A program made the translations under genes and the position numbers. This document shows positions 1-64,000 of a stretch of DNA of 64,000 nucleotides, one piece after another; position 1 is the first letter of the stretch, and each line of letters starts with the position of its first letter. The notes under the pieces were generated by a model, which saw nothing but the letters and a program-made list of their open reading frames with translations, did not search any database and was not told the origin of the DNA. The stretch comes from Astropecten irregularis (Eukaryota; Echinodermata; Asteroidea; Paxillosida; Astropectinidae). Where the stretch lies: NCBI GenBank assembly GCA_963971285.1, contig OZ020257.1, positions 14,646,602 to 14,710,601 on the forward strand. Direction: 5' to 3'.

Positions 1-550
1 TCAAACCATAGAGTATTTACTGGGAAGTGAGAATGATAAAATTGTGTTTGTTATCATAATTGCTTGTACTTAGGGCTTTTTTTTTCTTGTGTACATCAAT
101 CCATAGAGCTAGGTAGTTCTATGCTGAAACTAATCAAAGTCTCTTGCTTGTTGGAACTTTAGTAAGAAGGGTAGGCAGTTCTATTTAAGGACCTTGTCAT
201 TTTGGGGCTAAGGCTGTCCACCATTTTGTCAAAAATGCAGCAGTTTTATTACTTGTAAAAATGGAAGAAGTGTGAAAAAAACACCTTGTTTAGTGGGGAA
301 ATGGAATAAAAGATGTAAGTGAGGTTATATGCTTTGCAACCTACTCCCTTTGTGATCAACTGATTCTAATACCATATCATGTTATCAGTGTACAATGCAT
401 AGACTTGTACACCCTGCATGCTGTACATGTACACATGTATAGGCCGGGTTCAAAGGTCACCCAAATTATGCTACAATAAGTAGACCATTGACAATTTGCT
501 TACAAAGGATGAATCAATACCCCTGCAATCTGAAATCACAAGCCTCAACG

Positions 551-578
551 CCCCCTCCCCCCCCCCCCCCCCCCCTCC
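551..578. repeat. poly-C homopolymer tract
   Basis: A C-rich run with 19 uninterrupted C residues at 557-575. It is a simple repeat and likely length-variable. Confidence 0.9.
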
Positions 579-1480
579 ATGCCACTCTTGACTGACTGTT
601 GTGGTCGGTGTGGTTGAGAACCACAGAGCTAGCAGGCTAGCTTCCGCCCTAGCCCTGCCCCCACTGGCCATGCTCAGCCATTGTTCCTATTCCCTGCAGG
701 TGCACCACAAATTACCCATAAACTCCCCCTCAGTCAGATCCCCCTGTCTTTCTCCCCTCTTCCCCTATATTATACCCTCCCTGTCCCATTTCAGCTTGGG
801 AAATTGGAAAGTTCAGCTTGGGAAGTTGTTATTGTTATTGAAAACCCAGTTTATTGCCAGATAATTGTCCCTGATTGCATTTTGAGTGCACAAGATTAAG
901 GTTGACGATAAGGGATGTTAATGTTTCAAGTTTCCTAAAAATGATAACAGAGCAAGCTGTTTTATTTTTTTTTCCATTGCCAAGAACTTGGGATATGTCA
1001 ACATATTTTCAGAAGGTATTTTGGTTGAATATTGTTAGTCCATTTTGGAATTTAAATCTGAAATACAGGTTTTTCACTGGGGCAATTACATTTAATTTAA
1101 GGCTTGATGCTATGATTTTGATATTGTGGTTAACTTAAGCCGTGGCCAAGCTTTGTGTTCACTTGTATGTTGCAAAGGCATCAACATAGTTGCACTATAT
1201 AACTTTATAATTATCCTGATGAAAAAAAAAGTGATACAGTAGAAAACTCGAGAGAACTTGAGAAGAGAGAGAAAAGATAGACGCTGGTAAATAAATTTAA
1301 GTCGTAGCAATTTAGTCTTCGCATGGTGGCAAGTATTAGGTGGCGCTGGGCATGTCCGTCCGTTTGATTGAGCCGTTCTGGCAGCCGGTAGCTCGGGCCT
1401 AGTCTAGAAAAAGATCTTCTAACATCACGTAGTGTCGCTTCTTAATCTGTCAGCGTGCTTCTCATTACTCAGTGTTTGTA

Positions 1481-1510
1481 GGCAGGCAGGCAGGCTGGCA
1501 GGCGGGCAGG
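1481..1510 (+). repeat. GGCA tetranucleotide microsatellite
   Basis: About seven copies of GGCA with single-base variants (GGCT, GGCG). Confidence 0.85.
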
Positions 1511-2144
1511 AGATAAATCGTGAGGCAGTTTTCCTTCCAAGCTGTCTTGAGTCTGGTTTGTCCAGAGGGGAGACAAAAAAAAGGGAAACAAGTAAATGAA
1601 TTGAAAGGGAGGGGAAAAAAAAAGCTTAACCTTGTATTCATTGAAACTGGCAGATTGCACAGAAGCAGGAAAGCAGAGGGACTAATCTCTGTGGGTGAGA
1701 TAATTAGCGTAGTTTGTTTCATTTGACTGTAAATTGCTCTGCCGTTGTACGAGAGCTCTTGTTGTGCTAGGCTGCCCTCACTAAGTCAGCCTCATGTAAT
1801 ATAGATTTAATCCACCAGAATATACGCAGTTTTCAACTTATCTTATTGCAGATGAAGTTTTCAATTTCCACAGTGCGCATAATGATGAATGTCTTTACAA
1901 TGCACATCTGTCGCTATTAAAGTCACTGTAGAATGAGCAGGCATTGTGCCGAAAGCACGGCGGACGAAAAGGTAAATTAAACACATAAGTATATTTATGG
2001 GCAATTTCATAATCACCAACCGTGCATTATTGATGAACTATTTTTAGTTTGCCTCGACAAGGCCTTCGTGAACAAAAAAGCGAAATTATTAATATTCTTT
2101 TGGCATAAAATTTTGTTCAGAAATGATTACAGCGTGCACTGTGT

Positions 2145-2365
2145 GACTATTGTGTGACTATCGTAAAGTAACACATGTGCATTTGAAATGGGTAACCATA
2201 TTTGTTACATGTGTTATGTGTTATTTGTCACACATGTAATTTCAGTTGCACATATGCAAAGTGGTGAGTAGCCATTTTTGAGTAACATAATGTGAGTAGC
2301 TACTTTTTGTTACATCATGTAACATTAGTAATTTGTTAACATTTATCACATTGAGTTGAACACAT
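2145..2365. repeat. TAACA/TGTTA-rich cryptic repeat patch
   Basis: Within about 220 bases, GTTACA, TAACAT, TGTTA and GTGAGTAGC recur in both orientations. They include a perfect 15-base palindrome GTTACATCATGTAAC at 2309-2323 and two copies of GTGAGTAGC. It could be a degenerate tandem repeat or a cluster of binding sites; the sequence does not decide. Confidence 0.4.
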
Positions 2366-3430
2366 GTTTGGGATGAAAAAAATTTACCGGGGAAAAAATA
2401 TTAGAATTTTCATCCCCCAAAAAATTCTAAGGTGAGTAACCGTGAAAAACTCATTCAGTAGGCCTGCAGTCTCTCAACCAAGGCAGTCAAGATATTTTTA
2501 CAGTGAAATTTTAAAATCAACACAAAGGTGTACTGTAAAACCTGGCAAATCCTTTGTGCTCTTCCACTGCTCGATTTGTTCAGTCATATTTAATGGGCAA
2601 GAAAGTAGAGACCCCCCTTGAGGTACCCCTTAACCAACTGAAAATAAATATCAACTGGAACGGTCTGGTGCTTCTTAAGTTTGATATGCGATCCATAGAA
2701 TCAATGCAGAGGGAGGAGGGGAAGGAACGCTGGATCCCAGATCAATTCACCCAGGCGCTTCAAAAGGATTATTTGCCAGTAAACGAAGCTGACATCCTTT
2801 GAGAAGGAATAACCAAAGGAGATGGGCATTTAATGGCGGTGATGGCTCACTGACTCATCCAATAATGGAGGCATTGGAGAACTGAATTGTCGATTTCTTT
2901 TTAAGTCATCTTACCCTCTCAGACATTTTGCCCCGAAGTCAGTCTCACTCTCTTGTGCTTAAAAAAAATAAAAACTTTACCCCTTGTGTACGTGGACAAA
3001 AAAAAATATCTTGGGAATATTTGCTGAAACTGTTCATCGGTCGGTCAAAAGAGGGAGCTTTTGTTTCTCGTCCATATGAAGGGGTCAGTGATTATTCTTT
3101 TTTGGTTTGGATTTTTTTTGTAGGCCATGGAAGTATAATATTGGCTCATTTGGCTGCACAGGTAATGGAATTGCATTGGAACATACTCTTTCCAAGTGTT
3201 AAGTGTGAAGTTTGAGTGTCATTTTCATGCAGAATCAATTCTGTGTTTGTAATCATAAGCTAAAGGGTTAAGGTTCAAAATAATTAAATCATTTCTTAAA
3301 ACTTTTTTTTTTAATCTAGACCAGGATGAAGTAGTCCTGTGACAACGTAACAAAATATCTTCCATTCTAAATATTTATATTCGCTCATCCACAGAACAGA
3401 TGCGTAGATTGTTTATTTATTTTGATTTTA

Positions 3431-3482
3431 GCCTTTGAGAAAGATCTGCTTGGATCGAAACGCGTCAGGCCCTCCTAACTCG
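3431..3482 (+). repeat. dispersed GAAACG hairpin repeat, copy 1
   Basis: Contains TTTGAGAAAGATC, a short hairpin (GATC/GATC), then GAAACG, GTCAGG and CCTCCTAACT. Two further copies lie on the minus strand at 22970-23020 and 47245-47304. The order (TTGAGAA, hairpin, GAAACG, GTC) resembles a degenerate hammerhead ribozyme core of the kind carried by Penelope-like elements. That link is inference. Confidence 0.55.
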
Positions 3483-4139
3483 AATAAGTATTTATGTTGA
3501 TAATTAAGAATGACTTTTTCTCATCATTTTGTAGTCATCTTCAGTCTGTATTCATCTTTTTTCATGATTTAGTTGTGATTTTACTAAACTAGATTCCAAA
3601 ATGTTCTGGATAATGTTCAATCTATAACACCTTTAAGCCTAAGTAGTTTATTTTTTTCCATTATAAAGCAAGGCCTTGTGAAAGCACGTGCTGTGTGACA
3701 TTTTAGAGAAATAGAACCTCGGCGCAAAAATTGATACCGATCTTGATTCCCGGTCGATATGCGATCCTTTACTCCATCGCCCATGTCACTGGTGGCAGAG
3801 ATGATTATCCAATGAGCACTTAGTGGAATCTGGGCGCCGTCAGCTGAGAGCGCTGAATCCCTCACTCTTCAATCACTTTATCGCTGACTACTACTCCAAA
3901 AATAAATTGTCATAATTATCGCGGGCTTTGTGAAAACAAGCAATTATGTTCACTTCTTTGCAGACATTGGTATCTAGATATAAATGCAGTGCTGCAATAT
4001 TTTACCCATGATATTTTACGATGTGCAAATGCAAAGATGGGCTCCTGAAAATGCTGATCATCTTTTGGAGACCTAATTGGCTAATACGCTCAATAATCTC
4101 AGTCATGTAAGGACATGTTGAAATTCCCGTAGCATTTAA

Positions 4140-4497
4140 AGGTGCAGTACAGGATTGGTAACATACACAACAGAAATGTTCACAGATTTTCGTATTACCT
4201 ACAGGACCTGAAGATGGTGCTGGTAGAGACATACCGTTAAAATATTTCTGGCTAAAAATTTATCAAGAAATTAGTAAAACAACGACCAAAAACACTTATG
4301 ATCTCGGGATAAGATCAAAACCATTCTTTATGTCTTTCATAAGAGAAATGAGTCAGGTTTTCCCTATTTTCTCGTGACCAGATGTCTGATTGGTGTTAAG
4401 GCACAAATGTTCACAATTATGTTATTTCATGTAGGGCCTACATATTGGATCAGACAAAGTGTGAGTGCTGTGACCTTTATCAATCATGTACATACCT
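4140..4497. mobile_element. TTAA-flanked non-autonomous DNA transposon (MITE), copy 1
   Basis: A 358-base element bounded on both sides by TTAA (4136-4139 and 4498-4501). Its ends are inverted: AGGTGCAGTACA on the left matches the complement of TGTACATACCT on the right. A second, more decayed copy lies at 36745-37071 and shares many blocks, such as GATCAGACAAAGTGTGAGT. TTAA target duplications are typical of piggyBac and Kolobok elements, so this is probably a non-autonomous relative of one of them. No transposase frame is present. Confidence 0.7.
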
Positions 4498-7400
4498 TTA
4501 AAATAAGAAAGTGACTCTTAAAGGAATTACTGAGAAAAATAATCAGACCAGCGAATATGCATGTACCAGAATAGTAGTCAGGTATTTGTAGCTCTATGGG
4601 TCAAGCTACGTAGGTCAAGGGTGATTGGTCAGACTGTCCAGAGACTCCAGTCTAGCCACTCTGATAATAAAAAACACCAAGGGAAGACCTTATGGTCTCA
4701 ATACAGCCAAACAACTTCCACTCTTGTCATCCTGTCACTTTTTACTCAAATTTATTGCAATTAAAAACCCGGAGCCACTTCCTGTAATTTCCCTCTGACA
4801 CCAATCTGAGGGGCTGCAGATAGGAACTGAAACCAAAGTCTAAGTGTTACGGGTAATTTGAAACAGACCAAGTTAGGCAAAGAAAAGCCAGAGTTGATTC
4901 CACTCCAGCACATTTCATGATAACTTGTGGGGGGGACCGGGGGAGGGGGAGGGTCAGGCCAGGGCAGGTAAGAGGGAGGGAATGGAGGGAAAAACATGGA
5001 GCAAAATAGAATCACGTTGGCTTCGGTGTTCAGCCGGAGTAAACTGCTGGAAACAGGCCTTGATCCCGGGGGCTTTTTAGATGGAGCATGAGTGCGATGT
5101 AAAATGATGCTTCGGAGTACATGAAGGATGTAATTTCCACAACTCCCGGGTATGTGCGGCTTATAAAAGGGCAGAGGTCCTCACATGCGAGTATTCCAGA
5201 TTGAATTTTCAAAAAGGCCCAAGCGCTAAATCATGGAGAAAACATGGTTTCTCTCAAAACGTTATTTAATAATTCAAAGGTTTTGATTTACAACATTTGG
5301 CAGTGTCCAAAAAAGGGTTTGTTTGTTGGCGATCAGTTAGTTCAAATTTGTTTTACAATTTTGGGGGTATGTAGGCCTACATTTAGATTTTAGTCTGAAC
5401 TCTTCACCATCTGTGTATATTTTTACCTACTATGTGCTGACAAAGCCACTGTGTCTGTTTTCATGGCTATTGGCTAGGTGAATCTTAAATTTGTAATTGT
5501 TTCTATTCATTCAAAAATGAAACAGAAGTCTTTTGAAGAGGGAATTTTCAAGGCCAAAATATCATTTTTTATAAACCTCCACTAATGTAGTACCTTCAAG
5601 TGCATTGGTTCTATTTTGGGACAGTTTGGGCCCAGGAAACACAATTTATTTTTTCAATAGGCTGCGATGATTGATTGAGAGAAATAATTTGCAGTCAGGA
5701 CTGGGTGCAATTCATATAACCTGGATGATTTTATCACAAGAATGAAGGGCCAATTAATACATACAAATTACTGAACTGGATGTCAAATATAAGTTAATGT
5801 TGCCAAACAATGTCCAGACTTCTTATATTTTGTTTGCTTGCAATATGGGATGTATTTTTACTCATACCTTGAATGGCAGTCTGCTAGGGCCAACTTGCCA
5901 CATGGCCTTGTTTCCTTGGAAAAAAAATCTAAATATTGGTGAGAAATGTTTGAAGGGGACACTTGTTCTGGAGCTGAGGCCTGCAGAGAACCGAAGGCCA
6001 TGGCCTCCATGTAACAAGACATTTTGTTGAAACTGTAAGACTAAGTAAGAGAAGGCCAGCAGCTGATGATGTGCTGCTCACAATGGGCGAGAATGGCATG
6101 ATCATTCCGAAGTTTGGAGGCTAAATGTGCAGGTGTTGTGTACAGAGACAAGCCATTTATCATATGATTAAGCTATTAAGCAATATTATCCTGTCAGAAA
6201 TGTTGAAATGTGGGCATTGCAGTCAAGTCAGTCAGTTGGTGCACAACTATAGATTTCCAATTGGCAAGAGGATTATTAATGGCCTGCTTATTCCATGAAA
6301 TTGAATTGCAAATTGATATTTTGGTCTTGAGTCCTGATTGGAAAACCTTGGCCGAGAGCATTTTAAGTAATAGCCAAGATTTGTCCCGCTAAGTAGCGTA
6401 CAATTGGGAGCGTGCCCAATGCATGTTCCCGCAACTAATCACAGGATGATATATTGCACAGGGTTTATTTCTTACAGAATACAAAGGTCCCTCCGGTACA
6501 TTAATTATCATTTGTCATCTTACTGAAATACCATCAGACATCATAATCCTGTCTACATCGCTCTTTTTTTTTTCGTTCTCTTATCAGTTCCTGAGCATGC
6601 TGTGCTCGAACGAACGAACGGAATGAAACGGCTCTCAGGTTGAAGTGGGGGATCTGTGTCGGGGTGTGTGCGTGTGGGTCCGCGTGCGTATGTGTCATGG
6701 TCTTTGTCATGGTCTCCTCCGTTAAAAAGCAAGATGATTGATGATTGGCTAAATCAATAATGCCCGCACAGTATACATATCCATGTTCTCCAGCTTCCTG
6801 CGTTCACACCCAATATGCGGCGCTCTTGTAATCTTGTGAGTCACATTTCCTGGGGAAACCAGAGTCTTCAGAAGCCGGTGTTGAATGCTGTATGTACGTG
6901 CTCTGCGTCAGAACATACGTACCGTACGCTAGAAAAAAAGAAAAAGAATGTGACTTGGCGCCCGTAATAAGGAATTTACAATGAATGTTTCATGTTACGA
7001 AAATTATGTATTAAGCCGGCTCTGACAACATGCCTGCCCTGCCCACCACAGGAATGTTGAAATTGGAGGGGGGATGTTGGTGGATCTGGCAATGGGATAC
7101 TTGTTTTCAGGACCTGCTGGGTGACTTCCACACTTGACTGATCCAGTAATTGGTTCGGTGTTGGCATGCACAGCAGACTGCTTGTGTGCTTACAAGTTGG
7201 TTTCAAGTTCCACTATACTGGGAAAATGTTCTGTGGTTTAAACTCCTGCCTTGCTCTGTCCATTGTGCAGTTGTTTCTTCGGATGATGGCCTATTTCCTG
7301 TGGTTTGGAAGGGTGTTTATTTGTAAGGTAAGCCAGTTGTGGCTGTACTTTTTCATGGGCTGTGGGAGGAAGGGGTGTCACTGTGCTCATTTGGCCTTTA

Positions 7401-10400
7401 TATGGACCATGATAACCCTTTAATATCAGATCCTTCATCTCAGGAACCAGATTCTTGTGGAGACCTGTGTTTCCCTTCTGCATTCCTGTCAGTGTCAGGT
7501 CTAGGTATATCAACTGACAAGCATGTTATGTTATGACAGACATGTGCTTCTATTGACATGCCTGTCACCATTGGTTAGGTCTGAAGTCACCGGTGCCCAC
7601 CCCTTTGCTATAATTTGATTAAAGTTTCATTGGTTCCTTGCCTCCATGATCCTCCCTCCTGAAAACTGTCTTTATCTTCATTTTGAAGTAATTGTGGTCC
7701 CTTGTGGAAGTTGTGCTGAAGCTCACGGCATTTTTTAGTGAATTTGAACGATTTCTTTGGACATTGTTTCCCCACCAGCTGAATCTCCCATGTCCATTTT
7801 ATTTTTTAGATATTGCCAGCTGTGTAATAGCTTGCAGCAAGGGAAATTCATCCACCATGGCACTTCCTATATTTCTCAAACATAGCACAATTAAGTCCTC
7901 TCAGATTCTTTGTGTGTTCATTGGCAAATGACAGAATGAACTTTTTGTTGTGTTTTCGTGGCAATGTACTTTCGGGTTGTGGTTTTCATGTTAACTTTGT
8001 AGCATCAAATCAGAATCGAAGCTTTCGTGTTTCTATTTCAAGTGAAAGAAAGTGATGACAATGACCATGTGCATATCTTTGACATTTTTTTTTGTTAGGA
8101 TCATCACACATGCCCATAATACATAAATACATTTTTGATACCACTATCAGGAAACAAAACCACAAAACCAAAGTTTTTTGCTTTTTTAACGGGCTTGACT
8201 AATTTCAGTTTGCAATTCAATACACAAGTTGGCAAGGTGATATTGGAGTGCTTTCCACTTTCAACTCTGCTAAAGTAGATGATTACTGTAAGGACAAGAA
8301 TTGTTCTGCTTCTGAGTTAGAATTTAGAATTGAAACAACATAATAGGACTGGCAGTCATGCCGATCCATTTCCGTCTGAATTCCTGAGTTCATTCTTTGG
8401 ACCACAGCCCAGTGCACTGGTCAAAGGTCAATCGCCAAGCCAGACAATCCTTCCTGTTATGGGGTAAAAGAAAATCAATGTGCGGGATCGGAGTGTTGTT
8501 GATCCTGCTGGAGGTCAGCCACACCATCATACCACAGACTCCCCTGGCTTGATCCTTCAGTGTGAGGGGAGCTAGCTAGCTTTTTCAAGATTACCCAGAC
8601 GTGGAAAAATAGCCCTGGTCTGCTTGCTGGTTGCCTTGCCTTTTGTTTGCTCAGCTTTAAAAGGGGGGCTTTGATGGCCCCTCCTCTTTATATCCGACCG
8701 CCCTCCTCCCATTGGCTACACTTGTGTTGTAAGTGGCCAGGTGTGGTGCAACCTGCTATGGCAGAGAAGGGGGTCCTTGTACCAGCCTAGGTCCTTCTGT
8801 TTGTCACTGTTGTGGCTTTGGCGATAATCACTTCCCTGTACTTAATAAATAATTGTTAAGGTTGCGTTTTTGAGGTGAATGTACCCAGCCCCCCTGCACT
8901 AAGTTGTATAGTAAGCCACATTCAGAAAGGCTCTTGGCAGTCATTTATTTCTACCCATTTCAAGTAAACAACTTGCGGTGGGGTTTATGAAGGTGACAAA
9001 TTAGGCCTACATGATTACTATACCGTAGGCCCACATTGTTAAATAATTGAAACTAAAAGTTGAGTTCATAATGCTACACAAGAGGAAACTATCAGTGAAG
9101 GTTTCATTTTTCATCGACATGCTAATCGGATGAAGGTCATTTTCCCACAGTACTGGGATCAACAAGGTACCACCTACGTGAATGTCTGTCCATTTCAATT
9201 TCAATTTCACACACTGGTAATTGCCTACGCATACAGTTCCTTTCATATGTTTCTCTTTACAAAGAATAACGCTTTTTTATTTTTTTTGTGATGAAAAAAA
9301 TATCACCAATTAGAGGGAAATTGAAAGAGTCTACTACTGGGTGCTCTTTCAAAAAGAATTTTTACTGTCAGTTTCCCTTGTGGTTATTTGATGATTAGAA
9401 CAAGAATTTACAGTAGAATTTTTCGTGAGGTCTGTTAGATTATACCTTGTATCAAAATGAATATTTCACTGTTTTAAAATTGTTATTCCACTCTGGAAAG
9501 AGAGAGAGTGAGAGAAAATGAAGAAGTGACATTTGCAACGCAAACCTTGATGGCTGCTGGAGTCATTTCTTGTCAACAAATTGATTGAACCTTTCTCCTT
9601 CTGACTATGTCAGCAAAACTTTGGTGGAGGGGGAGAAAAATAGTGCATTGAGAAGGCTAGCCTTGTTTGTGAAGCCCTTGCTGTATTTAGTTTGCACTGT
9701 TTGACAGGGATAAAAGATAAACCACAGGTTGAGACTTTTGATGTGCGCAATGTTTGATCGCCAGTTTAAAAAACTCCCTGGGGTAAATAGAGTTATTGTT
9801 GGACTGGTGCGGGCCCAGACACATCCGTGTAGGTTGGTATGGGGTCTCTCACGGCCAGTCAGTTGCTACATGGAGGCTGCTAGGTTGCTCTGTTCTCCTG
9901 TGGATGATGTCAACAGTGGCCTAGCCCCTAAAGGTTCTATGCTGGAATGCAGAGAGATTTTGTTGTTGTTCAAAGGGCCCAGTGTCCTGTGAAGAAGATG
10001 GAATAAACAGGGAGTCTGTTGTTAAAATGTAATGGCTGGCAGGAATAATTCAATCATATGTACTGGTAAGTCAATCATTCACCTTGGTCTATGTTTAATG
10101 CCATTACTGGAACGTGGATTCAGTTGTTGTGCTACAGCATTGGTCTCAAACTGAGACTTGGTGCTTCCGATTTTGTTTTTTTGACTGATTCATGGTAAGA
10201 AAAAATTCAACTCTTTTTTCCTTCCTGTTCAAAGCATGATGTAGCCTGTTCTTTTGTTGCTGATTTGTTCTTCAGGGATGTGAAACGTCAGATTTTTATC
10301 TGAATTCAGATTTTATTTTGGGTTAGACTTTAAGTCAGAATTTCAGCTTTTTTGTACTTGCTCTGTACAAAAGTATTTAATAAGGACTTTTAATTACAGC

Positions 10401-10507
10401 TTTTTCCTTCGTGTTTTTCAGATTTTTGTTTGTGAGACCATTCACATGCATCCATGGTTCTTCCATACATCAAAACAACTTTCAAGACCATATCAAACCA
10501 TTTCAGG

Positions 10508-10626
10508 CTCTTACTTTACCATGGGGTGTGAAGCATTTGTTTTCTTTTGCTCTTACTTTACCATGGGGTGGGAAGCATCAAATTTTCTACTTTTTTATAT
10601 TGTGCTCATACTTTACCATAGGAATG
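10508..10626 (+). repeat. short minisatellite remnant, three copies
   Basis: Three tandem copies begin GCTC(T/A)TACTTTACCATGG at about 10508, 10549 and 10604, each followed by a purine-rich stretch with GTG(T/G)GAAGCAT in the first two. The spacing is 41 and 55 bases. The third copy has diverged. Confidence 0.65.
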
Positions 10627-13600
10627 GTGGCATTGCTTTTTTCCAACATTACTGCTCTTGTTTTGGTCTAGTAATTGTACTGTTAAAGAAAAACCATTGT
10701 TATTATTTTGCTGTTCACTTTTCAGAGGCTAAAGAATAATTGTATCCATTTCCCCTCCATTTTGTTTGGGGGGTATGGCATTTAGGGATTTTATTGGAAG
10801 GCTGTTCAGGAATGTCTCTGTCAACACAATGCCTGACACACTCAGACTGGGAGTCCTTGTGCTGAGTGAAACTGAATGGGAAGTGGGAAGTTATTTGAGA
10901 AACCCAGTAGGCTATGAAGTCAATAATTATTGATAGCTGTGGGGTGTTCCGTGGCTCACAATGCAGGGCATGGCCAAATCTCTTTTTGTTTGCCGAGGTG
11001 AAATTCTTTCAGTGGTACTCGTACTCGTAGGCTGTAGGGTTTTCCTGCATGTAAGTTACAAGTAAGTTGGCTACTTTGTGGAGTGCTAGCCGATAAAGAG
11101 TGGGGAAAATGAACAAATATCCGACGAATATGTCACGGAATCTGTGTTTGCAATCAGAGAGTCTTTCAATCAACCGTCGTAATCAGTTTGTTAAAATACC
11201 CCTGTTCCACATTTTACAAACTCCAGACAGGCTGTTCGATGATGCTGTTCATTTCACTGCCTTGTGGCTGGAAAGTGAAATGAGTAAATTAATGAATAAC
11301 CACAAATCATGTTTAATTAATTAATAGAATGTTGCATTTAATCATGGAGGACGTATGGCTCCTCCATAATTATCAAGCAAGATTTCATACCACTTTAGGC
11401 CTACTTCTAATTGAATTAACTGGAAACCAACACTGGATTGTGATCTGCTCCACGAAGAGGGAATGATTCTACGAACTGTAATGGACTTGGAAATAATTTA
11501 GATGTTATCTTCTTGTTTTTTTTTCAAAATGGGCTGGCCTAGTTCTCATTTACACAGGATGCTAGAGACCTTTGTGATCGTAGATATTATCTCAGTTGTC
11601 AAATTTGCAACATGTCACTTATTTTCAGAGGGTGGTTCTATGCGTAGTGTTTATTGAGCCAAGGCGTTCTATTCTCCATTGGAGATTGGTGGTGCGTTCC
11701 CAGACCACTTCCTGTGTGGAAACATCACACCTGCATTTGATTATCAGGGGTTTATTGTTGGCAGTCTGACACACACGATTATTGTCACAAGCTTTATATG
11801 TACGAGGGCCGTAGCTGAAATTGCATGCTTTCACGAACCGAACCTTATATTGCTCACAAAAAGTGCATTTGTTCAGCCCACCTGTGAGTTGATTGAGTAC
11901 ACATCCCAGACCCTGCAAAGCAATAATTGAACCACGGTTGGGTGGGAACTGCGAAGTGAACGTGCGCGTACGGTTCAGAGTACATTGCCATAGTTACCCT
12001 TTTTTCACTCACATTTTTATTCTAATTCTTTGAAAAGTTGAACTTTGTGTTTCAGTTGTAATTTGGATATCTTTTGTGGGATAAAAAACTAAATGGGTTT
12101 TCTGCATTCCTACATGGCACACTTTACCATTAGTACTCATTTCCTGTTCATGCATGCGTGAATCCTCTAAATAACAGACTCATAAATGTTATTCCCATAT
12201 TTTTTTTCTCTTGTTATAAAAGGTGCAGGATGGAATGAAACATGAAAGTGAACTTTTTATTTTGATCAACGGTAACTGAAACTGATTTCAGATTATGTTC
12301 AGAGGTTTGCTTCGCTCACCAAACAAAAATGCAAAAATGCTTATCTTATGATAAAAGAAAGTTTTATATTAATAGAAAATAATTATAATCATCAAATATC
12401 CACAAGGGAAACTGACTACATTTTAAGTCATTGAACAAAGGAAAATTTACTGGAGCGGGTTTTACCGGAAAATAAATATGTATAAATTTGCATGGTATTA
12501 AATTTGTTTGTACTTCCAACATTTTCTTTCATCTCTTCAGAGGGGAGAAGTTTGTTTCTAAATAAACTTAATTTTCATCTCATTATTATAAATAACGCAT
12601 ATTCTGTGAATTAGGATTTGGTTGCAAGTAGAATGGTATGGTAACCTGTGCTCTATTTCGCTGCAATTGAGAATAATTGGCCTTAGGTCTCTGATTAGAT
12701 CACCCTCCCCCCATTTACAGAACAGCCGGCCCACTTTTATGGCTTACAGTCTTGAACTGTTTGTTCTGCTGTATGTGTGCTGCATACACATTTATCATAG
12801 GGTTCATCATGCATGATAATGGCAGATTAAGAGGCCCACACCCACTTATAGATTAGCAGATTAAACCTGCTTATCAGGGCTTAAATTAGAGCCAGAGACT
12901 TTAATCAATCTCGTTTACATGTGCATGGGTGATGTGGTATTAAGAAGGCCAGTCAACCAGCTCGCCAGCTCAAAGCCTCAAGGATATCAATGAATGCAGT
13001 CGAGTAAACATGGAGTTTATCCATAATAGCTGATGCATTTATGTACCTGTATGAAGTTTCTGCATGCACCTGTTTCTGTGTGTCAGTCACCTTTAAACAG
13101 CCATGTCACATAGGGCTTATCTCTGTTAATCATGTGCTGTTTCCAGGCCTGGAATGAAATTATTACATTAAAGGAACAGACCATGGCTTTGCCAACCAGT
13201 GTTGTACCTTATGGGGCCAGCATGGTGAATAGCCACTGAGTGACCAAGGTTTGTGTTTTTTACGTTGCCCATTTGATGATTAAAGCCTGGTCAGGCACTT
13301 CAACTATATCTCCATGCTCTGTTTGTAGCTCTATGCTTCAACCATGGAGCTAGCCTCTTCCTCGCTCCATGCTTCAACTGACCAAGGAATTATGATCACC
13401 ATTCCTTGCATATGCTACAAGGCCAGAAATTCCCTGCTTACATAGTAGCCATCATCGTTATCAAGCCAACATTCCTAAACCCATGCTTGAGAGGATCGTT
13501 AGTTTTTGGTTGCAGTTATAGCAGGGATTCCTTACCTTACACTAAGCAGAGCAATGAAATTGGATTCGGTTGTAATGAACTTTCTGGAATCCTGGCACAG

Positions 13601-14639
13601 GGCAGAACTTCAAGGGAGGTACCCTTGATCATTGCCTTGGGCGACCCCGTCAAATATTTCTGTAGACAGTTCAGTTCCTCCCATACAACAAGAGCACTTT
13701 GCCATGAGAAAACTGCCTATTATTACAGGTCACTGCTGGCCAGATTGAAAAATAATAGCAAGACGATTTCCCTGGTTTTAAAGTGGAAACACGGTTCTTT
13801 ATCAACATGGGGGGATTTAAAGCAATATCACGGGTGACGTTCGTTCGGCTGCATGGACAAAGTTAGAATGTCTCCAGGTTGGTTTTTGATCGACCCAAAT
13901 TCGTCCTAGAAAAACATGGTGCCCTCCTAATTGGGAAATTCTTTTATACGTATTCCCTTTCAAATGAGCTGGGCTTCCTGCAGTAAGACTGTGACACTGA
14001 CATATCTGAAGGTCTCCAACTCACGTTTTCTTCTTCGTTTTTTTTTTTGTGGTTGTTAGTTTTGAATGAGTGATGATGGTAGAAAGTCTGTCCCGGTCAA
14101 ATTCTGACTACAAAATTCCGTGTGAAGTGCCCCCAATCCACACCGCGGCACGCTTTAGCAGATCGTTCATATCATGCAACACTGCAATATATGCGGATTC
14201 CGTGTGATGGGAAAATAATGGATCGACATGCGTTACTGACAGAGCAGTAGCTATTGGAGAGGGGAGGTGAGGGGGGTTGGAGTTTGCGGCTTTGCCTGAT
14301 ATGAATGATATATCTCGTTCTCCGTTGCAGCACTTTCGGAAATGGGCCGGTTTTTCACTTGGAGTGGATCTGACATGTGTTCGTGATTGATGGCGTGATC
14401 GCCGTCATCATTCCCTCCGCGTATTTTTTTTGAACGAGACTGTTTTCACAGTCCATTAAATAAATAACGGGTATTTTTGTTTGCTCACGCCCTGAATAAT
14501 GTGAACTTGTACACAGAACAGTTTGTTAGGGCGGAGAGGTCTACGGGGTCAGCCAGTTTGAGAAATTGTTAAAGAGGCTTTCCATTAAAAAAGCTCTGGC
14601 TGGATTTGCGTGCTGTGCATGTAGCATCAGCAGACTTGT

Positions 14640-14720
14640 ACCATTCTGTTTATGGGTCATTCCACCAGGTTGGGGCAGGATTTGTATGGTGTCCATGTAG
14701 CATCAACATCAAGCGGTTCT
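14640..14720 (+). repeat. short dispersed repeat shared with 59.4 kb
   Basis: CATTCCACCAGGTTGGGGCAGGA and a nearby CATGTAGC are matched by CATTCCATCAGGTTGGGGCAGGA and CATGTAGC at about 59400-59455. This looks like the remains of one interspersed repeat family. Boundaries are unclear. Confidence 0.4.
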
Positions 14721-15482
14721 AGAGCCAATATTTTTCGAGGGCTAGAAGAGCGAATATTTTTGGGGGGCTAGACCCTTCTTCTGAGTTTTGTTCTGCTATG
14801 TCTAATTGGGAGTAGAAAATCATGCACCTATAGTCTACACCAAGCGTTTTTCAAGTATTTGCCTCATACTTTATACTGAAAGGATCCAGTATTTTCTAGC
14901 ATTTTTTGTTTTCAATTGCATATTTCTTTTGGGGGGGACTAGACACAATCTTAATGCATTCATGTTTCCTTCAATGGGATAATATTTGTCTCAGATGAAA
15001 GTGGATCACAGATGTTGTGAACTTTGACCCACGTGTGAAATTGGTGTCCCTTAGTTTATAAATACTTTATGTGCCACGAACCGATGCTGTGTTGTTTAGT
15101 GTGTGAGAAATATTTGTTACATGCTGTTGAAGCTGGGATGATTTGAAAATCAGTCAGGTTCTTTCTGGTCATTGACTTTCATCCCCCACCCCCTTCCCCT
15201 TTTCTGAAAGAATAATAACCAGGCCAAGGTATACAGCATGGAACCAGTCACTCGTCAGTTACAGCTCCCCTCTAATAACTTCTGACTCTGATTTCCTTTT
15301 TGGCTTCTTGGCTCTGTCAGACATGTGACTGAGAACCAAGAGGTTTGCGCTGGCGTAGACCTTGACATCTATCCCTGGAGTTTAGGACTTGAACAAAGGT
15401 TTAAACTGAAGAGGGAGTTGTGGTTTTGAATTCTTGTCCTGCAAGTAACTCTTTTTAATTGTTTTTCTGGTTTTTATTTCAG

Positions 15483-15690
15483 ATTTTTGGGGAGATCTGA
15501 GACCTGCATTGGTTGTGGAATGTGCGGTGGGATTCTCTTGCTGACAAGTTTCTCTCACGCCTTGACCCAGTTGACCCATTGGTGATCACGCAAGCATTCA
15601 AACCTGGCAGGGGAGTGCAGCCACCTTATCGTGCCCTGGTGTGTACTGCGGGCCTAGGGGCAGGCAGCGTGCCTTAAATGTCGCGCCAAG
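15483..15690 (+). other. 5' leader part of the ZNF608/609 start exon
   Basis: A pyrimidine-rich tract ends in an acceptor AG at 15481-15482, so at least one leader exon lies upstream. The frame of the start codon is closed by TAG at 15655-15657. That makes ATG 15691 the first in-frame methionine, and its context AAGATGG has A at -3 and G at +4. Confidence 0.6.
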
Positions 15691-16542
15691 ATGGACACTA
15701 GCATCATCAGCCCGGACCCCGCCACCACCAAAGAGGAGATAACACCCCAGTACGACAGCAGCGAGGAATGGGAGATCGGGCTGGGGAATTTGATCATTGA
15801 CCTGGATGCCGACCTGGAGAAGGACCGGCAGGATGTCCCCTCAGCCGACTCCAGCCCCATGAGAATCGGCAAGATGAAGATCAAGCGCAAAGTCAGCAGC
15901 TCCAAGGGGGACGCCACGGCTTCGTCACCCCGCAAGGACCCACCTGCAGCCGGAGGTGGTGAAGAAGCCCTCCCATCGTCAGCGACTGCAGCAGCAGCAT
16001 CGGCAGCCACTCACCATGCGTCACCGCCGGAGAGGCAAGAACCCGTCGCCAAACCGCGAGTGGTGATTCACCACAAGAAAGACTTGAGCATCAAGCAGGA
16101 GAAGGGCTACGCGGCCAGCCCAGCAATGACCAACACTTCCAAAGCACCTGTTGTCGTGTCCCTTCCACCGGCCATGGCTGCCAGTCAATCCAACCCCACC
16201 GTTCTACTCAACTCTTCCATCGCCGCTTCCTCCATTGTCTCCCCACCTCCTCAACTCCCACAGCAAATACCAAAAAGCACGGACAGTATGAACCATGTTA
16301 TGCCGCACGCCGTGGCCACCAGCACCAACCCCATGAAGGTGATGGTCAGCACTGCCAAAGACTCAGAGAAGAAACTCAGCAAATCGGACAATCGGGGAGG
16401 AGGTGGAGGAGATGAGATCAAAGTGAAGGAAGAATCAAAGAAGAAAGATGAGGCGATCAAAGGCGAAACCAATAACAAAAAGGAAGGCTCCCATGGTGGC
16501 GTGACTAAGAAACACGGAGGGAAGAAAGCCAAAAATGACAAG
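15691..16542 (+). CDS. ZNF608/609: ZNF608/609 coding exon 1 (residues 1-284)
   Basis: 852 bases, ending in phase 0 at AAG|GTAAGA. It encodes the conserved [15 protein letters not shown] motif and then a Ser/Pro/Lys-rich linker ending KKAKNDK, comparable to KKVKSEK in the vertebrate protein. It is clearly more GC-rich than the flanking introns. The position matches the vertebrate exon that gives rise to circ-ZNF609. Confidence 0.93.
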
Positions 16543-19500
16543 GTAAGAACGAAAAAACCTCAATGAAACAATTTCAAACTAAAGTCTTTTAGCGTTTTGC
16601 TGACTGAATAAACCCTCCTATCTATCTGTGTATCAGCTGTTCATCTTGTCATTTTACTTTTCAGCCGCATCATGACACGTTTCCCCTAGAGCTGGCATTA
16701 ACTTGAAGCATGTCAAAAACAGACCTGTCATTCGAAAATCTGAGATTCATCAAAGTCACACCAGTGGTGGTGGTGGTTGTTACTCACTAGCAACAAGTCA
16801 GACTCATGATCCAAAGCTCGGCCCAATCACACTTCCCAATATCATATCCTCCGGAGAACCACCCTTGTTTTTTTTTTCTTTGCATGATGTGACTATCCCT
16901 TTAGCTTTCTCTCTCTAGCTGCAAGAGGCTTTGATTGGCTGGTCGGTAAAATATTAAGGGTATGGTGTTTCAGTAGCATGCATATTGGATGGGAAGGCTT
17001 TTTATAGGTCTATATACAGGGTGTCCCAGAAAAAACGCAAAACTGTGTCGGGATCCATTGTGTTTAAGAATATTGGGGCTGAAATTGGCAAAAATGACAA
17101 ATTGAAAGAGTACTCCTTTAAAACAAATTTGCAAGGATAACACACAAAGTGGTCAATACACACATAATGTGTATGAAAGAAAGATGAAAATCGGGTTTTG
17201 AGGTTGGGTAATTCAGTCTGAGTTTTTTCACTCAATTTCAGTCCAATTTTGCTCAAATTCTACATGGTGACTAATAGCCAAGACATAGCTGTATCACATA
17301 TCTGAATCTTGAAGTGATGAACAGTATAATTTTCAGATAATACTTTTAGTTCCGACGCAAAGTGTTGCGTTTTTTTGGGGACACCCTGTATAGAGACACC
17401 GGGGTCAGAGTTCAGGAGAGTTTATCCTATCAGCAGCGCGGGGTTTGAGCATGAGTTGAGAGGCTTCCTCTTGCTGTAATTGGGCAGCTTGACTGTGGTG
17501 TGAATTGGATTTGATTAGTTGGAACAGGATACAAGTGTTTGCAGAATCTGTGGCCTGGGGCAGATCTACATTGGAATTGTATGCAGTAGGCTGCTGAGAG
17601 TGACCTTCTAGCAACGGGTTAACGAGGACATGCCCTTTTATTATTGATTCCTGTCAGAGTTTTTTTTTTGTGGTTCGCTCTTGATCTCTGAAATAGGTGA
17701 AAATTGATCAGATTTTTCCTGTTCACACAAACATGTTGTGAAGAACGTTTGTGGTTTTTTCTCCTCTTTTAATAGTGAGTTATTGGGTTGAAGATCATTT
17801 ATCTGCAGTACATCTCAAAACTATTCGGATTAAGAATGTTTTCACATAAAGAAGAGTCTAGCTGTGTCTCGGACTTCCTGAAATGGATTTAATCCTGATC
17901 CCTATTCAGACATCTTCTACTTTCTTTTTAGATGATTGTTACAAATCAGGCATGGGTTCTCCTAATGCTACTTGACTGAAGCAGCATCAACATTTCAAGG
18001 GTCTGCAATCTCTAATTGTCTCGTTACTTCCCCCAAATCTTCTCACAACTCAAGATGGATTTTCATGAGAATTGCAACTCTGTAGAGATACCAGCACCTG
18101 TGTCAATAAGAATTGGCTACAACCCCTCAAAATCATTTATCATCAGAATGGGAAAGAACAAGCCTGAAGTGATCAAAGGGATCAACCCTTTCAAGGCAGC
18201 CATTTTATTTTAGTTTTGAAAAGTGGTTTTTGGTTTTATATAAAGGATGTTGTTGAAATAGGAGGCAGTTAGCACCATGGGTAGTTTACTGCAGTTAGCA
18301 CCATGGTTTTAGCACCATTTAACTAAATGAAAGCCATTTGGTTGATTGACGAGGACGAAGGAAATATCCAATTCTTTGAGGGATAATTATTCATCAGTTA
18401 TGAAGTACTTAGATCATCCTTCCCTATTATTATGAGACAACAACCCCAGGAAGTGCTCAAAATTTGCCAACTCCACAGCATTTGCCAATGACTGACGCAT
18501 ATTGAATATCTCGTATCAAGCCAGCACCTATGTAGCCATGGCACGTGTAGCATTAGGGGTTCGTTCGACAATGGACGTATACAAGCATCCTGGTTAAATT
18601 TTCTTTCTTTTTTTTAGGGCGGGCAGGTTTCTGAATCCTGCTCTGATTACCTGAGCTTTTCATTTTGCACGACAAAACGTGCAACGAAGATTATCCCTGC
18701 AAGAACACACCAGTTCCATCATAGGATAACCTGATTTGTATTTGTGTTAAAGATGAATTGTCTACGATTTACAGATATTTAGGGTGGGAAAACTGGGAAC
18801 ATTAAAATCATCAATCCAGATATTTTCTATTTCCAACTATACAATTTACAAAGTTTGGAAGGTCACATTTTGCCACGATTGTCAAATTTAAGAGCTTGGG
18901 GACATTAGTTCTTTAGTTAAACTTATTTTATCATGATCAAGTCGAGGGAAATGTGTAAAAGGCTGTACCAGATTATAAAGTTCATTTTGGTTCTTTCCTG
19001 AAATGCTGGAAAAAGGGGAAACACAACCATGATATTGCGTCTTTAATAATCGTACAAATTGTTCAAGTATTTTTTCTCCAAATGTCACTTATGATCAATA
19101 CCCAGTTGGGTTGGATTGTTTTTGTCTGCCATCAAGTTCAATATTCCTTCACAGTTAAAAGGAAAAAGAATTGCTTGCTTTGACATTGAGAATCAATGAG
19201 CTGAGTTCCTATTACTAGGCTGCTAGGGAGGAGGGTAGGGTGGGCCAGTATAGGTTAGTGCCCAGTTGAATGAAGCCCAACATCCTGCTACTAAGGTCAA
19301 ATTTTGGTCATAGGTTTGCTTGACCCTTGAAGAATGACCTCCCCTCCCACAACTAAACCCTTTTCCTATTGTCACCATTAAAAACAAAAGTATGACGGAA
19401 AATTCCCGCCACAGACCAGAATCTTGTTGGGGTTTTTTCCCCCCATGTCTATTAAACACGTCATAAATCTAATTTCTTAGTCAGCTGGATCACACCCCTA

Positions 19501-22500
19501 TTTGGGAGAGTGGTTCCTTCCGCATCTGTCATCGCCTCATATCCGACCCCATTGGGTAGACTGTATCAGTTATGGAGTAGAGGGAGGATTGGGGTTTCAT
19601 GTTGCAGTAATGGGAGGAACTGGTAATCTATTAGATGTTAAGGGGGACTGCAGGGTAGTTGGGTGGGTGGGCACCAGTTAGAAATTATGGATTGAAGACT
19701 GAGAAACACAAAGCTAATACAGTAAATTGTGTATTAAATTGTGTGTATGTCTGGAAGTGTTAGAAAAAAGTGTGCACAAATGGATGGTTTGACGTTTCTG
19801 TGAGATTTTGCACCTTTCGGAATCACAAACCAGAGGCTACCACAGACTGAATTTGATCGGATTGGACCTTTTGCCCGAACTGTTGAAAGAAACCATTACA
19901 CAGGTCAGAGTTGATGGGAAAATCTGTCCTCCCAACCACTGAGTCCCAAGATGGGCCCTTCTTTATTGCATGCGTACCGGTAAATAATCCTAATTATACT
20001 TCGTCCAACATGTCGTGGATTTCTCTGCCTTTTCTGGTTCTAAAAAATCTAAGTCCGTGATTGATTCCCAGGAGTAGTAACAGATTAATGATCAACTCTT
20101 CCAATATGCTACCCACAAATAGTTGTGTGTTTCGGAGACCGATTGTTAGTTACTATGAAGTGCTACACAGGAAAGAACTTGGTCCACTGTTCAATTGGAC
20201 AAAAATAATCTTAACAGGCCGAAAGGAAAAGCAGACAATCTGTAAACATGCAGCCCCGCAATTCATCAAGTCTAATCTCGTGTCTAATAATGCTGTGACC
20301 CTGTTGGTATCTCTGGACAGGTTCTGGTGGTGGTTTAGGAGTAAAGTTCAATAAGATGGGCAAATATTGATCCAACCACCACCTATATCAGGGGCATGTG
20401 ACAGACAAAGACTCTAAGTAGGGATTCAATTAGTATGTAAAACACCATTTTTTGCACACTGCCTTTGTGAAATCTGTTTGCATTACCTACATTATATAAA
20501 ACTGCATTATCGAATCAAACCGTACATCGTTCGCATGGGGAAAACAAGTTGGATACGGATCACATCAAGAAGATTCCAAGCATGATTGTGGCAGAGTGAA
20601 CTCCTAGTCCTACTCTAGTCCTATATCTCATGGGGCCAAGGTTTAGTTATTGAGACAGAGACTGTGCCAAGATAGTGCCGTAAATTGCAGCATCTTGTCA
20701 CCCGTAAAAATCCGAGTCACGATTTCTGATAAACAGAATTGTTGCTGGGGTGTTTTTTTTTTGACCTGTGGATTGATTGAATGTCGTTGAGCATGGGCCA
20801 AGCCCGTTGTACTTTTTTCCCCTGTCAAAACGTGAGGAGATAAAAGTTCCCAACAGCCTTTCCACTGCATCAAACAAAACTCATGCTGTGCTCGTCCTTT
20901 TCCATCAATCGCGGTTTTCAGAATCTCTCCAGCGGGGATGGAATCAGTGTCTGAAACAAATTCCTACTTTCACTTCAGTCCACGGTGCTTTTTGTTCCTT
21001 TTTACATTCTGTTTTTTTTTCGGGGAGGAAGGAAAAAAATATCCAAACCTGTGGCTTGTCATCTGCTTATCTCTAGTATCAGTGCCCTTGAGCTAATGAT
21101 CCGGCATAATTCCTGGCCGGGATGGGAAGGAAGTCATTTTAGAAAAGAGGAAGTTAAAATCCATCCATTCTAGAAGAAAATCACCTGATATCTTCACTCT
21201 CCCCGGCTAGCACCACGTTGGTTGTGTGTTCCACACAACCCACTCACCCCTCGAGACTCGAGAGAGAATTTTATTTTCACTTTATGGCCTGGCTTAAGTT
21301 ACTAGTTGTCATCCAGAGTGTTAAGGTTACAGTGGCAAATATTTCTGATGAAGCAGCTTTTTATTTCGAAAGTCGTGGACTTATTTCTTAATTAAAGGCA
21401 TGGGCCGATCCATCAATCGGAAGTGAGCCCTCTGGAATGTCTGATGGGTTTTTTTCTGTCTGTTGTCTCATGTTTCTTTGACAGAACTAGCCGCTGACAT
21501 GTATGAATAATTGACAATCATCATTTGGGTGGGAGGGGGACCAGTTTCATTAGAATATGAATTTTTTTTAGTGGAGGGCACAGGTTACCAGTCGAAACTT
21601 CAAGTGGCAAACTAGCTTGTGACTCGGTCCTTGGCTGATTTTTTTACACCCTAAATATTTGTTATTAAGTGCTCAGTATATTTTTTTCCTGAGGGGGCAG
21701 GTTTCATGTCGTTGAGGTTTGTGATAGATATCAAGAAATCATTAAAAATTGATCATCTGATACAAAATTTATCCAGCCAGAAGACTGCTGGAACAAACAG
21801 AGATTTTTCAACTTTGCCACGGAGCAATCTTATGTCCATTTTTCAAATAACTTCTCAGCTTTTTCATGGAGACATTAGCCCAATACCGGGAGTATCGATT
21901 TCTGCCCCGGCCAGCAAATGATTAATTTTGACATTCTACATTTCCGCCCCATGGTAATATATTTTTTGGGTCCAAGGCCCCCACAGTTTGGCTTGGGGAC
22001 CTGCTAAGGGGGTAACAGCCTGCCCCTTCAGAAAATAATTGCCAACATTGATCTCTTCTGGCAGCCTGGAGGTTTGTTGTTGTAGAGCTGGCAGTTATGG
22101 AGAATATTTCCATGGGGGGGAGGCGTTACAGCAGCTGATTCCCATGGGTCAAAGGTCGCGGGTTCAAATGTCATAGGCCACTGTGGGAGTTAACAAACGT
22201 GTGTTGCATAGCTTGCTCCCCATCAATGTATTTCATTGTAAGGTGCCAAAATTAGAAAAGAAACAATGCAGTGCAGTGAGAATGTTTTATTTCTTGGATT
22301 GCCAAATAAATTTTTATTTTTGTCTGACTTATTATTACATGGATATACTATCAGTTCCTTGATTGTTAGTAATGTTTTTCTTTTCTTAAGAAAAAATTGT
22401 TCGATTTTTTCCAGTAACATCTGACATCATCTGTGGGTCCTGTGAAAAATTAATGCTTCTCTTTTGGTCCTTTTTCGAAGGAAAATGTCAGAATTTTTTT

Positions 22501-25500
22501 TTATTGAAATCTTAGATGGTTGAAGTGAAATGTGTGCATTTGGGAGAGGGGGTTCAGATTTTGTGACAAATTTAATTGATTCTGTTAATTTCATTTTTTT
22601 TTTTTTTTTTTTTTAATCATTTGCAGGTAACCTCTCATTCTGTGGCCATCGACACATCAGACATGTCCACATTGACCGATCCCGACTGTCTGGGACCCTG
22701 CGAACCTGGTACATCGGTCAACTTGGAGGGAATTGTTTGGCACGAGACTGACCAAGGTGAGACGATGGACTTTGTCGTATAAATATCAACAATATAAGAG
22801 ATTCAATGAAAAGCTGTGTGCAAGTGGATCATTGTAGCAGTGAGGGCGCTGTTTATGTGGGTTTCCATTTAGAATTAGTAAAACTTGAAGCTTTCTTTTT
22901 ACACAATTGACAGTTATAAACTTGCTGCAAACTGTTCATCAGCCAAAATAATGGAATTTATAACATGCTTGGAGTTAGGAGGACCTGACATGTTCCTTAC
23001 AGGATCCTTATCAAAGGCTTTTTACAGTTATTCTTCAAATTAGAATGACAAATCAGTTTGTGCGCAATTAGTAAGAAACCTCAAATTGTGAACTTGGGGT
23101 CGTTCCTGGTGACATTTCTTATTCACATTTGGTTGGATGTTGTTGCTTGGTTTGAAGGACAGCAGGACAGCGTAAAAATTTTTAGCTTTAATTTGTACAA
23201 GCTCTGTTGTTCCAAGACTGCAAGGTATTGAGCAGTGTGGTAGCACTGGCGCATACGCTCTGTGGTCTCAGGATAAGTAGACTCGACTACCTCTATACCT
23301 CTCACTCCCTGGGAGTATTTTTGAAGGATATTTGGGTAATTGATCGGTAGTTGGCGCGGGGCTTGTTCCCCCCTCTCTCTCTCTCCCTCTCTCCCGGATT
23401 GTAGAGCCTCTTTTGTTTCCTTCCAGGAGGCAAGAGGGCCATTGGCCCGGGCCCGTTATGTGCTCGAGCATTAAGTGGACTAAATATAGGCAGGTTATGA
23501 TTGCATAGAGTTATGACTCAGTGCTTTGATAATGCCCTGCCTTCAGGGAACTAGACAGAGATGGATGTGGTGTGATTAAGGGTCTGCATGTATGTGATTG
23601 ACCTTTGACACTGGGGAATGCTCTAATATGCTACAATTATTGAAGCATTGGGAATGTTGTGCCATGTTGCTGTACTGGTGTCTGTATGAGTTATATGCCA
23701 GTGCACAGAACCCTGTTCAGTCAGTTTCTTCACAATTTTCATTCACTTGGAAAAGAGATCAATAGTTTTTAATGGTGTGTTTCTGCTTCCTGGTTAACCT
23801 GTTCTATATGATAGGCCATGTCAGAGGTCGGCACCTTCTTGTTGAAGGTCACCTCTAACCAATCAAATCACAACTAGACCTTAACACTCTCAATAGCACA
23901 CACTAATACCCAACTGTGTATGTGATACATTTGCCACATGTGCACGAGTCCTGTCTCTAAGTCCTATCAAACAGCCCCCTCTAGTGTCAAAACATTGCTT
24001 TTTTCTGTTTCTGCTGTCTCTTTGCTGATGGAGTTTGTTTGTTGTGGTCCACTGGATGGGATAGGAAAGGAACAAGTTTATCTGAATTTGCAAAATTATT
24101 GTCATTGTTTGTACAAGGATAAGCTCTTCCCTGAAATATAGGTTTTATTATCGCATAACAATAACTCAATGAGCAGATATGTTAAAAAGTGCAGAGGCCC
24201 AAAGGTTTAATTCCAGGAACAGTCAAATTCCCTTTTCTCACCCCAAATCATTTAAATATTTACCCAAGTTTATTTATTTTCTTTTGTAATTGACACATTT
24301 CATAAAATGATTGAGTTATTCTTATTTTTTCAACGTTTTTTGTTTGTTTGAATATATGCAGGTGTACTGGTTGTAAATGTGACTTGGAGAAACAAGACAT
24401 ATGTTGGTACGCTCCTCGACTGCACCAAACATGACTGGGCACCACCAAGGTAATTACATAATTTTATATTCTATATGCCATCCCAAGAGCTTTGTTGTTA
24501 AGTACCTATTTAATCTTCTTCATTCTCGATGGGACATATTCTATGTTTATCTGTCAACCTTGGCCACTTTACTGCTGAGTCTAAACATCTCTATTTCCCT
24601 TCTGCTTTTTCCAGGTTCTGTGATTCTCCGACGAGTGACATGGAGATCAGGAATGCCAAAACTCCGGGCCGGCCCAAGCGAGGGCGCAGCAGCTCTTCCA
24701 CAACTAACAGTGACCTCAGTAACTTCACCGAGACCCGGTCTTCCATCCACAGCAAGCTGCGCAACTCCACCACCATAAAGGGACGGCGAGGCAGCGGCGC
24801 TTCCAACGGCAGTCGCACCCCGCCTAATGCCATCGACAAGGTTCAGGGCAAGAGGAAGGCCCGCCCCACTGACATAGATCTAAGCTCTGGAGAGGACAAT
24901 AATAAGGCATCCAAGAGGTTGAAAACGGCCAGGAATACGCCAACGCCAAACTCCTCTGAAGGGGCCACCTCGCCAGTGTTCATCGAGTGCCCTGAACCAA
25001 ACTGCAATAAGAAGTACAAACATATAAACGGATTACGATACCACCAGACTCATGCCCACCAGGACGTTCCAAGACAGGAGCTTGCCACTCCTGATGAACC
25101 AGATAATGCGGAAGCCACCAAAGCTGTTGCTGAGGTGGCCGCCGATTTCAGCCCTTCGAAGGGGGAAAAGACTGTTGTAGCAGCCTCAGAGACTCCGGTA
25201 CAGGGATCCGTAGCAGCTGTGTCCAGTCCAGCCAAGGTGGCAGACAGCTCTGCAGAGAAATCTAAAGACCTTAAAACGACACCTCCTGCAACTCATGAGA
25301 AGCAGGAAGACAGTATTCAGCCATGTGCACCCACTGGAAGCACATCAACAGAGACATGCAAAGACCCTTCTGCTAAGGAACTATCCAAGGGAAGGGTGGA
25401 TGTGACCCGCAGCCCAAAAGGTGGGCAGCATAAGAGCCAGGCTGATAAATCCAGTCCCAGCAAGATTCTCCACGGTGCCAGCAAAGCCAAAGATGCAGTG

Positions 25501-26610
25501 AATACTGCAAAGACCAAAATTGACTCTCACTCGAGTGACAAGCCTAGCAAACATAAGAAGCCAGTAACCAGTCACGGTACAAGTAGTACCAACCAAAAGG
25601 ACATGTCGGTCTTTGATTTCAACTCAACGGCGGAAGCTGATGATCATTCGAAGAAGACAAACAGCAACTCTGCTGATAAACAGGCCGGTGTGAGCGTTAT
25701 ACGATCCAATCCAGATCAAATTGTGATCAAGACTGAGCCTCTTAGTCCACCTGCTGTAAATATTCCTAAAACTCCTGATACACCAAAGATGTCATCAGCA
25801 CCTAGCAATGACGATGCTCAGAAGCACCCAAAGAGTAAAGACAAGGACAAGGCCAAAGGGGGTTCGGATAAGAAGAAACCAAAGCAGGACAAAACCGTTC
25901 AGAAATCCAAGTCAACGCGACCGATTGCTCCGGCCCCACCCCACCCTCAACCCCCACAACTCATTGCAATACCCGCAATTGTTACCACGAGCAGTGGACC
26001 AACCCCTACACCTCTCACGATACCCACGGTGACGACCAAACCCGCAGGAACCGCTCCCAGCACAGTGGCAACGTTGAAGCCCATCCAGCCAAAGCCAACT
26101 GTCCCTGACAACCCTGCTGTCAACGCCTCTCTAGCAACTCTGAAGGAAAAGAAGCCAAAGCCCAAGAAGAAGTCCAAGACTGACAAAGAGAAGCAGCATA
26201 CGGCGGGCTGTGCCCCAAAGGAAGGGACCAAAGTGGAATCGAAGGATAACAGTAAACCAAAAGAGGGCAAATCCAAAGAGATGCCTCCGACCATCAGACC
26301 AGATCAACTCAATGAATCGTCAGTAGCAGCTGCATTAGAGAACAACATTCTCAAACAGGCACTCACGGCATCGGGCATCGGACCTGAGGATGCTGGAAGG
26401 AACTCCCCTTATGTAGGAGGGACTAATACTGAGAGCCAGTCGAAGGTAGCAGAGCAGCCATCGAAGGATGGCCCAAAGGAGCTACCTTCATTAATTCCCA
26501 GCAGGCCGATGGCGAATTCCAGCATGCCTGAAATGCCAAAGCTTATTCCCACCAGTAGTATAATGAACTCAGCCAATCGGCCGCCACACCACAGTCAAAT
26601 GCCATCATCT

Positions 26611-26642
<32 letters not shown>

Positions 26643-29566
26643 GCAACAGCCTCCACCCCCACCACCCACCAAACCGATCATCCCAGCTTCCCCGGAGGCC
26701 ATCAAGACAGAGTACCAAGGACTCGCGGCTTCCACCTCTCAGTCAAGGCCCAACTCCTTGCCCTCGGACCTGCCTGTGCCCACCCTAACAGTTCCCCCAA
26801 CTGTGGATGATGCGAGAGCGGGCAGTCCAGCTTACTCTGATATTTCCGATGCCAATGACGATCCACCAATAGTTTCCACAAAACCAAGAGAAGAGAGGGA
26901 TCCCTATGCCTTTCATGACACTCCAGTTGCCAGATCATCTCAGGGTAACAAGCAAGTCGCTGAAGATCTCCGGAGAGTTGAAAGGGTTGAACCCCTGCCT
27001 GTTCAAATGTTTTCGCCGTTGACAGAGGTAACGCGAGAGAGGGGTGTCAGCACCGAGTCCCTGGCCAAATCTTTAGAGACCATGCGATCAACTCCTACGC
27101 AGTCCATGAAATCAGATTCAGGCCGTGAACCAAGTAAAGAAGGACCTGAGCCCAAGAAGGCTAGGAAGGACACCCCGAGCCCATCAACTGAAACTGGTTA
27201 CAGACCACAAGCTCCTCCTGGGGCTGTGTATGGAGGTCAGTTTCCCTTCCTACCAGGATATGTGGCAATGGATCCCTCTTATCATCAACGCCTTATATCC
27301 ACTGACCCTCACTATAGACAGCAACATGAGCAGTTTATCAGTGAGCAGCGCAAAAGAGCTGAGACAGAGAGATTAGAGAGGGAGAAACGAGAACAAGAGA
27401 GTGGAAAAGACAAAAACCCTGAGAGCTCAGAGTTAAGAGACAGGCCCATCCCAAAGATTAAAACGGAACCAGTCACTCCAACTAAGAGGGACTTAATATC
27501 AGATCCAAGTAAAGGGATCAGGCCTGAAAAGGACCCTCAGCATCTGAAGCGAAAGGGGGACAGGGAACTGCCTCTTGAAGCGATCCATGGTAGGCAATTA
27601 GACTTCCACAAACCAGGAACCGAGAGCCCAGATGTTAATGTACCTCCTGGTAGTGTTCCAAAAACTGCAGATGGATGTCGCAGCTTGCTGGAACAGCAAC
27701 GAGAGGAAATGAGGCTGTACTCGCTTTACGATCATAAACAGAGGGAGTTGCAGCGCCAGGAGGAGGAGCAGCGGAAGGTAAAACAGGAGGATAAGCGTCG
27801 GCCTGAATCCAGTGACTCGCGAAGGGATAGTCGGAGGACCCCCGATGATCGACCCCACGAGCATGAACACTCAAGGAAAGCTAGCATCTCCCCCAGACGC
27901 GAGTCGTCCAAAGAGCAGAGCTCTACCACCACATCTTCCAAACCGGTGTCAGAAGATAAGAAGCATAGGGAATCACCCTTGCCGAATAAGAGTCAGTCAC
28001 CCCACGATAAGGGCCCACCCAGGGGAATGATTCCGCCTTCCAGGCGCGTCTTGGACACCTACCCTGCTTACCTCCAGCCACCCTATGTTCAGATTCCCTT
28101 TGGACCTATGCCCTTTGACCCTAACCATCCTGCCTATCAGGCTGTCAATCCCATGGTGGCTTACCCGGCCTACATCCCGCACGAGTTGCATTACCCACCT
28201 CCTCCCGGGCCACGCGTCATCAGCCCCATGTGGAAATCCCAGGAGGAACGAGGTCGCTATGAAGTGGACCGTGAACATTCAGGTGCGACCTCACCCCTCA
28301 GCTCTGGAAGCAAGAGCAGAGACCCTTCGCGAGAGCGACCCACGAAAGCCTTAGACGTGTTACAGCAGCACGCCAATCAATACTTCAGCTCCCACAAGAA
28401 TGAGCGGTCGCGATCACCGGAGCCGGAGAGGGAAAGGAGGCAGTCTTCCTCTCCACGCCCAACGTCACCACCAGCCGAAAGGAAGACTCCAGTAACGCCA
28501 ACATCTCGTGAGGATTCCCCGAGGTATGATCCATCCAGGAGGCATGGTGCACCAATTCCCGCTCACCTTCTACATCAACACATGCACACCCATCAGCATA
28601 CACACCTAGGCATGGGATATCCAGTGTTGCAGACCTACGACCCATATGGTAAGACACAGTAACAATTAATTCTGTATCAGTAACTCTTAAACTATTGCAA
28701 AGAATCATCACTGTATAGCACCAGGACACTTGTCTGTGGGCTTGTTGACACCACAAAGGAAATCTTCAAAACTAAACTGGAGCCAAGAAGCTTAAAATGT
28801 AACATTTTACACGCAGACACAAAATAGACAGGTAGAGATGAAGATATACAAAAAACAGCTCAAAAGAGTGGAGTGTCTTTTTTTTTTTTTACTTGAAACT
28901 GAAAAAAATTGTTGTGCACGTAACAGAAAATTTCAAAGACTGTAAAAATTTAAAGATTTCTCTCTGTTTTTCTTCTTTTGTTGCATCAGTTCTTGCAAGC
29001 CATCAGCAAGCTGCAGCAGCTGCAGCAGCAGCGGCGTCAGGCGTCAATCCGTATGCAGTCCGAAGGTAAGAATCCTCAGCAGTTTTTACTGAGAAAAGTT
29101 CAGAAAAATTCAATATTGTTAATGAGAGTCAATTCTGGGATTTCCCTTGTGCAAATACTCCTAATAGTCCAAATGACTTTAGTCACTTCTGTAAATTGCC
29201 AAGAGCTCTCTGCTTTGTCAAAGGTTGTCAGGGCTCCTGGTGACAAATGTAACCATTACCTCAAGGCCTGTTGCAGATAATTTACAAGTCCAACCTTGAC
29301 ACGTAGGTCAGGTGACTTGTAGTGAAGCACACTTCTCTTTGATCTTTTTTTCACGGAGGGCAGCCGTTGGAAAATGGTCTCAATCTCATGGAGAAAAATT
29401 GATTTGGGATCATTACTTTACAGAGTCAGATGGCTCTAGCTAGTTTGTTGGTCAAGTTCGTACCTCACTGAGCCTCAACATTCAAATCATAATTTGACTG
29501 ATGCAGATTCTCTAACATTATTGTGTATTAAAATTGACGCTACGTTCTTTCTCCTGCAGGGAATGA
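15691..29566 (+). CDS. ZNF608/609: ZNF608/ZNF609 (scribbler/brakeless) family nuclear regulator, six coding exons
   Basis: Joined exons 15691-16542, 22627-22756, 24362-24449, 24615-28648, 28990-29065 and 29560-29566 keep one frame and give 1728 residues. Recognised family blocks, in order: an acidic N-terminal motif (residues 21-45, [14 protein letters not shown]), the conserved [15 protein letters not shown] to WAPPRF block (about 305-358), a single C2H2-type finger (C482, C487, H500, H503/H505 in a [12 protein letters not shown] context), [10 protein letters not shown] (from 1094), a 13-glutamine run followed by prolines (from 1023), [13 protein letters not shown], and a His-rich HTHLGMGYP motif near the C-terminus. 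The rest is low-complexity, rich in Ser, Pro and Lys, and probably disordered. Vertebrate ZNF609 is a chromatin-associated regulator linked to the cohesin loader NIPBL and Integrator, and fly Brakeless is a corepressor. A nuclear role is therefore expected but not shown here. Length is somewhat above the vertebrate proteins (about 1400-1500). Confidence 0.93.
17017..17388. mobile_element. mariner/Tc1-like MITE with CAGGGTGTCCC termini
   Basis: A 372-base element flanked by TA dinucleotides (17015-17016 and 17389-17390). Its inverted ends of about 27 bases begin CAGGGTGTCCC and run into AAAAAACGCAA on both sides with few mismatches. TA duplications and this terminal sequence fit the IS630-Tc1-mariner superfamily. 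There is no transposase frame, so it is non-autonomous. Confidence 0.8.
22594..22614 (+). repeat. 21-base T run in the exon 2 polypyrimidine tract
   Basis: Uninterrupted T homopolymer ending 12 bases before the acceptor AG at 22625-22626. It forms most of the polypyrimidine tract of this splice site. Confidence 0.9.
22627..22756 (+). CDS. ZNF608/609: ZNF608/609 coding exon 2 (residues 285-328)
   Basis: 130 bases between TTTGCAG and G|GTGAGA, entering in phase 0 and leaving one base over. It encodes the family hallmark [15 protein letters not shown] and IVWHETDQ, nearly identical to the vertebrate proteins as I recall them. Confidence 0.93.
22757..24361 (+). other. ZNF608/609 intron 2 (1605 bases)
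   Basis: GT-AG intron. It contains a minus-strand copy of the GAAACG hairpin repeat (22970-23020) and a short CT-rich run near 23370. No other feature was seen. Confidence 0.85.
22970..23020 (-). repeat. dispersed GAAACG hairpin repeat, copy 2 (decayed)
   Basis: The complement reads CCTTTGATAAGGATCCTG, then ACATGTCAGGTCCTCCTAACT. It aligns along its length with the copy at 3431-3482, but the GAAACG core is lost. Confidence 0.5.
24362..24449 (+). CDS. ZNF608/609: ZNF608/609 coding exon 3 (residues 328-357)
   Basis: 88 bases from ATGCAG to AAG|GTAATT. It encodes [18 protein letters not shown] and [10 protein letters not shown], the second half of the most conserved block of the family. It is entered after one base and left after two bases of a codon. 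Confidence 0.93.
24615..28648 (+). CDS. ZNF608/609: ZNF608/609 coding exon 4 (large exon, residues 357-1701)
   Basis: 4034 bases from TTTCCAG to ATG|GTAAGA. It starts RFCDSPTSD, continuing the conserved block, then carries the lone C2H2 finger (24988-25059), long Ser/Thr/Pro/Lys-rich disordered stretches, the polyglutamine tract, [10 protein letters not shown], tyrosine/proline-rich blocks (for example [19 protein letters not shown]), [13 protein letters not shown] and a His-rich motif. The open frame extends upstream to 24529, but that part is intron. If the exon 4 donor is not used, the frame adds GKTQ and stops at 28662. Confidence 0.93.
26611..26649 (+). repeat. in-frame CAG/CAA tract encoding 13 glutamines
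   Basis: Eleven CAG and two CAA codons (residues 1023-1035), followed directly by a run of proline codons. The CAA interruptions would be expected to slow length change. Confidence 0.9.
28649..28989 (+). other. ZNF608/609 intron 4 (341 bases)
   Basis: GT-AG intron with a T run (about 28877-28891) and a pyrimidine-rich 3' end. No other feature was seen. Confidence 0.85.
28990..29065 (+). CDS. ZNF608/609: ZNF608/609 coding exon 5 (alanine run, residues 1702-1727)
   Basis: 76 bases between TGCATCAG and AAG|GTAAGA. It encodes VLASHQQ, nine alanines and SGVNPYAVR, parallel to ALVASQQVAAQASASG at the end of vertebrate ZNF609. If the donor is skipped, the next codons are AGG TAA, so the protein would end AVRR. 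Confidence 0.85.
29560..29566 (+). CDS. ZNF608/609: ZNF608/609 terminal coding exon (R-E-stop)
   Basis: The acceptor CTCCTGCAG ends at 29559. The exon completes an Arg codon (AG|G), adds GAA and stops at TGA (29564-29566), so the protein ends RRE. This matches the vertebrate ZNF609 C-terminus as I remember it (QRRE). With only seven coding bases, the match supports but does not prove this junction. Confidence 0.7.
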
Positions 29567-31600
29567 ATAATCTCCTGATGAATGCCAGTGTTGACGTCGC
29601 CAGCTCAAGAGATGGAACTGAACAGCAAAGTGTGGAATCTCAGATGCACCGTGTCTTCGGCAGAGTATCTGACGAAGCGGTTCGCAGAATGACAGGGAAG
29701 GGTTGTGTTATTTTTTGGGGGGAAGGGGATGCTGTACATTGTAGCGGTTTGCCATGATTTCACTTTTGTCGAGGAAATTGTGAAACATTTACTCCTAGAG
29801 CAAAGCTAGAATTGACTCTCCAACCTTCCCAGTCATAAGACTTCACAGGCTTGTAGATGTTGAAGCCGTGACTTGAGGCGTCGATCGTTTTACATCAACT
29901 GATGTGGGTCGCCTGTTAAATTTGAATTTGAATTCTAGCTGTTCGGTTTGAGAAAGCGAGAATGGAACATTGATCCATTTGGGTGTTGTTGTTTTTTTTA
30001 TTCTGGGAAAAATTGTTGTAAATAAAAAGATTAAGAGAAAAAAATAGACAGCCATTTTTTTTTTTTTTTAAATCTGTCTTTTGATCAAACGGCCAGTCGG
30101 GGCTTGTGAATATTTTAGAAAGGCTAAGAGGAAATTGTGGTAATTTTGAACAAAATTTAACATATAACCCGTAACGAACTGGCCAAGTACTTTCAAAGGT
30201 TTTTTTGTTTATTGTTTAAGCATCATTTGAATAGGTTTTTGCCCAGGGAACATATCCAGAAAGAATTTTGGCCAATTAGCAAACGCAAATCAGTATTTTG
30301 CATTTTAATCGGTACATACATTTAAATAGTACATAAAAAAATGATTAAACAAATCGAAAAGAAAAAACAAATCTGAGAAATCTTTTTTCAAATAAATAAC
30401 TCCTTGACCTTGCTTTTTCGTAGTGATTTTCTAGTAGGACTGAACGCACAACTTATACATGCATATAAGCTTTCATCCCATAATAACGTTTACTGGAACA
30501 CCATTTATTATACGTTCCACAGATTTAGAGATTTTATATTGAAAAGTACTGTTGTTAACATGTGCTACATGTATAAGATATTTTTTTCTCTTTTTACCCA
30601 AGGATGCCAAAAAAATAGAGGTTTAATGGTGCAAAGCTAAAAATAAAACACATATAAATATTGTTATGATATAAATTTTTTATGTTTTATTTTAATGAGT
30701 TTTGTTTTTGAGTGTTGACATTGATAGAATGTTTTCGGCACCTTATGGCTTGCGACACAGCTGTTTTGCGGCCAGGTGTCGATTTCACCAAACTCGTCGT
30801 AACTTACTATCAATCGTAGGACTTAAGATGAATTACAGCCCTACATAGGATAGGCCCCCTACGATGGGTTATCCTTCCACCTCAAGTTACGATCGATCAT
30901 AGGGCTGCTTTGTGAATTTGACCCCAGCAATGGTAAGCTAAGTCCAATACTTTATATCTCAATACTGCCCGAAAATCCTCATTTTAAAATTCCATCAATG
31001 TATTATCTGCGAGGCTTCATCGTTACCATGGCAACCCAATATTGTGGAAATATTGAATGGGATTTCCACCCTCTCTCTTTGAGAATGTGCTTTTCTGTTT
31101 GAGTTTATTTTCCGCACTTTTAGTGACGGTTTGTGAAACGAGGCAGATTATGAAAGATATTGCCAGTATCTGGGCTTTGAAGTCTGCAGGCTCTCACATT
31201 TTGAGACTTCTGTGGCAATTGTTTTTGTTTAAATTTTATTTTATTTTTCTCATCATAAAAACTTGGATAAAAACAACCAAACGCCACCTTTATAAAAGAA
31301 GTGACATGTTTCTGTGGGTGAAATATTCTGTATTGGACTATGTCGCTCAGTCAATAAAAAAATTAATAAATAAAAAAAAAATGTTTTATCAAGTTTATTC
31401 TTCCTAAAATGTATGATAAACCTATATATTTTCATTTTTGGTTTTTGTTGAATGATGTTTTTTGATGTTTCTTGGCTAAAGTGGGGTTGTTTTCACATTG
31501 AAAACATTCGACTTTGCTTTTTTTCTTAAGTGCCACTGATCCTTAAGTACAATGTAGCACAACCACTTTGTATTTTACTGTATCTTAATAAAAATTGTAG
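29567..31600 (+). other. probable ZNF608/609 3' UTR and 3' flank
   Basis: AT-rich, no supported coding sequence. Candidate poly(A) signals AATAAA occur at 30021, 30642, 31353, 31365 and 31587. The signals at 31353-31370 sit next to a poly-A stretch. Which one is used cannot be told from sequence. An inverted-repeat element lies at 30774-30926. Confidence 0.5.
30774..30926. mobile_element. short inverted-repeat element (MITE-like)
   Basis: The left end GTGTCGATTTCACCAAAC and the complement of the right end, GGGTCAAATTCACAAAGC, agree at 13 of 18 positions. The interior contains further inverted matches (TCGTAAC, GGGCTG). A half copy of the right end seems to follow at 31898-31932. Superfamily unknown. 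Confidence 0.5.
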
Positions 31601-31765
31601 ACATTTGCCGCCAAATTGCGACAGAAAGATCAAGTTGTTTCATTTTCTAGTATTTTTGTGCCGCATTGAGTCTCGTGTGTTAATCTTTAATCATGAATTT
31701 ATCTTAATTGCTAAGCAAATTGTGATGTCACTATACGAATTGGTGATATTGACATCTCAAACTTA

Positions 31766-31894
31766 GTGTGTGTTCGTTTAGCATCCACGTGGCAGCCCTG
31801 ACATGGGAATGGCTGTGTACACTGCGCAAAACAAGCAGAAGGTTGATGAGGTTGACTGCTGATGTCAACTCGTGGTAGCTAAACGAACGCACCC
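31766..31894. mobile_element. hAT-like MITE, about 130 bases
   Basis: Terminal inverted repeats of 24 bases match at 20 positions and share GTTCGTTTAGC. The right end read inward is GGGTGCGTTCGTTTAGC, a terminus style seen in hAT elements. It has no coding capacity. It lies directly against a half copy of the neighbouring MITE family (31898-31932), suggesting insertion into or beside it. Confidence 0.65.
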
Positions 31895-32095
31895 TTAAGA
31901 TTGATCATAGTGTTTTGTGAAATCGGCCCCTTGTCATGTGTTCACAAATTGTCTAGTTGTGCATAATCGTTTGATTTTCATGCAAATTTGTTCTGCTTTG
32001 TGGGTGTTCTAACTGGTATCAGTTAAATTCCATTTGAATAGAGTTTAGTACAGTAAAATAAGCTTGAGAACCTTCTTGTTACTCACAAACGTCGT

Positions 32096-32111
32096 CACAA
32101 GAGGGCGCTGT
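32096..32111 (+). promoter_or_regulatory. CTCF-like motif
   Basis: CACAAGAGGGCGCTGT fits most positions of the bilaterian CTCF core (CCASYAGRKGGCRS). It lies between the two genes, where an insulator would be plausible. The core GAGGGCGCTGT also occurs at about 22839, so it may instead come from a dispersed repeat. Confidence 0.3.
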
Positions 32112-32743
32112 TCTATGTTGACGGTCAGAGCCGTAAGTGCTTTTTGAGTTTTCCACAGACGATTCGTGAAGACCATGAAACTGATGTAGCGCCATCACTT
32201 GCAAGAACGAGTACGAGCGCCCGGGAATCTTCAAAAGGCCATCCGACGACTTGGTAACTAGCAAGGTAATGTGTCATTCCATGTTCTACGTTGTCTCTTT
32301 TAAATTTGTTTAGAATAAGCAATTTTGCCGCCGTTTTGTATTGTCATGGCGTTCATGAAGTAGAACCTACACGGACTTCATTGAAAATTGCGAGGCCATT
32401 ACTAGGCCGATCCCTAGTGTTGGTTATCACTCGCTGTATATCACTACATTCACGGAGGAAACGATTAAATTTGACGTTAATATTTGCATTTAAGTTTCTA
32501 TCATTTACTTTACTAATGTTTTACATGTTAATCTTTGCTTTGTTTAAATAATCTATCACTACACACAAGTTTCGCCACAATTTAAAATGGTAGAAACAAA
32601 TATCATGAGGCTGAGGTATGTTGTGTGATGTTTGTAGTCTGACAGTTCTAGACGTTTGCCTGAGTGGGTCTTTGCTTAATTAATTTACCTTAACGGGAAA
32701 CAAAGTAGGATAACCAGATTTTTAATTCTGGTTCCTAGCTGTA

Positions 32744-32756
32744 CAGCGCCCTCTAG
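32744..32756 (-). promoter_or_regulatory. CTCF-like motif, opposite orientation
   Basis: The complement reads CTAGAGGGCGCTG, matching the 3' two thirds of the CTCF core. It lies 650 bases from, and inverted relative to, the motif at 32096. Confidence 0.25.
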
Positions 32757-34290
32757 CTTTACGTGACACAAAATGTAATGAATTATTTGGCAAGCTAAAA
32801 TTAAGTATGAGAAGAATGGAAACCATTTTGGTACTCGAGTCACAATGTATCAACTTCAGGGAATTCATTATTTTATTTTCTAGCCGGGCTGTTCTTTGTG
32901 TCCCCAACGTGTCCCCTTGGTGTCCCTGGGCTGTTCCCACCTCCCTTTTCTTTTCACATTCCATTTCCATGCAGACGATTCTTCCCAACTTTTAACTCCG
33001 TCAATCTACAAAATCTTACACCGCACGTGTGAATACAATTTGTATTTCCTGATTGAAATGGCGCCACCACGCACTTTAAAGTGGCCAGTCTAGTCTGTTC
33101 TTTGACGCATAGCGTCCGTGTTGTGACGGTGCTATACCGTCTTGTATCACGCACGTCATACCTGCCGACTAGAGAATGGATCGAACCCGTGTTTGTTGGC
33201 TCGGCGTGCCGCTGCCACACTCACGTGGTGTCATTCACTTAGACCTGGAAATCCTTCAAGCGTAACTGTAAATGATACAGTAACCAGAGCCATTGTGCAC
33301 TGGGAATAATAAATCGCCCTAGATTATAACGGCCAGCAAATAAGCCGTGCCTTTTAGCTGGCAGCAGCCAGGGTAAAGTTAATGGGCTTACCGCTAGCAA
33401 ACCAAACTCAGCTATTCATGAAATTGAGGTTTACCCGACTGGAATACGCCACGTATTTCCAAGCCCAGTCTGGCTCTAGGGCATCGGCACGAAAAAAAGA
33501 AAGAAAGAAGAAAAAGGCTACATACACACCACTGGATTGTAGGCACAGCATGTGACAAACCTGGGTGTATTGTGCCTTGGTTTAACTTTTTAAGAAAAGA
33601 AGTCAATCCTGCGATTTCGATTTGATTTGCAAGCTTCCACTGCCCGCATCACGAGCTTAAAATTGAAAGTCAGTAGCGCTAAGGGCAAGAAAGAACATGC
33701 TATGTTCCTTCAGATTTTGAGCAAACATTCAGAGATTGTAAGGCGGACCTTTTTCCAGCTTGAACAATATTGTTAGACTTGTACCTCAAACCGTAAATCA
33801 ACTTCTTTCCCCCTATTGCAGGTCGTTGATTTTATCTCCAGAATCAAAGAATACATTTGCTAACACGGTGATGTTTGTTCCAATTAGAGTTACCAAGAAA
33901 CAAACTCATTAATGTTATCCACATATCTTGATATTTTGATAACAATTTCTGGTTATCGTAATCAAGCACGGTATAATGGCAAGGCACGGGGGAGCTGATG
34001 GCTGGTTTTATCATGAGTGGAATTACATCAATTACACTGAAGCACTCTGCTGGGGTCATTTTTAATCCTAAACCAAACACGGCTTGAGTGGCCAACAAGG
34101 TGAACTGAAACGTTCAGGTTGGGGATTATCCCAGATAACAAGGCCGATCAGAGCCGTGTATCTGTGTCCAGAGTTGATAGTCGTTGGGATGAGTGACCAT
34201 TGGCTGTGGCACGAGTGACCAGAGATACATGGGTGATGATGACCCATGCCAGTCGGTCCAGAAACTGGACCCCTTTCTTCTGTCTGGACA

Positions 34291-35322
34291 GCTTATGATA
34301 CTGCAGCGTCTAGGGGAAGTTGTATAGTCATCACCGACTAAGGGTGTATGTGACCATTCACAGCGGTGGTGCTGCAGCCCTATTAAAAACCTTCGGTTCC
34401 TTTCAGCCTGAGTTAACTTTGTTGCACAGTAGCAACAAGAGAGGGGTAGAGCGAGAGAGAGAGAGAGTTAGTGGGGAGAGCACAACACCCCAGCGGGAAG
34501 AAGTTTATGTATTCAAGTTGACGGCTTGACAATGATACATGTATCACCGTCGGGAGACACGCAGCGCACGCACCGCCCAGTTCACCAGCTTCCATAAGTC
34601 GAAGTGACTCGCTTCGCTCTCCGAATTCAAGTTTTTGCCACCGGTTTAATTTATTTTCTATTGAGAGAGAGCTGTAGACGGAGAGAGCTTGTGTGTGAAA
34701 GTCGGGGAAGTGGGATAATCCGTCTCCATCCCTTGCCTCGACTGCTGGAACAATCACTGCCACCGAGCAATATATAATTTTTTTTTTCTTCTGTATCCTG
34801 GGTCTGACTTGAGGAACTATACGGTTCAGGTCATTATTCTTTAGTGGCGAAGCTGCTGGGATCGTAGCCATGCAGCCATGACCAGAGCTGCAAGAGTCGC
34901 GCTGGAGGACAGTGTGTTATTGACAGACTAATCACGCTAAGCACCGGTCCGATCCTGCCTCACCAATTTACCCGTCCTCGAGCCCCCGTTTTCTGGCTGT
35001 CTCTCCCCTCCCAACGATGCCTGCAATGTTCGGCTCGACGGAAGTTTAGCAGAGTGGGGCTTCTTTCTAGTAAAACATATTGATTGATTCAATGTTGGTT
35101 CCAGTTTTATCGTCACGATGATCAGACTTATCTCCGAAGAGTTCCAAAGCAACGGACATCGTCTGCATTTTGAGTCCTGTTGAGATATCTTCAACTGTCT
35201 GATAGTAATACTCGTATACGGGAGAAACATCACTTCCTTCTTGATTTGCTAACATCAGTTTTGTGCATTTTTGGCAACATCACTTGTGCATTATTTTTGT
35301 TTTATTGGACTCCGCAAGAAAT
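34291..35322 (+). promoter_or_regulatory. probable Wnt leader and promoter-proximal region
   Basis: CpG-rich sequence just upstream of the Wnt start codon, with a GA run (34451-34468). The start-codon frame is closed by TGA at 35242-35244. I cannot place the transcription start. Several upstream ATGs open only short frames. Minus-strand open frames here lack recognisable domains. Confidence 0.4.
34451..34468 (+). repeat. GA microsatellite
   Basis: Short GAGAGA run upstream of the Wnt start exon. Confidence 0.85.
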
Positions 35323-35405
35323 ATGGATATACTCGGAGCGAGCCAACGGGGAATCTCATGGCGAAAATGTCTACACCTCTTACACATTCTAGTGGCAATG
35401 TTGTG
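35323..35405 (+). CDS. Wnt: Wnt coding exon 1 (signal peptide)
   Basis: 83 bases from ATG to TTGTG|GTAAGT, a consensus-like donor. It encodes 27 residues and two bases of codon 28. The first in-frame ATG after TGA 35242 has A at -3 and G at +4. An overlapping frame in the same stretch is also hydrophobic but starts with TTG and stops before the donor. Only the frame used here joins to exon 2 as a signal peptide. Confidence 0.82.
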
Positions 35406-38400
35406 GTAAGTTGAAACAAACCTTATACCCCCCAAAAATCCATCCTTCTTTAATGTAGCCTACCCATGCAAGCCCCCTTGCCCAAAATAAACCTGCCCAT
35501 ATCATGTTCGTTGTTGGTGTTCTAATGTTTTGTGGGTCCGCGGGGAGTCGTGTAGTAACACCCTCGCGTGAACATACTGAACCGCGAAGCCAGGGTTCAA
35601 CCGCGCAGCGACGAGGGACCCAACTCCGCTGGGCCTGGGCCGGATGAAACCAGGGGCTGCGATTCTGATTACTTTTTCGAGCGGGAAACAGTTTCAATAT
35701 TTCCCTCGTCTTTGGTCTGCATTTTTTTAAATCGATCTTTTGCCTTGGTAGTAATACACCCTTGAACTTGCTATGTATTAAAGGTAACTTCATACTTTGG
35801 GTTTTGCTAAAGGAATACAGATTCATGGGCAAAAATATCCTATTGGGCAACCAGTGAAAACGCTCAAAGTGTATTTTCAAATCTATTCGACCAAAACTGT
35901 AATACAGCATTTAATGTTAACGGTATGTTTCTACAGGCATCTTCATACCCTGTAAGTTATAGGTAGGTCTAAATCTTGGAATATTTCTGTGTCGGTTTGC
36001 TACAGTCTGATGTTTACATTTAGGCATAAAGCAGCAACTTGTATACTTGCCACTGAAGTTTGTAGAAGAATGGGAAAAGCCCAAACTTCCGCTGTCATTT
36101 ATCTGATAGAGTGGCTTTGAGTCACAGTATTTTGTGTGATTAAAAATGATAGAAACATGATCGAGCCTGGTAAAATGTCAGATGTTTTATTGCGTTCCAG
36201 TTGAAACTGTTTGACTTTGGGTAATCCTTTATCAATAACATGAGCAATTGAGATATTGACAAACTATGTTAAGACTGGGTGCATTCTTCTTGTGCTACCG
36301 ATTCACGGCTCGAATTAGTCTGGCCTTTTCTTCTTCACACTAGTAGGGTATCCTTCAAAATGGAGGAAAGAGACGGCACATTATCAGAAGATTTATAAAG
36401 CCTTGTGTTCAATGATCACTAGACCTGAAACTAAACATCATCACCAATGCCGTCACATACATTGTGACTTGGACATTTTGGACAATACCAAAGGAATGTA
36501 ATGTGCCCTCTAAGCTCAGGCGGCGGGGAAAATGCAAAATACGGAGTATGAAATTATACTCCACATAATTTCGTTCGGTCACAGACACGAAGTTTGGGGA
36601 CTGAAGCGAATACTTTGTGGACGTTATTTCTATGGTAGTAGAGGACATTATGATGGTAGATCAGAACTGTGATGTGCCAATTTCAAGCAATTAGCAATAG
36701 GCCTACTGATATTAGCTGCCATGCCTAATTCCCGTGTTTGATGATTGGTATTAAACACCAAACAGAAATGTTAACAGATTTACGTATAACTTTATGAAGA
36801 TGGTGCTGGTACTGTAGAAACATATCGTTAAATATTTCCGCCTTAAATTGTGTATTTACCTAGAAATTGGTAAAACAAAGACCGAAAACCGTTTTGATCT
36901 CGTGGTAAAATCAAAACCATTCTTTATGTTTTATAAGAAAAAATTGGGTAAGTTTTTCGCTATTTTCTCGTGATTCAGATGTCCGATTGAGCTCAAATTT
37001 TCACAGGTTTGTTATAACATGCTGGATCAGACAAAGTGTGAGTGGTGCTCTGTTACCTTCACCAATCATGTATTATCACATATTGTCAATGGAGAAATGT
37101 GGCGTCTGTAAATGGAATCAGTGTTATAGAACTTGAATACCCAACATTTCGTCTGCATGCTGTTTCATCCGATCTTATGCCATTGGCTGGTTGCGCGTGT
37201 GTGCAATAGGCTGTCGTTAACCTACTCGTCTCTGTACATGCACGTGTTGCCAATGTTTTTTTGGCGGGATTCGTTGGCGTTGATATTTGTAGAAAATCGT
37301 CTGATCCATTCCAGAACAGGAAAGCGAAATGTTGTACCCAGTCATTATCGCTTGCAACAGCCGGACATGTGCATAAGTTTGCTGCGTATAGTTAACAAGA
37401 AACACAACTAGTGGTAGATTTGTTGAGACTACACAGCGTAGAGCCCATGTTTAGCAAATTACGTCAGTCGCCCGTAAGTGATGCTTATATTAATAGGCCT
37501 GCATCTGAAATCCCATCATGAGTAATGCTCCCTGAGATCAAAACTCCTGTGAATAGATTTGAAAATATCGTGGCCGTTTTTCACTATTTCTCAATACGTG
37601 GCCACTGTAATTTAGCAGATGACTGCTTCTGTGTCTTTCTTGATATTTTTGCCCATGAATCTGCATTTCTTTTGGCAAAACGAAAAGTATGAAGTTATTC
37701 CTTTATTACATAGCAAGTTCCATTAGTATTGAGTAAATCAAAACCGCTAAGTCTGTATACCAACTTCACTGATATTACTTAGCTCCTGCATCCGTTATAC
37801 AGCACTGATAACTATCTTTGATCTGTGATCGTGAACTAAGTTCAAACATCGGTTGTGGTTTGTTATCCAATCCTGCATTTGCGATGAGACATTTTTATAA
37901 GTTACTTGGTGACACTTCGACGGTTAAACTAGATAATGAATTAATACATGTATCTCGGTTACATTCCTGTGCTCTTTGGTGGACTATCCAACCGGTAGTT
38001 AGTTCAGCCTACTGAGAATGATTGAGAAATCGCCCGGTAATATTGCCCATATCCCGCTATCCTAAATTCCAAAGGCAACATCCTGAGAACCATCCAAGTC
38101 AAATTTCCAGGGTTATCTCAAAACGAGAGAGACGGGACGATAGCACCTGAAGTAGGCCTACGCTCTTCTTCGAGTCTTTTCAGTCACCTTTCAGTGGAAA
38201 TTACTTCTTTATTTCGGATTTGTGTGTCATTTGGAGTTTACCAGGTGATTAACACAGTCAAGTCTACAGACAGTCATTGTCTTGATATAGATTGACAGAC
38301 CATAAGCTCATTAAAGAAGATTGGTAAATATACAAGATATAGAATGTTGCCTGGCCAGACGTACGTGTGCCAAAGAACAAATGGATATACAAAACTGTTG

Positions 38401-41400
38401 GTTGTAATGTTCGTTATCGACAACGGAATGCATGTGATCGGGATAGTTGAGCGCATTACATCTTCAATATCAGAGAGATTAACTGATAAGGGGACATGTA
38501 AAATTAACCCCGTACAATTAATACGATGTCCTAATGTTAACCAATCTTTACCTGTGACTGGTGGTAATTCAAGATGGCAGACATTTTTTCAGAGTCTTGA
38601 AAGTACTTTTCTTTCGGAGGGAAGACCTTTCGTATGTGGTCACAGAGAAGCCAGAGGTGCTTCAGTTGTTTTGTTGCAAAACAGAGAGAGAGAGAGAGAG
38701 AGGGATTACAGTGTTGTTTAAAAACATCATTTGCTTACGCAATAAGTAAGTTCTATAATTCTCTTGCTCACGCTAGGTCAGACTGTTCACCTTGGTCGGC
38801 CCTGTAATTATTTAACTGCCTGGAGTCGGCCATAGTTCAGCAGGCAGTCGATATAGTTTGACCATTTTCGTTTTCACACGTTTCATTTTAACCGTCTTTG
38901 ATCGGACACCACCCTTTTTGCAATCATTGAACCCTTTCTGAATCATACCCCCTTGCTTAGCTTAAATTGGATATATGTAAATGCTGTATATATACACGTT
39001 CATATGTTCTAAATGATTTCCTCTGTGTGACATTATGCTGAGCCCCATTTCTTATCTTTAAGTGTGGGCCCCGAGACTGTGTTCGGGCGTGGTTCCCCCA
39101 CCTAAAGGTATAGCAGGCCCCCGTGTAATGGAAGTGACAAAGCAAATCCTGCATGGAGTTATTGATATTAATATCATTATTAAGACCAAAAATTGATCCC
39201 ATTGAGGTTTCGACACAACGCATGCGCGCTGAGTATGTTTGTTGGTCCTTCTTGTCTGCAGTAATGAGATCTGACTACTGCACAATGGGTTTAGCGGCAC
39301 GCCTATACGTGGATTATCGTTGAACACGCCCAGTTCAGGGAATAATCTATAAAACATGCAAACCCCAAACGGTACTTCTTTTTTTACGAAGTTATATCGC
39401 CTGGATCGTTTATTTAAGCCCCATATTTGATACGAATTTTCCTTTGTGCAGTTAAGTAGGCCTCGGTTCATTTCTTAAACTTTAATCTGCCCGTGTGGGA
39501 TGTAAAGGATTTGAAACGAAATTGACACAAAATATTATATAAAAGTAGGTCATAGCTTAATATTTAATGCTTGCTCGAGGCAGCCCATTCATTTCAGCGT
39601 GGGTGCGCCAATGGCGTCCATACCTGACCCTTTTATTTGAAGGACAAATTTGACTCTGGTATGCAAAGGTATATAACTAGAGCGATTCGTCAGCACGGAA
39701 CGGTTTAGTCACGATCGTTCCAGTCACATTTCTTTCTCCAAACATCTTTGATTGAACGAATGTGGGGGTTGTTGGTAACCACAAAAATGCTTCAACACCT
39801 CACCAATATTAAGCGACTTGTGGCTAGTGTTACGTCTGGCCACAGACGTGTGGTACAGAAACATAACGTGTGAACGAACAGACACGTACTAGAATGCAAT
39901 AGAACTTGGTCTACTTATTCGAATTTCATTCCATTTTAAAGTACCGTTTTGTTGATTTCCAAAGTTTTGTCATAAGAGATCTTTAGCATTACATTTTGTC
40001 CCTTTTTGCCTATGTGGTTTGTTTAAATTGCAGTATACATGATAGCCATTTTGTCTTATCGAATATGTGGTTGAAACGGCATCATTTTGGCCACATTGCA
40101 TAACTCGTATACCAGGTTAACTGGCCATCATCACATACAAAACTAGTATAATCGCTCTCTACTCATGTGTTGGTACTCGGCACCGGTTATCGTTGAGCTA
40201 ACCTTGGGTTATTCAAAGTAACCCGTGGTCTGACTCAAAAGGTAACTTGGGGTTACCAGGTAACTCTCTAGTTACCCTTATAGGTTACCTTGGACCGTTC
40301 TAAAGTAACTCTTAGGTTACACTTGGGTTAGGTTTGACTAACCCCCAGGCTTACCCTTGGTTTACCCTTTTGGTTGCCATTTTGGTTCCCCTAGATTTCA
40401 TGTTATGTCCACAAAGTCTGTCTTGGTAGATTTTGGACCGTCCGTCTATCACGCGCACCTGTTCAATAAAACGGTAAAGTTTACGGTGCTCCATTGTGGA
40501 TATTTTACCTTAAAAACGGAAATGTTCTGTTGTTATCTCTTCGCGTATTTCAAAAGAAATTTCCATAATTATGGAGTATCGGTGACGCTATTTGTGCCTT
40601 AAGTTAAGCAAAGCTCATAAGTTATTTGTTCGACTTGTCTTTTGGTCCTTGCTCTGTTATGCTTCAGTTAAGCCAAACCTGGATTCCAAGTGAAGACCTT
40701 TTCACCTTTTCAAGCGAAGTCAGTTAACATGGGAGCGGACAAAAGCTAAAGTGACCCCCTCCCTTGGAAACACAAATTCGGCGGTCATCAACCAGAAAAA
40801 TAAAACAGGCGCCGATCTTTGGCCACTGCACGGGGCTTCATAAATGCCTATGTACCGGCTTTCATTCCTGTTGTCAAAACAGTCCAAAGGAAAACGAATT
40901 GTTAGTTCAACCGTGGATCCATGTATCGGTTTGTATAAAACTGACACAGCATCTTGGTATAAAGAAAGCACGACTAAATACAGTCCATGGGATGAGATCC
41001 TTATAAACCATTTAACTCAGGACGAATTTGCAGCGATTAAGTTCCCTGCAGAGATGCATGGGGTATCGGTTATATACCGCTCTTTTGTCCGAGATCCAAT
41101 CTTGTTATACCGATAGTCTGCTCGGGATAATGGGTATCATCGCCGAGTCCCCTAATCCAGTCGATCCTCGAGTTGTTGCTGAAGTCCTTGATCTGTCCGT
41201 GGAGGAAGAGCAGGCGTCCTCTGGTGGTGTCGTCACGGTCAAACAGCCGGACAGTGTCTGGTCATTTGATTTCCCCTTTCCTGCTCCTATACTGTAGCAT
41301 AAAAGTGATACCAGGGGCCAATTTCATAGAGCTGCAAAATTTGCTTAAGCACCAAAAAAGCTTGGTAAATAAAATCAGTATGCCAACCAAAACTCCTTGT

Positions 41401-44400
41401 GAATGTTACATCCAGCAAACAATGGCCGACTTCAAGTCAAAAGCAGTAAACATCACATGAAAATTTGGTTGGCAATCATGTTTGACCAAGGAAGACTTTT
41501 AATGCTTAAGCAGATTTTGTGCTTTAAGCAGCTCTATGAAATTGGCTCCAGGTTGCGTCAATATCCACAGTGGATCCGTACCAGGGACGCGGTAGTGTTC
41601 CTCCTATATCAATTCGAAACCGACATGGTCAAGGAGCCCAAGAAAAACTCCGATATCCTTACTCCGTCAATCAATTACCGTTAAACCGTATACATTGCTT
41701 GGCTGCATTTCCAAAAAGGGACTCGCAACGCCATTGTTTCTTTCGTTTGTTTCTTTCGTTTGTTTCTTTCTTCTTTTACATCCTGTGAACTTTTCCGACA
41801 GTCCCAGCTTGAAAGAGGGCCGACCGTCTTGGTGGAGACAACCGGGCGCCCCGCCACGAAAAGTCAAAGGAGTGCCCACAGATCGATCACCCTTGTTTCC
41901 CCTGCACGTCCAATCGTGTTCGATAGGAGATCAACTTCACGAATTGTTCACTGAATTCAGTCTGAATCGCCTTAATATATAGATTGTCCCTGCTAGTACA
42001 TGCTATGCCCATGGGCCGCGGTGTCTGGGATTAAACATATCCATCTTATTCATTTCACGAATTCAGGCCGGGAAAGGGACATAACTTGGTATACATAGGT
42101 CTATATTTCGAAGGTTTTTGAGTCAGCTCATAGGAGAACTTGATGGAACCTGGACTTTTCCATCATTCCCTGCTCTTGTGTTTATCTGGAGACGCTCGGA
42201 GTCGACTGACGTGGAATGCTTTCCCATTCTCCTAGAACCATCTCTCAGGAGAGCTATTGCGTTATTATTTCGAAATTTCCTGAATTTCTGTCCAATTTTA
42301 CATTTTAGTTTCAGTTTAAGATGTTTTCTCTTCATTTAGATGAAAACTCGAAAACTCTCTCACTCGTGGCATAAAATATGCCTGTTTAAGTTTATGATGG
42401 TTACCAACCCGAGGGGCCAATTTCATAGAGCTGCTTAAGCAAAACGTGTGCTTTAGCATGAAAAGTCTTCCTTGATCAAACAGGATTACCAACCAAATGT
42501 CCATGTGATGTTTACTGCTTGTTGACTTGTAATCGGCCATTATTGGGCTGAGCATTATCATTTACAAGGATTGGCTGCCATAAGTCCAGTGCGGACAGGG
42601 CAAATTGCCCTGTCCGCACTGGACTTTTTTTGGGCAAAGTAACCGAGACACTGGGTACTTTACCCATTTTAAGTCCAGTGCGGACGTCTCAGGAAGTCTA
42701 CCTCTCAGTTACTTTGCCCGAGCCGCGCGGGTATTCCTACCGGCCAACTTCTGCCCGGGTAGAATGCCCGAGACACTTTACCCGAGACGAAAAGTCCAGT
42801 GCGGACAGAGCGAGTCGGGTACCCGCATGACCCTACACACTGTAGTATTGAAAGATCGGTAATTCTTCCGTGCGTGCACGGGTAAGTTACCCGAGTCAAA
42901 AGTCCAAGTGCGGACACCGGTAATATTTGCCCATTTTTCATTTACCCATCGGCTCGGTTAAATCCCCGGAAAAAAAAGTCCAGTGCGGACAGGGCGGTGC
43001 CGAATGAACTCTATGAGATTTGACCCCATCTAAACTCATCTCGCAATGGCGGAAACTAATTCATCGTTTATTTAGTTAAACAACTAAGAATCACGGTATT
43101 TCTGAGAATAGCCAGTCACCAGGTATGTTGAACTATATGCCTTAAACACGCGAGCACAAGTCTAATTATATTGACAAAGTGTTTTTCTCCCCCATAGCCT
43201 TCCGAACGAATGCGAAGCCAACGAAACGCCATTACGTTGTAGGATTTTCTTTTTGATGGCAAAAATCACATGGACATTGTTGAGTCGGTGCTTGAACCGA
43301 ACGCTGAGCTCGTCCTCGGCCGAACAATCAAGTCCTGGGACCGGTCTCATAGACGGGGGCAACTCGGAGGATGTTTTGACAGCGCACGAGGTGGACTGAA
43401 ATAGAGGAGGCAATTTGTGACTTAATTGGATACACCAACATTGTCACACGATTGACAAACTCAATCAAAATCCTAACCCCTGGTCTAGGTGATGGACCGA
43501 GCGAAGCCCGACCCCCGGCCGGCGTGAGTCGCTTATACGCCGTATACCGGCTTCTTGCCGTGTATGGGGGCAGACGCCGCGTCCTTCAGGCCGGTGTAAT
43601 GCCGCGTTTATCCCTGTGCATCTCAGGCATTGTGTCCTCCCTAGCTCACTTTTCATTTCAGCCATTCAACCTGGAATAACCAACAAGGTATTAGCCTTTT
43701 TAATAGGTTATGCAGGTGACGAAGCTGGCAACATGGGCAAAACAAACGAAGGTCATCTTTCTAAATTCATTTCTTCCTCTCTTCTAAAAAGTGATAATTC
43801 CATGGTTACTCAACATTGGTGATAGTGTGATTTGCACAGTGGGTGGAACTATCCTTTATCTTTGGGGGAACAGAATAATGCAAAATATTGACTGTCCATA
43901 CGACATACAATTACTGTCATCCAAGAGTTCAGTTTACTGAAAGTGAGAGACAAAAATGAAAAAGGGATTTACATTCTTTGCACGAACCATGAGTCGTTTA
44001 CCAAAATAGGCGTTCGCGTTCACAGGGAAACAAGAGGCTTATAACGATTCCTGTCTTGAAATGGATTTTATAACGAGTCAAAAAAATTTGCTTAGCACAA
44101 AAAATGTCTCGCCCAATAGAACAAACCACCATTGAAAATTTCATTCAATATTCATGGTTAGCGAACAACAAGCCAAAGAACAATCACAAGTGATACACAA
44201 CACATGGAAATGTGGTTGTTATCCCTGTTTTTATGAAGACAGAAATGTCATGCTTAGCAAATTGTTGTGCTTAACAGTTTTATGAAATTGGCTCTGCTTA
44301 ACTTCGATAGTTGCAATCCGATCATACAGTTTTCCCTATAATGGCGATATTTCAGGAGGAGACGATTAAAGAACGTGAATTTTATAAACTGTACGCTTTC

Positions 44401-47400
44401 ACCATGAAACTTAATTTGTTTTTTATGGAGGGGTGACAGTGTTAGGATGCCAATCAGTCGTAATAAACATTCCTATCATTAATTATAATGTTTGCATACA
44501 AAATATTGACTTCATCTGATTCGATGAACAACTGTGAAGGAAGATAATGTAGGCTTCACAAGACACATCCCACAAACCGAGCCCATATCTTAAGTAGGGT
44601 TTAAAGTTTTTGTCCTGAGGACGACTAGAGCACACTAGTCGAAACGTCGAGAATCCACTCTCATCGGTCCTTTTCAGGACCACACATCTCTCTAAAAGAG
44701 TATTATACATGGTGTCACCACAAATCTTACTCATTCCGTCTCTTTAGCATAACCCCTTCCCACGGTTATAATCGTTGGAGGTCGCGTTCCTCTTACACCT
44801 CATAATTTTAGTCAGCTATAAGTCAAAATTCCCATTTTTTATTAGAATATCAGACCCTTTGAAATATACCGTGATTTATTGGCTGCTCTTTATAGGATCC
44901 ATATAAATACCGCGCGGAATTTATCTCATTTGTTGGTTTTATTTGCCGATTGCCACAAACGTGAAAGGAAGATTAACCCTCCGAATTCCTAGCAAGAATT
45001 CATCCCTTGCTTCATTCACATCACCTTCTAAGACCCGTAACTCCTCGCTGAAGTAAAACAGTCTCCCTGCTTACAAACACGAGGTGACTTATTCGCCGCA
45101 CCGAACATAAATCCACGCAAACTGCCACCCCGCTTGTCAGTTCCGTCTAAATATTGCGCCCACTTTTTCATGACCGTCCCATGATTGTTTGTTAATAGCG
45201 ACCTATCCTTTCTCGAAGTGGGAAAAAGGACAGGCGATCATCTCTTGTGGAACTTAAATTCCCCATGATTAGGACTTTGACCGAAATAACGACCAGGATT
45301 CCGTCTCTTTACACCGAGATTTTGTCGTAATTTACGGCATTTTACTCTATTACGGTCTTTTCTGGTTTTGTTTGGGCCTCAGATCGACCGGGATCTATGA
45401 ACGTGAGCACCGTGTTGTCATTCGTGTTCAGACCGTAAACATACTGACGGACCGGTCCCGTGGCTCGCCGAAGAATTTGACGATCTGTCCCGTAGCCCGA
45501 AGCTTCGCGCCCTGCTCGCATGCCACATAACCGCTCTAGATCTGAAAACAGAAATGGCGTGAACATCATTCGACTTTTTGACTTAAATACAAATTGAAAC
45601 GTACAAACAGGACTTTTTCTTTTCAACTGGAACTTTATTGCAACAAATTTTCAAAAAATACAACCTGAGAGTTCCAATTGCTGTGTTGGCTGGCCATCCA
45701 GATACTGGGTCATTGGCACGGACAAAGTACTGTCTCTGGTCGTGTTTTTTTTTTTTTTCAAGAAAGTCGGTCAAATTTGAACGTCCATTGGGTGGTCCTT
45801 TATGTTGTTGACTCCGCGTGGTATTCAGAATGTTTATTTTCTTCATATATCAAACTCCCAGAGTATTATTTATGCTATACACATTCGTTATAAGGACAGT
45901 TTTGCTGGAGACTAATAGTGAAGTTCTTGATGCTCGATTCTAGTGACGATGTTATAAGTAAATTGAAGGGTCGGTCTTCTTTCCCTGGTCCTTGGTGTTA
46001 TTCAAATGCTGAGCATTTTTGGGCGTAATGACGAGTCAGAGCAAGTTGTCTGTAAGAACCAAACCGAACTAGAAGAGAGAAAAAAGAGAAAGAGTTTACT
46101 GCGTGCAAACCTTCAGTGAACTGATTGTATAACCTTGCAACGAAAACCTTCAAATCAACACTGCTAATGTACGTATACCATTATGTGCCATGTAAAGGGA
46201 TAATTGGAAAACCTCTGAGGTAACACATTAGTCAAGTCAGGAGTACAAACAATGTCAAATTTGAAAACCGCCTGCAACCTCGGGGGCCATCTTCATTGCC
46301 ATGCCTCGTAATGTCACAATGCAGAATGTTTCTACAACAGGCCTGACATTACACCGATGTGTGCAAGCCGTTTGTATCTGGCTGGCAACCGGTGATCTTG
46401 GACAAGGCTCCCGGGGGACGGGAACGGACCTACGCAACTGTAGTCGTGATGGTACCAGTTCTCAAACTGGACGGAACGTATAGTGTTTTCCTCTCGACTT
46501 TCCCACAGTAGATTTCCATACCTTTTATTTTACGTCATTGAAATATCAACGAAGAAAAATTGACTGGGACCGGATTCGAACCAGTCACCGCACTACCAAC
46601 TGAGCTATCCAGCCCTCTGTCGGCGGTGTCCCACAAATAGTCAATTATCTGTGTTCATTTGGCAGTTTTTGTGAGTGGTACTGGACCACAATTTGGTCTA
46701 AAATTGTAGCAGAGCGCCAACAAGCAATTATCCGTTCTTAAATGTTGCTGACAATGTTACAAGTTTGTCGTAATAGTTCTTTGAAGACAAAGGAACATCG
46801 ATTGTTTTCCATTCTGTGCTGTAGTCAGTACATGTTTATTTGTGTTTGTGTGCTTTTCCTTTACTATTTTTTATGGGTGTGGAGCAGCGAAAACCTAAAA
46901 CAATGTGTAAATACATCAACATTGAGCAATAATTTACGGGTTTTCTTCTATTTGCGAAATGCCGAGCTTGAGATGTATGGGGATGTTTGGTGCCTGCGTG
47001 TGTAAACTGTTGGGTGAGATAGAACAGCGGTCTCGATCCAACACAGCAAGCGGCCTAAGCACGCGCCACTGGGCCCCTGGATCGAAAAATCGTAATTCTA
47101 GTTTAAAAAAAAATTCTTAATAGGAGTAGGCCTATCCTATAAAGTTGGGGCACAATTTGTGAAGATGTTGCTGAAAATATTGATAAATTAACTATCAGCC
47201 ATATTATTAGGTCGTGAGTTTGTTTTGTGAGTGCTTTTTCTTGCTTGAAGTAAGGAGGGGCCTGACGTTTCGATCCGTAGCAGGATCTTTCTCAAACGTT
47301 TGCAGCAGTTTATTACCTGTTTTGTTCATTATATTTTGGTTAGATTAGTGTAAAATAGATCAGTTTTGCAACACCACAGGTGGCAGTTTCCAGGACGTAC

Positions 47401-49684
47401 GAGCGAAGAAAAACCATTCATCGTTCAATCATTCGCATCACTTTATCTGTAGGGGCCTCAAAACCAGTGAAAGAAGAATGTCTTTGAGCTGCTGATGGGT
47501 TGCCTTTGCGTATAGTGTAGTCGGTGGCACGGAAAACAAAATGACTTGTGTGATAAAGACCTTTGGGTCAGTGTACCACGTTTTGTCAACAATACAACAA
47601 GGAAACCAATAGTGACCGGGATCATCATGGTATGATTTTATTACTCGCACCTTACGAAGTAGCCTCAGTCGACCAAGCCTACAGCTGCATTTTGAAGGGT
47701 TTGGCTGGCTCGGAAAAATTATTATGAAGTCCAAGGGTTGCTAGTAATAGGTTTATGACGGTTCGTTACAGATGGTGTGGGTGGGCGGTACATTGCGTCC
47801 CTTTTCACATGCCCCTCGTTTCCTGCTCTCGAATTTAACCCGACCGAGGCTGCTTGGTAGCAAAGAGAATCAAAACAAGATGCCTAAAATGTATGCCACC
47901 CTGATTGCACACCAATTCTTCTGAATTTCATTCCGAACCGATTTTGCTCACCAATGAAGCAATTTTGATAAATTTCCGAAAAGTGACCCAAGGAGCAGAG
48001 GAACTATAAAGGTTATCCAGATTAAGACATCTCAGAAAGATATTATGTTAGAGTTCCATGCGGTACAAGTTGTAGCAGACAGTTTGAAAAACCTAAATAC
48101 AAACCACAACAACATCATCGAGAGAAACAAAAAAATTTGCAATGATAATTATGCCGGTTTCTTGTGTGGCTAAAAGGACACTCCGTATTTAATGTCTGGT
48201 CCCTAGACTACACACCATATACGAGCCGTGTTTGAAGCTGCTGCGCCCGACTACAGTTGTCTTTTGCAGTGGCGTAATGCAAATGGAACCGACCGAAAGT
48301 TTAAAGTGTGCTATCGGAAACGTGTTGTTTCGAGCCATAAATGTCCGTAAAAACACGGATTAACAACGACACAATGTTACCGTCGAGGGAGTAACTTCAG
48401 GTTAATATCTCGTCTGGAAATGAATGCCCAACTGTATTCAACTTTCATTGCAACTTCCGATATGTAAAGTCAGCAAATGTTGCAGACGGTCCCCCATGAC
48501 TGTACACAGTCTACGGGGAGTCACATGTATGTCGATACGGGGGGATTACGAGTTTTGAAACAAATGTTTAGTGGTATAAACTGTGTAACTGCAACATTTT
48601 TCTGTCTAGAATTCATGTAGGAAACATTGTACATGTACTTAAATTTTAATACCTGTACATTCTCAACATCGACTGTAATTGGAATATGACAAATTTTTCG
48701 GCATTCCTAGATTTAAATTTTATTTCCTCCAAGACAAGAGTTAACTTATTTGATGCAAGTCATGATGAACTTCAATCTCAGGAGTGAAAACTGGTGTAGC
48801 TTATCTAAAAAGTGAGATTTTCAGGTTTTTTTTTACCTACAACACTTCGAATGCAGCGGTAGCCATTTTTATCAAAACGCCCTCTGTTGGTCCCATAGGT
48901 TTGTGCACAAGTGATGGCCGTCAGTGGAATTCTTTCCCCACTCTGTTAGTCTGGTAGTGGTACCCACGGCCAAACCGATGAAGAGTCATATTTAGGTCAG
49001 TTACTTTACTGTAGAAGTTGCTGGGAATGGACTAATGTCCAGGAACACCCTTTTTTCTCTCTCTCCGAAAAAAGAACTCAGAAGGAAACTAACAAAAACA
49101 AAAATGGTTTACGATCACTCCTTTTGTTAGAATTTTGGTTACCGGTAAATATTTTTCTTTTGAACAAAAAGGCTGTTTTCCACTCTTAAGTTTAATTGGT
49201 GCAGGTATTAAATGAAGTGAAATCTTATCTTTGTGTCAAATTTAAATACATTTTGAATTACATCATTTATTGACTAGATCATGATGTGATGTGACCATAT
49301 ATTGAAGTACAGTGTTCCAAGAAAATCAGACATCGTTTTGCAATGTCGTGTTGTTCGGTTTGAGGATTGACCAATGTCAAAGTTTTGTCTTTTCTGCCTT
49401 CTCCTAAACCAGGTCCCTGTCTTCAGTCCATGCGCTTCGTACCAGACCAGACGGGCTCGGCGATTGGCACCTGTCAGAGGAGACCAAACGCTACTGCAAC
49501 TCACAGACCTGGCTCAGCATGCGCCAGCGGAAACTCTGTGAGCTGCACACCGATCTCATCCCCAGCTTGACGGATGGAATCCTGGCCGGCATCGGTCAGT
49601 GCAAACGCAACTTCAAGGAACGACGTTGGAATTGCCCGGTCAGCAATGTGACTGCCATCTTTGGACCCAGTCGGCTGAGAACAA
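35323..49684 (+). CDS. Wnt: Wnt ligand, 5' part (two coding exons; continues beyond the window)
   Basis: Exons 35323-35405 and 49413-49684 join in frame through a Trp codon (TG|G) to give the first 118 residues of a secreted Wnt glycoprotein, a Frizzled/LRP ligand. Residues 1-35 form a signal peptide: basic WRK, hydrophobic LHLLHILVAML, then WSLSSVHA, a good cleavage end. Mature sequence includes C56, LSMRQRKLC (C70), C91, the hallmark RRWNC (98-102, C102), an N-glycosylation site N106-V-T and IFG (110-112). It ends one base into a codon, where the GxRE(T/S)AF block of Wnts should begin. I could not find that next exon in the remaining 14.3 kb. The subfamily is unresolved: RRWNC-P and NVTAIFG recall Wnt3, Wnt5 or WntA, and LIPSLTDG recalls Wnt16. 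The two cysteines before RRWNC argue against Wnt8. Confidence 0.88.
35763..35898 (+). repeat. dispersed repeat, inverted partner of 37538-37720
   Basis: Shares GAACTTGCTATGTA, AACTTCATACTTT, CAGATTCATGGGCAAAAATA and TATTTTCAAATCTATTC, in order, with the complement of 37538-37720. About 50 bases are missing between the third and fourth blocks in this copy. Confidence 0.75.
36745..37071. mobile_element. TTAA-flanked MITE family, copy 2 (decayed ends)
   Basis: Aligns with the element at 4140-4497 through AACAGAAATGTT, GAAGATGGTGCTGGTA, AAATCAAAACCATTCTTTAT, TATTTTCTCGTGA, GGATCAGACAAAGTGTGAGT and CAATCATGTA. Both terminal repeats are lost or diverged. Confidence 0.7.
37538..37720 (-). repeat. 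dispersed repeat, inverted partner of 35763-35898
   Basis: The complement matches the upstream copy over about 130 bases with one extra internal segment. With about 1.6 kb between them, the two copies could fold into a long hairpin in the Wnt pre-mRNA. Confidence 0.75.
38682..38703 (+). repeat. AG microsatellite
   Basis: Uninterrupted AG dinucleotide run of about 11 units. Confidence 0.9.
40184..40375. repeat. GGTTAC/GTAACC-rich cluster
   Basis: About 190 bases contain over a dozen GGTTA, GTTAC, GTAAC or TAACC half sites in both orientations, mostly 10-20 bases apart (for example GGTAACTTGGGGTTACC). The cluster fades at its right end into TTACCCTTGGTTTACCC. It is either a degenerate tandem repeat or a dense array of one factor's binding sites. 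Confidence 0.6.
41131..41297 (+). other. coding-like open segment of unknown origin
   Basis: The frame ending at 41297 reads IAESPNPVDPRVVAEVLDLS, then an acidic and Val/Ser/Pro-rich stretch, with protein-like composition and balanced codon use. I do not recognise it, and no clear start or splice sites frame it. It may be a fragment of a captured or transposon-derived gene inside the Wnt intron, or chance. Confidence 0.2.
41314..41554. mobile_element. GGCCAATTTC MITE, copy 1 (both ends present)
   Basis: Inverted ends GGCCAATTTCATAGAGCTGC and the complement of GCAGCTCTATGAAATTGGCT match almost perfectly. CCAGG on both sides may be a 5-base target duplication. The interior is AT-rich with GCTTAAGCA near both ends. 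I associate this terminal sequence with repeats abundant in echinoderm genomes. Confidence 0.8.
42413..42577. mobile_element. GGCCAATTTC MITE, copy 2
   Basis: The left end GGGGCCAATTTCATAGAGC and the following GCTTAAGCA match copy 1. The right end is reduced to GGATTGGCTGCC, directly beside the AAGTCCAGTGCGGAC array. Confidence 0.7.
42582..42990. repeat. AAGTCCAGTGCGGAC module array with inverted ends
   Basis: Six copies of AAGTCCAGTGCGGAC (one with an extra A), at 42582, 42612 (inverted), 42671, 42792, 42900 and 42976. Between them CCCGAG and TTTACCC or GGGTAA recur. From 42607 to about 42994 the block has inverted ends: GCCCTGTCCGCACTGGAC on the left and its complement on the right. This suggests a transposable element preceded by the end of another copy. 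No coding frame. Superfamily not recognised. Confidence 0.65.
44064..44296. mobile_element. GGCCAATTTC MITE, copy 3 (left end decayed)
   Basis: The right end GCTTAACAGTTTTATGAAAT followed by TGGCTC and an internal TTTGCTTAGCACAAAA match copies 1 and 2. The left terminus has diverged. Confidence 0.55.
44611..44690 (+). ncRNA. hammerhead-like structured repeat (probable relic)
   Basis: CTGAGGA (fits CUGANGA), then a perfect 7-base hairpin CGACTAG/CTAGTCG with loop AGCACA, then AAACGTC. A second perfect hairpin, GGTCCT-TTTC-AGGACC, follows 20 bases on. GTCCTGA at the start can also pair with TCAGGAC in the second hairpin. This resembles the minimal type I hammerheads of Penelope-like elements, but the stem II register consumes a core G, so activity is doubtful. 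It is probably a fossil of a retroelement terminus. Confidence 0.4.
45342..45546 (-). other. possible minus-strand exon of unknown function
   Basis: Read on the minus strand, TTCTGTTTTCAG at 45558-45547 is a good acceptor. The frame that follows reads LERLCGMRAGREASGYGTD, then VYGLNTNDNTVLTFIDPGR, and ends at a stop at 45342-45344. Composition and codon use look protein-like. A second protein-like stretch (QYFVRANDPVSGWPANT) lies upstream on the same strand at about 45670-45735. I recognise neither. Confidence 0.25.
46561..46614 (-). tRNA. tRNA-like sequence lacking an anticodon arm
   Basis: The complement holds an A box (TAGCTCAGTTGGTAG, 46593-46607) and a B box (GGTTCGAATCC, 46572-46582). 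GGCTGG can pair with CCAGTC as an acceptor stem and GACTG with CGGTC as a T stem, but only about 10 bases separate the D and T regions, so there is no anticodon arm. It is not a functional tRNA gene. It is a shrunken tRNA gene or the head of a tRNA-derived SINE. Confidence 0.6.
47245..47304 (-). repeat. dispersed GAAACG hairpin repeat, copy 3 (best preserved)
   Basis: The complement reads AACGTTTGAGAAAGATCC, a short loop, GGATC, then GAAACGTCAGG. ACGTTT can pair with AAACGT and ATCC with GGAT. The order of parts mirrors a hammerhead core with two substitutions in CUGANGA. Confidence 0.55.
49413..49684 (+). CDS. Wnt: Wnt coding exon 2 (first conserved Wnt block)
   Basis: 272 bases. The acceptor CTTCTCCTAAACCAG ends at 49412 and the donor is ACAA|GTAAGT at 49685. 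It encodes residues 28-118, including the RRWNC signature. Its size and the position of its 3' end, just before the RE(T/S)AF block, match the second coding exon of many metazoan Wnt genes. Confidence 0.92.
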
Positions 49685-52432
49685 GTAAGTTTCAACTTAT
49701 AAACTCGGATATTTCAGAAGAATTGCAGTTTGCACTGAAGATAATGCACTGTAATAAGATGGCCCTAAAGGGACATCATAAATGGCAAGAAAATGCACAA
49801 TAGTTTCAACATACATGTATAAAGGTATATCACAAATAGCATTTTTACCAAAAGAGAGGGCGCTTCTGCAAAGCATTGTTGGATACTTCTTGGTCCATCT
49901 GCATATATTCACGTGACACAGTGCACAAAAGGTTTTCCTAGCAGCGCTGTTTTTGCCCAGGAAATGTTGGTAAAATGTATGGGAAATTTATCCATTCAAC
50001 TCCAGTGCTGCTCATGTATGACTTGAATTGGATGAATTGCCAGAATTGGACATGATTTTGAGATCTTAGGTTGATGCTGGATACGGAGTCTAGCACTCAC
50101 ACTTCAAACTGGCTGTGTAATTTGAATATTGAGACGTTTGGCATCGTTGGTATAGTATTCAAGGCTGTTACTGAAGCAAGAAAGATTAATTGCTGTTCAC
50201 AAGCCCCAAAGCTCAACTTCCCACAAGCCCATCCAGCAATATTTTACCAGGAGTGTCCTTGCGGTTTGCATTGCTACAGTGTGAATTCATAGGCATTCTG
50301 ATTCTTTGGAGGGAAAACGGAATAAATCAACTTGCCCCCCCTCCAAGTCGTCTTGTGATTCTGTCACTCTTGGCAGGCCAGGACACCTAGCATAGCTATA
50401 ATTCTTCGCATTCTGTAAAAAAAAACCCCAAAACACTGGCTTGTAGGCCAACAGTTTTTTAATTGTCATTGATGAATCTGTGTTTTGTTTTTCTCGCGGG
50501 TTGTCACCACCAGGGTTCTTGCTTCTGACTTGTTCAGTACAATCTACAGTATGTAGCACCAGACAGTAACATGCTAGCTCATTCTGTCATCTGAAGAGAA
50601 GTTGAGTCTTTTGGCAGTTTAACCCAAAAGTCTCCCAAACCTGCCTAAATTCATCTCTTTGTATTAGGGACTTTTGAAGGACAGTAAGTTTGTAGGCCTA
50701 TAGCCTAGGTAGTAAATTTACTAATGAAATCATCTTGGCAAACCCTTACCAATAACCACAGCTTCCCACCAGACCCATAAAAATATGCGTCTCTGAATCC
50801 ACATTCTTCATCATAAACTTCCTTGTCATAAAATCCTAGGTCACGACAGCTCCATAAATGAGGATATCCCAGTAATAGTAGGCCTATACTGACTTTTTTT
50901 AATGTAACTGTGACGTTTTTCCAACGATTCATTCCTGAATTTAATTGTTTTATTTTTGATGGGTGACTCATGGCGGGTTGCTTTAGACTGGGAGTGCCTC
51001 GGAAGAGGGTAAGGCTAGTCTTGATGTGCCCGCTCAGAGGGATCATTCCGTGTTCTCATTTCACTCAGTGTGGTTTGGGTTTATGTCCCAGTCATGTCTA
51101 CTTCCTGCCTCTATATCCATCGCCCCCCTCCTCCCCTCCTTCGTCGTTTTTATTATAATCAAATTTTCTTTTTGTGTGTTTGATCAGGTGCGTCTCAAGC
51201 AAACACTCCGTAGAAAATGTGGCAGTAATGTTTGTTTTATATGGCCAATTTGCATTTGATTCGTTGTTTGAGACAGGTGGGAGAAACTGGGCATAGATGT
51301 GGAGCCAATCCATAGCTCACTGTCAAAGTTTTTTTTAGGTTACCAGCACAAGTTGATGTTCTAGTTGATATGATTAGTTTGTCTGGTGATCTGCTCCAGC
51401 TCCACAGTATGGAAGCTTGGTCGTCCCTCCTTGTTGGCAAGAACCATTTTTTTCCTCAGCTTTGAGGGCCAAATTGTCTGTGTTCATCTTGGCCAGCTAG
51501 TGGTCACAGAGGTTGGTGTCAAGTTTTGCGAGGAGGATGTGTCAGACATAAGGTGGATCTGGATAGAGGGCACTTGGTACATCATCTTGACCATGTATCA
51601 TACAATGGTCATTGGACCACAAGTGGTCGAAAGCTTGTCCAGCTATTCAAAGGCATCTTCTATTGTCTTATCCCATTCATATCTCTGGAAATATTTGAGG
51701 TTTTGACTAATGAAGGAAGACGGCACCCCAATAACTTGCTGAAACATTGAGTTGACACCAGTTTCTTTCAACAACTACACTTACTCTTGGTATATACACA
51801 GCATGGTGTTGCAGAGCAATTGCCAACCACTGTAGTCAAACAAAGCATGCTATACTCCTCTAGACAGATTTATTGTACAAATTCCTTCATGTACACGTAA
51901 GGTGTTTTCACCTAAAGAAGTCAATAAAATACGTGTTTCAACAGGTAGTCCGTAGTTTCCATAAATCTTATATGGCTTGCATAGTTTATTCTTTATGTTC
52001 ATGTACTTTTATCAGATGCTCTTAAAATAACATTATAAACATATTTACATGCGATGAAGGTCACAAGATCAGAGACTGGGGGTCCAGAGCCGTGTGAAAA
52101 TGAAATATTTGAAATTAATGTAGCGAAACACACCCCAAATTCCATCCAGCTCCTACCCTTTTACGCATATTTTCTTTCACCCTCTTCATTGAGCCTCGTA
52201 AATTATTGAAGCAAATTGTATTTAAGCTGACCGGTTGTCCTTTGATGGGAAAATCCTTAAATAACATTGTCATTTTGTCCACATTTAGCAAAACAATCTT
52301 AGAAACTTGAATTTATGTGAAAGTAGTTGCCGGTTCTAAATGTCTTTCAACTTCCATCAAAGACTGGAGGAGCGTCATGAAATTGACTCTAAGGAAGGGA
52401 ATAGAGAGACCCCATGAACTAAATATGTTACA

Positions 52433-52610
52433 TAGGGCGTTTACGAAACAGAGGCTCAGTCTCCAGCTCTGTCATTCATGAAGCTGAAGCTCTGTTTTCC
52501 TTTTTAAACCAGAGAACCGCAGCCAAAAGGCTTTATTTTGATACCCGTTATTTCAGAATGGATTCACGAAATGGAGCCGGAGCCTGAGCCTCCATTTCAT
52601 AAGACCCCTA
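52433..52610. mobile_element. hAT-like MITE with TAGGG ends
   Basis: A 178-base element. The left end begins TAGGGCGTTTACGAAAC and the right end read inward begins TAGGGGTCTTATGAAAT. Both continue into GAGGCTCAG and CTCC, giving inverted repeats of about 36 bases. No coding capacity. Confidence 0.7.
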
Positions 52611-54449
52611 ACTGTGCCTGATAATGTATGTTGATGCTCAGTCTCAGTTTGCAACCAGAATGACACACTGCCAATGTGTGTGTGCTCAGCCTGTGTTGTC
52701 CATTGACGAACAATCACATGATTCCCGAAGTTGTTTTGACCAGTTGGATTTGATAATTGCCTTTGATAGAAGATCTTTATGAGAACTAATGTTTCACTCC
52801 ATGCCAGTAAACATTAGCTGGAAAACAGATTTAAATGGATACATTTGGTTACAATTTAGATTCTCGTTTTCCCTGTTCGTTTCTTTGTTAGCTTTAGCAA
52901 GAAACATGTTTGATCAACTTATTGCATACCTAGTCAGCAGGAGTAGCCTTCTAGCAGTAAATGGACCATTGTAAGGTTTTTAACTTTGATTCACCCACTC
53001 TGTGTTTGTAGGGGAATTAAATCTCCATTTGCCGGATGCATTCACTGGTTAGAGAAAGATCCCCCTCCATTTGATTTTCCCTGAGATTCCATTGAGACAA
53101 GAAGACAACATCATGTCAGGGTGACAGTTGAAAGACAAGCTGTTGCTTATTGGCAGGACAGGCCATTTGTCAATTGGCCAACAGGGAGGCTCTTGGCTTG
53201 AATCAGGCCTTCAGTGATTCAGGGCTGCCTGTTCTCCCTGTAGATGTCTCTCTTGAGACACATCAGGACTGAGGTGGGAGGTTTGATGACAGAACAATGA
53301 GAGGGGAGGAGTAGCTTTTAGCAGGATTAGCCCTGAAGGAGGCCATGCAGGCAGTACTAACTAGGAGGTAAACTCTTATTTTGAGGATTAGATGGATTGA
53401 GGGAATGATAGATGGAGGCAGACACAAAGGTCTTTCCTTCCTTTTAGGAGTTAGGGTTGCTGTGGTCAGTCTGACCAGTCCTAGGGGACCTCTTATAGAT
53501 GAGGCTTGGATTGTTTGATGTCCCTCTGAGGGATTATGACCTCCCTTTGATGTATACAAATTACAAATACATGAGCCTGTACTGGGAATTTGAAGTATAC
53601 ATCATTTCTTCCATGGTGCTTTTAGTTTGGGTCTTGGGTACTTTAGTTCATTTTTTTATTTCAAAGAGATACATGCACCTTCATCGGCCACATTTTAAGA
53701 AGGTGTATCCTGAGACAAAATTAGTTGGAAGATAAGTGTCTGCCTCTCACTCCTCAGCTCTATGTCAACATTCTTTATCCTTAAAGCCGCTAATGCTTAG
53801 TACAAGATTTTTTTCATTTAAGTGCATTCTCTTTGATGGCTTTTGAAGGCGATCAAGAAACCACGATGGCATTACGGCAGAGGGCTGAAAATGGCAATGC
53901 CCGACTGTCTAGGTGGTAAAACTGGCAATTTAGAGAGTTTGACTGGAACACAAAAACACTGTGTGGGACATGTCAAGATTATCTCTCTTTGCTTCCTCCC
54001 TGAAAAAAAAAAATACAGAGAAAAGAGAGCAAACCAACATTTAGAATCAAGACAGGGATCGTTCTGATGGACGTAGGATTAGTTTCGGATTAAAGAAATC
54101 TGTAAGAGTTGCAATTGCATTCCGCTTCAGTGCCAGTTGACGGGGAAACAAGCAGAAATCAGTGTGTTGAGGTGGAAATCTCCTCCGTGAATAGGGGGTG
54201 GGTGGATCACTGGATCTCAAGTAAGCAAACATCCATTCTTGGGAGGTTTTTCGCTGAAAAGGTTTTAAATAGATCCACCAACAGAACAAGGGAATGTGGA
54301 TTTATGGATGGCAGGGTGAAAGGAAGTGGGACTGAAAAGAGTACACAATCAGCAGAACCTCGGGAGGAACAAGGACTCGGAGGAACAAGGACTCGGGGAG
54401 TATGGGAAGCAGGGCGGTGTAAGTGATAGCCCAGGTAGCTCAGCATCAC

Positions 54450-55034
54450 CTTGATAGCCCTATAGCCATTGCCTCAGTGGCCTTAGCCATTGCATCATTC
54501 CCTTGGTGGCCCTGGACATTGCCTTGATGGCCCTTGTCATTGCATTGGTGTCCCTGGTCATTGGTCAATGCCTTGATGGTCCATGCCATTGCCTTGGTGT
54601 CCCTGGTCAGTGGTCATTGCCTTGGTGTCCCTGGCCATTGCCTTGTTTCTTCTGGTCATTGCCTTGATGGTCCTTGCCATTGCCTTGGTGTCCCTGGTCA
54701 GTGGTCATTGCCTTGGTGGTCCTTGCCATTGCCTTGGTGTCCTTGGTCATTGCCTCGGTGGCCCTTGCCATTGCTTTGGTGTCCCTGGGTCAGTGGTCAT
54801 TGCCTTAGTGGCCCTTGCCATTGCCTTGGTGTCCCTGGTCAGTGGTCATTGCCTCGGTGGCCCTTGCCATTGCCTTGGTGGTCCCTGCCATTGCCTTGGT
54901 GTCCCTGGTCAGTGGTCATTGCCTTAGTGGCCCTTGCCATTGCCTTGGTGTCCATGTGTCAGTGGTCATTGCCTTGGTGGCCCTTGCCATTGCATTGGTG
55001 TCCCTGGCCATTGCCTTGTTTCTTCTGGTCATTT
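54450..55034 (+). repeat. minisatellite with 21-base unit and higher-order structure
   Basis: Tandem variants of CATTGCCTTGGTGTCCCTGG over about 585 bases. A longer marker, CAGTGGTCATTGCC, recurs at 54608, 54699, 54791, 54840, 54910 and 54960. Its spacings (91, 92, 49, 70, 50) equal a 49-50 base unit plus zero, one or two 21-base units. The unit is a multiple of three and lacks stops, so long + strand frames arise in all three phases; these are by-products, not genes. Confidence 0.9.
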
Positions 55035-55906
55035 TCTGTGAAAATGTCCCCTTCCAACTGAGATTGAGCAACAGTTCCTGGGGCTGAAGGGTGAAGGAAA
55101 ATCCAAGTGAACTCCTGAAGTTAACTTTGATGTCAGAGTCGAATTGGTGATCAAGAAAGCAGTCTGTTTTCTTGGTTTGCATTTCAGAAAGAGAAACTGT
55201 TTTCAGTTTTAAGTAAAGCAACGAAGAAGAAGACTTGTCAGCAAGTGTTTTCATTTTCCTCCTGAGGGTTTGAAATCTCTCTTAGGGGATATACATTGAC
55301 TTGCATACGTGTACTAGACATGCTGTCCCCTAGGTGACTTACATACATGTACAACCTTTACCCCGTCTGTCAGTCCTGGATTGTGGTTTAACACTTGATA
55401 TCCCAAAATATATGCAATAATTCTCAAACTTGCAATGCAATTTTTGGTCCTGCATGAACGTAATTCGGTGCCTGGGGGCCATCTATCTCGGTGTACGCTC
55501 GCTCAGGTCATCCATGGAGAAAGCCAGACTGTAGCATGTATGGAGTATTTTCTTATGCGGCAGGTGCAGGAAGGATGTTGTGAACTTCCTTGGAGGAGTG
55601 AGATAAAATTTGTAGGATTGCGGTTTGAGGCCTGCATTACTGTCTCAACCCCCCTCCCTCCCTCCTTGGCTCCCTCCGCTGTAATTCTGGTCTGCTGGGC
55701 TCAGATTTCACTAAACTATATCAGTTTGGAAACATACACTGATCACCACCGGGGTTTCAATTCAGAAAAACCTGTCAGATAAGTAATTGTCGTCTAATTT
55801 GATGAAATCCCCCACCCCAAACATAAGGCAGGAGATATGTGAGGTTGGAGTGAATTAGGTCGTGGTTGTATTCATACTTTTTGACGAGAATGCATACCTT
55901 TTTATG

Positions 55907-55928
55907 AGTACTGTACAAGTACAGTACT
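55907..55928. repeat. perfect palindrome in an AGTA-rich patch
   Basis: Arms AGTACTGTAC and GTACAGTACT separated by AA, followed by further AGTATGAGTA variants to about 55978. Confidence 0.8.
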
Positions 55929-58900
55929 TTTCACGAGTATGAGTAATTTTCCCTGTAGTATAGTATGAGTAGTACTACAACACCGTTTTACACAAGTGCC
56001 TGAGCCCCCAAGACATTTTCTGAATAAAAAAATCCATACCATGCGGAATCAGCATTGCACATTCTCTGGACTTTGACAAAATTAGGCCAACAAGCCCCAT
56101 GTGATGTTACATTGTCTTGACTCAACTGTCATGAGTCTTCCAACTACACCAGAAATTATTCAATTGGATTTGGGATATTGAGGATTTTGATCGACTTCAT
56201 GTTTCACATCCATATAGAGCACATGTAGTAGATGCATTATGAACAGTGCATTGGTGCAAGTCCATGTATAGTAATGCCATTGTAGAAGCATGGACTGTAC
56301 ACTAAGATAGTAGGCCCTATACTTAACAAAGGCTTGTGGAAGTGTTTAAGATTGGATATATGTAGGCCTACGTGTACCACTGACTGAACATATGATTGTG
56401 TCATTTACTGCTTGAAGCCTAGTTTTTTCCCATACTGTCTCTGTAACGACCGAATCCAGACAGACGCACAGACACGGTAGGGTCTTTCTTTATTTCACAC
56501 AGACCCTCGCAGACATTCCGGTTAGACACGCAGACAGTAAAACGTAGAATCTGTAGCAGATTTTACAGCTCGTCTGCCACTGCTTTGGGTTTTTTGTATT
56601 GTATTACTCGATCTCCATGGAAACTAACTTCTTTTCATGACGTACATGTTTGTATGTCTCTATGATCATTTCAAACCGATTGACCATGTATACAAAGTCT
56701 TGATCTGTATGGACGAAGTCAGTGAGTTGGTTTGACGGGTGTGCTAAAGTTTTGAAGCAAATCTCTCCTAATTGAAAAGGCTCTCATCAATAGAGGAACC
56801 CATCAATGTGCAACCACATACCTGAAACTCACTTGTGGTCTCCATTGACACCAAGAAGGCAGTGGAAAGGGAAGTGGGGAAATTTTGTTTGATCACTTGA
56901 GGGTTGGAGGAGTCAGTACGGAGGTCTCATTTTCTGCTTCATTAGGATTCATTCCCTGGCTCAATAGTCCTGGATGATGCTTATTCTGTTTGGACTGGAG
57001 TCCCAGTCCCAGAGGAGCTAGTTATTCCAACACTTGGGCTGCTCAGTCTGTCGAGACTGCACAGTCAGGAATCTGAAAGACCCAAGTAGAGCTGTGTTTA
57101 AATGAAAGAAAATGAAAGAGCTCTCCTGAGACTGAGACTGACAATTGTAGAGAATCCCCTGTCTGACTGATTGTCTCTCCCCCTCTCTGAATCTCTGAGC
57201 TGATTCAGGTGAAGTGATGTCAGTCGACCATCAAGGATACACTGGCCATTGATCCTATTTTCTCTTCTGTTCACTCTGTTTGGCCACCGTGGTGCTGTCA
57301 GTGATCTCAATACATAATTCTGACAAAGATTCCTAAATATAGACGTATTCCTATACTCATTAGTGCCTAGTTAGAGAAAAATTCTAAGGTGGAAATGTAG
57401 AAATTTTGGAAGAGGGTCTAACACAGGTGCATTTGTGTGATATTTACCATAGGTTAGTACTGGCATTTCTTCTTTTCAGCAGGTAGAGTGGAGCCTCAAG
57501 GCATGCAATGACCCACCAGACCAACATGTAATTTTACTAGATTGTTGGTGCAGGTGTTCAGACTTTCACTTGAGATCGAACCAGCATTATTTGTCCTGGT
57601 CATTCTGATTAATGTGGGTAATTCAGAGAATTGGGTGGGCAGGCCGTCCATCTGTTCAAATCCAGACAGAAACGGACAAGCTAATAATCAGGTTTCAATG
57701 GTCAGAGGAAGGTAGCACCCGGCCAACAAGTGTCGCTGGACAGCACATGTTCAACACTTTTTTTCTGTGGTTATAACGTCTTTCTTGATATGTACAATTA
57801 GGCCCCCTACATGTATCATAATAGGTCTTATACAATGATCTCACTCTGACTGGCCTGCAGAATTAGTCATGTGGTCTTGTATTAATCAGTTTGATGGAAT
57901 TCACAAAGCTCAGATCCTGGCGCAGGTCTTGTCTTCCAAACCCCAAATACTATTTATCATTTGAGAATGCAGCTTAAAAATTTGTCTGCAAGTTCCAAAT
58001 TGGACTGGATGGGTAAGGGGATGTAGGTCAGTGATGTACATATCGGTCTTTTCCCAAGGAAGGCTCTGTATTGATGCTTGTGGTGATGTGATCAGACTCA
58101 CCGAGAGCTTGGGGCGAGGGTTGCACCAACCAACCAAACCTTCAGATCCATAAATCATGCCATGGTACTCTTGCTGGCAGCTCACACACTGCAAACATAC
58201 CCAGCCACATTGAACCAGCGAAATGCTGCAACGGTCTCACCTTCTTGGACCAGCTCGCTGCTCATGGCCCCGTCAGGTCTCAAGGGTCCCCTCACATGTC
58301 TGCACCATCACTTGATTCTGTCAGGCAAGATGGCAGGCATGTCTGGTAACAAGGTTTCAGGGGCACACAGGCAGAAACGCAGGAACTCCCCGCTACATGC
58401 AGGTTTCTGTTTAGGTGTGAGAAACTGTCAAATGTCTCAATCCTTAGTACTGCATAACAACAGCCAGCTACGCTCATTGATTGATAGGGACTGGTTCTGC
58501 ATTGATAGACTGACTGGTTGTTGTAGCCAGGAGGTGGATCATACAAGTATACATTCTCCAAGGGTTGATGGAAATCTTAACTGGCTGAAAGATGAATCAG
58601 ATTTTGTTTCTTGTCCAGGTGCTTTTACAGGCTTCATCTTACCATGAGCAAAATATCTAGACAAAAGAATTATGTGATCATTTTCATCTGTAGACTACTT
58701 TTCTCTGGCTTAAATTTTGCATGGTGCAGTTTGAATTTACTGAAATAACTATGGCATGTGAGTTACATTTAAGTTGAAACTAGTGAAGCAATGCAATTAA
58801 TGTAGCTGTGACCTATTAATATATTGAACAATTTACTCAAGATGGAATCTATGAAAACAGGGTGGAGTCCTGTAGGGTGTGTAGAGGGCCAGATCCCTTC

Positions 58901-59399
58901 TCCTAGGAAACCCTGCCTTCTTTTATAACACTTACAGTGTCGTTGACTGAGCAGTCAGCACTGTAGGCCCTACCGTGTTGGGTGACACCTATAGCTACCT
59001 CCATGCTTGTACTGACAACTTACAAGACCTCGCATCAGGCCGTAAAGCATACCTTACTCGGTCAGCTAGGTCTCAAACTCAGTTACAAGTCACAGAAACA
59101 CAGACAGCTTAAGCTAAGTGCACATTTTGAAATTGAACGAGTTATCAGTTACACAGCACCCTGCTTCAAAATCCGACTGGCTTGCATCTTAATAAGTCCA
59201 GTATTTCCAGTTTAGTGCTCTGCTGATCAGAGCAAAGGATATGTGCCCAGACTGCCGTATTCCCACAGGGGGCATCACAAGGCCTAGCAGCCTGGTGCCA
59301 GCACCTGTTCTGATGTAGCAACTTTGTAAACTGGAAGGTTTATGATATGTTTAGTGTGTAAGGTTTGGATTAGTACAGGACTAGGTGATTATAGTGATC

Positions 59400-59455
59400 A
59401 TTCCATCAGGTTGGGGCAGGAATTTCATGACATTATCCATTGCTCATGTAGCTAA
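59400..59455 (+). repeat. short dispersed repeat shared with 14.65 kb
   Basis: CATTCCATCAGGTTGGGGCAGGA and CATGTAGC match the region near 14655. Family unknown. Confidence 0.4.
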
Positions 59456-62117
59456 TTGTCACGGTAGCGTCTATCAACCTTTCTCACACGATGGCTCCTA
59501 ATTACACAGTGGTCATTTCATATTTCAATATATGAAGAACATTTTGTGAACATATAGGGCCTACTATAATATATTTGCACATCAGTTAAGCAACAGACCT
59601 CTTACAAGTTGTGTTTCAGCTTGTTCTCATGCATAGACATACATTAGAAAAAAAAAACTAAAAGTGAGAGAGAAAAGTTCTTGTACGCACACATCAGAGT
59701 TTGAAGGATATTGACTCCATCAGCCATGAGGCATACGTACAGGGGAGTAGCCCGAGGGCACGTTGCCACCAAACAGCAACCTTACCTGTTACAACCTTTC
59801 CTCCCCTTCCTCCTCAGTTGAACACTTGAAGGAACCGCCCTAGGGCACGTCGTGTGCCACCATCGATTTGTAGTGGCACAAGTCACACTCACCGTTTCCC
59901 CGCTGCCAAGGAACTTTGAATTTTCTTATTGATGTGGAAAGTCATGATGCATGATGTTGGAGGGTAGAAATTCCTAAAATAATTGGAGACCGTGTCTCAT
60001 CACCTTTCCTCTGAATTTTGTTTTTTAAACAGCACCTTTGTGCTGTGCCACTGATTTGCCCACCCTACTTCCTATTCCCCTTTCTATATTCGCAGAGACA
60101 AGTTTAGATTTGAACTTTGAAGCAAGGCCTTTAATTGAGGAATACCTGTCTGGAAATTTTGTGTAATTTTGTAATTTTGTGTAAAACTCACAAAACAAAC
60201 ACTTTAACTTTAGACCTATTACTTGTATGTTTCATGCATAATGCTGTTTCTCAGAAAATACCCTAACATAGACTGTCTACAGGTAAATTTAATCAAAAAG
60301 TAATATTTTTGTTCAATATGCACTCAGGAAATATTTTCATTCATAGTTCTTTTGGAGGGTGAATCTTATTAAATAAAATAAAATCCTTAGAATTCTGACA
60401 ATACATTTTGAGACGAGATAGGATTTTTAAAAAAATGTAAAATTGTATTATTCCCCGTTTGTTGTCTGGAAAATGTTTCAATTTGTATGTCAGACTTCAA
60501 ACTTCAATACCGCAAAAGACTCCCATGTCCCCAAACTCTTAAACGGTTCCCTTCTAAAATTTCTTAAAATGTTTGGAGGGAGCAAAGAAAACGGATCGGT
60601 TATAAAGTGCTTGTAAGTTGCCTCCCAGATCTATTTACCGAAGTAAGTCACCTTCAGCCTCCCTCCTCTCAAAAAGGAATTAGGAAAATGATACCTCAAG
60701 AGTGGGTTAGACTCTGTCAGTGACTCAGCAAATGTCCTGAATCACGTTTCACAAGCTGGAGACATTCCTCCCGAATGGGTGATTTTTTTTTCAAGCTCCT
60801 TCCCCCCCAAAAAAAAATTCTTTCTTTCCTACTCTCGCCCCTTCTAGTTCCTACCAAAAGATTGAATTAGGATCCCATTAAACCAGGGAGTTTGGGAAAA
60901 CTAAATTTGACCCGAAAAAATAGCCCTCTAGGAAACTTGTTTTGACACCTTCATCATATTTCTTAGGGACTGGAGTCACTGGGGATGGTTTTGGGTGTTG
61001 CCAGGCGGCTCACAATAGGTCTCGGTTTAATTACGCGATTAGAGTGGAGGGAGGGAACATAGGGGTGGGGTGTTATAGACACATTCTGCAGTGAATTACA
61101 TGTAACTTGCAAAACAGAACGATAAATCTGGACATAAATGGGCGGGGTATATCTAGAATGAAACCAACAACATGTGAAACAAAGTTGCAGTTATTAACAA
61201 GCTGTCCGGATTGATAACAAGCCGTTAGGTCTGATTGGCCTTCTAAGAATGTATATCAAAGTAGTGTACGATAAAAATGATGATAGTAAAGACTAGAATT
61301 TTGTAAAATATATGAAAGTTAAATTAGTATAGCTTTTATAAACCTGAGATTATTCAGCCATTCTGTGGATTCTTTTTTTTTTTGGAAGACCATGAAGACC
61401 AAGTATTCCTAATTGCAATGAAATGCACCTACCGATAGGTCTTAAAATCACTTTTTTTAATTGTAGAAAGTTTGGCTGTTATCTCGAGTACATTTCACTG
61501 GTTAGGATGGAATCATCAAGTGTATAGACCTAGAAATCTTTCCTTTAACCATCTTGATTGTTTGCACATTCAAAATTAGCGCAGAATTTCTTGGCTAGCT
61601 CTGTGAGGCACGGTATATGATGATTGACTGCAAGCCCAGAATACCCTAGTTAGCTGAAGTTGGACCACAGGCCTCATATAAAAAAAGAAAATCAACTAGA
61701 GCATTAGGGTCACATGCACTTCCTTGGTTGTCGGCAAGCTTCTTGATTTGATGAATGGCAAGAACTTATGGGAAGCAGTGCCTCCTGGGTCCAGACTTCT
61801 TCACCTCTGCAGCTGACCCAAGGAGGACAAGAAAAACAGTACTTCTCTCCAGTAGACCAGTATTTCACAAGGGGGGAGGTCAGAGAGGTGTAGGGTAGGG
61901 ATGCCTTGGCATTGCTCTGTTTGCAGCTGGGGGATGAAAGTGTGCTTCTACTTCTAGGCTAATACTCATCAAAGCCTGTTCAGCAACATAGATGCCGCTA
62001 CAATGATAAACATCCCTGGAGAATCTTGACAGATGCATTAATTTGACTTTGATAATTGTTATTTCGTCAGGCCTTGCAGTACAATGGGGGACTTTGGAGC
62101 GTGGTCTTCAAGTTGAT

Positions 62118-62178
62118 AGCGCACGTGCACGCACTCGCACAACAACTGGCGCATGCTCTCAGTTGCGCGCGCATGCTC
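62118..62178. repeat. alternating purine-pyrimidine patch
   Basis: GCGCACGTGCACGCAC and GTTGCGCGCGCATGC lie within 60 bases, an unusual local CpG-rich, potentially Z-forming stretch in AT-rich DNA. Confidence 0.5.
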
Positions 62179-62249
62179 AGAAATAGCAAAAAAGAGACTT
62201 CAGTCTGCTGCCGCCAACGTCTCAAAAGTCTCCCATTTTGCTAAGCAGC

Positions 62250-62430
62250 AGCAGGACGCAGTTAGTGCAGAAACTGATGAGTGGGAACGTCTAGAAATAA
62301 ATTACAGTGAAAGGATATTGACTGTAATGAATTTTGAGTTACCAATGAAAATTTGGACTGAATTTTGGAATCAAACCTGAGACCAATGGAATGCTATTCC
62401 AGCACTCTACCATCTAAGCTATCCCCTTGC
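62250..62430 (-). mobile_element. tRNA-derived SINE
   Basis: The complement starts with GGGGATAGCTTAGATGGTAG (A box at 62406-62421) and has a B box-like GGTTTGATTCC (62367-62377) 28 bases after it. The short spacing and poor anticodon stem argue against a working tRNA. An AT-rich body follows toward lower coordinates; its end near 62250 is a guess. Confidence 0.65.
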
Positions 62431-63366
62431 TCTCTGACGATAGAGGCCACATGATGTTGAGCATTCTTGTTAGAAGTGCAAGTCCAAAGCCATACTCCAT
62501 TATTTTTTGGCCTGCGACCAAATTCACATTTGATTTGTTTCATATTCATTACTCTCTAAAACCAGTTCAGGAAAACAGCTGTTTTCAAATAAGCTTCTAG
62601 ATGAATTTGTTGCCGCTTTGTGTCAGTCCCCAAGTACCAATTAGGTGTACTGCACCAAGAGTAAGTGACGTACAAGGTGCAACCCATTTTCAAATCTCAG
62701 CAGCTCCAGCAAACATGGAGTGATCAGTCCTCCTGCTCCATACCCCAGGTACCAGTGAGTCATTTCCATAGTAATATGATAATCGTGACTGCGTGTCAAA
62801 AATGTCGGCTCGTCTGCATTATTTATCACCTCGTGTTCCAGCCGAACGTCTCGTTCATTTAAGCCAGTTGTTTTTCACCTCGTTTCGTTCAAGGTGGTGC
62901 CGTTTTTTTTTAAGTCATGGTAGTCGGCAATTTATCGTGCGGCAACAAATGGAACTTGACAGCAATGAATCAATAAGTTGAAAGTGGCAGGAAGCCCGCA
63001 TTGGGATATTGGTGTACAGAGCATAGCATAAACGTGGCCTGATTTTACTAATTAGTCTTTAAGTCACTGGGAGTTATTAGACCTTTTGACTTGTGCCATT
63101 AAAATCGCCTGAATTGTCTCAGGTTTCAATGAAGGACAAAAATCCTTGTGCCTAGACCTTTAGGCCCTATGGCTGGAATGTGTTGCAAGCAACATCGTGA
63201 GAAATTGCACGTATGCAGTCTGAAATTTTGTAACATTTCAGGAGAACAAGAAAATGAAAGCTGTGGAACTTTGTATACAGCCCTTGGCTGATTAATGTGT
63301 GGCTTACAACTTTCAGCACTGAGCTGTGACTTTTTCCTCCTTGTGCAATCCATGAATGGATCCGTC

Positions 63367-63584
63367 ATTTCAGCCAAAATTTAAGATTTCAGTCAAAATT
63401 GAAGATTTCAGCCAAAATTGAAGATTTCAGCCGAAATTTAAGGTTTCAGTCAAAATGTAAGATTTTAGTCAAAATTTAAGATTTTAGTCACAATTTAAGA
63501 TTTTAGTCAAAATTTAAGATTTCAGTCAAAATGTTAGATTTCAGTCAAAATTTTAGATTTCAGTCAAAATTTTAGGTTTTAGTC
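63367..63584 (+). repeat. 19-base tandem repeat, about 11.5 copies
   Basis: Unit close to AAGATTTCAGTCAAAATTT with a strict 19-base period and a few substitutions per copy (TTTCAG/TTTTAG, TCAAAA/TCACAA). Similar variants are adjacent, as expected from local duplication. Confidence 0.92.
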
Positions 63585-64000
63585 GGAAGCCTATCAGAAT
63601 CTGCCTTTCCTTTCAAAGGTCATTCACTTCTTGAGGGAAACGTTGGCCAGTCATTTGTTCCTTGTAAAAAAAAATAAGCCCCCAGGAATATGATTGTTTC
63701 ACTGTTACATAGATCTGTTGAAGACAGGCAAGCTTAAAAATCTAGATGAAAGTTGATAATATCGATTCATTCATCCTAAGCATCCCACAGTATCCAGTAT
63801 CCCTAGTACCTGTAGTGCTGGATTTTGAAAGATGTGTGATTGTAAAGCCCAGGTAATACTAGCCATAACTTTACAAAGAGGTTGGGTGGCTGGGTCAACT
63901 TGTCCACAAGTCTAGGGTCTACCCGAGGGGTGTAAAGGGTTTGGTGATTTCAAGGAAACAGCAAGGTTCCTTGGCAAAATACTTAAATTGGGGAGGAAGG

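Follow-up and report, generated by a model that had tools for sequence, protein, structure and literature searches.

Wnt genes of the sea cucumber Holothuria glaberrima have, in the part of their published description used here, 4 to 6 exons with long introns; in all but Wnt5 the first exon is smaller than the others, and sizes go down to 59 bp for exons and up to 21,268 bp for introns (PMC9957329). The gene that is the subject of this analysis is built in the same way, and its 83-base first exon and 14-kb first intron are ordinary, because the H. glaberrima genes, as far as that part of their description goes, are alike (PMC9957329). More generally, a short first coding exon followed by a long first intron is usual for the Wnt family; these are known features, in an ordinary gene. 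Two further comparisons are close. With the WntA subfamily of echinoderms, hemichordates and protostomes the gene shares the full Wnt domain, its membership being proposed by elimination of the other subfamilies. With the Wnt7 gene of the same genome (at C1:17.2 Mb) it shares the opening of exon 2, a phase-2 split codon followed by ALSSVVALG in Wnt7 and by SLSSVHALR here, and Wnt-7a is also the best match of its protein in the PDB, but in the tree described below it lies outside the Wnt7 pair. A literature search on the first-exon and signal-peptide structure of Wnts, judged by its listing, found nothing on the question.

The window (the whole stretch of DNA analysed, 64,000 nucleotides, at C21:14646602-14710601 of a 475.7-Mb genome) contains two exons that we read, with a probability of about 0.9, as the beginning of the coding region of a Wnt ligand gene with four exons, most likely WntA, in an echinoderm resembling a sea star (Table 1). 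The sequence-only reading had joined these two exons through a single Trp codon, and this proves correct to the base: the codon is divided TG/G by a phase-2 intron and becomes Trp28 of the joined translation, MDILGASQRGISWRKCLHLLHILVAMLWSLSSVHALRTRPDGLGDWHLSEETKRYCNSQTWLSMRQRKLCELHTDLIPSLTDGILAGIGQCKRNFKERRWNCPVSNVTAIFGPSRLRT. The elements that it described along that translation are all there: basic residues (R14 and K15), then the 11-residue hydrophobic core LHLLHILVAML, VHA, and a Wnt block with RRWNC. The ATG of exon 1 is in good start context (AAATATGG), and the Pfam wnt model matches residues 60-112 of the joined exons at E 1.6e-9 and 38.1 bits (cut-off 20.3). Splice scores at the junction, computed from splice-site frequencies, are good (donor 5.7 bits, acceptor 5.9 bits). 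The exon 1 DNA has one match across the 475.7-Mb genome, which is itself, and this rules out its being part of a repeat. (A dispersed repeat does lie nearby, at window positions 35761-36000, starting ~360 bases 3' of exon 1; of 2893 first-look candidates 40 were scored, and these gave 48 further matching places, including one in intron 1, and short frames akin to it (MLTVCF...) were met in the scans 5' of Wnt7 and Wnt16.)

Table 1. Features of the predicted Wnt gene; positions are those of the window unless a contig is named.
Feature	Position	Strand	Description
Coding exon 1	35323..35405	+	83 nt (2 mod 3), ATG...TTGTG, donor gtaagt; start codon; basic residues and hydrophobic core of the predicted signal peptide; TG of the junction Trp codon
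Intron 1	35406..49412	+	14,007 bases, phase 2, gtaagt...ccag
Coding exon 2	49413..49684	+	272 nt, ccag then GTCCCTG...GAACAA, donor gtaagt, ends in phase 1; end of the predicted signal peptide (SLSSVHA), Wnt domain start to RRWNC...LRT
Intron 2, first 14.3 kb	49685..64000	+	total length 40.1 kb
Exon 3	C21:14736409-14736698		outside the window, ~40 kb past exon 2; Pfam wnt 85 bits
Exon 4	C21:14748280-14748741		outside the window, ~52 kb past exon 2; Pfam wnt 187.7 bits

Joined, exons 1-4 make 1107 nt encoding 368 residues; the intron phases (2-1-0) fit and the frame is open to its stop. Mature Wnts typically have about 24 conserved cysteines and carry the acylation motif CHGxSGSC. The 368-residue protein has 25 cysteines, one of which (C16) is inside the predicted signal peptide, leaving 24 in the mature form, together with CHGVSGSC (Ser231) and two N-glycosylation sequons. 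A phmmer search of the PDB matched 11 distinct sequences, the best being Wnt-7a (7.1e-79, residues 55-367). The Wnt domain over the curated cut-off, the cysteines, the acylation motif and the predicted signal peptide together place the predicted product in the Wnt ligand family (PF00110). Neither exon had looked complete by itself in the sequence-only reading, and exon 2 indeed lacks a usable start, its first in-frame Met being residue 64. Translation from that Met, with intron 1 joining untranslated sequence only, would cost what should be a secreted Wnt its signal peptide along with C56, the first of the Wnt cysteines, and with that loss a start inside exon 2 is rejected, its chances being negligible.

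The proposal that 35405/49413 is the true junction also draws support from the signal-peptide score of the joined N-terminus. With a von Heijne matrix, used with a hydrophobicity window, this N-terminus scores 10.5, with a hydrophobic maximum of 2.27 and a predicted cleavage after VHA35. Yardsticks for the matrix are WNT1 (13.6), albumin (10.0), WNT3A (8.2), WNT4 (6.8), WNT7A (2.7) and actin (-2.2); matrix and cuts are thus imperfect, and a true Wnt can score under the cut of 3.5 that was used, as human WNT7A does. Taken alone, the score is a weak test, because exon 2 itself contributes the VHA site. Upstream donors were scanned for those whose frame yields an ATG exon joining exon 2 in phase 2, the cuts being a signal-peptide score of at least 3.5, hydrophobicity of at least 1.8 and, among donors of at least 3 bits, a donor score of at least 4. 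Six ATG candidates turn up between 28701 and 49412, and only 35323-35405 passes every cut. Seven control stretches (135,934 bases) were taken from the antisense strand, from intron 2 (parts of it, in both orientations) and, again in both orientations, from the sequence 5' of the large open frame of the neighbouring gene; at donors of at least 3 bits, two candidates pass there, which are nested ATGs sharing a donor at 4106, and none reaches a signal-peptide score of 10.4.

Relaxing the donor threshold to 0 bits changes this picture. Five plus-strand exons of 1-49412 then pass the signal-peptide and hydrophobicity cuts, as do five antisense exons of the same interval and, in four intron-2 stretches taken on both strands, 2, 2, 3 and 1 exons (8 in total). 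Two antisense exons reach signal-peptide scores of at least 10.46, and the one that also passes on hydrophobicity has a donor of 2.0. At lax donor thresholds the signal-peptide test has no discriminating power by itself; it is the combination of a strong donor with the signal-peptide score that sets 35323-35405 apart. The four other plus-strand exons, ending at 4106, 6835, 46974 and 48616, are what might be said for a true first coding exon elsewhere, for example further upstream, with 35323-35405 as a chance open frame. Their donors, however, have only 0.4 to 4.3 bits, where that of 35323-35405 has 5.7, and their signal-peptide scores are lower too (6.4 to 8.3, where it has 10.5); two of them sit 5' of the large open frame of the neighbouring gene, and in no case is the last codon the split Trp of 35323-35405, all of which makes such a misassignment very improbable. 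Less remote, though still unlikely, is the existence of at least two alternative first exons with differing signal peptides or 5' ends, of which 35323-35405 would be one. Some vertebrate Wnt genes have alternative first exons, and a 14-kb intron leaves room for them, but no second exon passes the cuts in 28701-49412 at donors of at least 3 bits; this arrangement would in any event be compatible with 35323-35405 serving as a first coding exon.

The best support for the 35405/49413 junction comes from comparison with the remaining Wnt genes of this animal. The Pfam wnt model finds 43 matching places in the genome, which were read as 13 genes, and in 11 of the 12 others the best-scoring exon-2 acceptor with an open frame is in phase 2. 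That was so in all ten of the genes first examined (weakly in Wnt9, at 1.6 bits, and Wnt10, at 2.6) and in Wnt4 (7.6 bits), the exception being Wnt8 (phase 0, 9.8 bits). This shared phase, the splice scores and the full-length frame all favour the junction first put forward in the sequence-only reading, and we infer the splicing itself from the sequence. These acceptor phases, together with the sea-cucumber description, as far as the part of it used here extends (PMC9957329), rule out a new kind of gene structure.

First exons were also scanned for in ten of the 12 paralogues (Wnt1, 2, 3, 5, 6, 7, 9, 10, 11 and 16), up to ~9.5 kb upstream. Exons passing all cuts were obtained for Wnt2, 5, 6, 9 and 10, and the best ones for Wnt1 (signal-peptide score 2.7), Wnt11 (3.2) and Wnt16 (donor 3.8) each miss one cut; we judge these last three to be plausible predictions despite that. 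Nothing convincing appeared as a first exon within ~9.5 kb of Wnt3 or Wnt7, and no candidate within the 5.9 kb upstream of Wnt4. The split codon is again Trp in the predicted junctions of Wnt1, 2, 5 and 6, and Trp stands beside it in those of Wnt11 and Wnt16; GRWW, LWWAVGSPL and WMWLGIAS at predicted junctions match what we take to be the corresponding stretches of human WNT1, WNT6 and WNT16. Predicted cleavage precedes the junction in all eight plausible paralogues and follows it by 7 residues in the window gene, and with this difference in cleavage position the N-terminus of the window gene would not be a copy of those of its paralogues. It is possible, if only tentatively proposed, that the product has lost an ancestral cleavage site that preceded the junction and is cut instead 7 residues past the junction, in the part encoded by exon 2, with the consequence that the inherited phase-2 intron here cuts the signal peptide itself. 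(On C16, Wnt9, Wnt1 and Wnt6 lie within ~0.1 Mb, at 12.45-12.55 Mb, and the contig also carries Wnt10 5 Mb off, at 17.6 Mb, and Wnt3 12 Mb off; this is the known Wnt cluster, loosened.)

In the mechanism that we propose, exon 1 would supply the start codon together with the signal peptide's basic and hydrophobic segments, the cleavage region and the first cysteines of the Wnt domain would come from exon 2, and removal of the 14-kb phase-2 intron would bring TG and G together as Trp28. The signal peptide, having routed the ligand to the secretory pathway, would be cleaved off, probably behind VHA35. The place of the intron is inherited within the Wnt family and is no novelty. Sequence, frames, phases, the full-length open frame and the acceptor phases of the paralogues are directly observed, and it is from these that such a function is suggested. 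The practical outcome is a likely correct start for this Wnt gene model, whose first exon, at 83 bases and 14 kb away, is easily overlooked by gene predictors. The phase-2 first intron, common to nearly all Wnt genes here, can help to locate the starts of others; general knowledge of Wnts is unchanged by the finding of exon 1.

The assignment to a subfamily is by elimination. A tree was made from the 13 genes, eight human blocks and two sequences copied from PDB alignments. It pairs ten of the genes with Wnt 1, 2, 3, 4, 6, 7, 9, 10, 11 and 16, at ultrafast bootstrap values of 92-100; the other three, among them the window gene, stay unpaired. BLAST best hits agree with the tree for eight of the ten paired genes; the C16:17.6 Mb gene has Wnt3a (230) ahead of WNT10B (219) by BLAST and is paired with WNT10B, and the C27 gene has WNT4 (221) ahead of WNT11 (195) and is paired with WNT11. 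One of the unpaired genes, at C1:27.5 Mb, has Wnt-5a as its best PDB match (1.7e-116) and another, on C28, has Wnt-8 (2.2e-91). For the window gene no subfamily is markedly best (Wnt-7a 268.8 bits, Wnt-3a 249.7, Wnt-5a 249.5); it is on a long branch (1.59) and pairs with none of the ten reference subfamilies, which do not include WntA. Because the 12 other genes go to named Wnts and the window gene to none, it is most likely WntA, the sole remaining one of the 13 ancestral subfamilies. All 13 are given, single-copy, for the starfish A. planci, in the part of that account available to us (PMC6390002). Wnt2 (C1:21.8 Mb) and Wnt11 (C27:14.19 Mb) are both present in the genome analysed here, as against the loss of both in echinoderms that is given in the portion used of another source (PMC11414264). 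Their presence was dropped as a new contradiction of that loss, A. planci having all 13 (PMC6390002) and H. glaberrima having Wnt2 (PMC9957329), again according to the parts of those papers drawn on here.

The host class, too, is something that we infer, in this instance from mitochondrial sequence. In COX1 on contig C168, all four AAA codons scored stand at positions where Asn is expected, there are six AGA and no AGG, and ATA occurs in the opening D-I-GTLYLIFG where Ile is expected. Translation of this contig, with its genes recognised by eye, puts ND4L in the space that separates COI from COII and shows ND1 and ND2 to be inverted, with tRNA genes between the protein genes. AAA as Asn, ATA as Ile, AGA as Ser and this gene order are what we take to be features of sea stars (asteroid echinoderms). 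The code and gene order of C168 agree with that pattern, which would point to an asteroid host, and the 13 single-copy Wnts of A. planci, on the part of the account cited above, fit as well (PMC6390002).

Two other COX1-like stretches were encountered. The one at C25:9951047-9952018, on a large contig, has seven TGA and probably represents mitochondrial DNA copied into the nucleus. At C131:32162-33484 there is a full-length COX1 frame (552 residues) that is free of stops under the standard code; it is possibly of bacterial origin. Within the window, a long open frame on the same strand lies 5' of the Wnt gene (24514-28662, 1382 residues between stops). It has a single C2H2-like finger, returned no match in a search against Pfam, and is presumably ZNF608/609-like. 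Intron 2 contains what appears to be a tandem repeat, at window positions 54528-55061, with a 177-residue open frame of a repeated motif (CHCLGVPGQWSLPWW...).
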